Shown: positions 1 to 64,000 of the stretch, one piece after another | Numbering within the stretch: the stretch's first letter is position 1 | How the letters are laid out: every line of letters starts with the position of its first letter | Origin: Methylomusa anaerophila | GTDB lineage: Bacteria > Bacillota > Negativicutes > Sporomusales > Sporomusaceae | Direction of reading: 5' to 3' | NCBI RefSeq assembly: GCF_003966895.1 | Contig: NZ_AP018449.1 | Coordinates: 2,807,501 to 2,871,500 of the forward strand | DNA: 64,000 bases | Notes under the pieces: generated by a model | Seen by the model: only the letters and a program-made list of their open reading frames with translations | What the model was told of the DNA's origin: nothing | The model's database searches: none | Translations under genes and position numbers: made by a program

Positions 1-452
1 CAACTGTTATCCATGAGACGGATAACGGGGAAGAAGCCATTGCCAGGATGGAGGCATCGGTGAATAAGGTGAGAAGCCGCATTGGTGAGTCGGCTTACCG
101 GAAAAAAGTATTTATTGAAATTTGGGACATGCCTTTGTTAGCAGTGGGAGGCAAATCATACATAAATGATATTATCACTCAGGCCGGCGGCGTAAATGTT
201 GCGGCAGGCAAAGAAACCTTCTATGCATTGTGCGATGATGAAACCTTATTTTCGTATGATCCGGATATTTACATTGTAGCCCGTCACGACAGGGGGGGCA
301 GCCGGGAACGGGTCTTCCGGCGGTTCGAAACGGAACATGTACGGGCAATCAGGGATAACAAGGTATTTTATATATCGGATGATTATCTCGACCGGCCGGG
401 CCCGCGCAGTTTTATTGCGCTGGAACAACTTGCAGATATATTACAGGATTAA
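1..452 (+). CDS. Periplasmic metal-chelate (BtuF/FecB-type) binding protein, C-terminal part
   Basis: The reading frame is open from base 3 of the window, so this is the 3' end of a gene that starts upstream; the internal ATG at 48 is not its start. The visible ~150 residues match the C-terminal lobe of helical-backbone metal receptors: an FIEIWDMPLLAVGGKSYIND segment, then a glycine-rich INDIITQAGGVNVA stretch, then the terminal DRPGPRSFIALEQLADIL helix. Such proteins capture cobalamin or ferric siderophores and hand them to an inner-membrane FecCD permease. The permease gene starts 6 bases downstream, so the three genes form one operon. Substrate cannot be decided from this fragment. Confidence 0.8.
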   Translation, partial: TVIHETDNGEEAIARMEASVNKVRSRIGESAYRKKVFIEIWDMPLLAVGGKSYINDIITQAGGVNVAAGKETFYALCDDETLFSYDPDIYIVARHDRGGSRERVFRRFETEHVRAIRDNKVFYISDDYLDRPGPRSFIALEQLADILQD

Positions 453-458
453 AGGTAG

Positions 459-1487
459 ATGCTCATGATCCAAATTCGTTTCATACCTAAACAGGCAATC
501 TTTCCCCTTTTTTCCCTGGCAGCCCTGTTTGTCAGCCTGTTGCTTATGCTAACAATCGGCACTGCTTCTATTGGTTTTAAGGATGCTGTTGCCTTGCTGG
601 CCAAGGGAATGTTTAACATTCCCATCAGCGAAGGAATTGACCCTGCCTACAGCGCTATTCTGCTGGATATCCGCTGGCCGCGGCTGGTGCTGGCCATGTT
701 GGCGGGAAGCGGCCTGGCAGTATCAGGCGCCTGTTATCAGGCAATGTTTAATAATCCCCTGGGCGACCCGTTTATTTTGGGGATCTCGTCGGGAGCGGCG
801 CTGGGAGCTGCGATTGCCATTATTATGCAGCACTCCCAGTATCTTAGCCTGTTTGCTTTCTTAGGCGGAGTGGTTACCATATTCACGGTTTATGGCTTGG
901 GACGCACCGGACCCACAGGCCTTGACAGCAACCGGCTGCTTTTGGCCGGCGTTGCTTTCGGTTCTTTGCTAAACGCGTTGTTGTTTGCGTTGATGGCTAT
1001 CAATACCCGGCAGGTAACGGAAATTTTGTTCTGGATAATGGGTAATCTTACCAATCCGGTGGAGAACTTGCCGGCAGTGGCGGCTCCTGTGCTGTTGGGA
1101 GGGCTGGTGATCTGGGTCCATGCCCGGGATTTGGATATTATTACAACGGGGGATGAAAATGCGAAGTATTTAGGGGTGGATGTCAGCCGGATCCGGATTA
1201 TCATCCTTCTGGCGACGGCGCTGGTCACCGGTACGGTAGTATCGGTATGCGGAGTTATTGGGTTTATCGGCTTAATTGTGCCCCATCTTGTGCGTAAGCT
1301 GGCCGGTTTGCAGCATGGAACACTGCTGCCGCTGTGCGCCATATGGGGAGCCATATTTTTGCTGTGGGCCGACGGCCTGACGCGCATGGTTCCGGCCCTG
1401 GCGCAAATCCCGGTGGGGATTGTGACTGCAATGTTTGGAAGTCCCTTTTTCCTTTATATACTTTACCTGGGAGGGAGAGGTCGATGA
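459..1487 (+). CDS. FecCD-family (BtuC-like) ABC transporter permease
   Basis: A 342-residue, strongly hydrophobic protein of the usual FecCD length with about ten predicted membrane spans. Family hallmarks are visible: the RWPRLVLAMLAGSGLAVSGA stretch near residue 75, NPLGDPFILGISSGAALGA near residue 100, and the GVIGFIGLIVPHLVRKLAG coupling-loop region near residue 270. It forms the membrane channel of a cobalamin, heme or siderophore importer together with the flanking binding protein and ATPase. ATG at 465 (M3) is an equally good start, since AAAGG lies about 10 bases before it. The stop overlaps the next gene's start (ATGA), indicating translational coupling. Confidence 0.9.
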   Translation: MLMIQIRFIPKQAIFPLFSLAALFVSLLLMLTIGTASIGFKDAVALLAKGMFNIPISEGIDPAYSAILLDIRWPRLVLAMLAGSGLAVSGACYQAMFNNPLGDPFILGISSGAALGAAIAIIMQHSQYLSLFAFLGGVVTIFTVYGLGRTGPTGLDSNRLLLAGVAFGSLLNALLFALMAINTRQVTEILFWIMGNLTNPVENLPAVAAPVLLGGLVIWVHARDLDIITTGDENAKYLGVDVSRIRIIILLATALVTGTVVSVCGVIGFIGLIVPHLVRKLAGLQHGTLLPLCAIWGAIFLLWADGLTRMVPALAQIPVGIVTAMFGSPFFLYILYLGGRGR

Positions 1488-2290
1488 CTGCCAATAAGGC
1501 TTTTCCGGTCCTGCGGGCTGAATCACTGACTGCGGGGTACAATGGCAAACCGATAGTATCAGACATTGATTTTACAGTAGATCACGGTGAATTTCTCAGT
1601 ATTGTGGCCCCCAACGGAACAGGCAAGACAACGCTGATCCGGACACTGGCGGGGGTACTGCCGCCGCTGCATGGCGCCGTATCCGTCTGCGGACGCAATG
1701 TTGCCGGCTATTCGCGGCGCGATCTGGCCAAACTGGTGGCAGTCGTCGGTCAAAACGAGAGCGTAGCGGACTATACTGTCGAGCAAGTTGTGGCAATGGG
1801 ACGTTATTCCCATATTCCCCGGTTTGGCAGCCGGACGCATCAAGATGAATCAATCATTAACCGCGTGCTGGCTCAGGTGGGAATGAAGGAAAAACGCAAA
1901 ATATTTGCCGGTCAGCTCAGCCAGGGGGAACGTCAAAAAGTTACTGTCGCCCGCGCTTTGGCCCAGTGCCCGAAGCTGCTGATATTAGATGAGCCGACAT
2001 CCCATCTGGATGTAAAGAATCAGATCGAAATCCTTAGACTAATCAAACGCATGACGGCCGAACAGGGATTGACGACATTGGCCGTGCTTCACGATATCAA
2101 TCTGGCCAGTCATTTTAGCACCCATCTGGCGTTCTTGAAAGACGGCAGAATGACCTCGTACGGTCGCACGCAAGAGGTGCTGTCGGTTGAGACTTTGCAA
2201 AATCTCTACGGTATGAACTTTACTTTGCTGAAGGATGCCGGCAGTATATTCGTACAGCCTGACTATGGGCTGGGGGATTATAACCAGTAA
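1484..2290 (+). CDS. Metal-chelate ABC transporter ATP-binding protein (BtuD/FecE-like)
   Basis: 268 residues, started at the ATG that overlaps the permease stop rather than at an upstream in-frame ATG at 1334, which would lie inside the permease gene. Walker A is VAPNGTGKTT (the usual first glycine is alanine), the signature is LSQGERQKV (usually LSGGE), Walker B is LLILDEPTSHLD, and the switch histidine is in AVLHDINLA. It powers the FecCD-type importer encoded just upstream. The two changes in ATP-site motifs are visible in the sequence; conservative substitutions here occur in active ABC proteins, so I do not infer inactivation. Confidence 0.88.
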   Translation: MTANKAFPVLRAESLTAGYNGKPIVSDIDFTVDHGEFLSIVAPNGTGKTTLIRTLAGVLPPLHGAVSVCGRNVAGYSRRDLAKLVAVVGQNESVADYTVEQVVAMGRYSHIPRFGSRTHQDESIINRVLAQVGMKEKRKIFAGQLSQGERQKVTVARALAQCPKLLILDEPTSHLDVKNQIEILRLIKRMTAEQGLTTLAVLHDINLASHFSTHLAFLKDGRMTSYGRTQEVLSVETLQNLYGMNFTLLKDAGSIFVQPDYGLGDYNQ

Positions 2291-2339
2291 ATATTTGCAA
2301 TAGTAACAAATCTTATTGTCAAACTCCTTAAAAAAAGTG

Positions 2340-2368
2340 TTGACAATTTATCGAATATTAAGTATGAT
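2340..2368 (+). promoter_or_regulatory. Sigma-A-type promoter of orphan leader copy 1
   Basis: TTGACA at 2340-2345, a 17-base spacer and TATGAT at 2363-2368. Transcription would start near 2376, about 35 bases before the conserved hairpin motif. The same layout (TTGACA, 16-18 bases, TATRAT, short leader, motif) is seen at 8170, 11249 and 50084. Confidence 0.65.
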
Positions 2369-2408
2369 AGTAAAAAAGACACATAAAAATGATCAATAAT
2401 ATGGGTGG

Positions 2409-2452
2409 TTGACCAGAAAAAAGCTGGAGACGATAGGTCTTTAGCTTTTTAT
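2409..2452 (+). promoter_or_regulatory. Recurrent hairpin-terminator leader motif, copy 1
   Basis: TTGA, then CCAG (2413-2416), an A-rich loop and CTGG (2424-2427), then AGAC. The alternative fold AAGCTGGAGAC (2421-2431) with GTCTTTAGCTT (2437-2447) followed by T residues is an intrinsic terminator that uses up the CTGG strand, so the two folds exclude each other. Eight further copies occur in the window. This one has no obvious downstream gene. Confidence 0.6.
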
Positions 2453-2681
2453 ATTTTTAACGGTCGAAGCCCAGATTAAAAATCTAACTTGACAGACTTT
2501 ATTGAAAGATGCCCTTTGCCTATTTTACATAGATGCGGCCGCCCAGCCGGTGCAAAGCGCGCAACCCGCAGCATCGCTTGGCGGCACCCCCTTCTCATGT
2601 TATCTCATTATCATTATCCTCCTAAGCCGTCTTTTTATGGGCGGCTGCTTTTTTTTGCGTTTATCCAACTGGCGCTGCCGT

Positions 2682-4961
2682 TTACGACCGCTTATATTTT
2701 TCTGCAGCTATGATTGCTTGGCCTAAGGCTAAACCGCCGTCATTGGGCGGAGTCTGCCAGGGTAAATAAACACGCAAACACTTTTCTTGCAGAAGGTTCG
2801 CTACTTCGGTAAGCAATCTGATATTCTGGAATACTCCGCCGCTAAGGACAACCTTGCCGATGCCTGTTTCTGAATTGATTAGTTGCACCATTTCGACTAT
2901 GGCATTGGCAATCGTAGTATGAAATGACGCTGCCAAATAGTCTTTACTATGTTCGCGTTGCGCCAGTTCCACCAGGGCGCAGAAAGACGACGAAAAATCC
3001 AGCTGTTTTACCGTGCCTGGTATAATGCTATAGGGTAACGGGTTGCCGGTAGTTTTCCCGGCTATCATTTCCAGTTCCACAGCCGCCTGACCCTCATAAT
3101 TTATGCTATTTCGCAAACCAATAATGGACGCCGCGGCGTCGAACAACCTGCCGGCGCTGGAGGTTAACGGTGAATTGATACCCTTTTTGGCAGCTTCCAT
3201 AATTAAGGGCCACTCGTTGGGCAAGTCGCGAATGAAGGGAATGCGCAAGCCGGTGAGATTGGTTCCAAATAGTTCATAAAGCAACCAGGCGGCTAGGCGC
3301 CAGGGTTCTTTAACAGCCTTGGTTCCGCCGGGAAGTGTCAGATACTTGCAGTGTCCGGCCCGGGTAAAATTATAATAGTCGGCAACTAAGAATTCGCCGC
3401 CCCATAATGTTCCGTCAGTACCATAGCCTGTTCCGTCAAAAGCCACACCTATTACCGGTTCGTATAATCCATGCTCCGCCATGACGGCGGCAATGTGGGC
3501 GTGATGGTGCTGCACAGCTACTTTTGGCAGAGCAAGACTTAATGCATATTTCGTTGACAGATATTCGGGATGCAGGTCGTAGGCTGCTATCTGAGGTTTG
3601 ATATTGAACAGACGGCGGTAGTGGTCTATGGACTCCAGGTAGTAATTGTAGGTTGCCAGATTCTCCAGGTCGCCGATATGGGCGCTAAGATAAGCCTTGT
3701 TCCCGTAAGTTAGGCAGAAGGAATTCTTTAACTCTCCGCCACAGGCCAGGGTGGGTACTGTTTTTTGCGCAAGATGTATCGGACTGGGCGTATATCCCCG
3801 GCTTCGCCGCAAAATATAAGGTTTACCGGAAAAAATACGTACCACCGAGTCGTCAGCCCGGCGGTAAATATCACGGTTATGCACCAAAAAATAATCGGCG
3901 ATAGGATTGAGGCGCTCCAACGCATCGCCATCTTCATAGGCGATAGGTTCGTCGCTGGTGTTGCCGCTGGTCATCACCCAAACATCGTCAGGGCCGAGCA
4001 GCAACTCATGGGCAGGGGTATAGGGAAGCATAACGCCAATGCGGGGATTGCCAGGGGCGACCTGTTGGGCTAAATTATAAGCCGGGCTTTTATCCAGCAG
4101 CACTATTGGCCTGACGGCGCCGGTGAGCAATTCCGCCTCAACTTGTGAAACAAGGCATTGCTGTTTTACTGCTTCCAAGCTTCCGCACATTACAGCAAAC
4201 GGTTTATCTTCCCGTATTTTTCGTCTTCTTAGTGAATCAACAGCTACAGGATTAGTTGCGTCACATGCCAGATGATATCCCCCCAGGCCTTTAACCGCCA
4301 CTATTTTCCCTTGGGCAATAAGTCGTTTGGTTTCAATGAACACATTTTTGCCGTCAGGAATAGAAACTTCAGAAACTTCCGTGGAGTTTCTATTTATTAA
4401 ACGATAGTTGGGGCCGCATACCGGGCAGGCGTTGGGTTGCGCGTGAAATCTTCGGTCTGCAGGGTCATCATATTCTTTTTGGCAGACCGGGCACATGGGG
4501 AATTCGGTCATGGTGGTGGCAATCCGGTCGTAAGGCATATTCTTAATTATAGTGTAACGCGGACCGCAATTCGTACAGTTAGTAAACGGGTATTGGAAGC
4601 GTCTGTCTTTACTGTTTAAGGTTTCTCTTCGACAGTCCGGGCAAGTTGCAATATCCGGCGATACCATAGGTACCTGCCCTTGGGACGGAAGGCTGTCTTT
4701 AATAACGAATCCGGCTTCGCCCTTAACTTGGCAGACATCTACCGACACCCCGGTCAATTGTGCAAGCGGCGGCTTTTCCTGGTGAAGAGCGTTTACAAAC
4801 TCATAGGCTTCGGGTTCTTCCCCTTCAACTTCAATGCAGACACTATCCCCGTTGTTAAGAACCCAGCCGCCTAAATGACAGCGACAGGCAAGCCGGTAGA
4901 CAAAAGGACGAAAACCAACGCCCTGAACGATACCATGAACTGTTATCCGAAGACGAACCAT
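2682..4961 (-). CDS. hypF: Carbamoyltransferase HypF
   Basis: A 759-residue protein of normal HypF length. The N-terminal acylphosphatase domain contains GIVQGVGFRPFVYRLA. It is followed by two zinc-finger units (CPDC...CTNCGPRY and CPVC...CPVCGPNY), a YrdC-like domain (about residues 205-385) and a C-terminal Kae1/TobZ-like domain with the metal-binding HHHAHIAAVMAEH motif. HypF makes the carbamoyl-AMP used to build CN ligands of [NiFe]-hydrogenase. I chose the ATG preceded by GGAGG 7-8 bases upstream over a TTG five codons earlier that overlaps this site. No other hyp gene is adjacent, although the nearby HypB-like GTPase is suggestive. Confidence 0.95.
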   Translation of the reverse strand: MVRLRITVHGIVQGVGFRPFVYRLACRCHLGGWVLNNGDSVCIEVEGEEPEAYEFVNALHQEKPPLAQLTGVSVDVCQVKGEAGFVIKDSLPSQGQVPMVSPDIATCPDCRRETLNSKDRRFQYPFTNCTNCGPRYTIIKNMPYDRIATTMTEFPMCPVCQKEYDDPADRRFHAQPNACPVCGPNYRLINRNSTEVSEVSIPDGKNVFIETKRLIAQGKIVAVKGLGGYHLACDATNPVAVDSLRRRKIREDKPFAVMCGSLEAVKQQCLVSQVEAELLTGAVRPIVLLDKSPAYNLAQQVAPGNPRIGVMLPYTPAHELLLGPDDVWVMTSGNTSDEPIAYEDGDALERLNPIADYFLVHNRDIYRRADDSVVRIFSGKPYILRRSRGYTPSPIHLAQKTVPTLACGGELKNSFCLTYGNKAYLSAHIGDLENLATYNYYLESIDHYRRLFNIKPQIAAYDLHPEYLSTKYALSLALPKVAVQHHHAHIAAVMAEHGLYEPVIGVAFDGTGYGTDGTLWGGEFLVADYYNFTRAGHCKYLTLPGGTKAVKEPWRLAAWLLYELFGTNLTGLRIPFIRDLPNEWPLIMEAAKKGINSPLTSSAGRLFDAAASIIGLRNSINYEGQAAVELEMIAGKTTGNPLPYSIIPGTVKQLDFSSSFCALVELAQREHSKDYLAASFHTTIANAIVEMVQLINSETGIGKVVLSGGVFQNIRLLTEVANLLQEKCLRVYLPWQTPPNDGGLALGQAIIAAEKYKRS

Positions 4962-4988
4962 TAAATAATCCTCCAAGTTCCGGATGCA

Positions 4989-6005
4989 TCACATTACCAA
5001 TCCCAGCTCCGCCGGACTCAGGTCAATTCGACCGCCGTCCCGCAGCACGTTCCTGATGGCAGCCAGCTGCCGGTCCATTTTCTCCAGTATTGCCAGGTTG
5101 CTCCGTTCTTGTTCTGATGTTGGGATAACTTGGCTGATACCGCCGTTTTTAATCACCAGGCGCTTGTCGCCCATTAAGGCCAATATTGGATCATGGGTGG
5201 CCATCAGCACGATTTTTTGCTTATCCACCAGGAGACGCAGCGCTTTCTGGCGGTCGATGCCGGCATTTTCGATTTCGTCAATCAAGACGATGGGAGATTT
5301 GCTTAAGTATGCGGTATCGGCAATCATTAGCGCCCGGGACTGGCCCCCGCTCAGGGCGGTGACAGGAGTGTGGGGCAAAAACCCTTCGCCGGCCAATTCG
5401 TTGGCTTTGGCGATGATGTTCCGGGTCACTTCGGCAATGTTCTCCACCATGCGGCTTTCGGCATGCATGTTTACGAATTCTTCCACCGACAGGTCCATAA
5501 TGAAATTCATATTCTGCGATAACTGGGCCACTAGTTTATGTTCGACGGAAAATCGCCGTTTTGTATCCGGCACTTGTCCGTTCACCAATATTTTCCGATT
5601 GGTGGGCGTGTCCCGCTGCGCCACCCATTCGATATCCGCCAGCAGCCGGCTCTTGCCTGAGCCGGTGGGACCGACAATGCAAATAATTTCCCCGGCATTT
5701 ATAGTCAGCAGTACGTTTTCCCCATTCCCATCCTTGTCGATGCCGCCCATGATGGTGATGGAATTGACTTTTTCATCCTGGGTTTTCAATTGCTCCATCT
5801 GCGACATAAAGGTGATGAATTGGTCCACAAGCGACCGGCGTTCCATACCCATGGTCGCCAGTACTTCATCCTCTATAGCGGCAAAAAAATTCGCAAGCAA
5901 GTCCGACGGCTCAGCGCGCACCGGCAGAGTTTGAAAAAAATCTGCCGCGTAAGGGTATTCAACAAGCAACTCCCCTACGGTCAGGGAAAGCATCCTATCC
6001 CGCAC
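4989..6005 (-). CDS. Soluble ABC-type ATPase with DUF1858-like N-terminal domain
   Basis: About 338 residues. Residues 1-70 resemble a DUF1858/ScdA-N-like helical domain (LTVGELLVEYPYAADFF). An ABC-type ATPase follows, with Walker A GPTGSGKS, signature ALSGGQSRALMIAD and Walker B VLIDEIENAGID. No membrane segment is present. It is the third gene of a minus-strand trio with a HypB-like GTPase and a solute-binding-like protein, and no permease gene is nearby, so a classical transporter is unlikely. GTG at 6005 lies 8 bases after AGGAGG; the GTG at 6014 overlaps that site and the ATG at 5993 is about 20 bases away. The function is unknown; a metallochaperone or cofactor-assembly role is inference only. 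Confidence 0.7.
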   Translation of the reverse strand: MRDRMLSLTVGELLVEYPYAADFFQTLPVRAEPSDLLANFFAAIEDEVLATMGMERRSLVDQFITFMSQMEQLKTQDEKVNSITIMGGIDKDGNGENVLLTINAGEIICIVGPTGSGKSRLLADIEWVAQRDTPTNRKILVNGQVPDTKRRFSVEHKLVAQLSQNMNFIMDLSVEEFVNMHAESRMVENIAEVTRNIIAKANELAGEGFLPHTPVTALSGGQSRALMIADTAYLSKSPIVLIDEIENAGIDRQKALRLLVDKQKIVLMATHDPILALMGDKRLVIKNGGISQVIPTSEQERSNLAILEKMDRQLAAIRNVLRDGGRIDLSPAELGLVM

Positions 6006-6059
6006 CGGCTTCACCTCCTGCTAATTTCCTGACTATGATTAAGTATGATCCAGTATGAT

Positions 6060-6746
6060 CTAGCCCAGATCCATCCTTTTGACGTTGCCCATCTGGAAGT
6101 TCTCACCAATCCGGGTTTGCCCTAAACAGTAGGAGCAGGTAGCCGCCGGCATGGAGAACCGCAAATGACACCCGGCAAGGCTGTCAAAATGGGCAGCTGC
6201 CTTGAACAGCCGGCTGGCTTCCAGCGCTCCCTGGCCGGTAATGCCGTTGATATGGACAATGGTGGCTCCCGGGTTGGCCTGCCGCACCCGGAAGGCGAAT
6301 ACTTCCCGTTCGGCCTGGGATACGATGTCGCCTTTCGTTATAATAACAACATCGGCTAACTTCAACATGGGGCCGATTTTTTGCGGTGTATGCACACCGC
6401 TAAGGTTGTCAATCAGGCAAACTGCCAAAGCGCCCCGGATATGCGGTGAACACCTGTTGCACAGGCCGGCGCTTTCGCTGATCAGCATATCGAATTTGCT
6501 CCGTTTGGCCCACTCCAGGCAGTCCTCAATATTACTGACAAAAAAATGGTCCGGGCAAAGGTTGCCCGACAGACCGAGCTTGGCCACCACACCCCGTTTC
6601 TGATATAGTTCCTGGTCCTTGGTAGACAGGCAGTCGAACTTTACGACTCCCACTTTTAACCCGTCGGCCCGCAGCGAATCAATGATTTTCAAAATTGCGG
6701 ACGTCTTGCCCGACGAAGGCGGCCCGGCTACGGTGACTAGCTGCAC
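6060..6746 (-). CDS. HypB/UreG-like GTPase with cysteine motifs
   Basis: 228 residues, SIMIBI-class G protein: P-loop AGPPSSGKTSAI at residues 8-19, conserved lysine/aspartate in GVVKFDCLSTKDQ, and a TKGD guanine-recognition-like motif near residue 137. Two short cysteine motifs, CNRCSPH (about residue 97) and CSYC (near the C terminus), could bind metal, as in HypB and CooC/UreG relatives that deliver nickel. The GTG start overlaps the stop of the upstream gene by about 10 bases, so translation is coupled. With the flanking DUF1858 proteins it forms a three-gene unit. The metal-delivery role is inferred from family resemblance. Confidence 0.7.
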   Translation of the reverse strand: MQLVTVAGPPSSGKTSAILKIIDSLRADGLKVGVVKFDCLSTKDQELYQKRGVVAKLGLSGNLCPDHFFVSNIEDCLEWAKRSKFDMLISESAGLCNRCSPHIRGALAVCLIDNLSGVHTPQKIGPMLKLADVVIITKGDIVSQAEREVFAFRVRQANPGATIVHINGITGQGALEASRLFKAAAHFDSLAGCHLRFSMPAATCSYCLGQTRIGENFQMGNVKRMDLG

Positions 6747-7972
6747 GGCGGCATTCCTCCCTCGCGGTGAAATTGCAGGAACTTGCGGTTGAGCTCTTCA
6801 ACCAGAACCTCAATATCGCATTCCTTTACATAGTCCCAGCCCAGCCACTTGAATTTGGCATCCGCCGGCAGGTTGTTCCTGGTTGCGGGATGGGCGGCCG
6901 GGAAAAATGCGTCGGCGCAAATTTGGGCTGCCTGCGGTCCTGTAAGATAATCGGCCAGTTCCTTAAGTTCCTCCAGTTTGGCAGCCTTGATCAGCAACGA
7001 CACCGGATAGGCCAGGGCTCCGTCTGCCGGCCAAATAATTTCTATATTGCGGCGGTCGGTGATAGTTTCGGCAAAAAAGCGCGGCATGATATGGATGGGC
7101 GGCACATCAGCGCGGCTGCTTGCTAACTCTCGCACCATCTGCGCCGGATGCAGCCCGTAACGTACGGCCTTAGCCAGGCCGGCAATCCCCTGTAGGCCGT
7201 AGTCCTTATAGTAGTTCATCTGGACGATGTCGCAAAAGGTGTCGCCATGGCCGCGGATTACGACTTTCTTAGCATAAATGGGATCGATTAGATCGCCCCA
7301 GTTTTTTGGCGCCGGCAGGTCGCCGAGTCGTTTGTTATCTACGACCATTACCAAGGTATTTACGGCAATAACGGTAAAATGCCCTTCCGGGTCGACAATC
7401 CCGGCCTCGGTCAACCGGGGATGGATCTTTTGGACGGGGACGCAGGTGAATACGCCGGTGTTAACAAAGCGCTCAATAAATTTTTTATGAAAGAAATCGT
7501 AGCCGGTTGTAAGTATTACATCAGGCACTTCGTCAGGGTCTTCAAAATATTTGATATAATCATCGTAATTCAGTAGTTTATTCGCAGACACTTCTATGCT
7601 GTAATTCAATTCCAAGCCTTTTTCGTAACGCAGATGCTCCAGCAGAATTTTCAGTTCATCCTGTAAGGGGACTTTCAACGGACAAGGTAAAAGGGTCAAC
7701 ATATTCAGTTGGCCGCTGTCGCCGGGAACTATTGCCTGCAGTTCCCGATAACGATTGGTTTCGGCAATTTTTTCTTCCAGCAGCCGGACAAATACCTCAG
7801 CGTTCATGTTTTTGCTCTTCAACGCGGTTTTCAGTTTTAGCACCGGGCCTAACTGTTTCACGACGGTATCGTCGGCAAACGCAGGAAAGCCGTTATGGAC
7901 AAACACTTCCCGCGTTTCAGGAAATGCTTCGATAATCTGTCCGATTGTTAGATCAAAGTTTCCTAAGCCCAT
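6737..7972 (-). CDS. Cytoplasmic solute-binding-like protein with N-terminal DUF1858 domain
   Basis: 411 residues from an ATG preceded by AAGGAGGG. Residues 1-75 form a DUF1858-like domain (LTIGQIIEAFPETREVFVHN). Residues 90-400 look like a type-II periplasmic binding protein (Fe(III)/thiamine SBP-like: TGYDFFHKKFIERF, NTLVMVVDNKRLGDLPAPKN, ADYLTGPQAAQICADAFFPA). There is no signal peptide or lipobox, which is odd for a transporter component. It is the first gene of a coupled trio with a HypB-like GTPase and an ABC-type ATPase that shares the same kind of N-terminal domain. I infer an intracellular ligand-sensing or scaffold role; the true function is unknown. Confidence 0.65.
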   Translation of the reverse strand: MGLGNFDLTIGQIIEAFPETREVFVHNGFPAFADDTVVKQLGPVLKLKTALKSKNMNAEVFVRLLEEKIAETNRYRELQAIVPGDSGQLNMLTLLPCPLKVPLQDELKILLEHLRYEKGLELNYSIEVSANKLLNYDDYIKYFEDPDEVPDVILTTGYDFFHKKFIERFVNTGVFTCVPVQKIHPRLTEAGIVDPEGHFTVIAVNTLVMVVDNKRLGDLPAPKNWGDLIDPIYAKKVVIRGHGDTFCDIVQMNYYKDYGLQGIAGLAKAVRYGLHPAQMVRELASSRADVPPIHIMPRFFAETITDRRNIEIIWPADGALAYPVSLLIKAAKLEELKELADYLTGPQAAQICADAFFPAAHPATRNNLPADAKFKWLGWDYVKECDIEVLVEELNRKFLQFHREGGMPPCS

Positions 7973-8169
7973 AGTTTTTCCCTCCTTATGAAAAAACAAC
8001 CAAAGCTGAGGTCCCCGCCGGCCTCAGTTTAGTTGATACCTCATCGTATAGCCCGTTACTTTCATTTTTCATACATTGTAATATGAAAACTTGCTCAAGT
8101 CAATATTGACCATGGCGCCCAAACCCTTCTCTGCGCAAGGGAAAAGCCGGCTTGAATATGCTACAGATA

Positions 8170-8198
8170 TTGACAAGTAATTGTGGTGGGTGTATGAT
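8170..8198 (+). promoter_or_regulatory. Sigma-A-type promoter of metNI-like operon
   Basis: TTGACA at 8170-8175, a 17-base spacer and TATGAT at 8193-8198; a TATAAT just downstream is too far from the -35 box. It precedes the first of two leader motifs, so the transcript would carry both attenuators. Confidence 0.65.
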
Positions 8199-8238
8199 GT
8201 ATAATAAGTGAGTAAGATTAGATGACTAAGATACATTG

Positions 8239-8308
8239 CTGACTAGTCGAGAGCTAGAGGCGGCATCCCATTGGCTGCATCCCATTATAATGGGATATAG
8301 TCTTTTTT
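8239..8308 (+). promoter_or_regulatory. Recurrent hairpin-terminator leader motif, copy 2
   Basis: CTGA followed by the hairpin CTAG (8243-8246)/CTAG (8254-8257), then AGGC leading into a longer stem (ATCCCAT with ATGGGAT) and the T-run TCTTTTTT. It matches the consensus YTGA-YYAG-loop-CTRR-AGGC. It is the first of two tandem copies before the metN-like gene. Confidence 0.6.
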
Positions 8309-8414
8309 GTTTGCTACCAACGGGCATCAAAGTATAGCTGTAGCCAAACAGGGCAATTCAATTATTAGTTTGAAATGCAGCAAGAAAATTCAATATCTTT
8401 GGTATTGTTCAAAG

Positions 8415-8487
8415 TTGACCAGAAATGCTGGAGGCTTGGTTTCTTAATCTATTGTCAAAGTAGATGCGGACCAGGCCTCCTTTATTT
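8415..8487 (+). promoter_or_regulatory. Recurrent hairpin-terminator leader motif, copy 3
   Basis: TTGA, CCAG (8419-8422), CTGG (8428-8431), then the terminator stem GGAGGCTTGGT (8430-8440) with ACCAGGCCTCC (8470-8480) and TTTATTT. The terminator stem shares two G residues with the small hairpin. It is the second tandem copy, about 100 bases before the metN-like start. Confidence 0.65.
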
Positions 8488-8587
8488 CATATTACTGATA
8501 AGCATGGTACATGCCTTGGCAACGGGAGTTTTCAGAGTGAGTAGCTTGCAGCCAGGAGCCAAAGGTAGAAAAGCGAGTTGAAAATTT

Positions 8588-9367
8588 TTGATATCTATTA
8601 AAAATTTAAACAAAACCTATGTTACGCCACATTCCAAAATAACGGCGTTAAGCAACATAAACCTGGAAATTGAGAAAGGTGATATTTTTGGCATTATCGG
8701 CTTTAGCGGGGCTGGCAAGTCAACGCTGATAAGATGTATAAACCGGCTGGAAGAGCCTGATTCCGGCACTATTCTTATTGAAGGGCAAGACATCACCGCC
8801 ATGAATAACACGCAGTTAAGACTGGCGAGAAGAAAAATCGGGATGATTTTTCAGCAGTTCAATTTGCTTGATGCCAAAACTGTATATCAGAATGTGGCCT
8901 TTCCCCTGGAAGTGTCCGGATATCCTAAGAAGCTGATTCACAGCAGAGTGGAGGAAATTCTTGAGTTAGTAGGATTAGCGGATAAGGCAAAGGCTTATCC
9001 GCTGCAGTTAAGCGGCGGTCAAAAGCAGAGGGTTGGTATTGCGCGGGCCCTTTCCAATGAGCCGAATGTCCTCTTAAGTGACGAAGCTACTTCCGCCCTT
9101 GACCCGCAAACAACGTATTCCATATTGGAACTGCTGAAAGATATAAATAAAAAGCTTGGTCTGACAATTGTTTTAATAACTCATGAGTTGGATGTGTTGA
9201 AACATATCTGCAATAACATGGCTGTTATTGAACAGGGAGAAATTGTTGAAAACGGGCCTGTTGAAAAATTTTTCCTGAACCCTGAGAGTGACACGGCTAA
9301 ACGGTTTATTGACATACTGCAGGGTTTTCAGGCAAAAAGGGTATACAGAGGAGGTGAAGGAATTTGA
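8588..9367 (+). CDS. MetN-type ABC transporter ATP-binding protein
   Basis: 259 residues with Walker [14 protein letters not shown], signature [15 protein letters not shown], Walker [13 protein letters not shown] and the switch histidine in LITHELDVL. The MetN subfamily resemblance is strong, but the C-terminal ligand-sensing (NIL) domain of methionine importers, which brings them to about 340 residues, is absent. The best start is a TTG at 8588 with only a weak ribosome site; an in-frame stop lies just upstream. The stop overlaps the permease start. The tandem leader motifs and an SsuA-like binding protein in the operon suggest uptake of an organosulfur compound; methionine is not assured. 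Confidence 0.8.
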
Positions 9368-10032
9368 ACGACGATTTGCTGGACCTGTTGCTGACCGGAC
9401 TCGGCGAAACTGTGTACATGGTAGTGTTCTCCACCGCCGTCGCCCTTGTGCTTGGACTTCCGCTGGGAATTATACTTGTGGTTACTGAAAAGGGATATGT
9501 GTTGGAAGCTCTTAAGTTTAATAAAATCCTTGGGACATTAATCAATGTGGTACGCTCCTTTCCTGACATTATACTCATTGTTGTTTTATTGCCTTTGGCA
9601 AGGTTCATTGTGGGGACAACATTAGGTTCCACAGCGGCCCTTGTGCCTCTGTCCATCGGCGCAGCGCCGTTCATCGCGAGAATTATCGAGAACTGCCTCA
9701 AAGAGGTTAGCTTTGGCAAGATTGAGGCAGCCATGGCTATCGGCGCCAATCCATTAACAATAATCACCAAAGTCCTTATCCCCGAGGCTCTGCCTTCTCT
9801 CATCCGGGGGATAACAATCGCGGTGATTGCGATTACCGGCATGACGGCGGTTGCCGGGGCGATCGGAGCCGGCGGCCTCGGCAGCCTCGCGATACGGTTT
9901 GGATACATGCGATTCAGAGACGATGTGATGCTAGCCACGGTCGTAACATTAATCATTCTTGTGCAAGGTGTGCAGTGGGGGGGAGATTATTTAGCCAAAT
10001 ACATTAATAGAAAAAGGTATAAGTTTGATTAA
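9364..10032 (+). CDS. MetI-type ABC transporter permease
   Basis: 222 residues with five to six membrane spans and the MetI/BPD_transp_1 coupling-loop region ([20 protein letters not shown], followed by [15 protein letters not shown]). Length and pattern match the MetI half-transporter that dimerises in the inner membrane. The TTG start at 9364 overlaps the upstream stop (TTGA) and has GGAGGTGAAGG ahead of it. It works with the MetN-like ATPase and the downstream lipoprotein. The binding protein is not of the usual MetQ/NlpA type, so the substrate may differ from methionine. Confidence 0.85.
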
Positions 10033-10096
10033 GCTTGCTAACGGAGGGGAATAAAGAAGATTTATGGAAAAGCAAAATTTTTGGTGGATTTGTATA

Positions 10097-11170
10097 ATGA
10101 AAAAAAGGATTTTTATAATGTCACTTGCGGCTGTCATTATGTTTATGCTCCTGGCGGCGGCAGGATGCGGCAAATCTTCAGTAACTAAGGATGCTGCCGG
10201 CGAAGCTGATAAACCTAAATTTGTTAACGGCAAGCTTACCAAGGAATTTCATCTTAAAGTCGCAACTTTTCAAAGCTATAATGAGTTTACCATCGCCGAC
10301 AAACTGGGCTTTTTCAAGGAAGTGGGGATTATCCCGGAATATACCGGCGTGATCAATACGCCGGCATTGGCAGTGCAGGCAGTAATTAAAGGCAACAATC
10401 ATCTATTGGCTTTGGGACATCCCATGGATATTGCGGCGGCCAGGCTGGCGGGAGCTAAGATCAAGATTGTGCTTCACAGCATGGTAGATGATCCTGATCC
10501 GGATAAAATGCATATAACATGGCTAACGAAGAGTGACAGTCCAATTAATTCTCCCCAGGATATCGTTGGTAAAAAGATAGCCCTCAACGGCACTTCCGGT
10601 TGTGCAGGACTAATATTTGATGAATTTTTACGCCAGAACAATATTCCCAAAGATAAACTTACTATTGTGGTAATGCCGGATAAGCAGCAGGAACAGGCTC
10701 TGAAACAGGGACAAATCGATGTGGCGGCGCTGCACAATGTTTATACAAAAGCCACCAGAAACACAGGCGGCGTGAAAGTACTTACCACCAGCTACAAGAT
10801 CAATGAAGTCAACGGCGGCGGCCCGCTGGGCGGTCTGGCCGTCAGATCCTTCAGTGAAGACTTTATCAAGGAATATCCTGATGTTGTCAAAGCCTATATT
10901 GCTGCCGATTTGAAGGCGCAGCACTGGATTATGAACCACTATGATGAATCACTGAAGATTATGGCAGACTTCTTACAGGTGGATGTCAAGGATGTAGCGG
11001 GAAATGTCTATCCCAATCAGTGGTGGATTCAGGATAATGATATTAATTACTGGATTAAACTGGGGGAGCAGAATGGATGGTATAAACCCGGGGAAGTAAG
11101 TCCCAAAGATCTGTACACAAATGATCTCAATCCCTATTATACGAAGGAGATTCCTATTCCTGCAAATTAA
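10097..11170 (+). CDS. SsuA/NMT1-like solute-binding lipoprotein
   Basis: About 357 residues. An MKKR n-region, hydrophobic core and lipobox-like LLAAAGC indicate a lipoprotein. The mature part resembles SsuA/TauA/NMT1 binding proteins: ADKLGFFKEVGIIPEYTG, DIVGKKIALNGTSGCAG, IDVAALHN and a C-terminal KLGEQNGWY helix. Such proteins bind sulfonates, taurine or nitrate-like anions. Its pairing with a MetNI-type ATPase and permease rather than SsuBC is unusual. An ATG at 10064 with GGAGGGG 14 bases ahead is an alternative start; 10097 gives a more typical signal and has GGTGG at good spacing. Confidence 0.8.
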   Translation: MKKRIFIMSLAAVIMFMLLAAAGCGKSSVTKDAAGEADKPKFVNGKLTKEFHLKVATFQSYNEFTIADKLGFFKEVGIIPEYTGVINTPALAVQAVIKGNNHLLALGHPMDIAAARLAGAKIKIVLHSMVDDPDPDKMHITWLTKSDSPINSPQDIVGKKIALNGTSGCAGLIFDEFLRQNNIPKDKLTIVVMPDKQQEQALKQGQIDVAALHNVYTKATRNTGGVKVLTTSYKINEVNGGGPLGGLAVRSFSEDFIKEYPDVVKAYIAADLKAQHWIMNHYDESLKIMADFLQVDVKDVAGNVYPNQWWIQDNDINYWIKLGEQNGWYKPGEVSPKDLYTNDLNPYYTKEIPIPAN

Positions 11171-11248
11171 AAGATCAACGATATTGTTTTGAAGGCTGAT
11201 TGTTAATAATACCGCTGTATCTTATATATTAAGTATATTAAGAGTATA

Positions 11249-11276
11249 TTGACAAATCGGCAACATGAAGTATAAT
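11249..11276 (+). promoter_or_regulatory. Sigma-A-type promoter before leader copy 4
   Basis: TTGACA at 11249-11254, a 16-base spacer and TATAAT at 11271-11276, about 35 bases before the conserved YTGA of copy 4. Confidence 0.65.
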
Positions 11277-11308
11277 AAAATACAATACATATTGAATATA
11301 TTATTGGG

Positions 11309-11366
11309 CTGATCAGAAAAACTGAAGGCTAAGTTCTCTTTCGATGCACCAACTTTAGCCTGTTTT
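11309..11366 (+). promoter_or_regulatory. Recurrent hairpin-terminator leader motif, copy 4
   Basis: CTGA, TCAG (11313-11316), AAAAA loop, CTGA (11322-11325), then AGGCTAAGTT pairing with AACTTTAGCCT (one bulge) and TGTTTTA. It fits the family consensus, with the hairpin pair TCAG/CTGA in place of CCAG/CTGG. Confidence 0.6.
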
Positions 11367-11441
11367 ACGCGTTTCTTTGACAGGTATTCTTTGCCTGAGG
11401 GTTACGGAAATAGTAACCAAATAAATGAATAACGGATTTGA

Positions 11442-11512
11442 CTGGTCAGTAATATACTGAAGGCAAAGAAATTTCCTGGATTTCTTGACACAGGGATTGA
11501 TCTTTGCCTTTT
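11442..11512 (+). promoter_or_regulatory. Recurrent hairpin-terminator leader motif, copy 5 (variant)
   Basis: CTGG instead of YTGA, then TCAG (11446-11449), loop, CTGA (11457-11460), then the perfect 10-base-pair stem AAGGCAAAGA with TCTTTGCCTT (11501-11510) and T residues. It is the only copy deviating in the 5' YTGA. No gene follows directly. Confidence 0.5.
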
Positions 11513-11703
11513 GAATTTATAACACCAGGCGAATATCCGTTCATATTACCCGTTCCCCATGAAAGAATTATCATGCTGACAGGGGGAAAGATAGAAAAAA
11601 TACCTTGACAAGTGCAAGAAGCTATGAAATTATAAATGTAATTAATTCCGGATTGTATCATAATAATGAAGTGAACTCGTTTAGCCTTTGCTAAACTTCG
11701 GGG

Positions 11704-11770
11704 CTTCGGTGGGGGACTCTACCCCCACCGAAGTTTGGAAGTGGTAACACCCACTTATAGAAGTGGGTGT
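11704..11770. repeat. Double GC-rich hairpin element, possible IS200/IS605-type remnant
   Basis: Two strong stems in tandem: CTTCGGTGGGGG (11704-11715) with CCCCCACCGAAG (11722-11733), then ACACCCACTT (11747-11756) with AAGTGGGTGT (11761-11770). Neither is followed by a T-run. Such hairpin pairs resemble ends of IS200/IS605 elements, but no transposase remnant is visible, so the assignment is tentative. Confidence 0.4.
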
Positions 11771-11811
11771 CTTCGAAATTGGATAATATTAAATATTAAT
11801 ATTAAATTTAG

Positions 11812-11875
11812 CTGATCAGATAACTGAAGGCTAAGGAACTTTTTCGCAGATAGTTCCTTAGCCTTTTTATTTTGG
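11812..11875 (+). promoter_or_regulatory. Recurrent hairpin-terminator leader motif, copy 6 (yezD-like gene)
   Basis: CTGA, TCAG (11816-11819), ATAA loop, CTGA (11824-11827), then a perfect 14-base-pair terminator AAGGCTAAGGAACT (11827-11840) with AGTTCCTTAGCCTT (11852-11865) and TTTATTTT. It lies directly before the ribosome site of the double YezD-like gene. Confidence 0.7.
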
Positions 11876-11886
11876 AGGTGTAAGGT

Positions 11887-12240
11887 GTGGGGAAAATAGC
11901 TCGCCCAAAAATTCTGCCGCCGCAAGTCATGGAATTGATTGGACATGCACTTCATACGGTCCAGTACGGATACCTGATCTTGACAGTTCAGGATGGATGC
12001 GTAATTCGAATGGAAAAAACGGAAAAATATGTGTTTTCCTCCAAAAACAAAGCTGGATATGTTAAGCGGAATGTGCCGGTGGGGGAACACTTGTTACAGT
12101 CCAAAATTATTGCCGAGTTGCAAGGATTGATGTATGGCCAGTTGATTATTCATTTAGAAGACGGCAAGGTAGGACTGATAGAAAAAACTGAGAAGCGACG
12201 CATCAATGAGTATGAAGGGATTAATGGGGACGGTATATAA
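11887..12240 (+). CDS. Duplicated YezD-like (DUF2292) small protein
   Basis: 117 residues from a GTG preceded by GGAGGTGTAAG. It contains two similar units: about residues 15-50 (LTVQDGCVIRMEKTEKYVF) and 75-108 (LIIHLEDGKVGLIEKTEKRRI), each like the single ~55-residue YezD/DUF2292 protein found beside sulfur genes in Firmicutes. The biochemical role of the family is not known to me. It has its own leader motif (11812-11875) and precedes the sulfate importer. The C terminus NGDGI is identical to that of the second small YezD-like protein at 45508-45681, which suggests the tail matters. Confidence 0.7.
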   Translation: MGKIARPKILPPQVMELIGHALHTVQYGYLILTVQDGCVIRMEKTEKYVFSSKNKAGYVKRNVPVGEHLLQSKIIAELQGLMYGQLIIHLEDGKVGLIEKTEKRRINEYEGINGDGI

Positions 12241-12277
12241 AGGTATATAAAAAATTACCCTAAAAAATTTATCTCCA

Positions 12278-12305
12278 TTGCCAATTGCCAATTGACAATT
12301 GGCAA
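12278..12305. repeat. Inverted repeat TTGCCAATTG/CAATTGGCAA
   Basis: TTGCCAATTG (12278-12287) and CAATTGGCAA (12296-12305) form a 10-base-pair palindrome, with an extra CCAATTG unit between the arms. It may be a protein-binding site or a dispersed small repeat between the yezD-like gene and the sbp leader. Confidence 0.4.
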
Positions 12306-12385
12306 AATGCAATTTAAAATAAAATAAACCAAGCGGCTAAGCGGCTGAAATGTAATAGTGTTAAACACAGATATTAACGAGTTTA

Positions 12386-12439
12386 CCGACCAGATAACTG
12401 GAGGTTGACCATTTTACATGGTTAGCCTCTTTTATTTTT
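12386..12439 (+). promoter_or_regulatory. Recurrent hairpin-terminator leader motif, copy 7 (sbp operon)
   Basis: CCGA, CCAG (12390-12393), ATAA loop, CTGG (12398-12401), then the terminator stem GAGGTTGACCAT (12401-12412) with ATGGTTAGCCTC (12418-12429) and TTTTATTTTT. It lies about 100 bases before sbp, positioned to control the whole sulfate import and reduction operon. Confidence 0.7.
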
Positions 12440-12537
12440 GCTTAAATTGGCCGATACTGTTTCGAAGCTAAAGGTGAACCATAATGATAATAATGGCTGA
12501 CCTTTCGTGAAGTTCAACAAAAAAGGAGAGAGTGGTT

Positions 12538-13617
12538 ATGTACATGTTAAAGCGAAGACTTAAAACAGGCACACCGAAATTAATTTTGCTGATAGTTGTG
12601 CTGTCGCTGATCGCAGTCACCTTAACAGGCTGCGGAGCGAAACAGGAAACTTCCGCCGAGAAAGGTAAAGCGGCCGAACCGGTAAAATTACTTAACGTTT
12701 CTTATGATCCGACGCGTGAATTGTACAAGGAATTCAATGAATCTTTTGCTGATTATTGGAAAAACAAAACAGGTCAAACCGTTACCATACAACAATCCCA
12801 CGGCGGGTCGGGCGCACAGGCGCGTACGGTGCGCGAGGGAATTGAGGCTGATGTTGTGACCTTAGCTTTAGCTTATGACATCGACGAACTGGCTACGGCG
12901 GGACTTATCCCGGCAGACTGGCAAAAACGTTTAGCCAACAACTCGACGCCATATACATCTACCATTGTATTTCTCGTCCGCAAGGGCAACCCCAAGAATA
13001 TCAAGGACTGGGACGATTTAGTCAAGCCTGGCGTGTCGGTCATCACGCCCAACCCTAAAACATCCGGCGGCGCCCGGTGGAATCATCTCGCGGCCTGGGG
13101 TTATGCCTTGAAGAAAAATGGCAACAATGAAGCCCAGGCCAAAGAATTTATTGCCAAGCTGTATCAAAATGTACCGGTACTGGATTCCGGCGCCCGGGGC
13201 GCAACAACTACATTTGTGGAGCGGGGCATCGGTGATGTGCTCCTGGCTTGGGAAAATGAGGCCCTGCTGGCGGAAAAAGAGCTGGGTAAAGACAAATTTG
13301 AGATCGTTGTGCCTTCCATCAGTATTTTGGCCGAGCCTCCTGTTACGATAGTCGACAAAATTGTTGATAAAAAAGGAACCCGGGAAGTGGCCCAGGCCTA
13401 TCTGGAATATCTCTATACCGATAAGGGGCAGGAACTGGCGGCCAAGCATTTCTACCGGCCGCGTTCAGAAGCAATTGCCCAGAAATATGCCAGTCAGTTT
13501 CCTAAAGTCAGTCTGATCACCATAGCAGATCTTGGGGGCTGGACCGAGGCCCAAACCAAACACTTTAAAGACGGCGGTATTTTTGACCAAATTTATACGC
13601 CGAAGGCCAAACAGTAG
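12538..13617 (+). CDS. sbp: Sulfate/thiosulfate-binding protein
   Basis: About 359 residues. A basic n-region, hydrophobic core and lipobox-like LTGC indicate a lipoprotein. Family motifs are clear: [72 protein letters not shown] and [20 protein letters not shown]. It captures sulfate outside the inner membrane for the CysTWA importer encoded just downstream. ATG at 12538 was chosen because AAGGAG lies about 9 bases ahead. A strong hairpin lies in the 180-base gap to cysT and may set the relative level of the binding protein. Confidence 0.95.
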
Positions 13618-13729
13618 AAAGGACGTGCTTTTTCAGCAACAGCGCCGGGTACTGCCAAGTTTAAACAGCACAATATAATTAACTTAAAGGTAGCTACTGA
13701 TAAGCATAGCGAAATGACTGTATGCAACG

Positions 13730-13763
13730 GCGCCTCTGCTCGATTTAGAGCCCGTAGAGGCGC
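13730..13763 (+). terminator. Intraoperonic hairpin between sbp and cysT
   Basis: GCGCCTCT (13730-13737) pairs with AGAGGCGC (13756-13763), followed by TCTTTGT. It could be a leaky terminator or an mRNA-stabilising stem that favours the binding protein over the permeases. Confidence 0.5.
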
Positions 13764-13799
13764 TCTTTGTCTGAGTGAAATACAAAGTGAGGAATAATT

Positions 13800-14645
13800 A
13801 TGGCCATCAAGTCCTTATCCTTTAAGAAGCACAGTATCTTACCCGGTTTTGGCCTTACCATGGGGTTCACCATGATGTATCTGGGTCTGCTGGTCTTGCT
13901 TCCCCTGTCCACGATTATTATTAAAACAGCCGGGATAGGCTGGTCACAGTTATGGGATATTGTTACGGCGCCCAGATTGGTTGCCTCTTACAAATTGAGC
14001 TTTGGGGCATCGTTGATTGCGGCTCTTATTAATGCAGTTTTCGGGCTATTGGTAGCGTGGGTATTGGTTCGCTACACGTTTCCCGGCAAGCGGATTATAG
14101 ATGGGCTGGTCGATCTGCCGTTTGCGTTGCCGACGGCTGTTGCCGGCATTACCCTCACAACCCTCTACGCTCCCAATGGATGGATTGGCAAGTATTTGTC
14201 GCTTATTGGGGTGAAGGGCGCATACTCGCCTTTGGGGGTAGTTATCGCCTTAACCTTTATCGGTTTGCCTTTTGTCGTACGAATGGTTCAACCGGTTCTG
14301 CAGACTTTAGACAGGGAGGTGGAGGAAGCGGCTGCCAGCCTGGGGGCAACCCGCTTCCAAGCCTTCACGAAAGTCATCCTGCCTGAATTATTTCCCGCTT
14401 TATTGACCGGTTTCGCCCTGGCGTTTGCGCGGGCGTTGGGGGAATATGGCTCGGTTGTTTTCATTTCCGGCAATATGCCGATGCAAACAGAAATAACTCC
14501 TCTTCTGATTATGACCAAACTGGAACAATTTGACTATGCCGGTGCCAGCGCCATTGCGGCCGTAATGTTGATCGCCTCTTTTGTACTGCTGTTTTTAATT
14601 AATCTTTTACAGTGGTGGCAGAGCCACCGGCATCAGGAAATTTGA
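13800..14645 (+). CDS. cysT: Sulfate ABC transporter permease CysT
   Basis: 281 residues, six membrane spans, typical of CysT/CysU. Family features: an AWVLVRYTFPGKRIIDGLVD loop, DLPFALPTAVAGITL and the coupling loop EEAAASLGATRFQAFTKVIL. It forms the inner-membrane sulfate channel with CysW and is driven by CysA. Fourteen bases separate it from cysW, and the gene order sbp-cysT-cysW-cysA is canonical. Confidence 0.95.
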   Translation: MAIKSLSFKKHSILPGFGLTMGFTMMYLGLLVLLPLSTIIIKTAGIGWSQLWDIVTAPRLVASYKLSFGASLIAALINAVFGLLVAWVLVRYTFPGKRIIDGLVDLPFALPTAVAGITLTTLYAPNGWIGKYLSLIGVKGAYSPLGVVIALTFIGLPFVVRMVQPVLQTLDREVEEAAASLGATRFQAFTKVILPELFPALLTGFALAFARALGEYGSVVFISGNMPMQTEITPLLIMTKLEQFDYAGASAIAAVMLIASFVLLFLINLLQWWQSHRHQEI

Positions 14646-14659
14646 GGAGGTGAGTCGAA

Positions 14660-15547
14660 ATGGCTGGAAGTGTTACCCTGCGGCGGGGGATGGAGCCGGA
14701 ACAAGAGAATTCTAGAATGATAACAGAACGGCCGGCTGTTCGCTGGATATTGACCGGCTTGGCTCTTGGCTATCTTGGATTGATGCTGATCATACCCCTT
14801 ATTGCCGTCTTTGCGAAAGCTTTTGAACGAGGTATTGAACTGTATATCAACGCCATCGTTTCCGCTGATGCCTTGTCCGCAATTTACCTGACTTTGTTAA
14901 CAGTCGCAATTGCAGTGCCGATGAATACGGTTTTCGGTTTAGCCGCAGCCTGGGCTATCGCTAAATTCGAATTTAAAGGAAAAAATTTCCTTATAACACT
15001 GATTGATCTGCCTTTTGCTATCTCACCTGTCATCGCGGGTTTGATATTCGTGTTTCTTTTCGGTAAACCGGGAATCTTTGGCCCTCTACTGGCAGCCCAT
15101 GATATAAAAATTATCTTTGCCGTTCCCGGCATAGTCCTGGCTACCGTTTTTGTCACGTTTCCCTTTGTTGCCCGTGAACTGATCCCGCTGATGGAGTCCC
15201 AGGGGACAGCTGAGGAAGAAGCGGCTTTGACTCTTGGCGCCAATGGGTGGAAAACTTTTTGGCGGGTTACTTTGCCGAATATCAAGTGGGGATTAATCTA
15301 CGGGGTGATTTTGACCAGCGCCAGGGCTGTTGGAGAATTCGGCGCGGTATCGGTTGTTTCCGGCCATATCCGCGGGTTTACCAATACTCTGCCGCTGCAT
15401 GTGGAGATTTTGTACAACGAGTACCAGTTTACAGCAGCTTTCGCCGTTGCGTCCTTGATGACGCTCATGGCGGTTGTCACCCTGGTGGTAAAGAATATCG
15501 TCGAGTGGAAAGTACAGCAGCAGGGTCAAGCGGCTGAACTCGAATGA
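14660..15547 (+). CDS. cysW: Sulfate ABC transporter permease CysW
   Basis: 295 residues with six membrane spans. Motifs include [20 protein letters not shown], the coupling loop [20 protein letters not shown] and [19 protein letters not shown], a CysW hallmark. GAGGAGGTG precedes the ATG at 14660. Residues 1-25 before the first membrane span are longer than in some homologues, so an internal ATG at 14717 is possible but lacks as good a ribosome site. Confidence 0.95.
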
Positions 15548-15569
15548 AATTAAAAGGGGCAGTACAGTT

Positions 15570-16643
15570 ATGAGTATTCAGATCGTCAATGTCAGTAAAC
15601 AGTTTGGCGCCTTTACGGCGTTAAAAGATATTAATCTGACGGTCCCCACCGGCGAACTTGTGGCTCTCCTGGGTCCTTCCGGTTCGGGGAAAACCACTTT
15701 GTTACGCATCATCGCCGGTTTGGAAACGGCGGATCAGGGGACCATCCTCTTTAACGGCGAGGATACCAGCAATACCAATGTTCAACAAAGACGGGTAGGA
15801 TTTGTATTTCAGCACTATGCGCTGTTCCGGCACATGACTGTCTCGGAAAATATCGCTTTCGGGCTAAACGTCCGGCCGCGCAGTCTTCGGCCTTCGAAAA
15901 AGGAAATTCAGGAAAGAGTCTATGAACTTTTAAGCCTGGTAAAGCTGGAGGGGTTAGCCAACCGCTATCCTGCCCAACTCTCGGGAGGGCAACGGCAAAG
16001 GGTGGCGTTAGCCCGGGCCCTTGCCGTTCAGCCGCAGATGCTGTTGCTGGACGAACCTTTTGGGGCATTGGATGCCAAAGTCCGTAAGGAACTGAGGCGA
16101 TGGCTGCGGCAGCTCCATGATGAATTGCACATCACCAGCGTTTTCGTTACCCATGACCAGGAAGAAGCCCTGGACGTAGCGGATCGCATTGTAATACTGA
16201 ACAAAGGTCAGATCGAACAGCTCGGCACGCCGGAGGAAGTTTATGAACATCCTAAGAATCCGTTCGTATACGATTTCCTGGGAAATGTGAACCTTTTTCA
16301 AGGCCGCATTCATAAAGGCAGAGTTACTATCGGCTGCATTGAACTGGATGCGCCTGAATATGCCCACACTTTGGACACTCAGGCAGTAAGCTTTGTTCGC
16401 CCTTATAATATCGAAATAGAACGGGAACCCCAAGGGCAGGAATTTATCCCGGCGCGCATTCTTTTTATCCGCGCAGTCGGCCCGGTTGTTCACCTGGAAT
16501 TAAAAAGGGAGGATACCGGCGAACTGGTTGAGGTGGAATTGGGCAAAGAACGGTTTGGACAGCTCAATCTGAAAGCCGGTGAAAATGTATTTGTTAAACC
16601 CAAGGACTTAAAAATCTTTATTCCCGAAGATTATGTGATCTAA
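15570..16643 (+). CDS. cysA: Sulfate ABC transporter ATP-binding protein CysA
   Basis: 357 residues. Walker [16 protein letters not shown]-loop [14 protein letters not shown], signature [15 protein letters not shown], Walker [12 protein letters not shown] and switch [11 protein letters not shown] are intact. The C-terminal ~110 residues form the regulatory TOBE-like domain usual for CysA ([12 protein letters not shown]). It energises CysTW. It is followed after 37 bases by the APS reductase genes, so import and reduction appear to be co-transcribed. Confidence 0.96.
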
Positions 16644-16680
16644 AACAGATGAACCATCATTCAGGGAGGATAAAGGAAAG

Positions 16681-18384
16681 TTGTGTGAATTGATGAGATT
16701 GGAAGATAAACAACTGGAAACAGATATTCTCATAATTGGCGGCGGGACGGCCGGATGCTTTGCGGCGCTCACAGCCACAGAAAACTCTGATGCCAAGGTG
16801 ATTATCGCCGAGAAGGCCAACATCAAGCGCAGCGGCTGTCTTGCGGCCGGGGTTAATGCCCTTAACGCGTATATTGTGAAAGGTCAGACCCCGGAAACAT
16901 ACCTCGAATATGTTAAAAACGATTCCGAAGGCTTAATACGGGAGGACCTGGTCTATACCATGGCCCAGCGGTTGAACAAGGTGACTGAGAAGATTGAGAG
17001 CCTGGGTTTGGTCATCCAGAAGGACGCCCAGGGAGAGTATGTGTCCAGGGGCACAAGAAACATCAAGATTAACGGCGAGAACATCAAACCCATCCTGGCC
17101 GAAACTGTATTAAAGAGTCCGAATATTACCGTGTTGAACCGGGTCAATATGATTGACTATATAATACAAGACGGAAAAGTTGCCGGCGCCTACGGGTTTT
17201 CTTTAGACACCAATACTTTTTACGTTATAGCCGCCAAGGCGGTAATCTGCGCTACCGGCGGGGCGGCAGGTCTTTATAGACCCAATAATCCCGGGTTCTC
17301 CCGCCATAAAATGTGGTATTGTCCGTTCAATACCGGGGCCGGATATGCAATGGGAATCAGAGCGGGAGCGGAAATGACCACATTTGAAATGCGGTTTATC
17401 GCCTTGCGGTGCAAAGATACCATAGCCCCCACCGGGACTATTGCCCAAGGGGTGGGGGCGCAGCAGATCAACAGCCGCGGTGAGGAATACGAGAAGAATT
17501 ACGGCCTTCCCAAAACTCCCAACCGGGTATTCTCCACAGTTGAGGAAAACAGAAATGGCCGGGGGCCCTGTTATTTAAAAACAACGGGCATCACCGAAGA
17601 ACAGCAGCAAGAGCTTTACAAAGCTTATCTGAATATGGCGCCAGCTCAGACGCTTAAATGGTTTGAAGCGGGAAAAGGTCCCGCCGGGCAAAACGTAGAG
17701 ATTGAAGGAACCGAACCTTATATTGTCGGGGGCCATACCGCCAGCGGCTACTGGGTGGATACCGGCAGGGCCACTACCCTGGCAGGCCTTTATGCAGCCG
17801 GGGATGTGGCCGGCGGCAGTCCGCAGAAATATGTTACCGGCTGCTTCGCGGAAGGAGAAATCGCGGCATATTCTGCGTTGGAGTATGTAAAAGGAAAAAG
17901 CAATATATGGCCGGAAAACGATCAAATTGCCGCGAAGCTGGCAGCCGTTAACGGATTCTTGCAAGGTAGGCCCGGACGGTACGATGAGGAAGATATTGAA
18001 GAGGCTATGCAAAAAACAATGGATGATTACGCCGGCGGAATTTCCTCCGGTTACGTCTACAATTCGAAAAAGCTTCAGGTCGCCAAGGCTCGGGTGGATG
18101 AGCTGCTCCCTATGTGTCAGGATCTTAAAGCCGACAGTCTTCATCAACTGATGCACATTTATGAAGTGATAGACCGGCTCTACGTTTGCCGGGTGCTTAT
18201 TCATCATCTGGAAGCGCGGCGGGAAACCAGGTGGCATTCTTTTCAGGAAAATGCCGATTATCCGCAGCGGGATGATGCCAACTGGTTATGGTATGTAAAT
18301 TCGCGGCTTATCGAGGGACAAGTAAAGATTGTCAGGCGAGAATTAGTTAAAAAGGATGAGGTCTATGAGCATAGTAATCAATAA
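16681..18384 (+). CDS. aprA: Adenylylsulfate reductase alpha subunit (flavoprotein)
   Basis: 567 residues, close to the AprA/fumarate-reductase flavoprotein family. An FAD-binding ILIIGGGTAGCFAAL is at about residues 17-31, AEKANIKRSGCLAAGVNALN follows, then GGAAGLYRPNNPG, and GLYAAGDVAGGSPQKYVTGC closes the FAD site. It reduces APS to sulfite and AMP with AprB. Located between the sulfate importer and ATP sulfurylase with no dissimilatory dsrAB or qmo genes in the window, it most likely serves assimilation. The start is uncertain: TTG at 16681 follows GGGAGG, while ATG at 16693 gives MRLEDKQ. It overlaps aprB by 20 bases. Confidence 0.88.
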   Translation: MCELMRLEDKQLETDILIIGGGTAGCFAALTATENSDAKVIIAEKANIKRSGCLAAGVNALNAYIVKGQTPETYLEYVKNDSEGLIREDLVYTMAQRLNKVTEKIESLGLVIQKDAQGEYVSRGTRNIKINGENIKPILAETVLKSPNITVLNRVNMIDYIIQDGKVAGAYGFSLDTNTFYVIAAKAVICATGGAAGLYRPNNPGFSRHKMWYCPFNTGAGYAMGIRAGAEMTTFEMRFIALRCKDTIAPTGTIAQGVGAQQINSRGEEYEKNYGLPKTPNRVFSTVEENRNGRGPCYLKTTGITEEQQQELYKAYLNMAPAQTLKWFEAGKGPAGQNVEIEGTEPYIVGGHTASGYWVDTGRATTLAGLYAAGDVAGGSPQKYVTGCFAEGEIAAYSALEYVKGKSNIWPENDQIAAKLAAVNGFLQGRPGRYDEEDIEEAMQKTMDDYAGGISSGYVYNSKKLQVAKARVDELLPMCQDLKADSLHQLMHIYEVIDRLYVCRVLIHHLEARRETRWHSFQENADYPQRDDANWLWYVNSRLIEGQVKIVRRELVKKDEVYEHSNQ

Positions 18385-18685
18385 AGAAAAATGTTGCGGC
18401 TGCGGCAAATGCCGTGAAGCCTGTCCCGGAAGCTTGCTATACCCGGCTGACGACGGTAAGACCTGTATTCGCTACCCCAAGGACTGCTGGGGCTGCACTT
18501 CCTGTGTTAAAGAGTGCGAATACGGCGCTATTCAGTATTATCTCGGAGCAGAAATTGGCGGTAAAGGCGGTTTTCTTTATACCAGGCAGGAAGGACAGGG
18601 AAACTTTCTGCAATGGATTATTGTCGGCCCCGGCGGAGAGGAAAGGATAATCACAATTGATAAAAATAAGGCTAACTCGTACTAG
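18365..18685 (+). CDS. aprB: Adenylylsulfate reductase beta subunit (ferredoxin-like)
   Basis: 106 residues with two [4Fe-4S] motifs, CCGCGKCREACP and CWGCTSCVKEC, matching the ferredoxin half of AprB. It passes electrons to the FAD of AprA. It is shorter than dissimilatory AprB (~150 residues) because the C-terminal extension that wraps AprA is reduced. I start at ATG 18365 (MSIVINKEK), with AAGGATGAGG ahead; an ATG at 18356 would place the ribosome site inside the gene. Confidence 0.88.
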   Translation: MSIVINKEKCCGCGKCREACPGSLLYPADDGKTCIRYPKDCWGCTSCVKECEYGAIQYYLGAEIGGKGGFLYTRQEGQGNFLQWIIVGPGGEERIITIDKNKANSY

Positions 18686-18765
18686 ATCCTTTAAGTATCG
18701 ACTCAGTTACCGAATGACACGAACTATCCTGAAAAACTAAAACGCCGTAAGACAAAGGAACCGGA

Positions 18766-18804
18766 ACCACAGAGACACAGAGAACACAGAGGGACACAGA
18801 GAAG
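18766..18804. repeat. Short direct repeats of CACAGAG
   Basis: Four or five close copies of CACAGAG or ACACAGAG in about 40 bases before cysD. Low-complexity repeats of this kind are common in intergenic DNA; no function is evident. Confidence 0.5.
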
Positions 18805-18834
18805 GATAGTCAGAGGTTTAGGAGGGCATTGGGC

Positions 18835-19635
18835 ATGGATCATTTGGACAGATTGGAAGCGCAGAGCATTTATATACTGCGGGAGGCTTATAAAAAATTT
18901 GGCAAGTTAGGCATGTTGTGGTCAATTGGTAAAGACTCGACCGTTTTACTGTGGCTGGCGAAAAAGGCGTTTTTCGGGCATTGCCCTTTTCCCTTCATTC
19001 ACGTGGATACCACCTATAAGATTCCCGAGATGATCCGGTTCCGGGACCGGATGGCCAGGGAATACAAGCTTGAGCTTATCGTTCATACGAACGAGGAGGC
19101 GTTACAAGCAGGGATGGGTCCGGAAAAAGGGCGCTTAGCCTGCTGTAAGGCGCTTAAGACCGATGGTCTCCAGCAGGTGGTAAGCAAATATGAATTTGAG
19201 GGACTTATTTTAGGTATCAGGCGGGATGAGGAAGGCTCCCGCTCGAAAGAAAGAGTTTTCAGTGAGCGTAACAAAGACTCCGAATGGGATTATACCAACC
19301 AGCCGCCGGAACTTTGGGACCAGTTCAAAACGGAATTCCCCAAAGGCAACCATATCCGGGTGCATCCCATCCTGCATTGGAACGAAATCGATGTCTGGTC
19401 CTACATTGGCAGGGAAAATATTCCCTTAGTTGATCTTTATTTCGCCAAAAGCGGCAAACGGTATAGAAGTCTTGGCTGCGCCCCCTGTACAGGACAAATA
19501 GATTCTAATGCAACTACCATTGACCAAATTATTGAAGAACTAAAAAATACCAAAGTGAGCGAGCGGGCCGGGAGGGCTCAGGACCAGGAAGACTCCTACG
19601 CCATGCAAAAATTGCGTAAAGACGGTTATATGTAA
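18835..19635 (+). CDS. cysD: Sulfate adenylyltransferase small subunit CysD
   Basis: 266 residues of the PAPS-reductase/ATP-pyrophosphatase fold. The PP-loop is [18 protein letters not shown], and the segments [29 protein letters not shown] and [11 protein letters not shown], then the C-terminal [11 protein letters not shown], are typical of CysD. It activates sulfate to APS with the CysN GTPase. I started at the ATG with GGAGGG eight bases upstream instead of a TTG two codons earlier. The 198-base gap to cysN holds only small repeats. Confidence 0.95.
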
Positions 19636-19639
19636 AGCT

Positions 19640-19676
19640 ATGTAGGAGTCAGGAGTCAGAATTCAGGAGTCAGAAT
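19640..19676. repeat. Short direct repeats of AGGAGTCAG
   Basis: Three copies of AGGAGTCAG, with variable spacing, between cysD and cysN. Low-complexity tandem repeats of no evident function. Confidence 0.5.
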
Positions 19677-19833
19677 GAGAACCGGCAAATACATTTGAAG
19701 ACTTGCCGGTATGGCAGAAAGCGCACTTGTTAAATTGCTGGAAGCGTATTCGCGCAGCATTCAAAAATTCCGGCCACTGAATTCTGAATGCATCAATATA
19801 ACAATCATATGCCGGATGGGAGGCCAATAGAGG

Positions 19834-21567
19834 ATGGACACAGATCGGGAAGTACTTAACGTTGTTGTTGTCGGTCATGTAGACCATGGGAAGTCTACAG
19901 TTATCGGCCGGCTGCTGTATGATACCAAGTCCTTGCCGGAAGGGGCAATAGACAGGGTAAAAAGAATTTCCAGGGAAAAGGGCAAACCTTTTGAATATGC
20001 CTATCTGCTGGACGCGTTCGAAGAAGAACAAAAACAGGGAATTACCATTGATACCACCCAACTGCAGTTTCACACCGACAAACGGGATTATGTCATTATT
20101 GACGCGCCGGGGCACAAAGAATTTCTTAAGAATATGATTTCCGGCGCCGCCAGCGCCGAAGCGGCGCTGCTCATTATCGACGCTTACGAAGGGATTCAGG
20201 AGCAGTCGCGCCGGCATGGATATATATTGTCGCTGCTCGGTATCCAGAAGGTCTATGTGCTGGTTAACAAAATGGACCTGATCGATTATTCGCAGGAAAA
20301 GTTTACCGAGCTGAGAAGTGAAATGAATGAATTCTTGAATAACCTGCACGTTTATCCACTCAGGTATATACCTGTTTCGGCATTTTACGGCGAGAATATG
20401 ACTGCCCCCTCGGCTAAAATGCCTTGGTTCAAAGGGGAACCGCTTTTAAAAGCTATCGACTCTTTCGAAAAGGACAAGGGCCTTGAGCAGAAGGCATTAC
20501 GCTTTCCCATCCAGGATGTGTACAAGTTTGACAGCAGGCGGATCATTGCCGGTAGAATCGAGTCAGGTACATTGACTGTCGGTGATGATGTTGTAATATT
20601 ACCCAGTGCTAAGGCGACAACAGTGAAAACCATTGAGTACTGGGCCGAAAGAGATAAAAAAAGCAGGGTATCCGCCGGCATGTCGGTTGGAATTACGGTT
20701 GAGGACGAGTTCTTTAACCAGCGGGGCGAGTTCGTTGTTCATAAAAATGACGTACCGCATGTTGCGGACATTTTTCGGGCCAATTTGTTTTGGCTGGGGA
20801 AAAACCCTCTCGTGAAAAACAAAGAATACAAACTGAAGCTGGTAACCCAGGAAGTTGAATGTGAAATTTATTCGGTACTAAAAGTAATCGACGCTACGAC
20901 ATTGGCGGCGGTTGACGACGCCCAGGCGGTAAAAACAAATGATGTAGCGGAAGTTATTATCCGGACCAGGAAGCCAATCTGTTTTGATGAATTTAAAAAT
21001 AATCCAATTACCGGCAGGTTTGTTCTTGTCGACGGTTACAACGTCAGCGGCGGCGGAATTGTCTCGGGGCTGTATACTCAAATACAGACAGTTACGAAGT
21101 TTGTGAAGAATGAAGCCGCAATAGCGATGGAGGTCAAACTTTTTGACGAATATTTCTATATCCTTGCGGAAAGCGCCATAAGAAGGTTTGCGGCCAAGGC
21201 GCATACCTTCGCGGTGGGAGATGTAATTCCTGCCATAGGGAGAACATACGAGTACCCTGAAGATTTTGATGTTCTGGATCTGGAGACCAAGCTGGTGGCG
21301 GTTATCAGGAACTTCAAGCTTAAAGATATTGTCAGTTTTCCGGGATATTCCCATAGTTCGGTACCGATACTTGACGCCAACGGTGCTTGGATAAAACTGG
21401 ATTCTGTCGGCAGTTTTCAAAAGTTTGCAGCGGAAATTGAATTATTAGATACTATAAATGGTGATCAGCTAACCGTGTTTGCCAACAAGTGGCTTGAGTT
21501 CTCCAAATTCAGATATATCCAATACAGACAGGCAGGCAGCGAATTGGACAGTGAGTATCACATATAA
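19834..21567 (+). CDS. cysN: Sulfate adenylyltransferase large subunit CysN with C-terminal extension
   Basis: 577 residues. The GTPase domain is canonical: GHVDHGKST (P-loop), the switch region [17 protein letters not shown] and NKMD. EF-Tu-like beta-barrel domains follow. GTP hydrolysis drives APS formation by CysD. The protein is about 100 residues longer than typical CysN, and its last ~140 residues (from [13 protein letters not shown]) match neither barrel domain nor APS kinase: there is no kinase P-loop. Electrons for the product come from AprAB encoded just upstream, so APS is reduced directly and no PAPS step is needed. Confidence 0.9.
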
Positions 21568-21641
21568 CATAACCCTGCCTGTACCGCGCGAAACTGACAG
21601 AAATGCCCCTCAGTTCTGAAAGAAGAACTGTGGGGTATTTC

Positions 21642-22559
21642 TTACAGGCGGGATAGATCGAAGGGAGTCTCCTGATAGACGTAATAATTGAGCCAGTTGG
21701 AAAAGAGCAGGTTGGCAGTGCTGCGCCATATGACAACCGGCGTTTGCGCGGGGTCATCGTTGGGGTAGTAGTTGCAGGGGACGTGAATGGGCAGTCCCTG
21801 GGCAACATCACGGTCATACTCGGCTTTGAGGGTAAGGGGGTCGTATTCGGAATGACCGGTGATGAAAATTTGCCTGCCTTTCCGGTCGGCTACGGCGTAA
21901 ACCCCGGCCATAGCCGATTGGGCGAGTATACGTACGGCGGGGACTTTTTCGATGTCTTCCCGTCTGATCTCAGTATGTCTGGAATGGGGTACATAGAAGA
22001 TATCGTCAAGACCGCGAAATAGTTTCTCCTCTTCAATAACACATTTTTGGTGAGGAAAAATACCGAACATTTTTTGCGGCAGATCATGCTTGGGAATGCC
22101 GTAGTGATAGTACAGGCCGGCCTGGGCCCCCCAGCATATATGGAAGGTTGAGTAAACATGGGTTTTGCTCCATTCCATAATCTTGCAGAGTTCATCCCAG
22201 TAAGCTACCTTCTCAAAAGGCATTTGCTCAACCGGCGCGCCGGTAATGATCATACCGTCATACTTTTTGGATTTCACAGCGTCAAATGTTTCGTAAAATT
22301 TAATCAGGTGTTCCTGGGGAGTGTTCGTGGGCGAATAAGTGGCAGTATATATAAAATCGACATCCACTTGTAAAGGGGAGTTGCCTAATAGACGCAACAA
22401 CTGGGTTTCAGTAGTAATTTTCGTAGGCATAAGATTTAACAATAGTATTTTAAGCGGGCGGATATCTTGGGAATATGCCCGGTTTTCATACATGACAAAA
22501 ATGTTTTCGCCTTCCAGGATGTTAGTAGCAGGCAGGTTGTTAGGAATTTTTATCGGCAT
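21642..22559 (-). CDS. metA: Homoserine O-acetyltransferase of MetA type
   Basis: 305 residues, full-length MetA family. The catalytic cysteine is in [15 protein letters not shown], and the histidine and glutamate of the triad are in [13 protein letters not shown]. At residue 111 the sequence reads GAPVE; glutamate here is reported to favour acetyl-CoA, while glycine gives the E. coli succinyl type. The downstream enzyme in the window is MetY, which uses O-acetylhomoserine, so acetyltransferase activity fits. It is preceded by a SAM-I riboswitch and terminator on the minus strand, so methionine sufficiency should shut it off. Confidence 0.92.
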
Positions 22560-22589
22560 TTTTTGTCCTCCTTTTTTGTGGCAACAACA

Positions 22590-22617
22590 AAGGCCTCTTT
22601 CCGAGGAAAGAGGCCTT
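22590..22617 (-). terminator. Intrinsic terminator of the metA SAM-I riboswitch
   Basis: AAGGCCTCTTTCC (22590-22602) and GGAAAGAGGCCTT (22605-22617) form a 13-base-pair stem. Read on the minus strand it is followed by TTGTTGTTGCC, and lies between the aptamer and metA, as expected for the expression platform. Confidence 0.8.
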
Positions 22618-22628
22618 AACGCGCTTTC

Positions 22629-22731
22629 CTCTTATCTGTCAGGATTTCTCCTGCTGGAATTAGCACCACTGCAGTTGCCTGCCGGTTGCCGGGTGTCATC
22701 AGGCCAGTCCCTCGACCACTCTGGATAAGAG
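22629..22731 (-). ncRNA. SAM-I riboswitch upstream of metA
   Basis: Reads on the minus strand from CTCTTATC at 22731 down to GATAAGAG at 22629. It has the canonical SAM-I parts: P1 CTCTTATC/GATAAGAG, the AGAGTGGTCGAGGGACTGGC segment, CCGATGACACCCGGCAACC and a GGTGCTAATTCC core. It should bind S-adenosylmethionine and terminate metA transcription. It is nearly identical to the plus-strand copy at 45306-45408. Confidence 0.95.
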
Positions 22732-23063
22732 ATTTATTCACTTGAATGTGATTTTAGCATGGAAAACATTGAGTGTCAATAACCATTACAGTGAGGTTGT
22801 GTTCATTCTGTGATAATGTCACCTTGTTCTATCTTTGGTTTCGGACTGTCCCCTGACTCATTTAGCTGGACCTGCCGCAGTTTCAAATTTAATACAAATT
22901 TAACATTTATATGTGCTAAACTGGACGAAAGTCCTATAGAAACAGGATTAAAACTTTGGTACTATAAATAAAGTGATATTAGGATAATATTGGAATACCT
23001 GTTATAAACAACGAATTCATGCATAATACGCTAAAATTCATTATAATTGCCAGGGAGGCGAGC
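22732..23063. other. Intergenic region between metA leader and tpsB remnant
   Basis: About 330 bases without a credible gene. It presumably holds the metA promoter (minus strand, near the riboswitch 5' end) and the promoter of the TPS locus. I see no strong repeat or known RNA in it. Confidence 0.5.
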
Positions 23064-23492
23064 ATGAACAAGCAAGGATGCTGTGATGCAATCACCAGAA
23101 TTTTAAAATCAAATAAGGCCAGGATGGCCCTGGCGGCAATCATCCTATTTTCTGTCACCGCTAGGCCAAAGAAATCGACCCTGCCGACAAGGAAGAACTG
23201 AAACGGCGTTCCCAAGCGGAAGCCTTGGAACGACAACATAGGGGACAGGAGAAAGACGTATTTCTACAACAGCAGTCGCCGGCTGAGAAAACAACCGTTT
23301 TACCCCGAGGAACCCAGTTTCCTCATCAACGACCTTGTCCTCGAAGGAGACAAGGTCGATCACTTTCCGTGGGCCAAAAACATCCTCAAGCCATATCGCG
23401 GCCAAGTCAAGAACGGCAGCTATGACGTCTTCGCCGGCCGGCTACAAAACCGAAAATCTTACCTTTGGCTTACCCTTACCTATCCAATGTGA
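23064..23492 (+). pseudogene. Decayed TpsB/FhaC-type outer-membrane transporter (ends only)
   Basis: An ATG with GGGAGG six bases upstream opens a signal-peptide-like frame (ARMALAAIILFSVTA). After a frameshift it continues as EIDPADKEELKRRSQAEALE and EKDVFLQQQ. After a second shift it reads SFLINDLVLEGDKV and WAKNILKPYRG, which resembles the start of a POTRA domain in TpsB proteins. It then jumps to SYDVFAGRL and WLTLTYPM with a stop; YDVFAG is typical of the very C terminus of TpsB barrels. So the 5' and 3' ends survive and the central ~1.3 kb (rest of POTRA and nearly all the barrel) is missing. The adjacent exoprotein would need another TpsB encoded elsewhere. Confidence 0.75.
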
Positions 23493-23518
23493 TCACGAAA
23501 AATGAGAGGTGAAAAACA

Positions 23519-26500
23519 ATGCTTTGCCTGCGAACCAATAATCAAACCACCACCCAACGGCGCCAAAGCCTAAAAAAATGGCTGATCTGGCTCACCGCCA
23601 TCCTGCAGCTGTGCCAGCCAACCCTGGCCGGCGCCAGCGCCATCGTCGACAAAAGCGCGCCGGGAAGCAACCGGCCCTACGTAGAATTCACCGCCAACGG
23701 CCTGCCAGTCGTGCAAATCACCACCCCGTCAGCGGCCGGCGTATCCCGCAACATCTTTCAGCAATTCGACGTCTTTTCCCAGGGACTCATCCTAAACAAC
23801 TCCCGCGACATAGTAAGTACCCAACTGGCCGGCTATATCGCCGGCAACCCTTTTCTCCTCAAAGGATCAGCCCGAATTATCTTAAGCGAAGTCAGCGGGC
23901 CCCAAGCCAGCCATCTGAACGGCTATACCGAAATCGCCGGCCAAAAAGCCGAATTCATTCTGGCCAACCCTAACGGCATCTTTGTAAATGGAGCCGGTTT
24001 TATCAACACCAGCCACGCCACCCTCACCACCGGCGCCCCGGTATTCGGCGGCGACGGCAGCCTAAGCGCCTTCCGGGTAAGCGGCGGCCAAATCAGCATA
24101 GACGGCGCCGGACTCAACGGCGGCGACACCGACCGGGTGGACCTCATCAGCCGGGCGGTAACCGCCAATGCCGGTATCTGGACCAACGAACTCAACGTCG
24201 TCACCGGTGCCAATGAAGTAAAATATAACTCGTTAACCGCAGCCAACATTACCCCTGACAGCAACAAACCCGCCGTAGCCATAGACGTAGGCGCCTTAGG
24301 CGGCATGTACGCCAACAAAATCTACCTTGTCGGCACCGAACAAGGGGTAGGGGTGAACAGCCAGGGAATAATTTCGGCAATCACCGGCGACCTAACCGTC
24401 ACCGGTGAAGGCAAAGTCACCCTTGCCGGCAACACAACCGCCGGGGAAAATATCTATATTTCCGCGCAAGGCGGCCTCGATACCCAGGACCTAGTATACG
24501 CCGCAAAAAGCGCCAACCTTACCACCCCGGCCGGACTCACCAACGCCGGACTCATCGCCGCCGGAGAGCACACCACCCTTACCGCAGCTGCCGTTGACTC
24601 AACCGGCACAATCGGCGCCGGCATAAATAGCGACGGAACCATCGCCCCAAACGGCGACATCAACATCACAACAACCGGCAGCACAAAAGCCGGCGGGCAG
24701 AACACAGCCGCCGGTAATCTAACCATTCGGGCCGCAGCCGTCGACCTAAGCGGCGCCAACACCTACGCCGGTCAAAACATAAACCTCACAGCCCGGACGG
24801 GGGACATTGCCAACACCGGCGGGACAATACAAGCCATGGGCAGCCTTAACGCCAAAGCTAACGGAACACTCAGCAACGACCAAAACCCCGTCGGGACCAA
24901 AGGACAGCTCCAGGCCGACCAAATCACCATAACCGCCGGATCCGTCAGCAACATGGGCGGCGTAATCAGCCAAACCGGAACAAAAACCACCCTGATAACA
25001 GCTCAAGGCACGATCAACAACTCCCGGGGAGAAATTGGGACTCACGGCGACAAACTGACAATAGAGGCCGCAGAACTAAATAACACTACAGGGAAAATCA
25101 TCCATGCCGGTGGACAAGAATTAACCATCCGGACAAGCGGCGACACGATAAACACCAGCGGACAAATCGGCGCCAACGGCGCCAACCTGACAATCGAAGC
25201 TCAAAACCTCATCAACACCAAAGGGTCAATCGTCCATGCCGGCGCCCAAAACCTAACACTCAAGACGGCAGGAGACACCCTCAACACCGGGGGACAAATT
25301 GACACAAACGGACAACTTACCCTCACCGCCCAAAACCTTGACAACTCCAGCGGCCAAATCAACAGCCAAAAAGACATGGACATCCGCCTCGGTTCCGGTC
25401 TAATCAATGAAACCGGTGTCATTCGCGGCGGCAGCGCGGTAAAAATAGCGGCTGCCGACACCGTCCACAACCGGCGGGGAACCATCGAGGCCGGCCAGGG
25501 ACTGAATATAAGAGCCCGATCCCTGCAAAATGAAAACGGTCGGGTGGCCAACCTGGATAGCGGCCTGTTGACCATCACCGTCCGTCAGGACATCAACAAT
25601 CAAGGCGGCCAAATCGGTAGCAACGGAAAGGCCGAGCTCACAGCCAATACAGTCAACAATCAAAGCGGCACCCTCACCGCCCAAAACAACCTAACCATCC
25701 GGGTAGGGGCAAAACTGGACAGTAATGAGGCCAGCACCATCGCCGCCGGCGGCGACCTGACCATCAACAGCGGCGGCGCCATCAACCTGGCCGGCTCAAC
25801 CACCGCCAATCAAAACATCACCCTCACCGCCCAAGGCGACATTCATAACCAAGGTACCGTCTACGCCGGCCGAGATGCAACCCTTGCCGCCCAAGGCGCC
25901 CTCACCAATACCGGCACCCTTGCCGCCCAAAACAACATAACCATCAATGTAGGGGAAAGACTGGACAGTAATGAGGCCAGCACCATCGCTGCCGGCGGCG
26001 CCCTTGCCATCAACAGCGGCGGCGTCATCAACCTGGCCGGCGCGACCACCGCCAATCAAAACATCACCCTCGCCGCCCAAGGCGATATAAATAACCAAGG
26101 TACCGTCTATGCCGGCCAAGATGCTGCCATTGGCGCCGGCGGCGCCCTCACCAATACCGGCGCCATCACCGCCGGCGGCAACACCGGCATTACGGCCAAC
26201 ACCGTATCCTCCAGCGGTACCCTTGGGGCAGGCGTTACCCGTGAAGGTAAACTTGGCGGCAGTGGCAATCTCACGGTGGTTGCCCAAGACACCCTCACCG
26301 CCACCGGCCAAAACCTAGCCGCCGGCAATATGCTCCTGCAAGGAACAGCTATTAACCTGACCGGGGCCGTGAACCAGGCAGGAGGCAGTGCCGCCCTTCG
26401 CGCCACAACAGGAGACATCACCCATACGGGCGCAAGCCTGGATGTGGGCGACAAGCTTGACATCAGCGCTGCCAAGACCTTTAATAATGACAAAAATGCC

Positions 26501-29500
26501 GGGGGAACCGCCGGACAAATCCAGGCGGGTCAAGTAACCATCACCGCCGCCAACATAGCCAACCGAGGCGGCAGCATCCTGCAGATCGGCAGCGAAGAAG
26601 CCGCCATAACCGCAGCCCATACCCTCGACAACAGCGGCGGTAAAATTGCCGCCAATGGCGCCGCCAAGATAAAAGTCGGCGAACTTATCAACCAGGGAGG
26701 CAGCATCCAAACCTCCGGGCTTGATAATAACAATCTGGTCCTTGATGCCCGCGGCAGCATCAACAACAGCCTATATAACGGACAGGCGGGAATCATCAGT
26801 GCCGGCGGCAGCACAACCATAACCGCCGACAGCCTCAACAACAGCCAGGGACAAATTACCGCCGGTCAAACCTTAAGCGCAACAGTTACCCAAGACATCA
26901 CCAATACGCAAGGACTACTGGCGGCCAACCAAAACGCCGCCGTCAGCGCCGGCCGGATCCACAACACCCAGGGCACCATCGCCGCCGTACAGGGGCAAGC
27001 CGACGTCACCGCGGCCACCGGTATTCTTGATAACACGGCAGGGCGGGTGGAAGCCCAAAAGGAAACCCGCATCTTCGCCATTGGCTTAAACAACACAGAA
27101 GGTGTCATCCTCGGCGGCAGCCTGGACGTCAACACCAATAACCAACGGACTGACAACACGCGCGGCAGTATCGCCGCCGCCGGCCCGGCCACCATCCGCA
27201 GCGGCATCTTTATCAACGAAGCCGGCCTGGTTCAGGCAGCAGGCGATCTCATCCTCGACACCGGCGGGCAAACCCTTGCCAACACCAATTCCGGCGCCAC
27301 CGGCGGTATCATTGGCCGCGGCAGCGTCAACCTGCTCACCGGCAGCCTTACCAACCAGGCCGGCTACATTTACGGCGAAAATACACTTACAGTAAAAAGC
27401 GCCGACATCAACAATAGCCAGGGCGGTCTGCTGACCAGCGCCGGGGCAATGGACATCACCGCCGCCTCGCTAAACAACCAGGGCGGACAAATCCAGGCGG
27501 GTCAAGTAACCATAACCGCCGCCGACATAGCCAACCGAGGCGGCAGCATCCTGCAGACCGGCAGCGAAGAAGCCGCCATAACCGCAGCCCATACCCTCGA
27601 CAACAGCGGCGGCAAGATTGCCGCCAATGGCGCCGCCAAGATAAAAGTCGGCGAACTTATCAACCAGGGAGGCAGCATCCAAACCTCCGGGCTTGATAAT
27701 AACAATCTGGTCCTTGATGCCCGCGGCAGCATCAACAACAGCCTATATAACGGACAGGCGGGAATCATCAGTGCCGGCGGCAGCACAACCATAACCGCCG
27801 ACAGCCTCAACAACAGCCAGGGACAAATTACCGCCGGTCAAACCTTAAGCGCAACGGTTACCCAAGACATCACCAATACGCAAGGACTACTGGCGGCCAA
27901 CCAAAACGTCGCCGTCAGCGCCGGCCGGATCCACAACACCCAGGGTACCATCGCCGCCGTACAGGGGCAAGCCGACGTCACCGCAACCACCGGTATTCTT
28001 GATAACACGGCAGGGCGGGTGGAAGCCCAAAAGGAAACCCGCATCTTCGCCATTGGCTTAAACAACACAGAAGGTGTCATCCTCGGCGGCAGCCTGGACG
28101 TCAACACCAATAACCAACGGACTGACAACACGCGCGGCAGTATCGCCGCCGCCGGCCCGGCCACCATCCGCAGCGGCATCTTTATCAACGAAGCCGGCCT
28201 GGTTCAGGCAGCAGGCGATCTCATCCTCGACACCGGCGGGCAAACCCTTGCCAACACCAATTCCGGCGCCACCGGCGGTATCATTGGCCGCGGCAGCGTC
28301 AACCTGCTCACCGGCAGCCTTACCAACCAGGCCGGCTACATTTACGGCGAAAATACACTTACAGTAAAAAGCGCCGACATCAACAATAGCCAGGGCGGTC
28401 TGCTGACCAGCGCCGGGGCAATGGACATCACCGCCGCCTCGCTAAACAACCAGGGCGGACAAATCCAGGCCCTGGGCAATGTAGGCATCCAACTCGGCGG
28501 CACATTCCGCAATGCGCAAAGCCTGGTGCGGGCCGGTCAAACCCTCACCATCCGCGCCGCCGCCATCGACAACACCAATACCCAGGAGACAAACCAGGGG
28601 ATCGAAGGCCGGTCGGTAAATCTTACCGCCGCCCAAATCGACAACAGCCAGGGCGCCATCCGGGCCAACGAAACCTTGACCCTGACCGGCAGCGGTCAGA
28701 TCAACAACAGCCAGGGCTTGGTCTCTGCCGGAAAAACCCTTACCCTGCAAGATGCCAACCTGGACAACAAGACCCTGCAGATCAACAACAGCGGCGGAAC
28801 ATTGATCGCCGGGCAGCAACTCAATATCAACAGCGCCGGCCTCACAGGCGACGGCAAAATCGTAAGCCAGGGCGATCTTACCATTAAACTCACCCAAGAC
28901 TATACCCACACCGGTGAACTGGAAGCCAACGGCGACCTCAAACTGGAAACCGCCGGCGCCTTCACCAACAAAACAGCCCTTCAAGCCGGGAACAGCCTTA
29001 CCGTCATCGCCGGCAGCATCGACAACACCGTAGACGGTCAAATCAGCGGCAAAAACACCGCCGTTGCCGCCGATACCCTTACCAACCGGGGACTCATTGA
29101 CGGCGGCACAACCCTGATCGAGGCAGGAACCCTCAACAATCTGGGAACCGGCCGTATCTACGGCGACCAACTGGCCATTGAGGCCAATACCCTCACCAAC
29201 GATGTGGAAAATGGCACGGCGCCCGCCATCGCCGCCCGCAATCGCCTGGATATAGGCGCCCAGACCCTTGTTAACCGGGAACACGCCCTCATCTACAGTG
29301 ACGGCGACATGGCTGTCGGGGGCAGCCTGGCGGCAGACAAAACAGCAACCGGCCAGGCAGCCGTAGTCAACAACAACAGCGCCACCATAGAAGCCCGGGG
29401 CAATCTCAGCCTCTTTAGCCATGAAATCAACAACACCAACGAACACTTCAGCACCGTCATAGAAAAAACCCAGGAACAACAAATGGAAGAATACCAAGGT

Positions 29501-32500
29501 AGCGGATCTCCTAACCGCTACCTTGCCGGCACCCCCGGCGTCTACATCTATAACGACGAATCCGACCATCTCCAAACTCCCGCAGGCGGATTTGAGAGCT
29601 GGCTGGCCTACCGTTACACCCGGACGACAATGGAAAGCAAAGTAGAAACCTCCGACCCCGGTCAAATCTTATCCGGCGGCGCCATGCAAATCATCGCCGA
29701 CACCGTCACCAACGACAAGAGCAAAATCATCGCCGGCGGCACCATAAGCGGCAGCATTGGCGCCTTAAACAACATCGGCTTCGAGGGACAGCGCATCACT
29801 ACCGACAGCGGCACCGTCACCTCCTACTGGCGCAACCACCGCCGCGGCCGCGATGATACCGGCAGCAGTTCAACCGGGTATAACCCGCCAGACGTGATTC
29901 AGAATATCACACTGGCGGAAGGGGAGTATCAAGAAAACGCGGCCCCATCACTAGACAGCGCCAAACCAGGCGACCGATCAAGCGGCAGCGTCCAGCAAAC
30001 GGCAGCCGGAGCAAATCCTGCCGGTGTCGCCACTAACGGCGGCGCTGCCGTCACCGCCGGCGTCACTGCCGTCGCAGCCGGCGCCACAGCCGGCACCGCA
30101 GTCGTCACACCCGGCGGCGCTGCCGTCCTACCCGGCGTCCAGGTTACGACCCCTACCGGCAAAATCATCCGCACGGGCGGAGTTAACATCCAGCTAGCCA
30201 ACAACAGCCTCTTTACAATCAACAAAAACCCCAACAACAACTTCCTGTTCGGGGTAGACCCCCAATTCGCCAACAACCAGCAATGGCTTTCCTCCGAATA
30301 CCTGCTCAACAACCTTTCCTTCCAACGCGGCGACCCGCCCCCACGGTTAGGCGACGGTTTCTATGAACAAAAAATGATCCAGCAACAAGTAACACAACTC
30401 ACCGGCAGGCGTTTCCTCAAAGACTTCACCAACGACCAGGACCAGTACCAAGCCCTGCTGAACAACGCCTTAGCCTATGCCCAAGACCACCAATTGACCG
30501 TTGGCACACCCCTCACCGAAGACCAGATGGCCGAACTGACAAGCGACCTGGTCTGGCTGGTGGAAAAAGACGTGATCCTGCCGGACGGCCAAACAACGCG
30601 GGCGCTGGTACCCCAACTCTACGTGTGCGCCCTCAAAGAAGGCGACCTAGCTGCCTCAGGAGCTTTGCTCTCCGGCTATGACGTAAAGCTCAACCTCAGC
30701 GGCGACCTCACCAACAGCGGCGGCATCGCCGGCAACAACCTGGTCGCTCTGACCGCCGAAAACATCCGCAACCTCGGCGGCAGCATCCGGGGCAACAACC
30801 TGGACCTGCAAGCCCGAACCGACCTTGACAACATCGGCGGGCGGCTGGAAGCCGTCAGCAGCCTTACCGCCCAGGCCGGCAGAGACCTCAATCTCGTCAC
30901 CACCACCACGGCCGCGGCCAACGACAACGGCAGCCGCACCGTCATCGACCGAATCGCCGGCCTCTACGTCACCGGCAGCAACGGGCTGCTCCTGGCCAGC
31001 GCCCAACGCAACGTCAACCTCACCGCCGCCGAAATCAACAACAGCGGCACCGACAGCCAAACCACCCTTGCCGCCGGGCAGGACCTCAACCTCGGCACCG
31101 TCGGGCAAAGCGGCAGCAACCGCCTGGTCTGGGATGGCAACAACCGGCGCAGCGACAGCTTCAGCAGCGAAACCGGCACCACCATCCAAACCCAGGGCAG
31201 CACCGAACTGCAAGCCGGCAATGACCTCAACGCCAGAGCCGCCTACCTGGACAGCCAAGGCCCCCTCACCCTCACCGCCGGCCGCGACGTCAACCTGACA
31301 GCAGGCCAGAGCAGCGACAATGTGGAGGAAAACCATCAGCACAAAGGCACCAGCGGCTTCTTCTCCAGCACCACCTACACCACCCACGACCAAGTTCAGG
31401 AAACCCTAAGCCAGGGCACCACCCTTTCGGCCGACAGCATCAGTGTCCAAACCGGCCGGGACATCAACATCAGCGGCAGCAACGTAGCCGCCACCCATGA
31501 CGTAACCCTGCAGGCCGGCAACGACATTACCCTTACCGCCGCCCAACAAACCTCCCAGGAAGAACACATGCGCCAGCAAAAAACCTCCGGCCTCTTCAGC
31601 AGCGGCGGCCTCGGCTTCACCATCGGCAGCAAAAGCGAAAAAACCACCCTCGATCAACAAACCATGGAGCAAGCCGGCAGCACCATCGGCTCCATCGACG
31701 GCAACGTCAACCTCATTGCCGGCAACCAAGTCAACAGCGCCGGGACTACAATTATCAGCGGCCAGGACACCAACATCAGCGGCAAAAATGTCACCATCGA
31801 CAACACAGTAAACACCTACGACAGCCAGTACAAATACGAATTCAAGCAAAGCGGCCTGAGTGTATCCTTAGGCGGCGGCGTAATCGATGCTGCCACGGGT
31901 GCTTATAACGACATCCAGCGCTCGGGTCAGGTACAGGATGACCGGCTTAAAACGCTGTATGAGTACAAAGCCGTTAAAGATCTTGAGAAACTGAAGGACT
32001 TCAAAGGCAACCTGACAAAAGGAGTGGGTGTCAACGTCAGCATTGGCAGCACAACAATCACATCCGAGCAAAACACCCATGTGGAAAGCGTCAACCCATC
32101 CAACATCAGCGCCGGCGGCAACGTCAACATCACCGCCACCGACGGTAATGTCAACCTCAAAGGGACCAAAATCACTGCGACTGAGGTCACCTTGGACGCC
32201 GAAAACGACATCAACCTCGACGCCGCCCAAAACCAACAACAGATTGATGGCAAAACCAGCTCCTCCTCCTGGTCTTTAGGCGGCACCATCGGTGTAGGCT
32301 ACTCCGGTAGCTTCGGCAGCAGTAGCGGCAAAAAAAACGGCAACGCTGTGACCAATACCGGCAGCGTCATTGATGCCAGCGGCACAGTAACCCTAAAATC
32401 CGGCAACGACACCAACATCACCGGTTCCCAGGTAATAGGCGAAAAAGTAAAAGCCGACATCGGCGGCAACCTCAACATCGCCAGCCTGCAGGACAGTGAT

Positions 32501-34282
32501 GACTACGCGGCGAACAATCAAAGCATCGGCTTTGGTTTCGGCACCGGCAAGATCAGCGGGACAACGGGCTCCTTCAATACCGGCAAGACCAACTCCAACT
32601 ATGACAGTGTCACTGGTCAGGCAGGGATTTTTGCCGGGGCGGAAGGCTTTGATATCTACGTGGAGAAAAATACCGACCTGAAGGGTGCGGTGATTAGCAG
32701 CGAGGCTACGCCGGATAAGAATAAGCTCAGTACCGATACGCTGACATTCTCCAATCTGGAGAATAGAGCGAAGTATCTATCAAGTAGTATTGGAGTTAAT
32801 TACAACAGCAAGCTTACTCCAGGGATGAAATTGGGTGATTTGGGTCTAACTCCCAATATTGGCGTTACTGTTAGTGGTAATGCAGATAGTACCACAAAAT
32901 CGGCTATATCGCCTGGAACTATTGAAGTTAGGAGCAATCCTAATGCCGATCTGTCCAATCTCAGCCGTGATCCGAGCGGTGCATTAAATGCGTTAGGCAA
33001 GATTTTTGATAAGAAAACAGTACAAGAGAAGCAAGAATTAGCAAATCTATTTGTTCAAGAAGCCTCTACCGCCATTGGCGATTTAGCAGATGCACAACTG
33101 AAAAAAGCAATTAATGATGCAGCTAAATATAAAGATACAAATCCAGCGGCATATAATGAAGCCTTACAACAAATTGCCTTATGGAAAGAAGGCGGAACAA
33201 ACAAGGTATTGTTAGATACTTTGATGGGTGGTATTATAGCCAGCATTGGCGGTGGAAATATTGGCGCGGGTGCGCTTAGCGGTGGATTAAATGGATTGCT
33301 CCAAGGAGAATTATCAAAGATTACAGATCCCGCAGCGCGTCAATGGGCAAGCTTGATACTTGGAGCAGCAGCATCAAAGATAGTCGGCGGAGATGCTTTT
33401 ACAGGCGGTAGCATAGCTAGTGGCGATACGAAGTATAACTCGCTAGATCATAGTGAGCAAATACAGTTCGCAGCAGATTTAACACTGGCATTTGTTGGTA
33501 AGGGCAAAACAACCGAAGAAGTAAAGAACAATGTTAAAGACGTGATTCAAAAATGGATAAATATAGATGCTGAAACAAATCCGAACCTAAAAGATACTGA
33601 TCCACCAACTATATCGTTATTAAAAGCTGCTGCAGATGTACTAGGTCTAGGAGATACTTGGAAATTCGATAGTAATGAAAGTTTGACTAATAATTTAAAT
33701 GCCTTCAAGCAGGCTCTGGATTTTCAGAAAAAAATTATTTTTGAATTTAAAGTTGGGGACTATGGTATCAGGATTATAGACGACAGAGATGATCAACAGA
33801 AAAAAGCCTATGCCCTTACAGAAGAATGGGCTCGTGGTTTAATATCTATGGGTTTCTTTGTTGGTAGTGGCGGTAAGGCAAAAGATATAGTTATTGGCGC
33901 AGCTAGAGCTGAAGAAGTAGCCACAGGAGCTAAAGTATTTTGGTCAGGTGGAGACGCTGCAAAGAATATAGCGGCATCTTGGGCAAAAGCAGGTGGTGCA
34001 ACAACACTTGAAATGACGCCGGAAGGCATTGCACTGGCAGAAAAAACAAAAGAAATGCCTTGGTCACAGGCAAAGCCTCTTTGGGAGGAACTATCTAGAG
34101 ACTTTGCAAAATCAGCTAGTGGCGAAGTACATGTATTCCAGAAAGCAGAAGGAGTTAGCTTGCAAAGCATATGGGGAACTGTTGAGTATAAAGAATTGAT
34201 GGCAAATCCTAATGTTACAAAATTTACTTTTCACGTACTAATGGGTGATGGCTCTATACGGGCGTTTACAATTGCTAAATAA
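23519..34282 (+). CDS. Giant TpsA/CdiA-like filamentous haemagglutinin exoprotein with C-terminal toxin
   Basis: 3587 residues. A signal-peptide-like N terminus (LIWLTAILQLCQPTLAGASA) precedes a TPS secretion domain at about residues 40-290, with FILANPNGIFVNGAGFINTS and HATLTTG. A very long beta-helical repeat region follows (NITLTAQGDI-type repeats), including a 972-base tandem duplication. Near residues 2650-3080 are late FHA modules also found in the two orphan cassettes. At about 3080 base composition falls visibly and a pre-toxin segment (ELSKITDPAARQWAS, then VGGDAFTGGS) leads to the C-terminal domain. That domain contains VFWSGGDAAKNIAASWAKAG and SGEVHVFQ, a pattern I associate with polymorphic-toxin C termini; its activity cannot be read from sequence. 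The usual VENN motif is absent. The gene next door is a likely immunity gene. Confidence 0.9.
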   Translation: MLCLRTNNQTTTQRRQSLKKWLIWLTAILQLCQPTLAGASAIVDKSAPGSNRPYVEFTANGLPVVQITTPSAAGVSRNIFQQFDVFSQGLILNNSRDIVSTQLAGYIAGNPFLLKGSARIILSEVSGPQASHLNGYTEIAGQKAEFILANPNGIFVNGAGFINTSHATLTTGAPVFGGDGSLSAFRVSGGQISIDGAGLNGGDTDRVDLISRAVTANAGIWTNELNVVTGANEVKYNSLTAANITPDSNKPAVAIDVGALGGMYANKIYLVGTEQGVGVNSQGIISAITGDLTVTGEGKVTLAGNTTAGENIYISAQGGLDTQDLVYAAKSANLTTPAGLTNAGLIAAGEHTTLTAAAVDSTGTIGAGINSDGTIAPNGDINITTTGSTKAGGQNTAAGNLTIRAAAVDLSGANTYAGQNINLTARTGDIANTGGTIQAMGSLNAKANGTLSNDQNPVGTKGQLQADQITITAGSVSNMGGVISQTGTKTTLITAQGTINNSRGEIGTHGDKLTIEAAELNNTTGKIIHAGGQELTIRTSGDTINTSGQIGANGANLTIEAQNLINTKGSIVHAGAQNLTLKTAGDTLNTGGQIDTNGQLTLTAQNLDNSSGQINSQKDMDIRLGSGLINETGVIRGGSAVKIAAADTVHNRRGTIEAGQGLNIRARSLQNENGRVANLDSGLLTITVRQDINNQGGQIGSNGKAELTANTVNNQSGTLTAQNNLTIRVGAKLDSNEASTIAAGGDLTINSGGAINLAGSTTANQNITLTAQGDIHNQGTVYAGRDATLAAQGALTNTGTLAAQNNITINVGERLDSNEASTIAAGGALAINSGGVINLAGATTANQNITLAAQGDINNQGTVYAGQDAAIGAGGALTNTGAITAGGNTGITANTVSSSGTLGAGVTREGKLGGSGNLTVVAQDTLTATGQNLAAGNMLLQGTAINLTGAVNQAGGSAALRATTGDITHTGASLDVGDKLDISAAKTFNNDKNAGGTAGQIQAGQVTITAANIANRGGSILQIGSEEAAITAAHTLDNSGGKIAANGAAKIKVGELINQGGSIQTSGLDNNNLVLDARGSINNSLYNGQAGIISAGGSTTITADSLNNSQGQITAGQTLSATVTQDITNTQGLLAANQNAAVSAGRIHNTQGTIAAVQGQADVTAATGILDNTAGRVEAQKETRIFAIGLNNTEGVILGGSLDVNTNNQRTDNTRGSIAAAGPATIRSGIFINEAGLVQAAGDLILDTGGQTLANTNSGATGGIIGRGSVNLLTGSLTNQAGYIYGENTLTVKSADINNSQGGLLTSAGAMDITAASLNNQGGQIQAGQVTITAADIANRGGSILQTGSEEAAITAAHTLDNSGGKIAANGAAKIKVGELINQGGSIQTSGLDNNNLVLDARGSINNSLYNGQAGIISAGGSTTITADSLNNSQGQITAGQTLSATVTQDITNTQGLLAANQNVAVSAGRIHNTQGTIAAVQGQADVTATTGILDNTAGRVEAQKETRIFAIGLNNTEGVILGGSLDVNTNNQRTDNTRGSIAAAGPATIRSGIFINEAGLVQAAGDLILDTGGQTLANTNSGATGGIIGRGSVNLLTGSLTNQAGYIYGENTLTVKSADINNSQGGLLTSAGAMDITAASLNNQGGQIQALGNVGIQLGGTFRNAQSLVRAGQTLTIRAAAIDNTNTQETNQGIEGRSVNLTAAQIDNSQGAIRANETLTLTGSGQINNSQGLVSAGKTLTLQDANLDNKTLQINNSGGTLIAGQQLNINSAGLTGDGKIVSQGDLTIKLTQDYTHTGELEANGDLKLETAGAFTNKTALQAGNSLTVIAGSIDNTVDGQISGKNTAVAADTLTNRGLIDGGTTLIEAGTLNNLGTGRIYGDQLAIEANTLTNDVENGTAPAIAARNRLDIGAQTLVNREHALIYSDGDMAVGGSLAADKTATGQAAVVNNNSATIEARGNLSLFSHEINNTNEHFSTVIEKTQEQQMEEYQGSGSPNRYLAGTPGVYIYNDESDHLQTPAGGFESWLAYRYTRTTMESKVETSDPGQILSGGAMQIIADTVTNDKSKIIAGGTISGSIGALNNIGFEGQRITTDSGTVTSYWRNHRRGRDDTGSSSTGYNPPDVIQNITLAEGEYQENAAPSLDSAKPGDRSSGSVQQTAAGANPAGVATNGGAAVTAGVTAVAAGATAGTAVVTPGGAAVLPGVQVTTPTGKIIRTGGVNIQLANNSLFTINKNPNNNFLFGVDPQFANNQQWLSSEYLLNNLSFQRGDPPPRLGDGFYEQKMIQQQVTQLTGRRFLKDFTNDQDQYQALLNNALAYAQDHQLTVGTPLTEDQMAELTSDLVWLVEKDVILPDGQTTRALVPQLYVCALKEGDLAASGALLSGYDVKLNLSGDLTNSGGIAGNNLVALTAENIRNLGGSIRGNNLDLQARTDLDNIGGRLEAVSSLTAQAGRDLNLVTTTTAAANDNGSRTVIDRIAGLYVTGSNGLLLASAQRNVNLTAAEINNSGTDSQTTLAAGQDLNLGTVGQSGSNRLVWDGNNRRSDSFSSETGTTIQTQGSTELQAGNDLNARAAYLDSQGPLTLTAGRDVNLTAGQSSDNVEENHQHKGTSGFFSSTTYTTHDQVQETLSQGTTLSADSISVQTGRDINISGSNVAATHDVTLQAGNDITLTAAQQTSQEEHMRQQKTSGLFSSGGLGFTIGSKSEKTTLDQQTMEQAGSTIGSIDGNVNLIAGNQVNSAGTTIISGQDTNISGKNVTIDNTVNTYDSQYKYEFKQSGLSVSLGGGVIDAATGAYNDIQRSGQVQDDRLKTLYEYKAVKDLEKLKDFKGNLTKGVGVNVSIGSTTITSEQNTHVESVNPSNISAGGNVNITATDGNVNLKGTKITATEVTLDAENDINLDAAQNQQQIDGKTSSSSWSLGGTIGVGYSGSFGSSSGKKNGNAVTNTGSVIDASGTVTLKSGNDTNITGSQVIGEKVKADIGGNLNIASLQDSDDYAANNQSIGFGFGTGKISGTTGSFNTGKTNSNYDSVTGQAGIFAGAEGFDIYVEKNTDLKGAVISSEATPDKNKLSTDTLTFSNLENRAKYLSSSIGVNYNSKLTPGMKLGDLGLTPNIGVTVSGNADSTTKSAISPGTIEVRSNPNADLSNLSRDPSGALNALGKIFDKKTVQEKQELANLFVQEASTAIGDLADAQLKKAINDAAKYKDTNPAAYNEALQQIALWKEGGTNKVLLDTLMGGIIASIGGGNIGAGALSGGLNGLLQGELSKITDPAARQWASLILGAAASKIVGGDAFTGGSIASGDTKYNSLDHSEQIQFAADLTLAFVGKGKTTEEVKNNVKDVIQKWINIDAETNPNLKDTDPPTISLLKAAADVLGLGDTWKFDSNESLTNNLNAFKQALDFQKKIIFEFKVGDYGIRIIDDRDDQQKKAYALTEEWARGLISMGFFVGSGGKAKDIVIGAARAEEVATGAKVFWSGGDAAKNIAASWAKAGGATTLEMTPEGIALAEKTKEMPWSQAKPLWEELSRDFAKSASGEVHVFQKAEGVSLQSIWGTVEYKELMANPNVTKFTFHVLMGDGSIRAFTIAK
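25672..26155 (+). repeat. Two ~240-base tandem units inside the exoprotein gene
   Basis: Two adjacent units encode the similar segments LDSNEASTIAAGG, TTANQNITL and NNQGTVYAG (or its HNQGTVYAG form). They diverge more than the 972-base duplication, so they are an older expansion of the beta-helix. Confidence 0.6.
26513..28456 (+). repeat. Near-identical 972-base tandem duplication in the exoprotein gene
   Basis: Copy A 26513-27484 and copy B 27485-28456 are each 972 bases (324 codons), differ at only a handful of positions (for example QIGS/QTGS, ANIAN/ADIAN, NAA/NVA, TAA/TTA), and keep the frame. The first bases of the unit recur at 28457 (GGACAAATCCAGGC), marking the likely crossover homology. 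It is a recent duplication lengthening the beta-helical stalk, and a candidate for copy-number variation or assembly error. Confidence 0.9.
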
Positions 34283-34318
34283 CTGTTATTTAATTCGAAC
34301 GCAAAGGGATGGGAATCT

Positions 34319-34822
34319 ATGAGTGTTGATGTTAGCAAAAAGTATTTTCTCATGAGTTTTAAATTTGATAAATGTAAGCCAGAAGATTTTGGGTTAACTG
34401 TTGTGTCTCAAGAAGCTCCGGAGACTTATGTTGATTCAAATGAAAACTCACGTTGGGTTAAAAAGGAGATGTATGATTTTGGATGGGGAAATGAATGTGG
34501 TTTTATGAGAATTCCGCAACTAGAGTTTGAAGATCTTTGGGAATTACTCATAAACTCAAGTATTCAAGAAAATAAATATGGTGCTGCATACATAATTGAG
34601 AAAGAATATGCATGCAAATTGATGAATCATCTATTAGACATTTTAAATAAGTCTGACTTTACTTACATCAGTTCATTCAAAGAAGCGGCTGAAATACTTA
34701 ATTTAAAGCAAGTCAGAAATAGGTGTGAAACTATTGGCAAAACGTATCAGGAAGTTGAAAATGATTACAATAACTGGAAGTATATCGCTAACAAGGTTTT
34801 AGAATTGATATCTAATAAGTAA
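34319..34822 (+). CDS. Putative CDI immunity protein for the exoprotein toxin
   Basis: 167 residues, acidic and soluble, with no signal peptide or membrane span. It starts 36 bases after the exoprotein stop and is AT-rich like the toxin end. Position immediately 3' of a CdiA-type toxin is the standard place for CdiI, which blocks the cognate toxin in the producing cell. I recognise no family in the sequence; residues WVKKEMYDFGWGNECGFMRI are the most distinctive stretch. A GGGAT-like ribosome site precedes the ATG. A REP-like hairpin follows 15 bases after the stop. Confidence 0.6.
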   Translation: MSVDVSKKYFLMSFKFDKCKPEDFGLTVVSQEAPETYVDSNENSRWVKKEMYDFGWGNECGFMRIPQLEFEDLWELLINSSIQENKYGAAYIIEKEYACKLMNHLLDILNKSDFTYISSFKEAAEILNLKQVRNRCETIGKTYQEVENDYNNWKYIANKVLELISNK

Positions 34823-34836
34823 AGAGACGATAATGC

Positions 34837-34860
34837 GACAGGGGACGGATATTCCCTGTC
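34837..34860. repeat. REP-like hairpin variant (GACAGGG...CCCTGTC)
   Basis: GACAGGG and CCCTGTC arms around a GGGACGGA core, closely related to the GGGACGGTTC hairpins at 34880, 38623, 43086 and 43224. It lies just after the first immunity gene. Confidence 0.7.
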
Positions 34861-34879
34861 GTATCGGGAAAATCAATAT

Positions 34880-34904
34880 GAGTCAAGGGACGGTTCGTTG
34901 ACTC
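34880..34904. repeat. REP-like GGGACGGTTC hairpin at start of orphan cassette 1
   Basis: GAGTCA (34880-34885) and TGACTC (34899-34904) arms flank GGGACGGTTC. The homology of the first orphan toxin cassette to the exoprotein begins right after the right arm. Confidence 0.8.
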
Positions 34905-36872
34905 AAAGCCATCTGTGGCTACCAAACTTACCAGGACCTTAAACAAATCGGTAAACAATTTAAAGACGGTTTCACTGCCAAAGACCTGAGCACAGGTACC
35001 GGTGTTAGCGTCAGCATCGGCAGCAGCCAAATGACCGCCGAACAAACAACCCACGCCGAAACCGTCAACCCGTCCAACATCAACGCCGGCGGCAACGTCA
35101 ACATCACCGCCACCGACGGGGATATCAACCTGATAGCGACAAACATCCATGCCATCGACGTCCTGCTCGACGCCAAGCAAAACCTCAACCTCGACGCCGC
35201 CCAAAACCAACAACAGATCGACGGCAAAACCAGCTCCTCCTCCTGGTCCTTGGGAGCATCCTTCGGCCTTGACGGCAACTTTACCGGCCTGACCGGCGGC
35301 TTCGGCTCCGGCCACGGCACGGAAAACGGCAACACGGTAACCCATACCGGCAGCGTCATCGACGCCGCCGGCACCGTAACCCTCAAATCCGGCAACGACA
35401 CCAACATTATCGGTTCCCAGGTCAAAGGCGACAAAGTTGTGGCCGACATCGGCGGCAACCTCAACCTCGCCAGCACGCAGGACAGTGATGACTACGCGGC
35501 GAACAATCAAAGCACCGGCATTGGTTTCGGCACCGGCAAGATCAGCGGTACAACGGGCTCCTTCAATACCGGCAAGACCAACTCCAACTATGACAGTGTC
35601 ACCGGTCAGGCAGGGATTTTTGCCGGGGCGGAAGGCTTTGATATTTATGTGGGGAAGAATACCGACCTGAAGGGTGCGGTCATTGCGAGTGATGCTACGC
35701 CGGATAAGAATAAGCTGAGTACCGATACACTGACTTACTCGGATATTCAAAATAAGGCAGAGTATAGCGCAAGCAGTGTTGGAGTTGGCTACGCTGCAGG
35801 CAAAGACGCCAATGGCAAAGATGTTGCCGATAAAGACAAAGGATTAATACCCAATATTGGGGTAACAGCCAGCGGAGAAGCCTCCAGTACCACAAAATCG
35901 GCTATTTCTCTGGGAACTATTGATATTCGCAGCAATCCCACCCAGGATATCTCTAATCTAAACCGCACACCGGAAGGCTCCATAAATGCGCTAGGTAAGA
36001 TTTTTGACAAACAGACTGTTAAAGAACAACAAGAATTGGCAAATTTATTTGGCCAAGAAGCATTTAAGGCTATTGGTAATCTTGGATTAACTGAAGGTAG
36101 TCCTGAAAAAGTGTTTCTTGATGCGTTTGCTGGCGGACTAATGGCTCAACTTGGCGGAGGAAGTTTTGCTTCTGGCGCTGCTGGTGCAGGATTTAATCAA
36201 CTTGTTCAGCTGGAATTAGCTAAGATTACAGATCCTGCATTACATCAATGGGCTAGTGCGGTTGTAGGTATCGCAGCCGCTAGTGTTGTTGGCGGTAATG
36301 CACAGACCGGAGCAAGTACGGCGGTTAGTGAGACAAGGAATAATTGGTTCTGGGGTGCACATGTACTTGCAAGGACAGCTGCAATTTCAGCATTTAGATA
36401 TTTATCTAGTACACCTGCAGGAAGGGCGGCACTTCAAAAATTAGAAATTTATTCAGAAGAAGCGTTGATTGCCAGTGAAGAAATGATGGCAAAAGTTGTG
36501 AATGAAGCGAATGCACTCATGACACGTTTTGGAATACCTGGGCGTGTTCAATCCCGTATTAACTTAATAACTGGAGATTTGGAGGCTGGATGGGAACATG
36601 TATTATCCAGACATTTTAATACTTCGGTTAATGCTTCTCAATTTACTGTAGCACCAGAGGAACTGCAAGGCATTCTTCAAAGTGAACAAGTCATTGGGAC
36701 TCCTATACTTAGAATAGTGTTAAGTGATCAAGGTCCTAGATTCTTACGAGAAGTAACCTTAGATAAAATAATAGGGATTGATAAATTTTCTAATCTACCG
36801 ACTTCAGTTATGACTGTATTAACCGATTTACAAGGTAATTTGGTAACAGCTACACCGGGAGTGATAAAATGA
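34905..36872 (+). pseudogene. Orphan cdiA-CT cassette 1 (FHA end plus EndoU-like toxin)
   Basis: The frame is open from the REP hairpin (QTYQDLKQIGKQFKDGFTAK, upstream of an internal ATG at 35031) with no start codon or ribosome site at its head, as expected of an orphan cdiA-CT cassette. About 430 codons match the late FHA region of the main exoprotein. The pre-toxin ELAKITDPALHQWAS then leads into a new C-terminal domain with GWEHVLSRHFN, SQFTVAPEELQGILQ and SVMTVLTDLQGNLVTATPG, a pattern resembling EndoU/BECR-type RNase toxins. Activity is inferred. It may be silent until recombined onto the full-length gene. Its stop overlaps the next start (ATGA). Confidence 0.7.
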
Positions 36873-37231
36873 AGCTCATTGGAAGCCTAATAGAACAAAA
36901 CGCTAGGGCAATCATGGCTATTACGCATGATTCTTTGTTTAAGGGACATAACCCCAGGTTGTTTAATGTACTAAAAACTTTATTTCCAGAATTGAAAACT
37001 GTATATTTTCTTGCGCATACACCTGAACAAGGCGAAGACATTTATGTGCTTCTTGTTGATGCAACTCATGTCGTTTCAGTTGAATTAGACCGTTATGACG
37101 AAAATGTCGAACCTATAGTACGAATAAGATCGCTCAAAGAGTATAAGCGAAAGCTAAGTAAAACGAAACAAATTGAATTAGCCGTTGCTATGGATTTATC
37201 TCAAAAAGATTTATCATCAAGTTCGAGTTAG
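36869..37231 (+). CDS. Putative immunity protein of orphan cassette 1
   Basis: 120 residues, soluble. The ATG overlaps the stop of the orphan toxin (ATGA), so the two would be translationally coupled. The sequence (FPELKTVYFLAHTPEQGEDI, VVSVELDRYD) matches no family I can name with confidence, but position makes it the cognate immunity protein. Keeping it expressed would protect against sister cells carrying the same toxin. A strong palindromic terminator follows at 37287. Confidence 0.6.
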   Translation: MKLIGSLIEQNARAIMAITHDSLFKGHNPRLFNVLKTLFPELKTVYFLAHTPEQGEDIYVLLVDATHVVSVELDRYDENVEPIVRIRSLKEYKRKLSKTKQIELAVAMDLSQKDLSSSSS

Positions 37232-37286
37232 GCTGCAGTTAACAGTGTAAATAACGTTTTTGTTGGTTAATTAAATGTCATGAATA

Positions 37287-37317
37287 GAGGTCAGCGGACA
37301 TAAAATCCGCTGACCTC
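37287..37317. terminator. Palindromic terminator after immunity gene 1
   Basis: GAGGTCAGCGGA pairs with TCCGCTGACCTC around a CATAAAA loop. A very similar hairpin follows the next gene (37713-37750), and half of one survives at 42629-42650, so this element is a repeated feature of these cassettes. Confidence 0.7.
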
Positions 37318-37386
37318 AATGACTTATTGAATATTAAACAATACAAATCCATAAAAGGAAAATGATATTGAGATGGAGGTAATTAC

Positions 37387-37710
37387 GTGCTTATTTGGAG
37401 AGGATATGGGTTTACAGTTCCGTTGATTGTTTTATCCGTATGTTTGGTATTGCAATATTCTTTAGATGCGATGTTTTATAAAGGATATTATACTTTCAGT
37501 AAATGGCCAGTATCGGTTGCGTTGTTCATTGCTGCCATACCAGTCTGGTTTTTGGGGAAGAAAATCAACGAAAATGCTGAACGAATTTTACTTGACCCTA
37601 AAACAAACCAGGAGGTAAAAATAGTAAATACTCACAGCCTATTTTGGCTTCGAATGGAATATTGGGCACCTATTTTAGTAGTAATTGGTATAATAAATTT
37701 TGTGCATTAA
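37387..37710 (+). CDS. Small membrane protein of unknown function
   Basis: 107 residues with three likely membrane spans: LIVLSVCLVLQYSLDAMF, VALFIAAIPVWFLG and a C-terminal WAPILVVIGIINFVH. Between the last two is a short soluble loop (KKINENAERILLDPKTNQEV). GTG start with TGGAGG eight bases ahead. It is flanked by two copies of the cassette terminator hairpin, so it may be an immunity protein left from a lost toxin cassette (some immunity proteins are membrane-bound), but nothing in the sequence proves this. Confidence 0.55.
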   Translation: MLIWRGYGFTVPLIVLSVCLVLQYSLDAMFYKGYYTFSKWPVSVALFIAAIPVWFLGKKINENAERILLDPKTNQEVKIVNTHSLFWLRMEYWAPILVVIGIINFVH

Positions 37711-37712
37711 GA

Positions 37713-37750
37713 AGAGAGGTCAACGGACGTAAAAATCCGCTGACCTCTCT
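37713..37750. terminator. Palindromic terminator after the small membrane protein
   Basis: AGAGAGGTCAACGGA pairs with TCCGCTGACCTCTCT around CGTAAAAA; T and C residues follow. It is the second copy of the cassette terminator. Confidence 0.7.
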
Positions 37751-37834
37751 CTTTCTCTCAGGTGTCGTCTGGTGAACAAACAACAACTGGATAATATTAC
37801 CTATTGATAATCCCTGAAAATTAAATCTGGTGAA

Positions 37835-38002
37835 TCAGAAGGACTTAGACTCATTACTGCCACAAAACGGACAACTATCTCCATAGCCATTACCGGAGCA
37901 GTTGCCACAATACGTACTACCACAATCCTTACATTTCATCAATGCTCCAAAACAAGGTGCATCTGAACTACAATTTGGACATTTCCTCACGTTATCATAC
38001 AT
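37835..38002 (-). CDS. 55-residue zinc-ribbon protein
   Basis: A short minus-strand gene with GGAGG before its ATG. Four CxxC pairs (CPNC, CKDC, CGNC, CPFC) in 55 residues indicate a double zinc ribbon; the rest is rich in S, G and D. Its target is unknown. It lies between toxin cassettes, antisense to them, and is too small and cysteine-regular to be chance. Proteins of this type often sit next to toxin or secretion genes, but no function is claimed here. Confidence 0.65.
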   Translation of the reverse strand: MYDNVRKCPNCSSDAPCFGALMKCKDCGSTYCGNCSGNGYGDSCPFCGSNESKSF

Positions 38003-38167
38003 CAATAAAACCTCCTTAAAAATAATAATTTTAATATATCACCTAGCGGTGATGACGAAAATGGAGTTTTCGTCGCAGAGGTTCTTTTCATGTAATTTAT
38101 CATAAATCCAGTAAAATCAATATCTCATTGAATCTGACCTTAAATAATAATCAAATATGCATCAGTT

Positions 38168-38202
38168 AATCATCAGAGTTAGTTTTGTGACCTCTGATGA
38201 TT
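38168..38202 (+). terminator. Intrinsic terminator in AT-rich gap
   Basis: AATCATCAGAG (38168-38178) pairs with CTCTGATGATT (38192-38202), followed by TTTTATT. No complete gene ends just before it on the plus strand. Confidence 0.6.
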
Positions 38203-38622
38203 TTTTATTAACGGGTACAATAAAATATATTACCGGTGAAAATCATCCAACAGAGATCACCCGATAAATTTATGACAAACATCTGTCACATGTCACGTTT
38301 CACGGATAAAAAAATATTTTATAAAAATCACCAAAATGATGTTACACTTTCCCAGTTTTGTAATATTTAAATATTAAATTTAAAAAACGGAAAAACATAT
38401 ATTAATAGTTACACCAGCCGCCAATATATAAGGATTTTAAATAATCACAGTAGTTCCCAAAACATAAAAGGAACTAATAAAGTATCCAGTTCCTTCATAG
38501 TTCTCTTGTAGTTCCTCAGTTGTTCCACTTATTTTATAGAGAAACTTTGTCTTCAAAATTCATGGAACCACAAAATAATAATTATTTACGCACCACAATA
38601 CAAGCAGAGCCATATTTCATGA

Positions 38623-38649
38623 AGAGTCAGGGGACGGTTCCGTGACTCT
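38623..38649. repeat. REP-like GGGACGGTTC hairpin at start of orphan cassette 2
   Basis: AGAGTCA (38623-38629) and TGACTCT (38643-38649) flank GGGACGGTTC. Homology of the second orphan cassette to the exoprotein begins immediately to the right. Confidence 0.8.
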
Positions 38650-40474
38650 ATGAAATTAGCAACATAGTTGGCACCAACGATGTCGGTCTTACCGCCACCG
38701 ACGGCAACATCAACATCACCGCCGCCGATGAAACCGGCAGCGACGAACACTACCGCCAAGAAAAAATGTCAGGCCTCTTCAGCAGCGGCGGCCTCGGCTT
38801 CACCATCGGCAGCAAAAGCGAAAAAACCACCCTCGATCAACAAACCATGGAGCAAGCCGGCAGCACCATCGGCTCCATCGAAGGCAACGTCAACCTCATT
38901 GCCGGCAACCAAGTCAACAGCGCCGGGACTACAATTATCAGCGGCCAGGACACCAACATCAGCGGCAAAAACGTCACCATCGACAATACAGTAAACACCT
39001 ACGACAGCCAGTACAAATACGAATTCAAGCAAAGCGGCCTGAGTGTATCCTTAGGCGGCGGCGTAATCGATGCTGCCACGGGTGCTTATAACGACATCCA
39101 GCGCTCGGGTCAGGTACAGGATGACCGGCTTAAAACGCTGTATGAGTACAAAGCCGTTAAAGATCTTGAGAAACTGAAGGACTTCAAAGGCAACCTGACA
39201 AAAGGAGTGGGTGTCAACGTCAGCATTGGCAGCACAACAATCACATCCGAGCAAAACACCCATGTGGAAAGCGTCAACCCATCCAACATCAGCGCCGGCG
39301 GCAACGTCAACATCACCGCCACCGACGGGGATATCAACCTCAAGGGAACCAAGATTACCGCGACGGATGTCACCCTGGACGCCAAAAACGACATCAACCT
39401 GGACGCCGCCCAAAACCAACAACAGATCGACGGCAAAACCAGCTCCTCCTCCTGGTCCTTGGGAGCATCCTTCGGCCTTGACGGCAACTTTACCGGCCTG
39501 ACCGGCGGCTTCGGCTCCGGCCGCGGCACGGAAAACGGCAACACGGTAACCCATACCGGCAGCGTCATTGACGCCGCCGGCACCGTAACCCTCAAATCCG
39601 GCAACGACACCAACATTATTGGTTCACAAGTAAAAGGCGACAAAGTTGTGGCCAACATCGGCGGCAACCTCAACCTCGCCAGCCTGCAGGACAGCGACGA
39701 CTACACGGCGAACAATCAAAGTACTGGCATTGGTTTCGGCACCGGCAAGATCAGCGGTACAACCGGCTCCTTCAATACCGGCAAAACCAACTCCAACTAT
39801 GACAGTGTCACTGGTCAGGCAGGGATCTTCGCCGGGGCGGAAGGCTTTGATATTTATGTGGGGAAGAATACCGACCTGAAAGGCGCGGTGATTGCTAGTG
39901 AGGCGGAGGCAGTAAAGAATGCCCTCTCGACAGGTACGCTGACCTTCGCCAATATGGAGAACAGAGCAAAGTATTCGTCAAGCAGCATTGGTGTCAACTA
40001 CAACGCAGGTAAAGACGCCAATGGTAAGTCTGTAGCCAAAAAAGATCAGGGATTGACTCCTAACATTAGTGTTACAGCCAGTGGGGATGCCTCAAGTACA
40101 ACCCAATCAGCTATATCACCAGGAACTATCGAAGTTAGGAGCAATCCTAATCAGGATTTGAGCGGATTAAGTCGTGACCCGGAAGGAGCCGTCAATGCAT
40201 TAGGTAAGATCTTTGATAAAAAGACGGTCCAGGAGAAACAGGAATTAGCGCAAGTATTTGGTGAAGTAGCTTATCAAAAAATCGGGGATTTAGCAATACA
40301 AAATGGTTGGGTCCAGGGTGGTTCAGAAACTGCTGCGTTGCATGCTTTAGTTGGCGGCATAATGTCACAAATGGGCGGTGGTACTTTTGCTTCAGGAGCA
40401 GTTGGAGCAGGGGTTAGTGAAGCAGTACAAAGTGAACTATCAAAAATTACGGACCCTGCATTACGTCAGTGGGC
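38650..40474 (+). pseudogene. Orphan cdiA-CT cassette 2, 5' part (interrupted by an IS630 element)
   Basis: The frame opens right after the REP hairpin (SNIVGTNDVGLTATDGNINI) without a start site; an internal ATG at 38766 begins MSGLFSSGGLGFTIG. About 600 codons match late FHA modules of the main exoprotein almost word for word, up to ELSKITDPALRQWAS. There an IS630-type element splits the gene at a CTAG. Joining across the insertion restores the frame (RQWASAIVGAAAS). The cassette is headless and also carries an in-frame stop further on, so it cannot act as it stands. Confidence 0.8.
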
Positions 40475-40476
40475 TA

Positions 40477-41764
40477 GTGTATCGACACGTTGATATTTAT
40501 AGTAAACATCAACGAGGGGAAACGTAATATTACTGTTGTTGGATCTCAAATTTGGGATACAAAGATATAAGTTTTATTCTGGCATTATCCAGTCTAAAAT
40601 GCCAGTTAACTCTCGATACTTTCTGGTTGCGTTCATTTTTCCAGCACTGCAACTCTTCCTTTAAACGGGATATAGTATCAATCCTTCGGGAAAGGCACTG
40701 TCTGGTCATAACATTCAGCTCAATTTCTGCTATGTTAAGCCAGCTTCCATGTTTGGGTGTGTAATGCAGTTCTAAGCGTTTTATAATTCTTCGAGCTTCT
40801 TGCGGCGCAAAGACTTTATAAAGGGACGCTGGCCTATGTGTGTTCAGGTTGTCCATTACCAGAACGATTTTATCCATATCGGGATACATGACATCCACAA
40901 GATATTTGATTTCTTCCGCCCAGTCTGCAGCAGTACGCCGTTCGCGTACACTGACATGTCTTGTACCACTAAGAGGTTCCGTGAAGACAAATATACTGCA
41001 GGTTCCTTCCCTTACGTATTCCGAATCTATCTTTTGAGAAGCACCGGGACGCATTGGCAGCGGTTTTCGTTCATCTCCCAGAAGCTGGTAAGGTTTTTCA
41101 TCCATGCAGACAACGGGACGCATTGGATTATAGGGTGTTTCATATACCTCTAGAATGTCTTCCATGCAGGCTACGAATTCGGCGTTTTCTTTTGGTGGGA
41201 TACACCAGTACTCATTGAGGTGAGGCTGAAGTTCGTTTTTTTAAAGTGCGACGGATGGCTTCCCGGCTTACAGGTGTATCAAGCACAACTCGTGATTTTT
41301 CTTCGAGCAGACGGAGAGTCCAGCGCACATGTCCGTCCGGTGCAGGCCCACAGGCAAGTTCAATGATTTTTGCTTCTGCGCGTCCGTCTACAAGGCGTCT
41401 GGCCTGATCGGAATTTACATTTCTCTTCAACTTCACAATAGCAGGGATGCCACCGGAAGCATATGTTTTTAGTGTATTATGAACGGTTGCGATACAGACA
41501 CCATTGGATTTTGCACACTGTTCATGGGTCAGAACTTTGCCATGAGCTTCATCCAGATCAATGAGAATTTGACATCTAGAGCGAATAGTATGAGAGGTAT
41601 TTTTCTTTCGAAGGAGTGATTGTAACTCCTTTAATTCAGAATCCGTCAGGATAACAATATATTTTTTAGGTCTAGCCATAGTTTCACCGCCGTTTTCTTT
41701 TAGCGTAACATAAAGCGGGATTATAAGCTAGCACTCTTGTTTAAATATCAATATGTCACTACAC
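40477..41764 (-). mobile_element. IS630-family insertion sequence in orphan cassette 2
   Basis: 1288 bases with ends GTGTATCGACACGTTGATA and GTGTAGTGACATATTGATA (right end read in reverse complement), 19-20 of the first 24 bases shared. It sits in a CTAG with duplicated TA (40475-40476 and 41765-41766), the signature of IS630/Tc1-mariner insertion. The transposase is encoded on the minus strand. Excision would restore the orphan toxin frame exactly. Confidence 0.9.
40530..41679 (-). pseudogene. IS630 transposase, frame broken in a poly-A run
   Basis: The first part (41679-41212) has the N-terminal helix-turn-helix (HEQCAKSNGVCIATVHNTLK) and the second (41165-40530) the DDE catalytic part (MDEKPYQLL, VMDNLNTHRP, YTPKHGSWLNIAEIELN). 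The reading frames join at seven A residues (41236-41242). One A fewer gives the continuous frame NELQPHLNEYWCIPPKENAE, as in intact relatives. Either this copy carries a one-base insertion or transcriptional slippage restores the frame; a sequencing error is also possible. Confidence 0.85.
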
Positions 41765-41766
41765 TA

Positions 41767-42332
41767 GTGCTATTGTTGGTGCAGCAGCGTCTAGTACAGT
41801 TGGCGATGCGCAGACGGGTGCAAGTACGGCAGCTAGTGGAACAAAAAATAATGACGAGAATGTGCACGAAGTAACCATAAATGGAGTAACTTATCTAGCT
41901 GCAGGAATTTCTGTTATTTTAATTAACGGACAGAAAAGTTTAGTTGATGATACTGGTAAAGCGATAGCATGGTTTTCTGAGGCAGGAACATGGATAGCTA
42001 ATGAGGCAAGCAGTGCATAGAACGATTTTGTTCTCTGGGCAAAAAGGGGTTCTAATAATCTGGGGTATGATGAGAATGCTTCAGGGCCTCACACTACTTA
42101 TAAGCGAGATCCAGTTACAGGAGAGGTAACGAATTACAGAAGTTGGGATGAGGCAGACCCTCGTAATCCAAATCCATTTGAACCTGGAATAGGTTATGAC
42201 GGACAAGGAAAATCGCACTATAACAAAGAAACTGGTGAATGGGTAGATACACCTCATGTTCATGACCCGGATGCTCCTGGTGGGGTTAGAAAACCTAATC
42301 CTGAAGAGATTCCGGGGGGAGGAGATGAATAA
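41767..42332 (+). pseudogene. Orphan cdiA-CT cassette 2, 3' part (toxin-24-like domain with internal stop)
   Basis: Continues the interrupted frame as AIVGAAASSTVGDAQTGAST, then a short linker. A TAG at 42018-42020 breaks the frame, after which the same frame runs to a TAA at 42330. The last ~75 residues (GPHTTYKRDPVTGEVTNYRS, HYNKETGEWVDTPHVHDPD) resemble the polymorphic toxin type 24 domain as I remember it. Two independent lesions (IS and stop) show the cassette has decayed, while its immunity gene is intact. Confidence 0.7.
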
Positions 42333-42333
42333 T

Positions 42334-42618
42334 ATGAGTTTAAAATGGCTAGAAACTTGGTATAAAAATCATTGCGATGGTTCGTGGGAACATTTATATG
42401 GAATAAAAATTGATACATTAGATAATCCTGGATGGAGAATCCATATTAACTTGTTTGATACTGAGGTTGAAAATAAGGATTTCAAACCAGTAAAAATTGA
42501 ACGGACAGAGAGTGACTGGGTACATTGTACTGTTAAAAATTATATTTTTCAAGGAGCAGGAGGACCGGAAAATCTAGAAGAAATCTTAGAAGTTTTTAAG
42601 ATTTGGGTAACTCATTAG
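42334..42618 (+). CDS. Immunity protein of Imm53 type for orphan cassette 2
   Basis: 94 residues: SLKWLETWYKNHCDGSWEHL, GIKIDTLDNPGWRIHINL and an EEILEVFKIWV C-terminal helix, a pattern I associate with immunity family 53. It starts one base after the toxin stop, with GGAGG about ten bases before the ATG, so it belongs to the decayed toxin-24-like cassette. Being intact while its toxin is broken suggests selection for protection against neighbours, or simply recent decay of the toxin. Confidence 0.65.
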   Translation: MSLKWLETWYKNHCDGSWEHLYGIKIDTLDNPGWRIHINLFDTEVENKDFKPVKIERTESDWVHCTVKNYIFQGAGGPENLEEILEVFKIWVTH

Positions 42619-42628
42619 AACATAACAA

Positions 42629-42650
42629 AGAGGTCAGTGGACGTAAAAAT
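42629..42650 (+). repeat. Left half of cassette terminator, cut by IS3 insertion
   Basis: AAGAGGTCAGTGGACGTAAA followed by AAT matches the 5' arm and loop of the terminators at 37287 and 37713. The 3' arm (TCCGCTGACCTC) is replaced by the end of an IS3 element starting at 42651. Confidence 0.65.
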
Positions 42651-43085
42651 TGAAGTGCTCCCTGTCAAGTAGACAGTAGAAAAAATAAAAGCTCTATGAT
42701 GCCAACTTTGCGTAAAAGTTGGCATCACCTTTTTTATGCAGTTGTATGACTCCGATAGCGTCTGTACTCTAACGGTGTCATGCAATTGGAGTCGTTTTTG
42801 ATATCGGTGATTATTATAGTACTCTATATATTCACTGACCGCAGTTTCCAGCTCATCGTACGAACTGAACTTTTTGAGATAATACATCTCTGATTTCATC
42901 ATTCCCCAGAATGCTTCCATGGGACCGTTGTCTATGCATCTTGATACCCTAGACATACTTTGTGTCATTCCGGCATCAACAAGCTTTTTATGAAAGGCCT
43001 TACTTGTATATTGAAATCCCCTGTCACTATGAAAGAGGGGAGTTGCATCAGGATATTCTTTATGAGCTATGTCAAAGGTCTTAGT
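42651..43085 (-). pseudogene. IS3-family element fragment (transposase OrfB C-terminal part)
   Basis: On the minus strand the fragment encodes the end of an rve-type integrase: FHSDRGFQYTSKAFHKKLVD with SDRG, then SRVSRCIDNGPMEAFWGMMK with the catalytic glutamate (E in MEAFWG) and EYIEYYNNHRYQKRLQ. The left boundary TGAAGTGCTCCCTGTCAAGT looks like an IS3 terminal repeat. The 5' part of the element is missing; a REP-like hairpin begins right at the break (43086). It is a dead fragment. Confidence 0.8.
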
Positions 43086-43110
43086 GAGTCGGGGGACGGT
43101 TCGTTGACTC
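43086..43110. repeat. REP-like GGGACGGTTC hairpin at start of cassette remnant 3
   Basis: GAGTC (43086-43090) and GACTC (43106-43110) flank GGGACGGTTC. It truncates the IS3 fragment on its left and precedes a short exoprotein remnant on its right. Confidence 0.8.
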
Positions 43111-43223
43111 AAAGCCCTCTACGGCTACCAAACCTACCAGGATCTTAACCAAATCGGTAAACAATTTAAAGACGGTTTCACCGCCAAAGACCTGAGCAAA
43201 GGTATCGGTGTCAGCATCAGAGG
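43111..43223 (+). pseudogene. Tiny third cdiA-CT remnant
   Basis: About 37 codons (YQTYQDLNQIGKQFKDGFTA, then KDLSKGIGVS) match the first codons of orphan cassette 1, starting directly after a REP-like hairpin and ending at another (43224). It is the 5' stub of a further cassette, with everything downstream lost. Confidence 0.75.
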
Positions 43224-43252
43224 TAGAGTCGAGGGACGGTTCTGTGACTCTA
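43224..43252. repeat. REP-like GGGACGGTTC hairpin before a transposase fragment
   Basis: TAGAGTC (43224-43230) and GACTCTA (43246-43252) flank GGGACGGTTC, the longest arms of the set. A likely REP-associated transposase fragment follows directly. Confidence 0.8.
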
Positions 43253-43407
43253 TTCGCTATTGTCCCGGCAAAGAATATAATATCTGCCTCGGCGACTTAA
43301 AAACCCGAGGGAACGACAGTATGCGTCAAAAACTTATCAGCAAAGTGAAAAGAGAATCGAGTCTATCGATCCATCAAATTGCTAATTTTTTGGAAATATA
43401 TAAAATC
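43253..43407 (+). pseudogene. C-terminal fragment of a REP-associated (RAYT/Y1) transposase
   Basis: An open frame without start reads KEYNICLGDLKTRGNDSMRQ, then LISKVKRESSLSIHQIANFL. A helix-turn-helix-like tail of the form KVKRESSLSIxQIA is typical of REP-associated tyrosine transposase C termini. Its place immediately after a GGGACGGTTC hairpin supports the link between those hairpins and this enzyme family. The catalytic part is absent, and an IS630-type element has inserted just after it. Confidence 0.55.
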
Positions 43408-43409
43408 TA

Positions 43410-44548
43410 AAAAAGATTTACATTAGGGACTATTTTCTTTTGGTTAAATGTGGTATTTTTAAAATATACTTATTCTTTAACCAAAGGAGCAGGGTTACAC
43501 ATGGAATCCTTAGATAATCGTCTAATTGCAGTAAATCATGCAATGAAGAATTGTAAAAACCGACGCCTGTTTGAGCGCTACCAAACCATAAAACTTTACT
43601 TGGAAGGTTATGATGTTCCTCAGATCGCCAAAATCACCGGTCGTTGTTTGAAAACAGTCTACAATTTTCTCAACGCCTATCAGACCGGTGGCCTTAAGGC
43701 CCTTGCAATGAACTTCTCTCCCGGCAGACCCTCTTTTCTTACCAAGGAACAAAAACAAGAAATTCTTGATGTCCTGATCCATAAAAGACCCGAGGATGTA
43801 GGTTTTCCGGCAGAGATGAACTGGACAGGACCCATCCTTAGAGAATGGATAATTCGCACCTTTAATGTAGAATATTCTCGAAGTGGAACCAATGTATTAT
43901 TGCACGAACTGGGCTTTACCTGTACTCGTCCAACCTATACTCTTGCTCATGCTGACCCAATTCAACAAGAAGAATTCAAAAAAAATGGGAAACCCTGAGA
44001 GCCGATCTTTTGCATGACAAAGTTGATCGTATTTTGTTTCAGGATGAATCTATGATTCGGGATTATCAGGCTATCGCCCGTACTTGGTTTCCAAAAGGGC
44101 AGCAACGCATTATCCCAACTTACGGTAAGCATCAAGGTATTAAACTTTTAGGCACGCTTGACTATGAAAGCGGCGAAATCTTTGTAATCGAAAGTGACCG
44201 TTATGATGCCGAGGTCTTTTTGTCCTTTCTACAGCAGATCCTTTTGAAGTATCCAGGGGAAAGAATTGTAATCATTCTCGATAATGCCAGAATTCATCAT
44301 GCCAATCTCTTACAGCCATTCTTAAAGAGTAACAAGGATCGTCTTACCCTTGTTTTTTTGCCGCCTTACAGTCCCAATCTTAATCTAATTGAAGAATTCT
44401 GGGGCTGGCTCAAGCATTCTTGTATCTACAACGTTTTTTATCACTCAACCAATGAAATTCGCCAAAGGATTCAAAGGTTTGTCGCTCAAATCAATCAAAT
44501 GCCTTTAAAGGTCATTGATAGGTTGTGTTGTTCTTTGTAAATCTTTAA
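43410..44548 (+). mobile_element. Second IS630-family insertion sequence
   Basis: 1139 bases. Ends share AAAGATTTACA (left at about 43411, right in reverse complement near 44548). TA is duplicated at 43408-43409 and 44549-44550, and the joined flanks rebuild CTAG, the IS630 target. It is not closely related to the copy at 40477. It encodes one transposase on the plus strand. Confidence 0.85.
43501..44540 (+). pseudogene. IS630 transposase, two frames joined at a poly-A run
   Basis: ATG at 43501 with AAAGGAG upstream. The first part (to 43998) carries the helix-turn-helix (VPQIAKITGRCLKTVYNFL) and ends at TGA. The second frame (from about 43990) carries the DDE residues: FQDESMIRDYQA, ILDNARIHHA and PPYSPNLNLIEEFWGWLK. 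The frames meet at eight A residues near 43979-43986; two bases fewer or one more gives KKWETLRADLLHD. A slippery A-run is common in IS630 genes, so programmed frameshifting is possible and the element may be active. Confidence 0.8.
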
Positions 44549-44764
44549 TAGATTGTATATAGATAGAAACATAGTTGGAATACTATAGCTGTTTTAGCTG
44601 CAGAATGTTTAAATTTGTATTATTTTCGAATTTTTAGGGTAAAAAAGATGATTTTTTATGTTCTTTTTAGCTGAACGAAAGTCTAGAATGTAAATTGTGT
44701 GTACTTAATGTATACCTAATATAAATGTGTAATATCCAATTGGATGGGAGGAGATACTGTCGGA

Positions 44765-45073
44765 ATGCGTTACATTAATGATGATATTCTAGTAGCAGTC
44801 AAGAAACCTTCAAAATTACCCGTTTTACAATACATTCCTAATGATACCAGATCTATACAGGATATCGTTGGCGATCCCATGAAATATATTAATTTTCAGA
44901 ATGATATAATGATTGTAGCTTATAACAATGAAGGAAAGCCGCGAGATCTTCCTGTTAATTTCGAATACAATAATGATGTAATAGTAGGTACTTGCTTCTT
45001 TGTCGGCAATATTGGCGGATTTTCTTCACTTACCGAAGAACAAATTGGGACAGTCTTGAATAAATTTGGATAA
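44765..45073 (+). CDS. DUF3846-like small protein
   Basis: 102 residues. The pattern DILVAVKKPSKLPVLQYI, DPMKYINFQNDIMIVAYNNE, GKPRDLPVNF and TCFFVGNIGGFSSLTEEQIG follows the DUF3846 family, found in phages, plasmids and genomic islands of Firmicutes; its function is unknown to me. I chose ATG 44765, with GGGAGGAG upstream, over an ATG at 44744 that contains that site. It is the last gene of the island on this side and ends in a clear terminator. Confidence 0.6.
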   Translation: MRYINDDILVAVKKPSKLPVLQYIPNDTRSIQDIVGDPMKYINFQNDIMIVAYNNEGKPRDLPVNFEYNNDVIVGTCFFVGNIGGFSSLTEEQIGTVLNKFG

Positions 45074-45147
45074 TAAAGAGGAATATTGGCAGAAATGGTT
45101 AGCAAACAGAGAAAGTACAGGGAAATTAAATTTCATGCCGACAAAAT

Positions 45148-45186
45148 AAGCGGGAGTCCATAAAGCTGGATATCTCGCTTTTTTTA
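45148..45186 (+). terminator. Terminator after the DUF3846-like gene
   Basis: AAGCGGGAGTCC pairs imperfectly with GGATATCTCGCTT and is followed by a T-run. Confidence 0.7.
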
Positions 45187-45305
45187 ATCTTGTTAGGGAT
45201 ACACTGGAAGCAAATTAAGTAATAAAGCAAAATTAAGCAAAATTAAGTAATATTGACATTCAATATTTCCTGTGCTAAAATTGTAACTAATTGAATGAAA
45301 AATGG

Positions 45306-45408
45306 CTCTTATCCAGAGTGGTCGAGGGACTGGCCCGATGACACCCGGCAACCGGCAGGCAACTGCAGTGGTGCTAATTCCAGCAGGAGAAATCCTGGCA
45401 GATAAGAG
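45306..45408 (+). ncRNA. SAM-I riboswitch
   Basis: P1 CTCTTATC (45306-45313) and GATAAGAG (45401-45408) enclose the SAM-I core: AGAGTGGTCGAGGGACTGGC, CCGATGACACCCGGCAACC, GGTGCTAATTCC. A terminator follows at 45422-45445 and then a small YezD-like gene. It should turn transcription off when SAM is abundant. Nearly identical to the metA copy at 22629-22731, so one is likely a duplicate of the other. Confidence 0.95.
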
Positions 45409-45421
45409 GAAGGTGTGAATT

Positions 45422-45450
45422 AACCCCTTTCCTCGGAAAGGGGTTTTTCT
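45422..45450 (+). terminator. Terminator of the second SAM-I riboswitch
   Basis: AACCCCTTTCC (45422-45432) pairs with GGAAAGGGGTT (45435-45445), followed by TTTCTT. It is the expression platform for the riboswitch. Confidence 0.9.
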
Positions 45451-45507
45451 TAATTCCGGCCGGACGGTGGGCAGCATTTCGAAACCATAGCAGAAAGAGG
45501 GACTATA

Positions 45508-45681
45508 ATGATAAACAATCTTCATTCCATCCCTGAAGAACAAAAAACAACCGATTCCGATCCAGAGAAACCCAAATATAGTACGGAAGTGACTATCATA
45601 ATACGTGATGGACAAGTCATAAAATTTGACCAGAAGATTAGACTGCCTTCCGTAGAATGCACAAATGGTGACGGAATATAA
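45508..45681 (+). CDS. 57-residue YezD-like protein under SAM riboswitch control
   Basis: A short gene (MINNLHSIPEEQKTTDS...), with AGAAAGAGG upstream of its ATG. Residues 24-47 (YSTEVTIIIRDGQVIKFDQK followed by IRLP) match the C-terminal strand-rich half of YezD/DUF2292 proteins; the N-terminal half is not like the family. It ends in NGDGI, as does the duplicated YezD-like protein at 11887-12240. It is the only gene between a SAM-I riboswitch and the next leader motif, so SAM probably controls it. Role unknown; it is likely an accessory protein of sulfur metabolism. Confidence 0.6.
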   Translation: MINNLHSIPEEQKTTDSDPEKPKYSTEVTIIIRDGQVIKFDQKIRLPSVECTNGDGI

Positions 45682-45753
45682 GAAAAATATGTTTTTATGG
45701 TATTTATTTTTTAAATGTGGTATTATTAATTCTGAAAATAAAGTATTGAGCAA

Positions 45754-45810
45754 CTGATTAGAAAACTAAAGGCTAAAAGATTTTCTGTGCGGGAGTCTTT
45801 TAGTCTTTCC
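45754..45810 (+). promoter_or_regulatory. Recurrent hairpin-terminator leader motif, copy 8 (thiF-sir-tusA)
   Basis: CTGA, TTAG (45758-45761), AAAA loop, CTAA (45766-45769), then AAAGGCTAAAAGA (45768-45780) pairing with TCTTTTAGTCTTT (45796-45808). The 13-base-pair stem is followed by only a weak T-rich tail. Its position ~90 bases before the thiF start matches other copies. Any reading frame starting inside it is not the gene start. Confidence 0.65.
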
Positions 45811-45900
45811 TATTATATTTATGTCAGTCTTGCCGCAATGCTGGGCGTAAACCTTGTGGGGCTGGGAGTCGTAATGATGCGTTTTATGGGGGCGGGGAGT

Positions 45901-46713
45901 ATGAGTTTTTCCAATGAACAGATGGAGAGATACGCAAGACATATTATTTTGAAAGAAGTCGGCGTCAGAGGACAGCAAAAGCTGCTGGCATCTAAGGTGT
46001 TAATCATCGGCACCGGCGGCCTGGGCGCGCCGGCGGCCATGTTTCTGGCCGCTGCCGGAGTCGGGACCATCGGTTTGGCAGATGGCGACGCGGTGGAGCT
46101 AGCCAATCTTCAGCGGCAGATTATTCATCTGACGAAGGATATCGGCAAGGCCAAGGTACTGTCGGCCCAGGAAACAATCAACGAGATAAACCCGGATGTA
46201 AAGGTGATTATGTACCAAAAAGCGGCTGATGCGAGCAACGTAGTTGATATAATCAAGGACCGGGACTATGACTTCATCATCGACGGTACCGATAACTTTC
46301 CGGCGAAGTTCTTAATCAATGACGCCTGTGTTATTACCGGCAAGCCTTTCTCTCATGGGGGCATTATCCGGTTTCAGGGACAGACTCTGACTTATATTCC
46401 GGGGCAGGGTCCTTGCTACCGGTGTATATTTCACGCTCCGCCGCCGCCTGATGCTGTTCCCACCTGTAAGCAGGCCGGGGTATTGGGGGTAATGGGAGGC
46501 GTAATCGGAACCATTCAGGCAACGGAAGCCATTAAATATATACTGGGCGTCGGAGAACTGCTAAATGGTTATGTTCTTACCTATGACGCCCTGGAAATGA
46601 ATTTTCGGAAAGTAAAGCTGCCACGGGACAGTAACTGCCCGGTATGCGGCGAAAATCCGTCCATCACCAAACTTGCCGATTATACGCACCCGGCATGCGA
46701 AGCCTGCATCTAA
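45901..46713 (+). CDS. ThiF/MoeB/HesA-family adenylyltransferase
   Basis: 270 residues with the usual E1-like start (MSFSNEQMERYARHIILKEV). Motifs: VLIIGTGGLGAPAAMFLAAA nucleotide-binding site, the acidic DGDAVELANLQRQIIH, and a zinc site made of CYRC (about residue 175) and CPVC near the C terminus. It activates the C-terminal glycine of a small sulfur-carrier protein by adenylation. No ThiS/MoaD-like carrier ending in GG is visible nearby. The operon with a sulfite reductase and a TusA-like protein suggests sulfide is loaded on a carrier for homocysteine or cysteine synthesis. A GGGGAG ribosome site precedes ATG 45901; upstream ATGs lie inside the leader. Confidence 0.85.
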   Translation: MSFSNEQMERYARHIILKEVGVRGQQKLLASKVLIIGTGGLGAPAAMFLAAAGVGTIGLADGDAVELANLQRQIIHLTKDIGKAKVLSAQETINEINPDVKVIMYQKAADASNVVDIIKDRDYDFIIDGTDNFPAKFLINDACVITGKPFSHGGIIRFQGQTLTYIPGQGPCYRCIFHAPPPPDAVPTCKQAGVLGVMGGVIGTIQATEAIKYILGVGELLNGYVLTYDALEMNFRKVKLPRDSNCPVCGENPSITKLADYTHPACEACI

Positions 46714-46784
46714 AGAAGGTGTTGGACTGATAATCGCGAATAAGCTCAATATCAAAAAATAATTGTTAGTCGAGGGGGATCATA

Positions 46785-47648
46785 ATGGCGCAAGTTAATT
46801 ACCAGGAACTTAAAAAAGGCGGGTTCATGAAGCAAATTCAGAAGGACCGCTTTTCCCTGCGGTTAAGGATTGTTGGCGGACATATCACGGCCGAACAACT
46901 GAAAAAAGTCTATGAAGTTGCCCAGCAGTATGGACAGGGCTATATTCATATGACTTCAAGACAAAGTATTGAAATACCGTTTATTAAATTAGAGGATATA
47001 GATACAGTGAAAAAAGCCTTAGCAGAAGCAGGAGTGCAGCCAGGGGCCTGTGGACCGAGGGTTAGGACAATAACCGCCTGTCAGGGGGCCACGATTTGTC
47101 CCCACGGTCTTATTGACACTACGGCACTTGCGAAGGAATTCGATGAGCGATACTATGCCAGGGAACTTCCCCACAAATTCAAACTGGGGATTACCGGCTG
47201 CCGGAATAATTGTCTGAAGGCCGAAGAAAATGACCTTGGTGTAAGAGGTGGAACCGAGGTTAAGTGGGACGCCGGTAAATGTAATTTTTGCGGCCTGTGT
47301 GAGGCAGTCTGTTCTGCAAAGGTTATTCAAGTTAACCAGCAGGACAAAAAGCTTTCGTTTAAAGACACGGATTGCATCTTTTGTGGTAAATGCGTAAAAG
47401 TCTGTCCTGCCGGAGCATGGCAGGGGAAGAGCGGCTTTATCGTTTATTTTGGCGGGCTTTACGGCAAGCAGATCGCCATTGGCAAGCAACTGGAACCACG
47501 CTTGCTTTCCAATGAAGAACTCCATAAAGTGGTGGAAGCCACTCTTGAATTTTTTAAGCAGTATGGAAAACAAGGTGAAAGATTCGGCAATACTCTTGAC
47601 CGGGTAGGATGGGATTTGTTTCGCCGGCAGTTGGCAGCGGCATTATGA
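46785..47648 (+). CDS. Small siroheme sulfite reductase with ferredoxin domain
   Basis: 287 residues. An N-terminal ferredoxin-like NirA_SirA domain is followed by the siroheme/[4Fe-4S] site, ITACQGATICPHG, then LGITGCRNNCLKAEENDLGV (the four ligand cysteines are C in CQGATIC and GCRNNC). A two-cluster ferredoxin module is inserted (CNFCGLCEAVC, CIFCGKCVKVCP). This is the compact assimilatory-type sulfite reductase of anaerobes, which reduces the sulfite made by AprAB to sulfide. It overlaps tusA by four bases (ATGA). With metY further downstream, the sulfide is presumably fixed into homocysteine. Confidence 0.85.
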   Translation: MAQVNYQELKKGGFMKQIQKDRFSLRLRIVGGHITAEQLKKVYEVAQQYGQGYIHMTSRQSIEIPFIKLEDIDTVKKALAEAGVQPGACGPRVRTITACQGATICPHGLIDTTALAKEFDERYYARELPHKFKLGITGCRNNCLKAEENDLGVRGGTEVKWDAGKCNFCGLCEAVCSAKVIQVNQQDKKLSFKDTDCIFCGKCVKVCPAGAWQGKSGFIVYFGGLYGKQIAIGKQLEPRLLSNEELHKVVEATLEFFKQYGKQGERFGNTLDRVGWDLFRRQLAAAL

Positions 47649-47893
47649 GCGATAAAAGGGCAGATGCGTTAATAGATATAACCGACGTGGTTTGTCCCGT
47701 TACCTTTGTAAAAACCCTGGTTGCGCTTGAGGAACTTGCAGACGGTAAGATTCTTGAAATCATAATGAACGACGGTGAGCCTATATTGAACGTGCCCCGA
47801 AGTCTCAAGGATGAGGGCCACAAAGTTATTAAAGCCGAAAAGCGAGACAATGGGACATACTCGGTGCTGGTAGAGAAGGGCAGTTTAAAGTAG
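47645..47893 (+). CDS. TusA-like sulfur-transfer protein
   Basis: 82 residues of the TusA/SirA/YeeD family: the active-site Cys-Pro is in DITDVVCPVTFVKTLVAL, followed by the conserved DGKILEIIMNDGEPILNVPR and a C-terminal KRDNGTYSVLVEKG strand. It carries persulfide sulfur on the cysteine. The start overlaps the sulfite reductase stop. Coupling with a sulfite reductase and a ThiF-type enzyme suggests it passes reduced sulfur into a carrier relay; the acceptor is not encoded in this operon. Confidence 0.85.
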   Translation: MSDKRADALIDITDVVCPVTFVKTLVALEELADGKILEIIMNDGEPILNVPRSLKDEGHKVIKAEKRDNGTYSVLVEKGSLK

Positions 47894-47932
47894 AAGCCGG
47901 TTTCCCGTCTGGGAAACCGGCTTCTACTTTTT
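47889..47932 (+). terminator. Strong terminator after tusA
   Basis: AGTAGAAGCCGGTTTCCC pairs with GGGAAACCGGCTTCTACT around a short loop, followed by TTTT. Confidence 0.9.
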
Positions 47933-47954
47933 AATGACCTTTTATTAGTCTAAC

Positions 47955-48012
47955 AGAAAGTATAAATACTTTCTATATCCTGATCCTGCTTTTGCTAGAG
48001 GCAGGATTTTTG
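47955..48012 (+). other. Palindrome and second hairpin before the dehydratase-activator gene
   Basis: AGAAAGTATAAATACTTTCT (47955-47974) is a perfect 20-base palindrome, a possible operator. A hairpin ATCCTGC/GCAGGAT with TTTTTGG follows (47982-48012), terminator-like. Confidence 0.45.
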
Positions 48013-48113
48013 GCGATAAACGCGAATATCAATTTCGTATTATAAATTTAATTTATGGCAGTAATATAATTAATAATGATTAATTAATCATTCTCCTGGT
48101 CGTGGTGGTGGCT

Positions 48114-48938
48114 ATGAAATTATCAGTTGTGGCCGGAATCGATATTGGCTCGGCGGCAATAAAACTTACTTTATATGACGGAGTGCAGATGGCTTATGCA
48201 GCTCGCCTTTCCGGTTGGAATCCGCGGGAAGCCGCTCTTGATTTGCTGCGCCGGGAAACTGCGGCTTGGGGTATTGCAGTTGAAGACCTTGTCTGCATTG
48301 TGGGAACAGGCTATGGAAGAATTAATTTTCCCCTTGCTCACAAGACAATGACTGAGATAACCTGCCATGGCCGGGGAGCAGCTTATATGGTACCGGGAGC
48401 AGCGACAGTGCTGGATATCGGCGGGCAGGATGCGAAAGCCATGCGGGTAGATAACACCGGCAAGGTAACCGACTTTGTTATGAATGATAAGTGCGCGGCT
48501 GGTACCGGTAAATTTTTTCAAGTTATGGCCGGTGCTATGAATCTGGATATGGCAGGGCTCAACGAGTTGGAATTGAGTCCGGGGGAGGAAGCCTGTACTG
48601 TTAACGCCATGTGCACCGTATTCGCCGAATCGGAAGTGATTGGCCTGGTAAATAAGGGTAAGTCCCGCCAAGCCATTTTTGCCGGGCTTTATAAGTCTGT
48701 CGCCAACCGGGTTGCAGCTATGGCGGCCTCTGTTCAATTGGCGGCTCCGGTTGTGTTTACCGGCGGTGTATCGCAAAACCGTCATATGCGCCGGGAACTG
48801 GAAGAAAAGTTGGGAGTGGAACTGATAGTTCCTTCGCATGCTTTGTATGCCGGATCAATAGGGGCGGCGCTGTGCGCGTGGGATTATTCCCGGTCAGTCG
48901 GGATTAAAGAGCGTGCTTCACAAAACACGCAAGCTTAA
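48114..48938 (+). CDS. 2-hydroxyacyl-CoA dehydratase/DCCP activator ATPase (BadF/HgdC family)
   Basis: 274 residues. Actin-fold (ASKHA) ATPase with GIDIGSAAIKLTLY phosphate loop, VLDIGGQDAKAM second loop, and the two cluster cysteines in NDKCAAGTGKFFQVM and VNAMCTVFAESEVIG, which bind a bridging [4Fe-4S] in the dimer. Family members drive ATP-dependent electron transfer at very low potential to a dehydratase or double-cubane partner. The partner is the next gene, 22 bases on. ATG 48114 follows GGTGGTGG; a GTG at 48102 is less likely. Confidence 0.9.
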   Translation: MKLSVVAGIDIGSAAIKLTLYDGVQMAYAARLSGWNPREAALDLLRRETAAWGIAVEDLVCIVGTGYGRINFPLAHKTMTEITCHGRGAAYMVPGAATVLDIGGQDAKAMRVDNTGKVTDFVMNDKCAAGTGKFFQVMAGAMNLDMAGLNELELSPGEEACTVNAMCTVFAESEVIGLVNKGKSRQAIFAGLYKSVANRVAAMAASVQLAAPVVFTGGVSQNRHMRRELEEKLGVELIVPSHALYAGSIGAALCAWDYSRSVGIKERASQNTQA

Positions 48939-48960
48939 TTTTAATTTAGGAGGAATTTGC

Positions 48961-50070
48961 ATGTCTGATCCATTTACTATGCTAAAAAATGTGAAAGAAA
49001 CCGGCAAAAAGGTAGTTGGCTTTTATTGTGTCTATGCGCCGCAAGAACTGGTGCTGGCTGCGGACGCATTGGGCTTTTCACTGTGCGCAACAAAGGAAGA
49101 GCCGATTGCTGACGGCGAAAAGACGCTGCCCAGGAATTTTTGTCCGCTCATAAAGTCGTCATATGGTTTTGCCGTAACCGACAAGTGTCCGTATTTTCTT
49201 CACTCCGATATTATTATTGGGGAAACAACCTGCGACGGGAAAAAGAAAATGTTTGAACTTATGAGTCAGTTTAAACGGGTGCATGTGATGAAAATGCCGC
49301 AAAGTTATTCGGATGATTCCGACAAACAATACTGGCTGGCGGAAGTGAAAAAGCTCAAAGGCATTTTGGAGGACGAGCTGCAGACTGAGATTACAGAGGA
49401 CAACATGGCACAGGCCATAAAAGTGCTGAATAACGAACGCAGGCTGATGCAGCAGTTGTCGGAATTCATGAAGCTTGATCCGGTTCCCCTGTCCGGCCAG
49501 GATTTTCTTAAACTGTTATGGGGCCGGAACTTTGTTGTTGACCGGGGAGAATTTGCCGCGCAGATTCATGACATCATCAATGATGTAAAGGACAGTGTCG
49601 CCAAAGGTGAATCTGCCTTTCCCCAAGGGGCGAAACGCATTATTGTAACCGGTGTTCCTACCGGTATGGGCGCCGAAAAGGTCATCAAGATTATTGAGGA
49701 CTGCGGCGCGGCAGTGGTTTATATCGAAAACTGCTCCGGTATGAAACAGTTTGTAACCCTGGTTGACGAAAATCAGCCGCCGCTTGCAGCCATCGCCGAG
49801 AAATATTTGTCTACGCCTTGTTCCTGTATGAGTCCCAATCCCATTCGGATGGACAACATGGTGAAGCTGGTTGAGGAGTACCGTGCCGACGGGGTGGTGG
49901 ATATCGTCTGGCAGGGCTGTCATACCTATAATGTTGAAAGCCGGGTGTTAAAGGAACACCTGAAGAAAAACGGTAATATTCCTTATTTGCATGTGGAAAC
50001 CGACTATTCGCAAGGCGACGTGGAACAGATCAAGACCAGGGTCCAGGCCTTCCTGGAAATGGTGAATTAG
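48961..50070 (+). CDS. HgdB/YjiM-like double-cubane cluster protein candidate
   Basis: 369 residues of the 2-hydroxyacyl-CoA dehydratase subunit B/D family, started at the ATG with TAGGAGGAA ahead (an ATG-less upstream extension overlaps the previous gene). Cysteines that could ligate the cluster occur in RNFCPLIKS, DKCPYFL, GETTCDGKKKM, YIENCSGM, PCSCMSPN and WQGCHTYN. A single such protein plus activator, without alpha/beta pairing, CoA-transferase or acyl-CoA genes, fits the double-cubane cluster (DCCP) type, whose reaction is reduction of small molecules rather than dehydration. The substrate is unknown. Its place between the sulfite reductase and metY may link it to sulfur metabolism. 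Confidence 0.75.
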   Translation: MSDPFTMLKNVKETGKKVVGFYCVYAPQELVLAADALGFSLCATKEEPIADGEKTLPRNFCPLIKSSYGFAVTDKCPYFLHSDIIIGETTCDGKKKMFELMSQFKRVHVMKMPQSYSDDSDKQYWLAEVKKLKGILEDELQTEITEDNMAQAIKVLNNERRLMQQLSEFMKLDPVPLSGQDFLKLLWGRNFVVDRGEFAAQIHDIINDVKDSVAKGESAFPQGAKRIIVTGVPTGMGAEKVIKIIEDCGAAVVYIENCSGMKQFVTLVDENQPPLAAIAEKYLSTPCSCMSPNPIRMDNMVKLVEEYRADGVVDIVWQGCHTYNVESRVLKEHLKKNGNIPYLHVETDYSQGDVEQIKTRVQAFLEMVN

Positions 50071-50083
50071 GGCCGGAAGCATA

Positions 50084-50113
50084 TTGACAAGGATACGGGC
50101 CTTATGCTAGTAT
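50084..50113 (+). promoter_or_regulatory. Sigma-A-type promoter of metY leader
   Basis: TTGACA at 50084-50089, an 18-base spacer and TAGTAT at 50108-50113, about 35 bases before the conserved motif of leader copy 9. Confidence 0.6.
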
Positions 50114-50149
50114 TTTACATAGTACATATCCTGATAATTTAATATTTGG

Positions 50150-50213
50150 CTGATTAGATACACTAAAGGCCAAGGAATTGCTTCGTTGGTAATTCCCTGG
50201 TCTATTTATTTTT
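50150..50213 (+). promoter_or_regulatory. Recurrent hairpin-terminator leader motif, copy 9 (metY)
   Basis: CTGA, TTAG (50154-50157), loop, CTAA (50163-50166), then AGGCCAAGGAATT (50167-50179) pairing with AATTCCCTGGTCT (50191-50203) and a T-rich tail TATTTATTTTT. It ends about 45 bases before metY. Confidence 0.7.
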
Positions 50214-50240
50214 CCTTGCCCAGCTTACCGGCATAATTAA

Positions 50241-51545
<1,305 letters not shown>

Positions 51546-51562
51546 AATGAGGTAATTTGTTG

Positions 51563-51608
51563 CAACGGCTGAACCCCTGTTTGCCAAGAAACAGGGGTTC
51601 AGCCGTTG
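51563..51608. terminator. Perfect 20-base-pair terminator after metY
   Basis: Arms 51563-51582 and 51589-51608 are complementary (CAACGGCTGAACCCCTGTTT and its complement), with TTGTGTCTTT after. It could also serve the convergent gene at 51627. Confidence 0.9.
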
Positions 51609-51626
51609 TTGTGTCTTTGAAACGTT

Positions 51627-52175
51627 TTAGAGGGTCTTTAGAACATCCCCAAGGGACGGGCATTCTTCCCGCAGCAGGGAAAATAATTCCAGGTCATGGT
51701 ACTGACCACGGTTGAACGTAGCTTTTCGCAATGTTCCCTCATGTTTGAAGCCGCATTTTTCCGCTACCCGGCTACTGGCTATGTTGCCGGCCATACATGT
51801 AATTTGGAGGCGGGGAATGGGATAAAGAGCAAATAAGTAGGATGAAAACAGGGAAAGGGCTTCGGTCATGGTACCTTTGCCGCGGGTTTCCTCCCGGAAT
51901 AATTGATAGCCAATTTCATAGCCACAGCGGTAATGGGCATTTTTAAAGTAAGATATTTCGCCGATTATCGTATTGGTTTTATCAGTGATCAGCATTTTAC
52001 CGAAGTTTTTGCTCCAAAATCCGGTTTCAGCAAATTCCTTTTTAAGATTTGGCTCAGAAGGCAGGAGTACCGACCAAAATTCGCCCATTTCTCTGAGCCT
52101 GCTGGCTAAAGCAAATAGTTCAGTAAGATCATTTTCAGTTACTGTCCGTAGATTGATATTTTTGCCTTCAATCAT
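51627..52175 (-). CDS. GNAT-family N-acetyltransferase (RimJ/RimL type)
   Basis: 182 residues. Acetyl-CoA loop region: FREETRGKGTMTEALSLFSS, and the C-terminal MAGNIASSRVAEKCGFKHEG are hallmarks of the RimJ/RimL branch that acetylates protein N termini or small amines. The substrate cannot be told. Ordinary housekeeping gene, convergent with metY; a GGAGG site precedes its start (ATG at 52173-52175). Confidence 0.85.
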   Translation of the reverse strand: MIEGKNINLRTVTENDLTELFALASRLREMGEFWSVLLPSEPNLKKEFAETGFWSKNFGKMLITDKTNTIIGEISYFKNAHYRCGYEIGYQLFREETRGKGTMTEALSLFSSYLFALYPIPRLQITCMAGNIASSRVAEKCGFKHEGTLRKATFNRGQYHDLELFSLLREECPSLGDVLKTL

Positions 52176-52388
52176 ACTGCCACCTCCATACTACTACTTC
52201 GTGATAATATAAAATAAAAGGTAAACTTAAGAACTATTATATAATTGCTTGTTATTATTATGACATGAATATAATTTCTAAGCTAGTCCCAAAGCTGCCG
52301 CTAGAATAAAAATCATATCAATAACGTTACAAGCCGGACAACCGGTTATACTATTAAAAAATGAAATTGTAACAGGAGGTTGACGGCT

Positions 52389-55043
52389 GTGGGGCAGTAT
52401 GTTCTATTTTTTAATGAACTAAATAAGGCAAGCGTTGGCGTAGCAGGCGGGAAGGCAGCCAATTTGGGGGAATTATACCAGCTACCGGGGGTTCAAGTTC
52501 CGCCGGGATTTTGCATAACGACCGCAGCTTATCATGATTTTGCCGAAGATAGTTCCCTGCTGCCGGAACTATTGCGGCTTTTGGAGCAAGTGGATGCAGC
52601 GTCCCCGGACATTCTGCGGGAAGCAGGGGAATCTATCAGGTCCCATCTTGAGAGCCTCGCCATTCCGGCGGCGATTGAGGGGGAGATTTTTGCGGCTTGG
52701 GAAAAAACCGGCAGTGATTACGCCTATGCCGTTCGCTCAAGCGCTACGCTGGAAGATCTTCCGGGAGCCTCGTTTGCCGGGCAGCATGATACTTTTTTAA
52801 ACATTCAAGGCCGGGAAAACATTTTGACCCATGTGCGCAAGTGCTGGGCATCTCTGTTTACCGACCGGGCCATATTATACCGCAGGCAAAACGGCTTTCA
52901 GCATGATAAGGTACGGCTGTCGGTAATCGTTCAACGGATGGTATTGCCGGCGGCAGCGGGGATTATGTTTACGGCTGACCCGGTTACCGGCAACCGTAAG
53001 GTGGTATCCATAGATGCAAGTTTTGGTCTGGGAGAATCTCTCGTAGCCGGGATAGTATCGGCCGATTTGTACAAAGTAAAAAATAACAGTATTATTGTCA
53101 AACAGATTGCCCAAAAAAAACTGGCTGTTTACGGACAGGAAAATGGCGGCACTACCCGGATAGAAGTGCCCGTTGCTGAACAAAACAAGCCATCGCTTAC
53201 AGATGAGAGCGTCTTAAAGCTTGCTGCTATCGGAAAAAACCTGGAAAAGCATTTCGGCTCACCCCAGGATATTGAATGGTGTCTTGCGGATAATGAGATT
53301 TATATTCTGCAAAGCCGGCCGATAACAACATTGTATCCGCTGCCGCAAACCGATGATCGCAAACTGCGGTTCTATATATCCCTTGGTCACGCACAAATGA
53401 TGACTGACCCAATTAAGCCTTTAGGGATTTCGGTGCTCAGAACCTTGGCGCCTTTCGGTAAAAAGGGCAGGTTGGCTGAAAGTCCTTTTCTGCAGGAAGC
53501 CGGCGGGAGACTTTATATAGATATCACCAATCTGCTGGCGAATCCACTTGGCCGAAGATTGGTACCCAAATTGCTGCTGAATGTGGATGCGGCTATCGGC
53601 CGGGCGGTAATGGAATTTACAGCCAGTGACCAGTTTAAGTCGCAAGCGGCAACCAAGTCCTGGTCGAAAACCCCTTATATGATTGTTGGCCTTCTTACCG
53701 TCTGGGGCAATGTAATTAGAAATATTATGTACCGCAATAATCCCAGCGTGGTACGAAAGTTAAACGGATTTATCACCGGTAAAGTAAAGGAAAACCAGGC
53801 AGGTCTGGCTGAAGTGTCCGGTGCCGACAGAATTCGCAAGATACAAACAATATTGTCATCATTGCTGCCGGCCATTTTCAGGAATATTGCGCAATACCTT
53901 GGGGCGGCACTTCTCACTTACAAACTAATAGACGGCTTTTCGCGAAAATGGCTGGGAGACGCACGGGAATTGGGCAGCATCAGCAAATCCCCTCCCGGCA
54001 ACGTTACCAGTGAAATGGGATTGCAATTAGGGGATATTGCCGATATGGTGAGAAAATATCCGGCTGTTGCGGCTTATTTAAAAACGGCTGCTGACGATAC
54101 TTTTTTTACAGGTCTGGGTGCAGTTCCCGGGGGGATACAAGTTCAGTTGGCATTCATGGAGTTTCTGGCCCGATATGGCATGCGGGCAACAGGAGAAATA
54201 GATATCACCCGGGACCGCTGGCGAGAAAAGCCTACCCAAATGGTTCCGGCTATTTTAAGCCATATCGAGAGCCGGCCGCCGGGGCAGCACCGTTTGGAAT
54301 TCTCCCGGGGGAAACGGGAGGCAGCGGCGGCGGCTGAGCGGCTGGCGGCACGGCTAAGAAATACAAAATGGGGTTTTTTAAAAGCAAAAATTATGTCTCG
54401 TTTCGTTAAAGTCCACCGCGCTTTGATCGGGGTAAGGGAACATCCGAAGTATTTTCTTGTGCAGAATTTGGATATTATTAAACAGGGAATACTCAAGGAA
54501 GGGGAAAAGCTTTGCGCTGTCAGTCTTTTAAGGTCGCCGGCAGAGGTGTACTGGCTGTCACTGAGTGAGTTGGCCGGTGTGTTGGAGACAGGTAAAATTG
54601 ACCGGGGACTTATCTACAAGCGTCAGGAGCAGTTTAAGCGTTATGAAAAATTGACTCCCCCCAGGACGATGACCAGTGAAGGAGAAATCTATACCGGCAA
54701 TGACAGGAATAAAACAGTGCCTCAGGGTGCTTTCACAGGCAGTCCTGTGTCGGCGGGAGTGGTGGAAGGACGGGCGCGGGTAATTCTCACGCTGACCAAT
54801 GCCAAAATGAACAAGGGAGATATTTTAGTTACCCCCTTTACCGACCCCGGTTGGACTCCCTTGTTTCCATTGGCCGCCGGTCTGGTCACGGAAGTGGGCG
54901 GTCTGATGACTCACGGCGCGGTGGTTGCCAGAGAATACGGCATACCGGCGGTGGCAGGGGTGGATGGAGCTTCCCGGCTGATTAAGGACGGGCAATACAT
55001 CCGGGTTGATGGGTCCCAAGGTTTTGTTGAAATACTTCAATAA
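52389..55043 (+). CDS. PEP-synthase/rifampicin phosphotransferase-like enzyme
   Basis: 884 residues. The N-terminal ATP-grasp domain (VGGKAANLGELYQLPGVQVP, AVRSSATLEDLPGASFAGQH) is followed by a long helical middle region and the swivelling phosphohistidine domain at the C terminus, with the catalytic His in GGLMTHGAVVAREYGIPAVA. The order and length match rifampin phosphotransferases (ATP-binding, antibiotic-binding, His domain), but the family also holds enzymes of unknown substrate, so resistance is not established. I start at GTG 52389, nine bases after AGGAGG; a TTG at 52380 abuts that site. Confidence 0.8.
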   Translation: MGQYVLFFNELNKASVGVAGGKAANLGELYQLPGVQVPPGFCITTAAYHDFAEDSSLLPELLRLLEQVDAASPDILREAGESIRSHLESLAIPAAIEGEIFAAWEKTGSDYAYAVRSSATLEDLPGASFAGQHDTFLNIQGRENILTHVRKCWASLFTDRAILYRRQNGFQHDKVRLSVIVQRMVLPAAAGIMFTADPVTGNRKVVSIDASFGLGESLVAGIVSADLYKVKNNSIIVKQIAQKKLAVYGQENGGTTRIEVPVAEQNKPSLTDESVLKLAAIGKNLEKHFGSPQDIEWCLADNEIYILQSRPITTLYPLPQTDDRKLRFYISLGHAQMMTDPIKPLGISVLRTLAPFGKKGRLAESPFLQEAGGRLYIDITNLLANPLGRRLVPKLLLNVDAAIGRAVMEFTASDQFKSQAATKSWSKTPYMIVGLLTVWGNVIRNIMYRNNPSVVRKLNGFITGKVKENQAGLAEVSGADRIRKIQTILSSLLPAIFRNIAQYLGAALLTYKLIDGFSRKWLGDARELGSISKSPPGNVTSEMGLQLGDIADMVRKYPAVAAYLKTAADDTFFTGLGAVPGGIQVQLAFMEFLARYGMRATGEIDITRDRWREKPTQMVPAILSHIESRPPGQHRLEFSRGKREAAAAAERLAARLRNTKWGFLKAKIMSRFVKVHRALIGVREHPKYFLVQNLDIIKQGILKEGEKLCAVSLLRSPAEVYWLSLSELAGVLETGKIDRGLIYKRQEQFKRYEKLTPPRTMTSEGEIYTGNDRNKTVPQGAFTGSPVSAGVVEGRARVILTLTNAKMNKGDILVTPFTDPGWTPLFPLAAGLVTEVGGLMTHGAVVAREYGIPAVAGVDGASRLIKDGQYIRVDGSQGFVEILQ

Positions 55044-55282
55044 AAGAAAGTATAAATACGAAAGGGGTATTGACTTTTTTTGAATTTAGTATTAGTATAT
55101 ATTTTACTTAAAGGTAAATTCTGGATGTATGAGGAGAGATAAATCTGAATATTATGTAAAAACCGGGATCATAGGTGGCAAAGACGCGATGCAATCGGCG
55201 ATCAGTCAGAGCAATTTGATTCGTGTCAGCGTTACCGAGTACAGGGGAAATAATTTAAAGACTATTGAAGGGGTGATGTGCC
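55044..55282 (+). other. Short intergenic region before phoU-like gene
   Basis: About 240 bases. A promoter-like TTGACT (55070) lies near the left side. A short ATG frame at 55129 (62 codons, overlapping the phoU start) has AGGAGAG only after its ATG and no family resemblance; it is probably not a gene. Confidence 0.4.
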
Positions 55283-55978
55283 GTGTTACGAGTAAATTAT
55301 TTGCAGGAATTATCTAATATTAAAAGCTCAATTATAAACATGGGAGACAAAACTACCACGTCGGTATTGTCTGCGGTAGAATCTTTTATTACCAACGACA
55401 CTGAAGCGGCACTTCGATCACGCCGGTTCGAAAAAGAAGTGGATAGGATGTTCTCAAGTATCGATGAACAATGCATAACTACGATTGCCACCCAGCAACC
55501 GGCAGCTACAGACTTGCGTTTTCTGATATCCAGTATAAAAATTGCCGGTGAGATTGAACGTGTGGCTGACTACGCCAATAATATTGCCAAAATTGTTCAG
55601 AAAAAATTTCCCAGGATAGAAGGAAATGCCGTCAGGCTTCTTGCGCCCCGGATTAAAAGGCTGGGTAATTTAGCAACACAGATGTTGACTGATGCAATTC
55701 ATGCTTACCGTACTAATGATGCAAACCTGGCGAGTCAGGTTTGGGGGCAGGATGCAGCGGTTAACCAGTTAAATAAAACATTGCTGCAAGACCTCGTGCT
55801 GATCAATACAACCAACATAAACCAGCAGGAAGTACTTGCCGATTATAACGTAACTATCCGCTATATCGAGCGAGTGGCGGACCGGGCGACTAACATAGCT
55901 GAGGCAGTATTCTACATTGCCACCGGATATTCGATGAGAGACAGAAAAGAAGGTAATTTAACTGCGTATATTTGTTAA
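55283..55978 (+). CDS. PhoU-domain protein
   Basis: 231 residues made of two PhoU three-helix repeats, each with the metal-binding E/DxxxD pattern: AGEIERVADYANNIAKI at about residues 90-106 and IRYIERVADRATNIAEAVFY at about 191-210. PhoU proteins tune phosphate uptake or PhoR signalling. No pst or phoR genes are adjacent, so it stands alone and may bear on another transporter. GTG start with AAGGGGTGA upstream. Confidence 0.88.
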   Translation: MLRVNYLQELSNIKSSIINMGDKTTTSVLSAVESFITNDTEAALRSRRFEKEVDRMFSSIDEQCITTIATQQPAATDLRFLISSIKIAGEIERVADYANNIAKIVQKKFPRIEGNAVRLLAPRIKRLGNLATQMLTDAIHAYRTNDANLASQVWGQDAAVNQLNKTLLQDLVLINTTNINQQEVLADYNVTIRYIERVADRATNIAEAVFYIATGYSMRDRKEGNLTAYIC

Positions 55979-56036
55979 ATTTTATAAAACTTCGATGGAA
56001 TGAGCCTTTATATTATGTCGCATTAAAGAATTGATA

Positions 56037-56083
56037 TCCGGGTATTAGGATCGCGTCGAAGCGATTCCAATACCCGGATATAA
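56037..56083. terminator. Large hairpin after phoU-like gene
   Basis: ATCCGGGTATT (from 56037) pairs with AATACCCGGAT (to about 56080), with further pairing of GGATCGC and GCGATTCC inside; T-rich sequence follows at 56090-56107. Probably the terminator of the phoU-like gene. Confidence 0.7.
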
Positions 56084-56130
56084 TTTCAATTTTTTTACGT
56101 TTTTTTATGGGTTCCATATATATGGAATCC

Positions 56131-56224
56131 AAAAATGATTTTCTATTAATCGTAATGCTAGGAACGCTTCGACGCTGCCGCTTAACCTACGCTTATCCTA
56201 GCATTACGATTGTAAATCATTTTT
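56131..56224. repeat. 94-base imperfect palindrome
   Basis: AAAAATGATTT (56131-56141) pairs with AAATCATTTTT (56214-56224), and AATCGTAATGCTAGGA (56148-56163) pairs perfectly with TCCTAGCATTACGATT (56196-56211). The long stem with a 32-base GC-rich loop looks like a small palindromic mobile unit (MITE or REP type) rather than a plain terminator. Confidence 0.6.
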
Positions 56225-56247
56225 GAAAACTATATAGATAAAATATG

Positions 56248-56802
56248 TTAAAATGATTTGTATTTATCTTTGGGGGCGCCGCAAATCGGACATTTATCAG
56301 GTGCTTCATTGAGAATGGTATGGCCGCAGAACGGGCAAACATGAACCGAGTTGATTTGATAGTCTTGGCCTGATTTAGCCGCATCCTGGGCTTCCTGAAA
56401 CAGCTTGGCATGAATTTTTTCTGCTTCTAACGCCCAGTGAAAGGATTTTTCAGCACCGCGTTCTTTTTGGAAACGGGCAGTTTCCAGATATACCGGATAC
56501 ATTTGATTGATTTCGTGAAGCTCGCCGTTGATAGCTCCCTGGAGGTTTTCAACTGTCTTCGTGTTGCCGAACACTGCGCCGGCGGCTACGGTAAAGTCAC
56601 CCTTCTGCTCGGAAAGTTCCCGGAAATGGTTTTTGGCATGGGCCCATTCCGCATAAGAGATTGCCTTAAACAATTTGCCGATATTGGGCAGCCCCTCTTT
56701 TTCGGCAACGTCACCCCAGATCAGATAACGCATATGGGCCATGCTTTCACCACCGTAAGCTGAACGCAGGAAATCGGCTGTCATGGCATTGTTTACACTC
56801 AA
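56248..56802 (-). CDS. rbr: Rubrerythrin
   Basis: 184 residues. Diiron domain with the ferritin-like EXXH motifs: GGESMAHMRYLIWGDVAEKE, SYAEWAHAKNHFREL and ALEAEKIHAKLFQEA; the C-terminal rubredoxin domain has CPFCGHTI and CPICGAPKDKYKSF. It reduces hydrogen peroxide in anaerobes. TTG at 56800-56802 is five bases after AAGGAGGAG, better placed than the upstream in-frame ATG. Confidence 0.93.
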   Translation of the reverse strand: MSVNNAMTADFLRSAYGGESMAHMRYLIWGDVAEKEGLPNIGKLFKAISYAEWAHAKNHFRELSEQKGDFTVAAGAVFGNTKTVENLQGAINGELHEINQMYPVYLETARFQKERGAEKSFHWALEAEKIHAKLFQEAQDAAKSGQDYQINSVHVCPFCGHTILNEAPDKCPICGAPKDKYKSF

Positions 56803-57082
56803 TGTAACTCCTCCTTTATATATAATTTGGATCAAAGATGTAAGAATGACTCTCATATTTTGATCCTTAATAACGGGTTATTATACCCATTATATGTCGT
56901 GCTGATTAAGATACCCGGCAGGAATAGTGGATTTTAGCCCGAATTTAGTATTTAAGCGTTCAACACATGCGTTCACACATGAATGCGGCAGAACTTTACT
57001 GATGTATATAATACTCTATGGGAGCAATAATTCCTGCAAAATAATAACTATAATCTGATAATAATTTTGAAAGGGACTTTCT

Positions 57083-57823
57083 ATGCTTTATGACATATGG
57101 ACAGTTTTCTGGCGTGATTGGATTGTTTTAAACAGGCGCATGTTCAAATTTGTGCTTTCGCGGATGATTAGCCCAATATTATATTTGGTAGCCTTTGGCC
57201 TGGGCTTTGGCCGGGGGGTTCAGGTCGGCGGCGTTAATTACCTCGACTTTATCGTTCCGGGGATTATGGCGCTCAATGCCATGAATATCAGCTTCAGTGC
57301 CGTTGGCTCGCCGTTAAATATGAGCCGTTTATATCATAAGACACTGGAGGAATACCTGATTGCTCCCATTTCGCCGGTGGCCTTTGTGACCGGGAAAGTG
57401 TTGGCCGGAGCCCTGCGAGGCCTGATATCCTGCAGCGTCATCGTTGCTTTGGCCTATTTGTTTGGCGCCCGGTTTATCATGACCGGCTGGTTTCTGACAG
57501 CCTTGACACTAACGTGTCTTCTCTTTGCGGCAATGGGGCTGGTGGCTGCCATGCTGATTAATTCCCATGAGGATATGGCCAACTTCAGCACTTATATTTT
57601 GCTTCCCATGTCCTTCTTATGCGCTACTTTTTTTTCTCCGGACCGGCTGCCGGTTGTTTTTCGTTATATTATTGAACTGCTGCCTTTAACTCACGCAACC
57701 TACACTTTACGCATCATCAGTTCAGGCGGGGAACTTCCCCTGATTTCTCTAGGTGTATTACTGTTATATACCCTATTGCTATTGGGTGGCGGTGTTTGGA
57801 CCATGATCCGGGTACGGGATTAG
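57083..57823 (+). CDS. ABC-2 type transporter permease
   Basis: 246 residues with six membrane spans and the ABC-2 family layout (GVNYLDFIVPGIMALNAMNI at the start of the second span pair, LMINSHEDMANFSTYILLP-like region after the fourth). Members export polysaccharides, drugs or teichoic acid. No ATPase gene is in the adjacent sequence, so its partner lies elsewhere. A GAAAGG-like ribosome site precedes the ATG. The next genes to the right include surface-glycan enzymes, but they are not in the same operon. Confidence 0.88.
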   Translation: MLYDIWTVFWRDWIVLNRRMFKFVLSRMISPILYLVAFGLGFGRGVQVGGVNYLDFIVPGIMALNAMNISFSAVGSPLNMSRLYHKTLEEYLIAPISPVAFVTGKVLAGALRGLISCSVIVALAYLFGARFIMTGWFLTALTLTCLLFAAMGLVAAMLINSHEDMANFSTYILLPMSFLCATFFSPDRLPVVFRYIIELLPLTHATYTLRIISSGGELPLISLGVLLLYTLLLLGGGVWTMIRVRD

Positions 57824-57855
57824 ATTTAATCGGCTTAAAGTAGGGAACTGCTTAT

Positions 57856-57947
57856 AAACCGTCATCTGCGTTGTTGCTCCTGCGGTCCTCACTCCAGCGT
57901 ACAACCAGTACGCTTCCGTTCCGGTCCTCATCGCGCCTAGACGGTCT
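57856..57947. repeat. 90-base structured intergenic element
   Basis: ACCGTC (57858) and GACGGT (57940) form an outer pair; AGCGTAC (57896-57902) and GTACGCT (57908-57914) form an inner palindrome; GGTCCTC occurs twice between. Such compact repeats recur as dispersed elements in many genomes; I cannot tell whether this one is transcribed. Confidence 0.45.
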
Positions 57948-58081
57948 GACTATGATTGATCATAAATGATTATCAAGTTGATTTCAATAAGTTTGTTTCA
58001 TATGCAACGGTACCTGACGATTTCTAAGCAGTTCGTGGCATTTCGATAAACTGAACATACAAATTTAATCGGATAAAATTT

Positions 58082-58115
58082 AAGCCCCGCTCCGTAAGGG
58101 AGCGGGGCTTTTTTT
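58082..58115. terminator. Bidirectional terminator between permease and hypothetical gene
   Basis: AAGCCCCGCTCC (58082-58093) pairs with GGAGCGGGGCTT (58099-58110), followed by TTTTT on the plus strand. Confidence 0.85.
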
Positions 58116-58127
58116 CTTATCCAGTCT

Positions 58128-58937
58128 CTACTTGTCAAGTTCATACCAGAGAATATTAGCATTCAACATCAGCTGGTTGTTATCGTTCAAAGCGTCTGTT
58201 GTGAATTGTATGGCGATATTATGGCCGGGAGGGACAATGATTTGACCTTGGACATCTACGGAAAATTGGCCGGATGTATGGCTGATTGCTAAAACCGGGG
58301 TGCCGTTGACCATGCCTTCCAGCCGGGAAACCAGCATGATACTGTTATTGGGGTAACCAAAATTCATATTACAGGGTGTCCCCTGGGCAGTTCCTCTCGT
58401 CTGGACATCCCTGTATATCATTGTTCTTAGTGCCGGTACGTACGCGGTAGAGGAAAGGGCGGGTACATTGCCGCCGGTGATTTTTTCCAAATAAAGAATG
58501 CGGCTGGAAGTAGACGGATTATCAATGATATAGGCCAGCGTTAACAGGTTTTGGTGTAAGAGACCGGTGTCCGCAACGGAATACAGTCTGCCGATTTGGG
58601 AGTAAGCAGTGGCATTCAATGTGTTATGCTGGTCAACTCCAATAGGGCGGGCTATGGTGTCGACACTTTGATCGCGAATTTGGACCCGACCTTCACTGCC
58701 GGTTAGCCGGGGGGTATCGGGAAGCTGGGATGATGCTATCAATATCAATAGGCGGCCCTGGTCATCGGTGCGGACGGGATGAATTTTTCCGTTACTGTCT
58801 TGGCCCCAAATCACTGTACCGTTGTCAGCGGGAGTTAGGTATACATAGCAGGTCGATTCCGTCGGATTTGCAGCGGCAGAATTCCCTTGGCCACAAAATA
58901 GAACGCCGGGTGCGGCAGTTTTATTAATTTTATTCAA
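58128..58937 (-). CDS. Hypothetical protein (unrecognised)
   Basis: 269 residues, no signal peptide, membrane span or motif I can name. The N-terminal half (LTPADNGTVIWGQDSNGKIH, VRTDDQGRLLILIASSQ) and the C-terminal half (GQFSVDVQGQIIVPPGHNIA) are rich in beta-strand and polar residues, as in surface, spore-coat or phage structural proteins. TTG start with AGGAGGGAG five bases ahead. It sits alone beside a glycan gene group, so a surface-structure role is possible but is only a guess. Confidence 0.6.
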   Translation of the reverse strand: MNKINKTAAPGVLFCGQGNSAAANPTESTCYVYLTPADNGTVIWGQDSNGKIHPVRTDDQGRLLILIASSQLPDTPRLTGSEGRVQIRDQSVDTIARPIGVDQHNTLNATAYSQIGRLYSVADTGLLHQNLLTLAYIIDNPSTSSRILYLEKITGGNVPALSSTAYVPALRTMIYRDVQTRGTAQGTPCNMNFGYPNNSIMLVSRLEGMVNGTPVLAISHTSGQFSVDVQGQIIVPPGHNIAIQFTTDALNDNNQLMLNANILWYELDK

Positions 58938-59277
58938 AGTGGCTCCCTCCTAACCTTCCTTTTTGCCTGAACACTTTTTTAAAAAGTTAAGGAGCGCCGT
59001 TCAGTTGGCCAATAATGTTTGCCGGTCGGTGCATCAGGGGAGAAAGGATGGTGTGTGACTTACTAATCTTACTATATTCTATGTGGCTGATCGTCTTACG
59101 GTTACATAAGCTATCTGAGTTAAGCGCTGTTATTTCATAGCAGCAATTCTTTCATGCCACATATATAGCACATTTCTTTTTTTGGCATATATTAAAGTAT
59201 ATTTCAACTTATTGGCTGGTAATTTGAGAAAGGAATATGGTCAGGACAACTTTATTTTGGAAAAGGCGGTGAATGTT
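58938..59277. other. Divergent intergenic region
   Basis: 340 bases between two divergently transcribed genes. It presumably holds their promoters (for example a TATATT box near 59185); no structured RNA or repeat stands out. Confidence 0.45.
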
Positions 59278-60024
59278 ATGGCGCCGAAGAGTGGGGCAAA
59301 GGAACAAATGACCGCTTCCCGGGATTCCTGCCAGGCGGGATACTTTCTTGTATCCGGTCCGTGTGACCTGGCGGAAATCCTTCGTAAGCCCGGTCAAGTA
59401 AAAGAATTCAAAGGTATGGGGGAATGGGTGCCGCTGGGGCCAGACCCGGGACCTCGCTGTCCAGACCCGGAGGATGATGATCAATATGCCACGGTTGACG
59501 CGGGTGAGAACCTTTTTGGGGAGAAAATAACTCAAACGTTGGTCGACATCCGGGGAGAATTAAGTCGCTTACAAGAGGACCAGGCAACCAGAATGAAAGA
59601 TTTGCAGGAACAGTTAGCTATGATACAAAGGGACAGTGCTGCGCGGAAAATGGCGCGGAGCAAGGAAGATGAAAGCCGGCAAAAGACTGTTGTGGATTTA
59701 TTGAATCTGTTGTTAGGTGAGATCCGTATTCTTAGGCAAACTATATTGCAGGAGCGTAAGAACAAACCTGCTGATGAAGCCGGACTGGGATCGCAGCAAC
59801 TAGCCGATTTATTGGCACAAGTAAAGGAATTGAAAGGTCAGTTGGCTGAGGTGAATGTAACTCATCGGCAGGCTGAGAATGAGATGAAAATTGCTCAGGC
59901 GGAGTGGATAAAGGAAATGGATGAAAGGGAACATCGCCTGGTCGAGTTTATGCACTCTCTGCCGGTTAATAAAGGCGCTTTACTACAGGAAAACGCCTGG
60001 TGGCAAAAACTTTTGGGGATGTAG
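59278..60024 (+). CDS. Coiled-coil protein, possibly surface-associated
   Basis: 248 residues from an ATG preceded by GGCGGTGA (an ATG at 59182 would extend it upstream by 32 residues with a poor ribosome site). Residues 1-80 contain GYFLVSGPCDLAEILRKPGQ and a proline-rich linker GPDPGPRCPDPEDDD; residues 100-230 are a long charged coiled coil (EDQATRMKDLQEQLAMIQRD, QVKELKGQLAEVNVTHRQAE). No family or signal peptide is recognised. It starts the plus-strand group that includes two glycosyltransferases. Confidence 0.6.
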   Translation: MAPKSGAKEQMTASRDSCQAGYFLVSGPCDLAEILRKPGQVKEFKGMGEWVPLGPDPGPRCPDPEDDDQYATVDAGENLFGEKITQTLVDIRGELSRLQEDQATRMKDLQEQLAMIQRDSAARKMARSKEDESRQKTVVDLLNLLLGEIRILRQTILQERKNKPADEAGLGSQQLADLLAQVKELKGQLAEVNVTHRQAENEMKIAQAEWIKEMDEREHRLVEFMHSLPVNKGALLQENAWWQKLLGM

Positions 60025-60030
60025 GAGGCT

Positions 60031-60338
60031 GTGAAAAACTCCAAAGCCAAAGCCATTGCCATTGCCATTGTTACCCTGGCGATTGGGGAGAATTATTTCT
60101 GGCGATGGAAAGATTACTGTGAGGCAAACTGGCAAGAATATGCCGCTAAGCACGTTTATGACATAATCTAAATCTGCATTGACTCGCCCCTGGACAATTC
60201 AAGCCGTGCGGCGGAGCGGTCGCCGACCTGGCAGAAGTGCCTGATATTGAGTCAGGACTGGTCAAGTACTTACGAAAGAGTTGTTTGGCTTCCTATATCG
60301 AGTTTTTAGAGCATTATGTGTATTTTCGCAAAGGGTGA
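60031..60338 (+). pseudogene. Decayed glycosyltransferase (both ends, internal deletion)
   Basis: GTG at 60031 has TAGGAGG six bases ahead. The frame reads KAIAIAIVTLAIGENYFWRW, hits TAA at AAHVYDII* (about 60168), and continues in the same frame as ICIDSPLDNSSRAAERSPTW, QKCLILSQDWSSTYERVVWL, a pattern seen at the start of nucleotide-sugar glycosyltransferases. It then breaks and a shifted frame reads YIEFLEHYVYFRKG*, plausibly the original C terminus. So there is an internal stop and a deletion of the middle. The intact glycosyltransferase next door is from a different subfamily. Confidence 0.6.
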
Positions 60339-60410
60339 ATACAGGAATAGTAATAAGGAAAACGGCAGTGCGCCAGCGGGGTGACTGTCGTTTTTTCAGG
60401 AGATGGGAGC

Positions 60411-61325
60411 ATGGATGAGTTTGAATTAACTACGCCTGTCATATTTATGGTTTTTAGACGGCCGGAAACTACCAGGCAGGTTTTTGAACAAATCCGGCAG
60501 GTCAAACCCAAACAATTATTGGTTATTGCTGACGGCCCGCGTTCAAATAGACGGGGCGAAGAAGAAGAATGCCAGGCTGTGCGGGCGGTCATCGACACCA
60601 TTGATTGGGATTGTGAACTCTTAAAAAACTATGCGGACAGCAACCTGGGCTGCCGAAGCCGGGTAGCCGGCGGTCTGGATTGGGCATTTGAGCTGGTAGA
60701 AGAAGCCATCATTCTGGAGGATGACTGTGTGCCTCATCCGTCGTTCTTCCTTTATTGTCAGGAATTACTGGCACGATACCGGGATGACCGGCGGGTCATG
60801 ACTATTTCCGGCAACAATTTTCAGTTTGGAAGACGTCGGACTCCTTACAGCTATTACTTTTCCCGGTTTCCCCACATGTGGGGATGGGCTACCTGGCGAC
60901 GGGCCTGGCAGTGGTATGACGTCACCATGCAATACTGGCCGGAAATCCGTGACGGAAACTGGCTGTCCGACATAATGGGAAGCATGTGGGCGGAATGGCG
61001 GGACAGGCAGATCTATACCCTTATCGGCAATCAGCAGGCGCTGGAGTATTGGCAGGCTGTATTTGAGGCCACGTATCAAGGGGAAATTGACACCTGGGAC
61101 TATCAGATGACTTTTGCCAGCTGGCTAAACAATGGGCTACATATTTTGCCTGACCGTAATTTGGTCTCCAACGTCGGTTTTGGTCCTGAAGCTACACACA
61201 CTAAACAGGCGGCAGCTTGTACGGCTTTACCGGCGGTTGCCATGGAATTTCCGCTTCGGCATCCTCCTTACGTGATCCGGGACGCTCAGGCCGACAGCTT
61301 TACCCAAGTGACTCATTTTGGCTAA
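60411..61325 (+). CDS. Glycosyltransferase, family-2-like
   Basis: 304 residues started at the ATG following AGGAGATGGGAG. The nucleotide-sugar binding N terminus (TPVIFMVFRRPETTRQVFEQ), the LVIADGP strand and the metal-binding DD of LVEEAIILEDDCVPHPSFF follow a GT-A fold pattern. RFPHMWGWATWRRAWQWYD is characteristic of a bacterial subgroup of surface-glycan glycosyltransferases. Substrate unknown. It lies directly before a large two-domain glycosyltransferase, so both probably decorate the same glycan or protein. Confidence 0.8.
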   Translation: MDEFELTTPVIFMVFRRPETTRQVFEQIRQVKPKQLLVIADGPRSNRRGEEEECQAVRAVIDTIDWDCELLKNYADSNLGCRSRVAGGLDWAFELVEEAIILEDDCVPHPSFFLYCQELLARYRDDRRVMTISGNNFQFGRRRTPYSYYFSRFPHMWGWATWRRAWQWYDVTMQYWPEIRDGNWLSDIMGSMWAEWRDRQIYTLIGNQQALEYWQAVFEATYQGEIDTWDYQMTFASWLNNGLHILPDRNLVSNVGFGPEATHTKQAAACTALPAVAMEFPLRHPPYVIRDAQADSFTQVTHFG

Positions 61326-61364
61326 TATGGTTTTAACGTAACACAGTAAGGGAGGATGAGGCGT

Positions 61365-64000
61365 TTGCGTGTAGCGCATATCAATCTTTTTGATTACCCC
61401 GGGGGAGCGGCCCGCATCGGCTGGATTCTTATGAATGCCCTAACGGACCGGGGACACGACGCCCATATTTTTGCCCACCGTAAAACCGTCAATGATCCCC
61501 GGGTCATAGCCATACCCACGCCGGAGACTTCCTGGCAGAATAAACTTTTGGAGCGGGAAAGGCAGCGGGGGTTGTTTGATCTAAGTTCCACCGCCCTCCT
61601 GGGCGTACTGAGACACCCTGTTTTTGCGCAGGCGGATGTGATACATTTGCACTGCATCAATGGGGGATATTTCTCATTCTGGCTGTTACCCTTCCTGGCT
61701 GCTAAACCCCTGGTATGGACGTTGCATGATCCTCTCGCCTTTACTGCCGGCTGCTATAACACCGATTTCTGCAATCAATGGCGGCAGGGAATGTGCGCCG
61801 ATTGTCCGCTTGATGCGCAGGCAGGAGACGGCAAGAAGCAGCGGCAACTGCTGCAATTGATGAAAGGTTTTATCTTTCGGGCCGCGGATTTTACTCTGGT
61901 GTGCCCATCCCAGTGGTTGAAAAAGCAAACTCAGGCCAGCATTTTGAAGGACCATCCTGTGCATTTGATTTACAACGGTGTGGATGTGGAGACCTTTAAG
62001 CCGGGAAACCGGTCTTTATTGCGGACCAAACTGGGATTGCCCCCGGATAGTCCGATTATTATGTTTGCCGCTCATGGCGGGTTTAACGATCCGCGCAAAG
62101 GAGGCCGATATTTAATTGAAGCTCTCAATATGCTCCATGGCCAATATCCGGAACTGGTGCTGCTGAATATAGGCACTTATGATAAATCCATTTTGGCAGG
62201 ACTGCCGACACGCCGCATTGATATGCCATTCATTGAGGATCAACGGCTCCTGGCGGAATTCTATGGGGCGGCGGATTTATTTGTGGCGCCGGCTTTGCAG
62301 GAAGTGTTCGGTTTGACGGTATGTGAAGCTCAGGCAGCCGGTACGCCGGTTGTTGCTTTTGCTGTCGGCGGCATACCGGAGGTGGTTGTTCACCGGGAAA
62401 CAGGGTATCTGGCAAAACTGGCCGACAGTGATGATTTGGCGAGGGGAATCCGTACTTTTCTGGACGATGCCGCCTTGCGGGAACGGGCCGGCAATGCGGC
62501 CCGGCTCAGAGTTGCCACCCTGTTCAGCACCAAGCACATGGTGGATGGTTATATGGAGCTTTATAACGCATTGATGCGCGGCGAAAATCCGCCGGTGTTG
62601 CCCGTTGCGTCCGGGCCGCTCCCGGCGGTAAAAACGGCAGAGACGGATATGATTATGATCGCCGATATGGTTAAGGAAAAAAGCTGGAGTGAGGTATGGC
62701 AAGAGTTCCGCCAACGCTACAACCGGTTTGCGGAAAACGAGTCTGAAGCCCGGGGAATCTTTACGGACCAGTTTTGTTGCAATTGTTTGGCGGCGCTTGA
62801 ATCTGTTCGCCAACCTGCTTTCTGGGATATTCTGGATACCTGGCTTTCCTGCCGGAATATGCCGCTGCGTTCCGGTACCCTGTCTGCCGCCGAGTTCGGT
62901 GAACTGAAGCGGTTCTGCCAATTCTTACGGGAAAAGCTGGATGAGTATTTAGCCGGTACATCCCTGACGGAACTGGCGGCGTTGGATGAAAAATGGCAGT
63001 GGCTGCTTATCACGCTATGGCGTCTTTTATTTCTGAATTTTTTCTCCCCGCTGGTGTTGCAGCAAGCCGGTGACGGCCAAGGGGAAACAAACGTTGCGGC
63101 CGCCGGCTGGAGTGATGAAAAACAAGCTGCCGGCTATCCGGGATTGATGCAACGCAGCATGTATCAGCCTTTTATTACCGACAAGGAGTCCATTGATGTG
63201 GAAGAGTTGTGGAATGATGCCGGCATACCGATTTGTGTGAAATTGATATTAACATTCTGGCTGATTCATACTCCCTGTTACGGCGTCGGGGAGAAACAGC
63301 GGCAAAAGCTGGTTAACTACGCGCCGGTTTTATGCCGGGCGGCCGATATGTATTTGCGGCAGGCAAAGCAGCCCAGTATTTTTATTGGCCTATTACAGGA
63401 AATGACCTATGCTTTATGGCTGACCTCTTATGCCGGCGGGAACAGCCTCAAAGTCCTGTCCCCCTTCGGTGATTTTGTCAACAGCAATATGAAACGGTTT
63501 TTTCCTGAATACCCGGCCGCCAAGCCTGAGCGGTGTCAAACCGGTGAGCAGGGGAAGATCAGGATCGGGTATATTTCCCGCTGTTTTTACAGTCAGGCCG
63601 TAAGCTACTATATGATGAACCGGGTTATTCACCATGACCGGTCGAAGTTTGAAGTCTATACCTTCGCCCTGGGACCCACTCAGGACAAAGTAACCGAACA
63701 GTTCATTTTTAATAGCCATTGTTTTAAGCGTTTTCCCGACCCTTATGATATCCATAACATTGCCAAATCCATTCTCGGCAGCCGGCTTGATATCCTGATT
63801 TATGCTGACATTGGTTTGGAACCGGCTCTATTTATGCTGGCGGGACTTCAACTGGCGCCGGTGCAGTGCGCCCTGGTCGGTCATGGCACCACAACCGGCC
63901 TGCCTACCATTCAATATTATATCAGCGGGGATTTTGAACCGGCGGACGGACAAAGCCATTACCGGGAACAACTCATCACCTTGCCCAATTTGGGGGCGGC
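61365..64000 (+). CDS. GT4-GT41 fusion glycosyltransferase, C-terminally truncated by window end
   Basis: The frame stays open for ~878 codons to the end of the window. TTG at 61365, nine bases after GGGAGG, begins MRVAHINLFDYPGGAARIGW; an ATG at 61356 touches the ribosome site. Residues 1-390 are a GT4 glycosyltransferase (HLHCINGGYFSFWLL, then IYNGVDVETFKPGN, EVFGLTVCEAQAAGTPVVAF). A helical linker of ~330 residues follows. From about residue 725 the sequence turns into an OGT/SPINDLY (GT41)-like catalytic region: IRIGYISRCF, then KSILGSRLDILIYADIGLEP and LAPVQCALVGHG. Such fusions are uncommon and suggest protein or surface-layer glycosylation. Confidence 0.8.
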   Translation, partial: MRVAHINLFDYPGGAARIGWILMNALTDRGHDAHIFAHRKTVNDPRVIAIPTPETSWQNKLLERERQRGLFDLSSTALLGVLRHPVFAQADVIHLHCINGGYFSFWLLPFLAAKPLVWTLHDPLAFTAGCYNTDFCNQWRQGMCADCPLDAQAGDGKKQRQLLQLMKGFIFRAADFTLVCPSQWLKKQTQASILKDHPVHLIYNGVDVETFKPGNRSLLRTKLGLPPDSPIIMFAAHGGFNDPRKGGRYLIEALNMLHGQYPELVLLNIGTYDKSILAGLPTRRIDMPFIEDQRLLAEFYGAADLFVAPALQEVFGLTVCEAQAAGTPVVAFAVGGIPEVVVHRETGYLAKLADSDDLARGIRTFLDDAALRERAGNAARLRVATLFSTKHMVDGYMELYNALMRGENPPVLPVASGPLPAVKTAETDMIMIADMVKEKSWSEVWQEFRQRYNRFAENESEARGIFTDQFCCNCLAALESVRQPAFWDILDTWLSCRNMPLRSGTLSAAEFGELKRFCQFLREKLDEYLAGTSLTELAALDEKWQWLLITLWRLLFLNFFSPLVLQQAGDGQGETNVAAAGWSDEKQAAGYPGLMQRSMYQPFITDKESIDVEELWNDAGIPICVKLILTFWLIHTPCYGVGEKQRQKLVNYAPVLCRAADMYLRQAKQPSIFIGLLQEMTYALWLTSYAGGNSLKVLSPFGDFVNSNMKRFFPEYPAAKPERCQTGEQGKIRIGYISRCFYSQAVSYYMMNRVIHHDRSKFEVYTFALGPTQDKVTEQFIFNSHCFKRFPDPYDIHNIAKSILGSRLDILIYADIGLEPALFMLAGLQLAPVQCALVGHGTTTGLPTIQYYISGDFEPADGQSHYREQLITLPNLGA

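Follow-up and report, generated by a model that had tools for sequence, protein, structure and literature searches.

Near its start, the 64,000-nucleotide stretch of the Methylomusa anaerophila genome analysed here (the window) carries a short leader whose RNA can fold in two ways, which raises the questions of whether it is an attenuator, what it controls and what might decide between the folds. A sequence-only reading had claimed that CTGG (2424-2427) pairs either with CCAG (2413-2416) in a small hairpin or inside an 11-base-pair terminator stem at 2421-2447, and both the sequence and the coordinates were correct: AAGCTGGAGAC (2421-2431) faces GTCTTTAGCTT (2437-2447) in 11 pairs, two of them G-U, and a terminator scan lengthened the stem to 14 pairs, which close a loop of 5 nt and are followed by a T-rich tail. 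ViennaRNA folding gave the terminator an energy of -16.9 kcal/mol and the alternative hairpin one of -8.5 kcal/mol, and because seven paired nucleotides within 2424-2431 are common to both folds, the two are mutually exclusive. The attenuator logic drawn from this arrangement is backed by sequence, energies and the comparative data given below, but the hairpin had been under-described, since a lower stem of 3 bp, GUU/GAC in copy 1, and a conserved GA/A internal loop had been missed, and copy 1 itself lacks a plausible downstream gene. No such gene was found on the + strand within 800 nt, hypF lying on the opposite strand, so copy 1 attenuates nothing visible. This orphan copy (2404-2450) has a promoter-like site, a leader and a terminator, and may be relict or serve as a short RNA to titrate the regulator.

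The count of nine copies was reproduced by R3, a general covariance model for the leader built here, which, at E < 0.02, placed nine leaders in the window, every one on the + strand, the next match having an E of 0.45 (Table 1, where the first coordinate of each leader copy is its R3 site start). Six of the nine were in the R3 training set; the copies outside it are those at 8234, 45749 and 50145. When both states were folded for all nine copies, the computed terminator was more stable than the alternative hairpin in every case, and termination is therefore likely the default state of the window leaders. Clean overlap of the hairpin with the 5' arm of the terminator was obtained by folding in seven of the nine copies. 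At copy 8234 only inspection by eye showed the overlap, which has two mismatches, and the computed terminator structure was not a clean single hairpin; at copy 11304 several hairpins ran together in the terminator scan, and the stem of the terminator proper has 7 pairs. An A-C mismatch occurs in the lower stem of copies 11437 and 45749, and the alternative hairpin of the latter is barely stable (-0.4 kcal/mol). The whole CTGG lies inside the terminator in copy 1 only; the terminators of copies 8410, 11807 and 12381 include part of that arm, and in most copies it is chiefly the lower stem that the terminator overlaps, the upper 3' arm being taken partly or not at all.

Table 1. Leaders and associated features in the window, with coordinates, strand and supporting evidence.
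Feature	Coordinates	Strand	Evidence
Promoter-like site upstream of copy 1, TTGACA-17-TATGAT	2340..2368	+	Consensus scan only
Leader copy 1, antiterminator hairpin, orphan	2404..2435	+	R3 21.7 bits, E 0.0011; both folds computed
Copy 1 terminator, exclusive with hairpin	2418..2450	+	Terminator scan, folding
Leader copy 2, CUAG/CUAG upper stem; first of two preceding the ABC operon at 8588	8234..8265	+	R3 E 0.0011
Leader copy 3, terminator 8430-8480; precedes metN/metI/SsuA-like genes 8588-11170	8410..8439	+	R3, folding
Leader copy 4, upstream of DUF2292 gene; weak terminator, 7 pairs	11304..11333	+	R3 E 3.5e-7
Leader copy 5, terminator 11460-11510; upstream of DUF2292 gene	11437..11468	+	R3, folding
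Leader copy 6, terminator 11826-11866; immediately upstream of DUF2292 gene	11807..11835	+	R3, folding
DUF2292 (YezD/OscA-like) protein, two repeats	11887..12240	+	PF10055 54.2 bits, cut-off 22
Leader copy 7, terminator 12400-12430; between DUF2292 and sulfate-binding protein genes	12381..12409	+	R3 E 2.5e-6
Sulfate ABC transporter genes: substrate-binding protein, CysT, CysW, CysA	12532..16643	+	NCBIfam
aprA, after sulfate ABC transporter genes	16681..18384	+	NCBIfam
SAM riboswitch	45306..45408	+	RF00162 87.6 bits
57-aa protein, weak DUF2292-like hairpin, C-terminus NGDGI	45508..45681	+	Weak similarity, 12.7 bits
Leader copy 8, terminator 45770-45806; upstream of MoeB/ThiF gene	45749..45777	+	R3, folding
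Leader copy 9, terminator 50167-50203; upstream of O-acetylhomoserine sulfhydrylase 50259-51545	50145..50174	+	R3, folding

Two or three leaders stand in tandem before one gene in the window (8234/8410 and 11304/11437/11807) and at loci L009, L013, L066 and L148. Elsewhere in the window, a single open frame of 3587 codons spans 23519-34282.

The hairpin follows the plan NNN-GA-NNNN-loop-NNNN-A-NNN, with three base pairs in the lower stem, four in the upper and a GA/A internal loop between them. A first model was built on 19 copies from the window's own genome, and a second on A2, a set of 92 leaders from Negativicutes relatives, Bacillales, other Bacillota and Deltaproteobacteria MAGs, selected by a pattern that fixes most upper-stem letters and independently of DUF2292, the family of the YezD/OscA-like protein encoded in the window. 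In A2 the loop had 4-9 nt and 61 cells were changed on both sides of a pair against 29 when shuffled, none of 500 shuffles reaching as high and slid versions all scoring lower; the flanks (columns 1-4 with 31-34) were paired in about 40-60% of rows, with changes on both sides. Besides that of copy 1, lower-stem versions included GCU/GGC, GCC/GGC, ACC/GGU, AUU/GAU and GUC/GAC. Two search models were used in the genome surveys, R2 being narrower (UCAG-type upper stem) and R3 broader; leader-positive Bacilli numbered 19/250 by R2 and 100/250 by R3, the former an undercount because the DUF2292 flanks there carry other upper stems. Versions found near DUF2292 were CUAG/CUAG, CCGG/CCGG, UCGG/CCGA, CCAG/CUGG, CUGG/CCAG, UUAG/CUAA and others.

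Covariation counts in the A4 alignment are partly circular, since most of its rows were picked by a pairing descriptor, and a pairing-blind test was used instead. Placements were made beside DUF2292 without regard to pairing, and the upper arms proved to be Watson-Crick throughout in 86 of the 129. When partners were shuffled 2000 times, the mean was 9.9 and the highest count 20. The matching arms came in 12 combinations; three of the four upper pairs thus vary with pairing kept. The fourth, which closes the loop, was G-C in 85 of 87 A4 rows. Conservation extends further to GCY-GA and A-GGC, and ten of the 32 alignment columns are 90% conserved.

The specificity of this structure was assessed with descriptors. 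Combined with a terminator, the descriptor matched beside 76 of 174 DUF2292 loci (some redundant) versus none of 522 mononucleotide-shuffled stretches; without the terminator the figures were 96/174 and 14/522. Fifty control stretches of the window between 16 and 62 kb gave no match with the terminator and two without, and the strict descriptor plus terminator had no match in 1.62 Mb of mononucleotide-shuffled sequence. The simple pattern YCAGNNAACTGRAGRY matched six times in the window, which is not above chance (8 of 100 shuffles had as many), so significance rests on the family. A genome scan with the exact pattern yielded at least 119 stretches, many by chance, and 37 of those listed passed the terminator filter; in the comparison scan of viral contigs, no clear leader with terminator was seen among the matches listed (from about L224 on).

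What lies behind the leaders was surveyed in 141 downstream proteins (162 were found, two were filtered, 150 of the remaining 160 were taken and nine near-duplicate or doubtful entries were removed). They included 18 matches to sulfate-binding protein, 14 to cysteine synthase and 14 to CysH families and, by Pfam (among 25 of 69 families), NMT1 (SsuA-like, n = 10), NIL domain (n = 7), Cys/Met PLP enzymes (n = 6), uroporphyrinogen decarboxylase-like proteins (n = 5), FMN reductases (n = 5), luciferase-like monooxygenases (n = 4) and nitrogenase-like proteins (n = 3). This tally leans to sulfur because part of the loci were fetched around DUF2292; the 37 named loci, selected among the matches listed by pattern and terminator alone, had a similar sulfur trend by eye. 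For some of the genes downstream, e.g., those of a HAD hydrolase and an MFS transporter, a role in sulfur metabolism is not obvious. Nitrogenase-like genes stand behind leaders at L034, L055, L148, L014, L086, L558 and L561, with Oxidored_nitro (Pfam) in three A5 members and NifH-like starts seen by eye elsewhere; these may encode nitrogenase-like reductases for sulfur salvage and not nitrogen fixation.

The presence of the leader was compared with that of DUF2292 across three classes. In the Bacilli (class of Priestia abyssalis, n = 250), 97 genomes had both, three the leader only, seven DUF2292 only and 143 neither by R3, a table biased by the partial training of R3 on DUF2292 neighbourhoods from the same sample. 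The Clostridia (class of Pseudobutyrivibrio ruminis, n = 291), which contributed one R3 training sequence (L357), comprised 15 genomes with both, three with the leader only, seven with DUF2292 only and 266 with neither, about three false leader matches being expected at E 0.01; at least one of the leaders in the three genomes with no DUF2292 detected (L540) looks genuine. For the window's own class (n = 200), R2 gave 59 with both, three with the leader only, 20 with DUF2292 only and 118 with neither. Fisher p-values, which ignore kinship, were 1.8e-56, 2.7e-17 and 2.1e-29 for Bacilli, Clostridia and the own class, respectively. Of the own-class leader-only genomes, G010 has a completeness of 58%, and in the remaining two the leader match is weak (E 0.0015 and 0.0069). 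The 20 own-class DUF2292-only genomes belonged to families f18 (n = 17), f22 (n = 2) and f4 (n = 1); when the DUF2292 loci of 17 of them were searched with R3, four matched (L327, L436, L438 and L443, E 9e-6 to 0.003) and 13 did not.

Joint presence or absence was also found within own-class families: both were lacking in G013 and G027 and present in G020, G023, G025 and G026 of f3, lacking in G029 and G059 and present in G096 of f10, and lacking in G048 and present in G058 of f29. Named leader genomes, from among the matches listed with a terminator, had DUF2292 in all 26 tried (of 37 loci), Deltaproteobacteria MAGs included, whereas their controls had it in 6/14, three of those six carrying the leader by R3 (G228, G229 and the Shewanella locus L371). 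The oscA locus of Pseudomonas caspiana (L364) gave no R3 match. Two or more DUF2292 matches were commoner in Bacilli with an R2 leader and DUF2292 (9/17 vs 3/87). At L433-L447, in the own class and mostly in f18, 12 of 15 loci have DUF2292 genes without a leader, a useful exception for asking what DUF2292 does without this RNA.

The two-repeat window protein exceeds the curated cut-off of the PF10055 profile and falls below that of the OscA equivalog NF033785 (28.4 bits vs 85). An AlphaFold model of the tandem protein, based on four sequences, was modest (pLDDT 70, pTM 0.61) and predicted, with modest confidence, two alpha-beta-beta units. A PDB fold search with this model found nothing below E 0.1 (best E 0.11), and a PDB sequence search gave chance matches only (best E 0.53), with no solved sequence relative. 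The C-termini of open frames with DUF2292 matches included 37 GDGI and 22 GEGI. The 57-aa open frame at 45508-45681 resembles a truncated DUF2292, ends in NGDGI as does the protein encoded at 11887, and stands in the order SAM riboswitch, 57-aa DUF2292-like protein, leader, MoeB/ThiF gene.

The two elements were also often adjacent. R3 matched in 66 of 90 fetched Bacilli DUF2292 loci, with the leader usually 5-60 nt past the DUF2292 stop codon and in some loci (e.g., L406, L427 and L430) upstream of the gene; 16 of 25 loci in the Clostridia search had an R3 match at E up to 0.05, and an earlier R2 test had placed a leader within about 1.5 kb in 13 of 30 own-class DUF2292 loci. Of 33 Bacilli DUF2292 loci tested, 14 had a SAM riboswitch, which lies upstream and on the same strand as read from coordinates, and a common Bacilli order is SAM riboswitch, DUF2292, leader and sulfur genes. 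In the window, leaders stand both before and after the DUF2292 gene. A position ahead of the attenuator is better suited to a regulator gene than to a target gene. At L357, of Pseudobutyrivibrio ruminis, DUF2292 is followed by a leader with a terminator-like hairpin and then by a metK-like gene (by eye). Between oscA and a sulfate-binding gene of Shewanella PS-2 (L371:1663-1691) lies a hairpin whose arms are CCGG, with AGC as the lower arm, after which no T run was seen and where a purine-rich site precedes the start codon; translational control is possible at this one locus.

We think it quite probable that the family traced here by its sequence, with its structure, terminator overlap, many sulfur targets and linkage to DUF2292, acts ahead of genes for sulfur acquisition and assimilation as a transcription attenuator, the antiterminator of which is stabilised by DUF2292 made at low SAM. 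RNA binding by DUF2292, which we infer from linkage and co-occurrence, would go with a presumed direction of control and a presumed signal. The nascent RNA would fold the terminator by default and transcription would stop; the hairpin, which would borrow the 5' arm of the terminator as its own 3' arm, would block termination once stabilised. The likeliest stabiliser would be the small DUF2292 protein, probably recognising the conserved GCY-GA...A-GGC internal-loop region, with the variable upper stem as a clamp. In the Bacilli where a SAM riboswitch precedes the DUF2292 gene, the cascade would run from low SAM to synthesis of DUF2292, and from there to antitermination of the genes downstream and, in trans, of other leaders.

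Other readers of the hairpin have to be weighed against DUF2292. The sequence-only reading had hinted at a small-molecule ligand, and the element could be a very small riboswitch that itself binds a sulfur metabolite (e.g., O-acetylserine, cysteine or sulfide), DUF2292 being just a frequent regulon member or partner. The many sulfur targets, the terminator overlap, the conserved GCYGA/AGGC core and the nearly constant loop-closing G-C pair would all suit such a switch, but ten 90%-conserved columns, with a loop and three of four upper pairs that vary, leave little for an aptamer. The nearly one-to-one co-occurrence with DUF2292 in Bacilli and the position of the leader there, mostly after the gene, also speak against it. 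A ligand is not favoured because loop and most upper-stem letters vary and because the element is linked in genomes to a protein gene, and we regard the riboswitch as unlikely.

We see an equally small chance that another RNA-binding protein reads the leader and that DUF2292 is co-regulated with it, having some other job in sulfur starvation. DUF2292 is a family of unknown function, its model has no fold match to RNA-binding proteins, and the co-occurrence tables have exceptions on both sides, but a second gene of the same distribution would be required, and leader and DUF2292 come and go together within own-class families f3, f10 and f29. Protein recognition could also take place on DNA, the commonest leader version of the window's own genome holding a palindrome, CTGATCAG, that might be an operator beside an ordinary terminator. 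Other versions (GACCAG/CTGG, GACCGG/CCGG, GACTAG/CTAG and GATCGG/CCGA) lose the palindrome and keep the hairpin pairing, and the terminator that follows shares the 3' arm of the element; we reject the operator as very improbable because the arms change.

Antitermination by DUF2292 would have parallels among known systems. The RAT of BglG/LicT/SacY is an imperfect hairpin overlapping a terminator, and its stabilisation by protein gives readthrough. The leader hairpin resembles it in being short and imperfectly paired around a small internal loop and in sharing its 3' part with the 5' arm of the terminator, and differs in RNA sequence, in having sulfur and not sugar targets, and in the proposed regulator, DUF2292 instead of a CAT-domain plus PRD protein. 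With PyrR it shares a hairpin that controls a terminator and is bound by protein, as is proposed for this leader; PyrR acts in the opposite direction and on pyrimidine genes, and the Rfam PyrR site (RF00515) had no match in the stretches scanned. The S-box SAM-I riboswitch controls sulfur genes by termination; it (RF00162) is a separate element that the nine leaders do not match, though it stands upstream of DUF2292 in the Bacilli loci noted above. Rfam 15 left the leaders unmatched across the whole window at gathering score, where only two SAM riboswitches were found elsewhere, and in 8100-12700 at E up to 5; nor was a leader matched in 13 and seven other loci (E up to 1) or in 20 loci at gathering score.

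In the accessible text of an RNA-seq study of Bacillus methanolicus, '(SAM)-(PyrR)' is marked ahead of ssuA1, metN1 and MFS genes (PMC4342826), and these sites are possibly the present motif under another label. Naville and Gautheret (2010) predicted an antiterminator/terminator 'ABC-leader' ahead of an alkanesulfonate ABC operon in bacilli, and a second element ahead of a sulfonate ABC operon plus an unknown gene (PMC2965389). The 'ABC-leader', likened here by description and not by alignment, may be the same element; neither a regulator nor a wide regulon is proposed in the accessible part of that paper. For OscA of Pseudomonas, a small protein, the available text places the gene in one transcriptional unit with a sulfate-binding gene (PMC3596284), and the title of a 2009 OscA paper names the sulphur starvation response. 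An RNA role is absent from the partial descriptions of OscA/YezD found, and the window protein differs from these in its two repeats. The literature within reach, which left out supplements, preprints and most subscription papers, yielded no link between DUF2292 and RNA and no description of the leader motif.

On balance, we believe that DUF2292 (YezD/OscA) is probably a new family of RNA-binding antiterminators that act through this hairpin to command a sulfur-starvation regulon in Bacillota and also in Deltaproteobacteria MAGs, possibly by translational control in Shewanella, and that are switched on by a SAM riboswitch in many Bacilli. With a protein of ~60 residues and an RNA of ~30 nt, the model is directly testable. 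If true, it would assign a function to this widespread family of proteins, would explain the termination control that coordinates sulfate, sulfonate, methionine and cysteine genes in many Bacillota, and would add one more RNA-binding family to the few known attenuation regulators.

Follow-up and report, generated by a model that had tools for sequence, protein, structure and literature searches.

According to the literature cited in PMC10449530, arrangements similar to the one described here exist in Bordetella, in which the single TpsB FhaC serves FhaB, FhaL and FhaS, among them orphan ones, and in Neisseria meningitidis, in which TpsB2 serves five TpsA proteins, orphan ones included. The TPS domain is what TpsB proteins recognise, and the BcpB transporters of Burkholderia export non-cognate BcpA proteins at a TPS-domain identity of 76%, whereas no exchange took place in a pair with 46% (PMC10449530). 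Contact-dependent growth inhibition (CDI) genes from Methylomusa and from Sporomusaceae have been mentioned earlier, and a mutated cdiB is known from S. enterica S-1643 (PMC8510554). A literature search for a broken cdiB next to an intact cdiA yielded no close match. Here we describe such a locus in a 64,000-nucleotide stretch of the Methylomusa anaerophila genome (the window), in which the remains of a tpsB precede a giant open tpsA.

The tpsB remnant and the exoprotein gene behind it

The locus comprises the following features.

22836-23063, forward strand: tpsB upstream (putative promoter) region, kept before the scar, from the alignment of three loci
23064-23491, forward strand: tpsB/cdiB remnant, from the alignment to the intact paralogue; exact twin at C1:1.2607 Mb
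23519-34282, forward strand: giant exoprotein gene of tpsA/cdiA type, uninterrupted over 3,587 aa
33050-34282, forward strand: variable C-terminal region of the tpsA, where identity among the three copies in the genome drops and the ends are unrelated
34319-34822, forward strand: small ORF of 167 aa, by its position only a candidate for the immunity gene cdiI
35031-36872, forward strand: orphan cdiA-CT-like module, 613 aa, with Fil_haemagg_2 and DUF637
36869-37231, forward strand: small ORF of 120 aa that, by its position only, may provide immunity to the 613-aa orphan module
38766-40493, forward strand: another orphan module of cdiA-CT type (575 aa), which shares 83-88% identity with the stems of tpsA in the other loci

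Alignment of the remnant to its intact paralogue (L001 1390-3150, minus strand) showed that the start codon at 23064 is kept and that the signal peptide and the start of POTRA1 (about 114 codons) are fused to the last 38 or so codons, which end in a stop at about 23489-23491. Both parts match the paralogue far above chance, the 5' one at E = 1.5e-179 and the 3' one at E = 2e-22; the former differs from the intact tpsB by 8 substitutions in 332 bases. An in-frame deletion of 1,257 bp at about 23386-23397 removed residues 115-533 of 571, comprising most of POTRA1, POTRA2 and nearly the whole barrel. We looked for a clean microhomology at this deletion, and its two sides have just the imperfect motif CRCGGSCA in common. 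Three smaller deletions shift the frame: 7 bp at about 23163 and 2 bp at about 23304, which jointly restore it, and 20 bp at about 23440, which is flanked by CCGGCCGG repeats. Members of the TpsB/CdiB (ShlB/FhaC) family carry POTRA and a 16-strand barrel in one open frame; the remnant does not, and it is a pseudogene of this family rather than a member of it. The original prediction had described a tpsB down to its two ends with the barrel gone, next to a fully open exoprotein gene, and the alignment and the uninterrupted 3,587 codons at 23519-34282 agree with this description. Its span, 23064-23492, was right at the start and is corrected to 23491 at the end, and the two frameshifts that it counted become three.

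The tpsA behind the remnant encodes a signal peptide (judged by eye), a TPS domain at residues 41-301 and haemagglutinin repeats, and is preceded by a ribosome-binding site of its own (GAGAGGTG). PF05860 (E = 5e-49 in the TPS domain), PF05594 and PF13332 all matched above cut-off, which places the protein in the TpsA family of two-partner-secretion exoproteins. Its C-terminal end (33734-34282, forward strand) resembles an ADP-ribosylcyclase toxin (PDB 9ro8, E = 1.3e-9), and a weak match to PF02267 (ADP-ribosyl cyclase) at the same end fell below the cut-off. The 167-aa ORF matched no Pfam or NCBIfam family above cut-off, and the comparison of the toxin and immunity ends with NCBIfam named none of them; the immunity function of the small downstream ORFs is one that we infer from their position only. 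Between the two orphan modules lies a region free of long ORFs (37717-38620); in both other loci, the DNA that follows the first small ORF contains stretches 86-88% identical to it.

Position 22836 is the left edge of the stretch common to the window and a related locus at 1.26 Mb, and from 22882 onwards the upstream region is also common to the locus with the intact tpsB. From the upstream region to the tpsA, we found no terminator-like site on the forward strand. The leader fold was unremarkable (z = -1.2), and the sole Rfam match in a search of the conserved upstream region for regulatory RNA was a SAM riboswitch on the opposite strand. The window holds two SAM (S-box) riboswitches, at 22629-22731 (reverse strand) and 45306-45408 (forward strand), the former of which precedes a divergent homoserine O-succinyltransferase gene (21642-22559, reverse strand). 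The kept upstream region may still serve as a promoter for the orphan tpsA genes.

An intact exporter at 388 kb and a second scar at 1.26 Mb

The original prediction had offered two explanations for the broken gene, a TpsB encoded elsewhere or a very recent loss, and had proposed a search of the genome for tpsB/fhaC homologues. We searched the whole genome, which consists of one contig (C1) of 4,781,198 bases, and found three intact TpsB genes, at 388 kb, 828 kb and 2,989 kb. The latter two are about 20% identical to the 388-kb TpsB, and each has its own, different tpsA. A fourth ShlB match (C1:2433 kb, 24 bits) was set aside, as its own sequence looks BamA-type. The 388-kb gene (C1:388485-390245, minus strand, 586 aa) is the sole intact TpsB of the remnant's class. 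With POTRA_2, POTRA_3 and ShlB above cut-off, an intact frame and an adjoining tpsA, it belongs to the TpsB/CdiB family, and among solved structures its best relative is CdiB (6wil). Directly after it follows a giant tpsA of 3,571 aa, whose TPS domain is 94% identical to that of the window protein. The first explanation thus has a concrete candidate, an intact TpsB nearly identical to the remnant, and the window gene corresponds to an orphan TpsA: no functional tpsB adjoins it, but the genome encodes a compatible TpsB at another site. Downstream of the intact locus (L005/L006, C1:372-400 kb), replication-initiator-like and tyrosine-recombinase-like ORFs at about C1:373.8-375.5 kb hint at a mobile element.

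The remnant has a second copy at C1:1260206-1260888, and the gene that follows this copy is a third giant tpsA (3,475 aa). The scar at 23064-23518 is letter-for-letter identical in this copy, 1.57 Mb away, and the window and the 1.26-Mb locus have the stretch from 22836 to about 33042 in common at 98% identity, with different flanks on either side. These observations suggest a single deletion event, after which the stretch of upstream region, scar and tpsA would have been copied, or one locus would have overwritten the other. Long near-identical repeats of this kind, about 10 kb in length, do permit mis-assembly, and the scar might accordingly be an artefact of assembly or sequencing. We consider this extremely improbable, because the same remnant occurs twice, 1.57 Mb apart and between different flanks, because the scar shows substitutions besides deletions, and because all three genes of about 10.5 kb are frame-perfect, which means that indel errors are uncommon in the assembly.

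Because the same scar is present at two loci, the deletion is older than the exchange between them, which speaks against the very recent loss offered by the original prediction. If the loss were very recent, the locus would be a dead gene heading for decay whose tpsA is still undamaged. A tpsA free of stops and frameshifts is what would be expected shortly after such a loss, and the identical scar at both loci does point to a recent exchange. However, the deletion predates that exchange, and the remnant shows four distinct deletions as well as 8 substitutions in 332 bases relative to the intact gene. Furthermore, the stems of the two orphan genes differ at about 189 sites, and the chance that none of these differences produced a stop under neutrality is about 0.013, a rough value because conversion and imported blocks violate independence. 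A very recent loss that left a dead gene is therefore very unlikely. None of 59 relatives was found to carry the remnant DNA, and the deletion is accordingly undatable by sister species.

Purifying pattern, gene conversion and C-terminal ends in the three tpsA genes

The TPS domains of the three tpsA genes are 94-95% identical in protein. Within this domain, dN/dS was 0.16-0.21, with an excess of synonymous changes both between the window and the 1.26-Mb copy (P = 8e-6) and between the window and the 388-kb copy (P = 1e-7). To judge by these substitutions, the pattern is a purifying one. In all three pairs, about 1,490 consecutive codons show no difference at all, synonymous sites included, which we read as recent gene conversion. 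Some of the differences in the TPS domain may have come as recombination blocks, in which case they could reflect selection in another lineage. The proposal that the window tpsA is under selection can therefore be retained in part: the low dN/dS in the TPS domain and the lack of stops favor it, but gene conversion with an intact copy, and not selection on the window gene itself, may be what has kept the frame open.

Beyond about position 33050 the three genes are unrelated: every copy ends in a C-terminal region of its own and is followed by a small ORF of its own. The window copy and the 1.26-Mb copy are also followed by tpsA-like orphan modules. As to the pre-toxin motif of CDI systems (VENN or an equivalent), DUF637 was above cut-off only in the orphan module of the window, and PT-VENN matched, below cut-off, only the 1.26-Mb copy and the orphan module behind it. 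A shared stem, unrelated toxin ends, small ORFs behind them and orphan CT modules are the features by which a CDI (CdiA/CdiI) system is recognised, and all three loci would thus be of CDI type. The CDI-type system, with its candidate immunity gene and orphan toxin modules, was absent from the original prediction.

These results are best explained, and we think it likely, if the window remnant is the scar of a cdiB deleted from one of three CDI-type loci, for which the single CdiB at 388 kb substitutes in trans. The three CdiA proteins, whose TPS domains are nearly identical, would all be recognised through these domains and exported by the 388-kb CdiB, and the orphan genes would be transcribed from the retained tpsB upstream region; one exporter would then probably serve three different toxins. 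As to the history, an ancestral cdiBAI locus would have been duplicated, and one copy would have lost the middle of its exporter gene, a loss that was tolerated since another copy remained. The stretch of upstream region, scar and cdiA would subsequently have been copied to a second locus, or have overwritten it, and gene conversion would have homogenised the stem while the toxin and immunity ends diversified. Export in trans is reasonable because TpsB proteins recognise the TPS domain and because CDI transporters export non-cognate toxins at 76% TPS identity. On the other hand, Burkholderia proteins with about 95% TPS identity are not always exported with equal efficiency (PMC10449530), which counts against the explanation.

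Alternatively, the two cdiA genes without a tpsB may be unexported, the 388-kb locus being the sole active weapon and the others silent stores of toxin ends and stem, or retained because of the immunity genes that accompany them. The three copies have evidently recombined with one another, and orphan modules behind cdi loci are regarded as reserve toxins or as a stock of immunity genes (PMC4927057, PMC5422565). Yet known orphan modules are without a 5' end, whereas the two genes here keep their upstream region, ribosome-binding site, signal peptide and an intact TPS domain with a dN/dS of about 0.2, and a store of toxin ends would need none of these parts. We therefore regard this alternative as improbable. 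If the three proteins are instead exported by the 388-kb CdiB, three toxins may compete for one exporter, and a single organism outside the Proteobacteria would allow direct tests of export in trans, of this competition and of gene conversion as a means of keeping TPS domains compatible.

Frequency in the Negativicutes and comparison with known systems

Among 160 genomes of the class, we found 78 TPS loci of this kind, 60 of which have a tpsB match immediately upstream and 7 downstream. Six of the remaining 11 are at contig ends (three of them in genome G052 and one each in G012, G068 and G158), two are the window and 1.26-Mb loci, and two (G041 and G142) showed no tpsB within the stretch examined; the last, in G145, was left out of closer examination. 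An orphan tpsA is thus unusual among these genomes.

Two independent parallels were observed. In G052, a draft genome with these loci at contig ends, unlike the window, three TPS regions are about 94% identical in DNA and there is one intact tpsB of that class. On its contig C49, the decayed 3' end of a tpsB lies directly before a tpsA (L145 40-191), with a local alignment score of 51 against 24.1 ± 3.2 for shuffled sequences, none of 1,000 of which reached 51. In G143 (L146 1988-2858), a tpsB consists of POTRA joined to the C terminus with the barrel deleted, as in the window; however, this remnant follows a cdiA-CT/cdiI-like pair and has no adjoining gene with a TPS domain. A tentative generalisation, which we consider doubtful, is that Negativicutes repeatedly build CDI arrays of one exporter and several warheads. 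Full-length cdiA genes would multiply as cassettes of upstream region, scar and cdiA that lack cdiB, with the scar as a travelling promoter leader, and gene conversion would hold the stem and TPS domain readable by one CdiB, so that only the toxin and immunity ends differ.

The islands of Neisseria meningitidis, with tpsB, tpsA and tpsC, and its orphan cdiA-CT/cdiI modules resemble the loci described here in their variable toxin ends with small ORFs behind each, their truncated orphan modules and the recombination between copies (PMC3848433, PMC4927057). However, tpsC and the orphan modules of Neisseria are without a 5' end, whereas the genome analysed here multiplies full-length tpsA genes. 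The Burkholderia cepacia complex is similar in that a strain carries several CDI toxins with similar TPS domains and BcpB transporters export non-cognate BcpA proteins; other transporters make up for the weak BcpB-1, and how a defective transporter may be compensated has been discussed for Burkholderia dolosa (PMC10449530). In Burkholderia, however, a full-length bcpB stands beside each toxin gene, whereas in the present genome two of three loci have only an identical tpsB scar and one exporter is left. The scar is evidence of a former partner of the orphans and preserves, as a natural case, the transition of a CDI locus from complete to orphan. For Bordetella FhaC and Neisseria TpsB2, the part of PMC10449530 that bears on them makes no claim of a duplicated deletion scar; conversely, export of several TpsA proteins is reported there for both systems, and here it is predicted from sequence. 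The sharing of one TpsB is therefore already known, and what is special to this genome is the preserved and duplicated scar together with the strong homogenisation of the stem.
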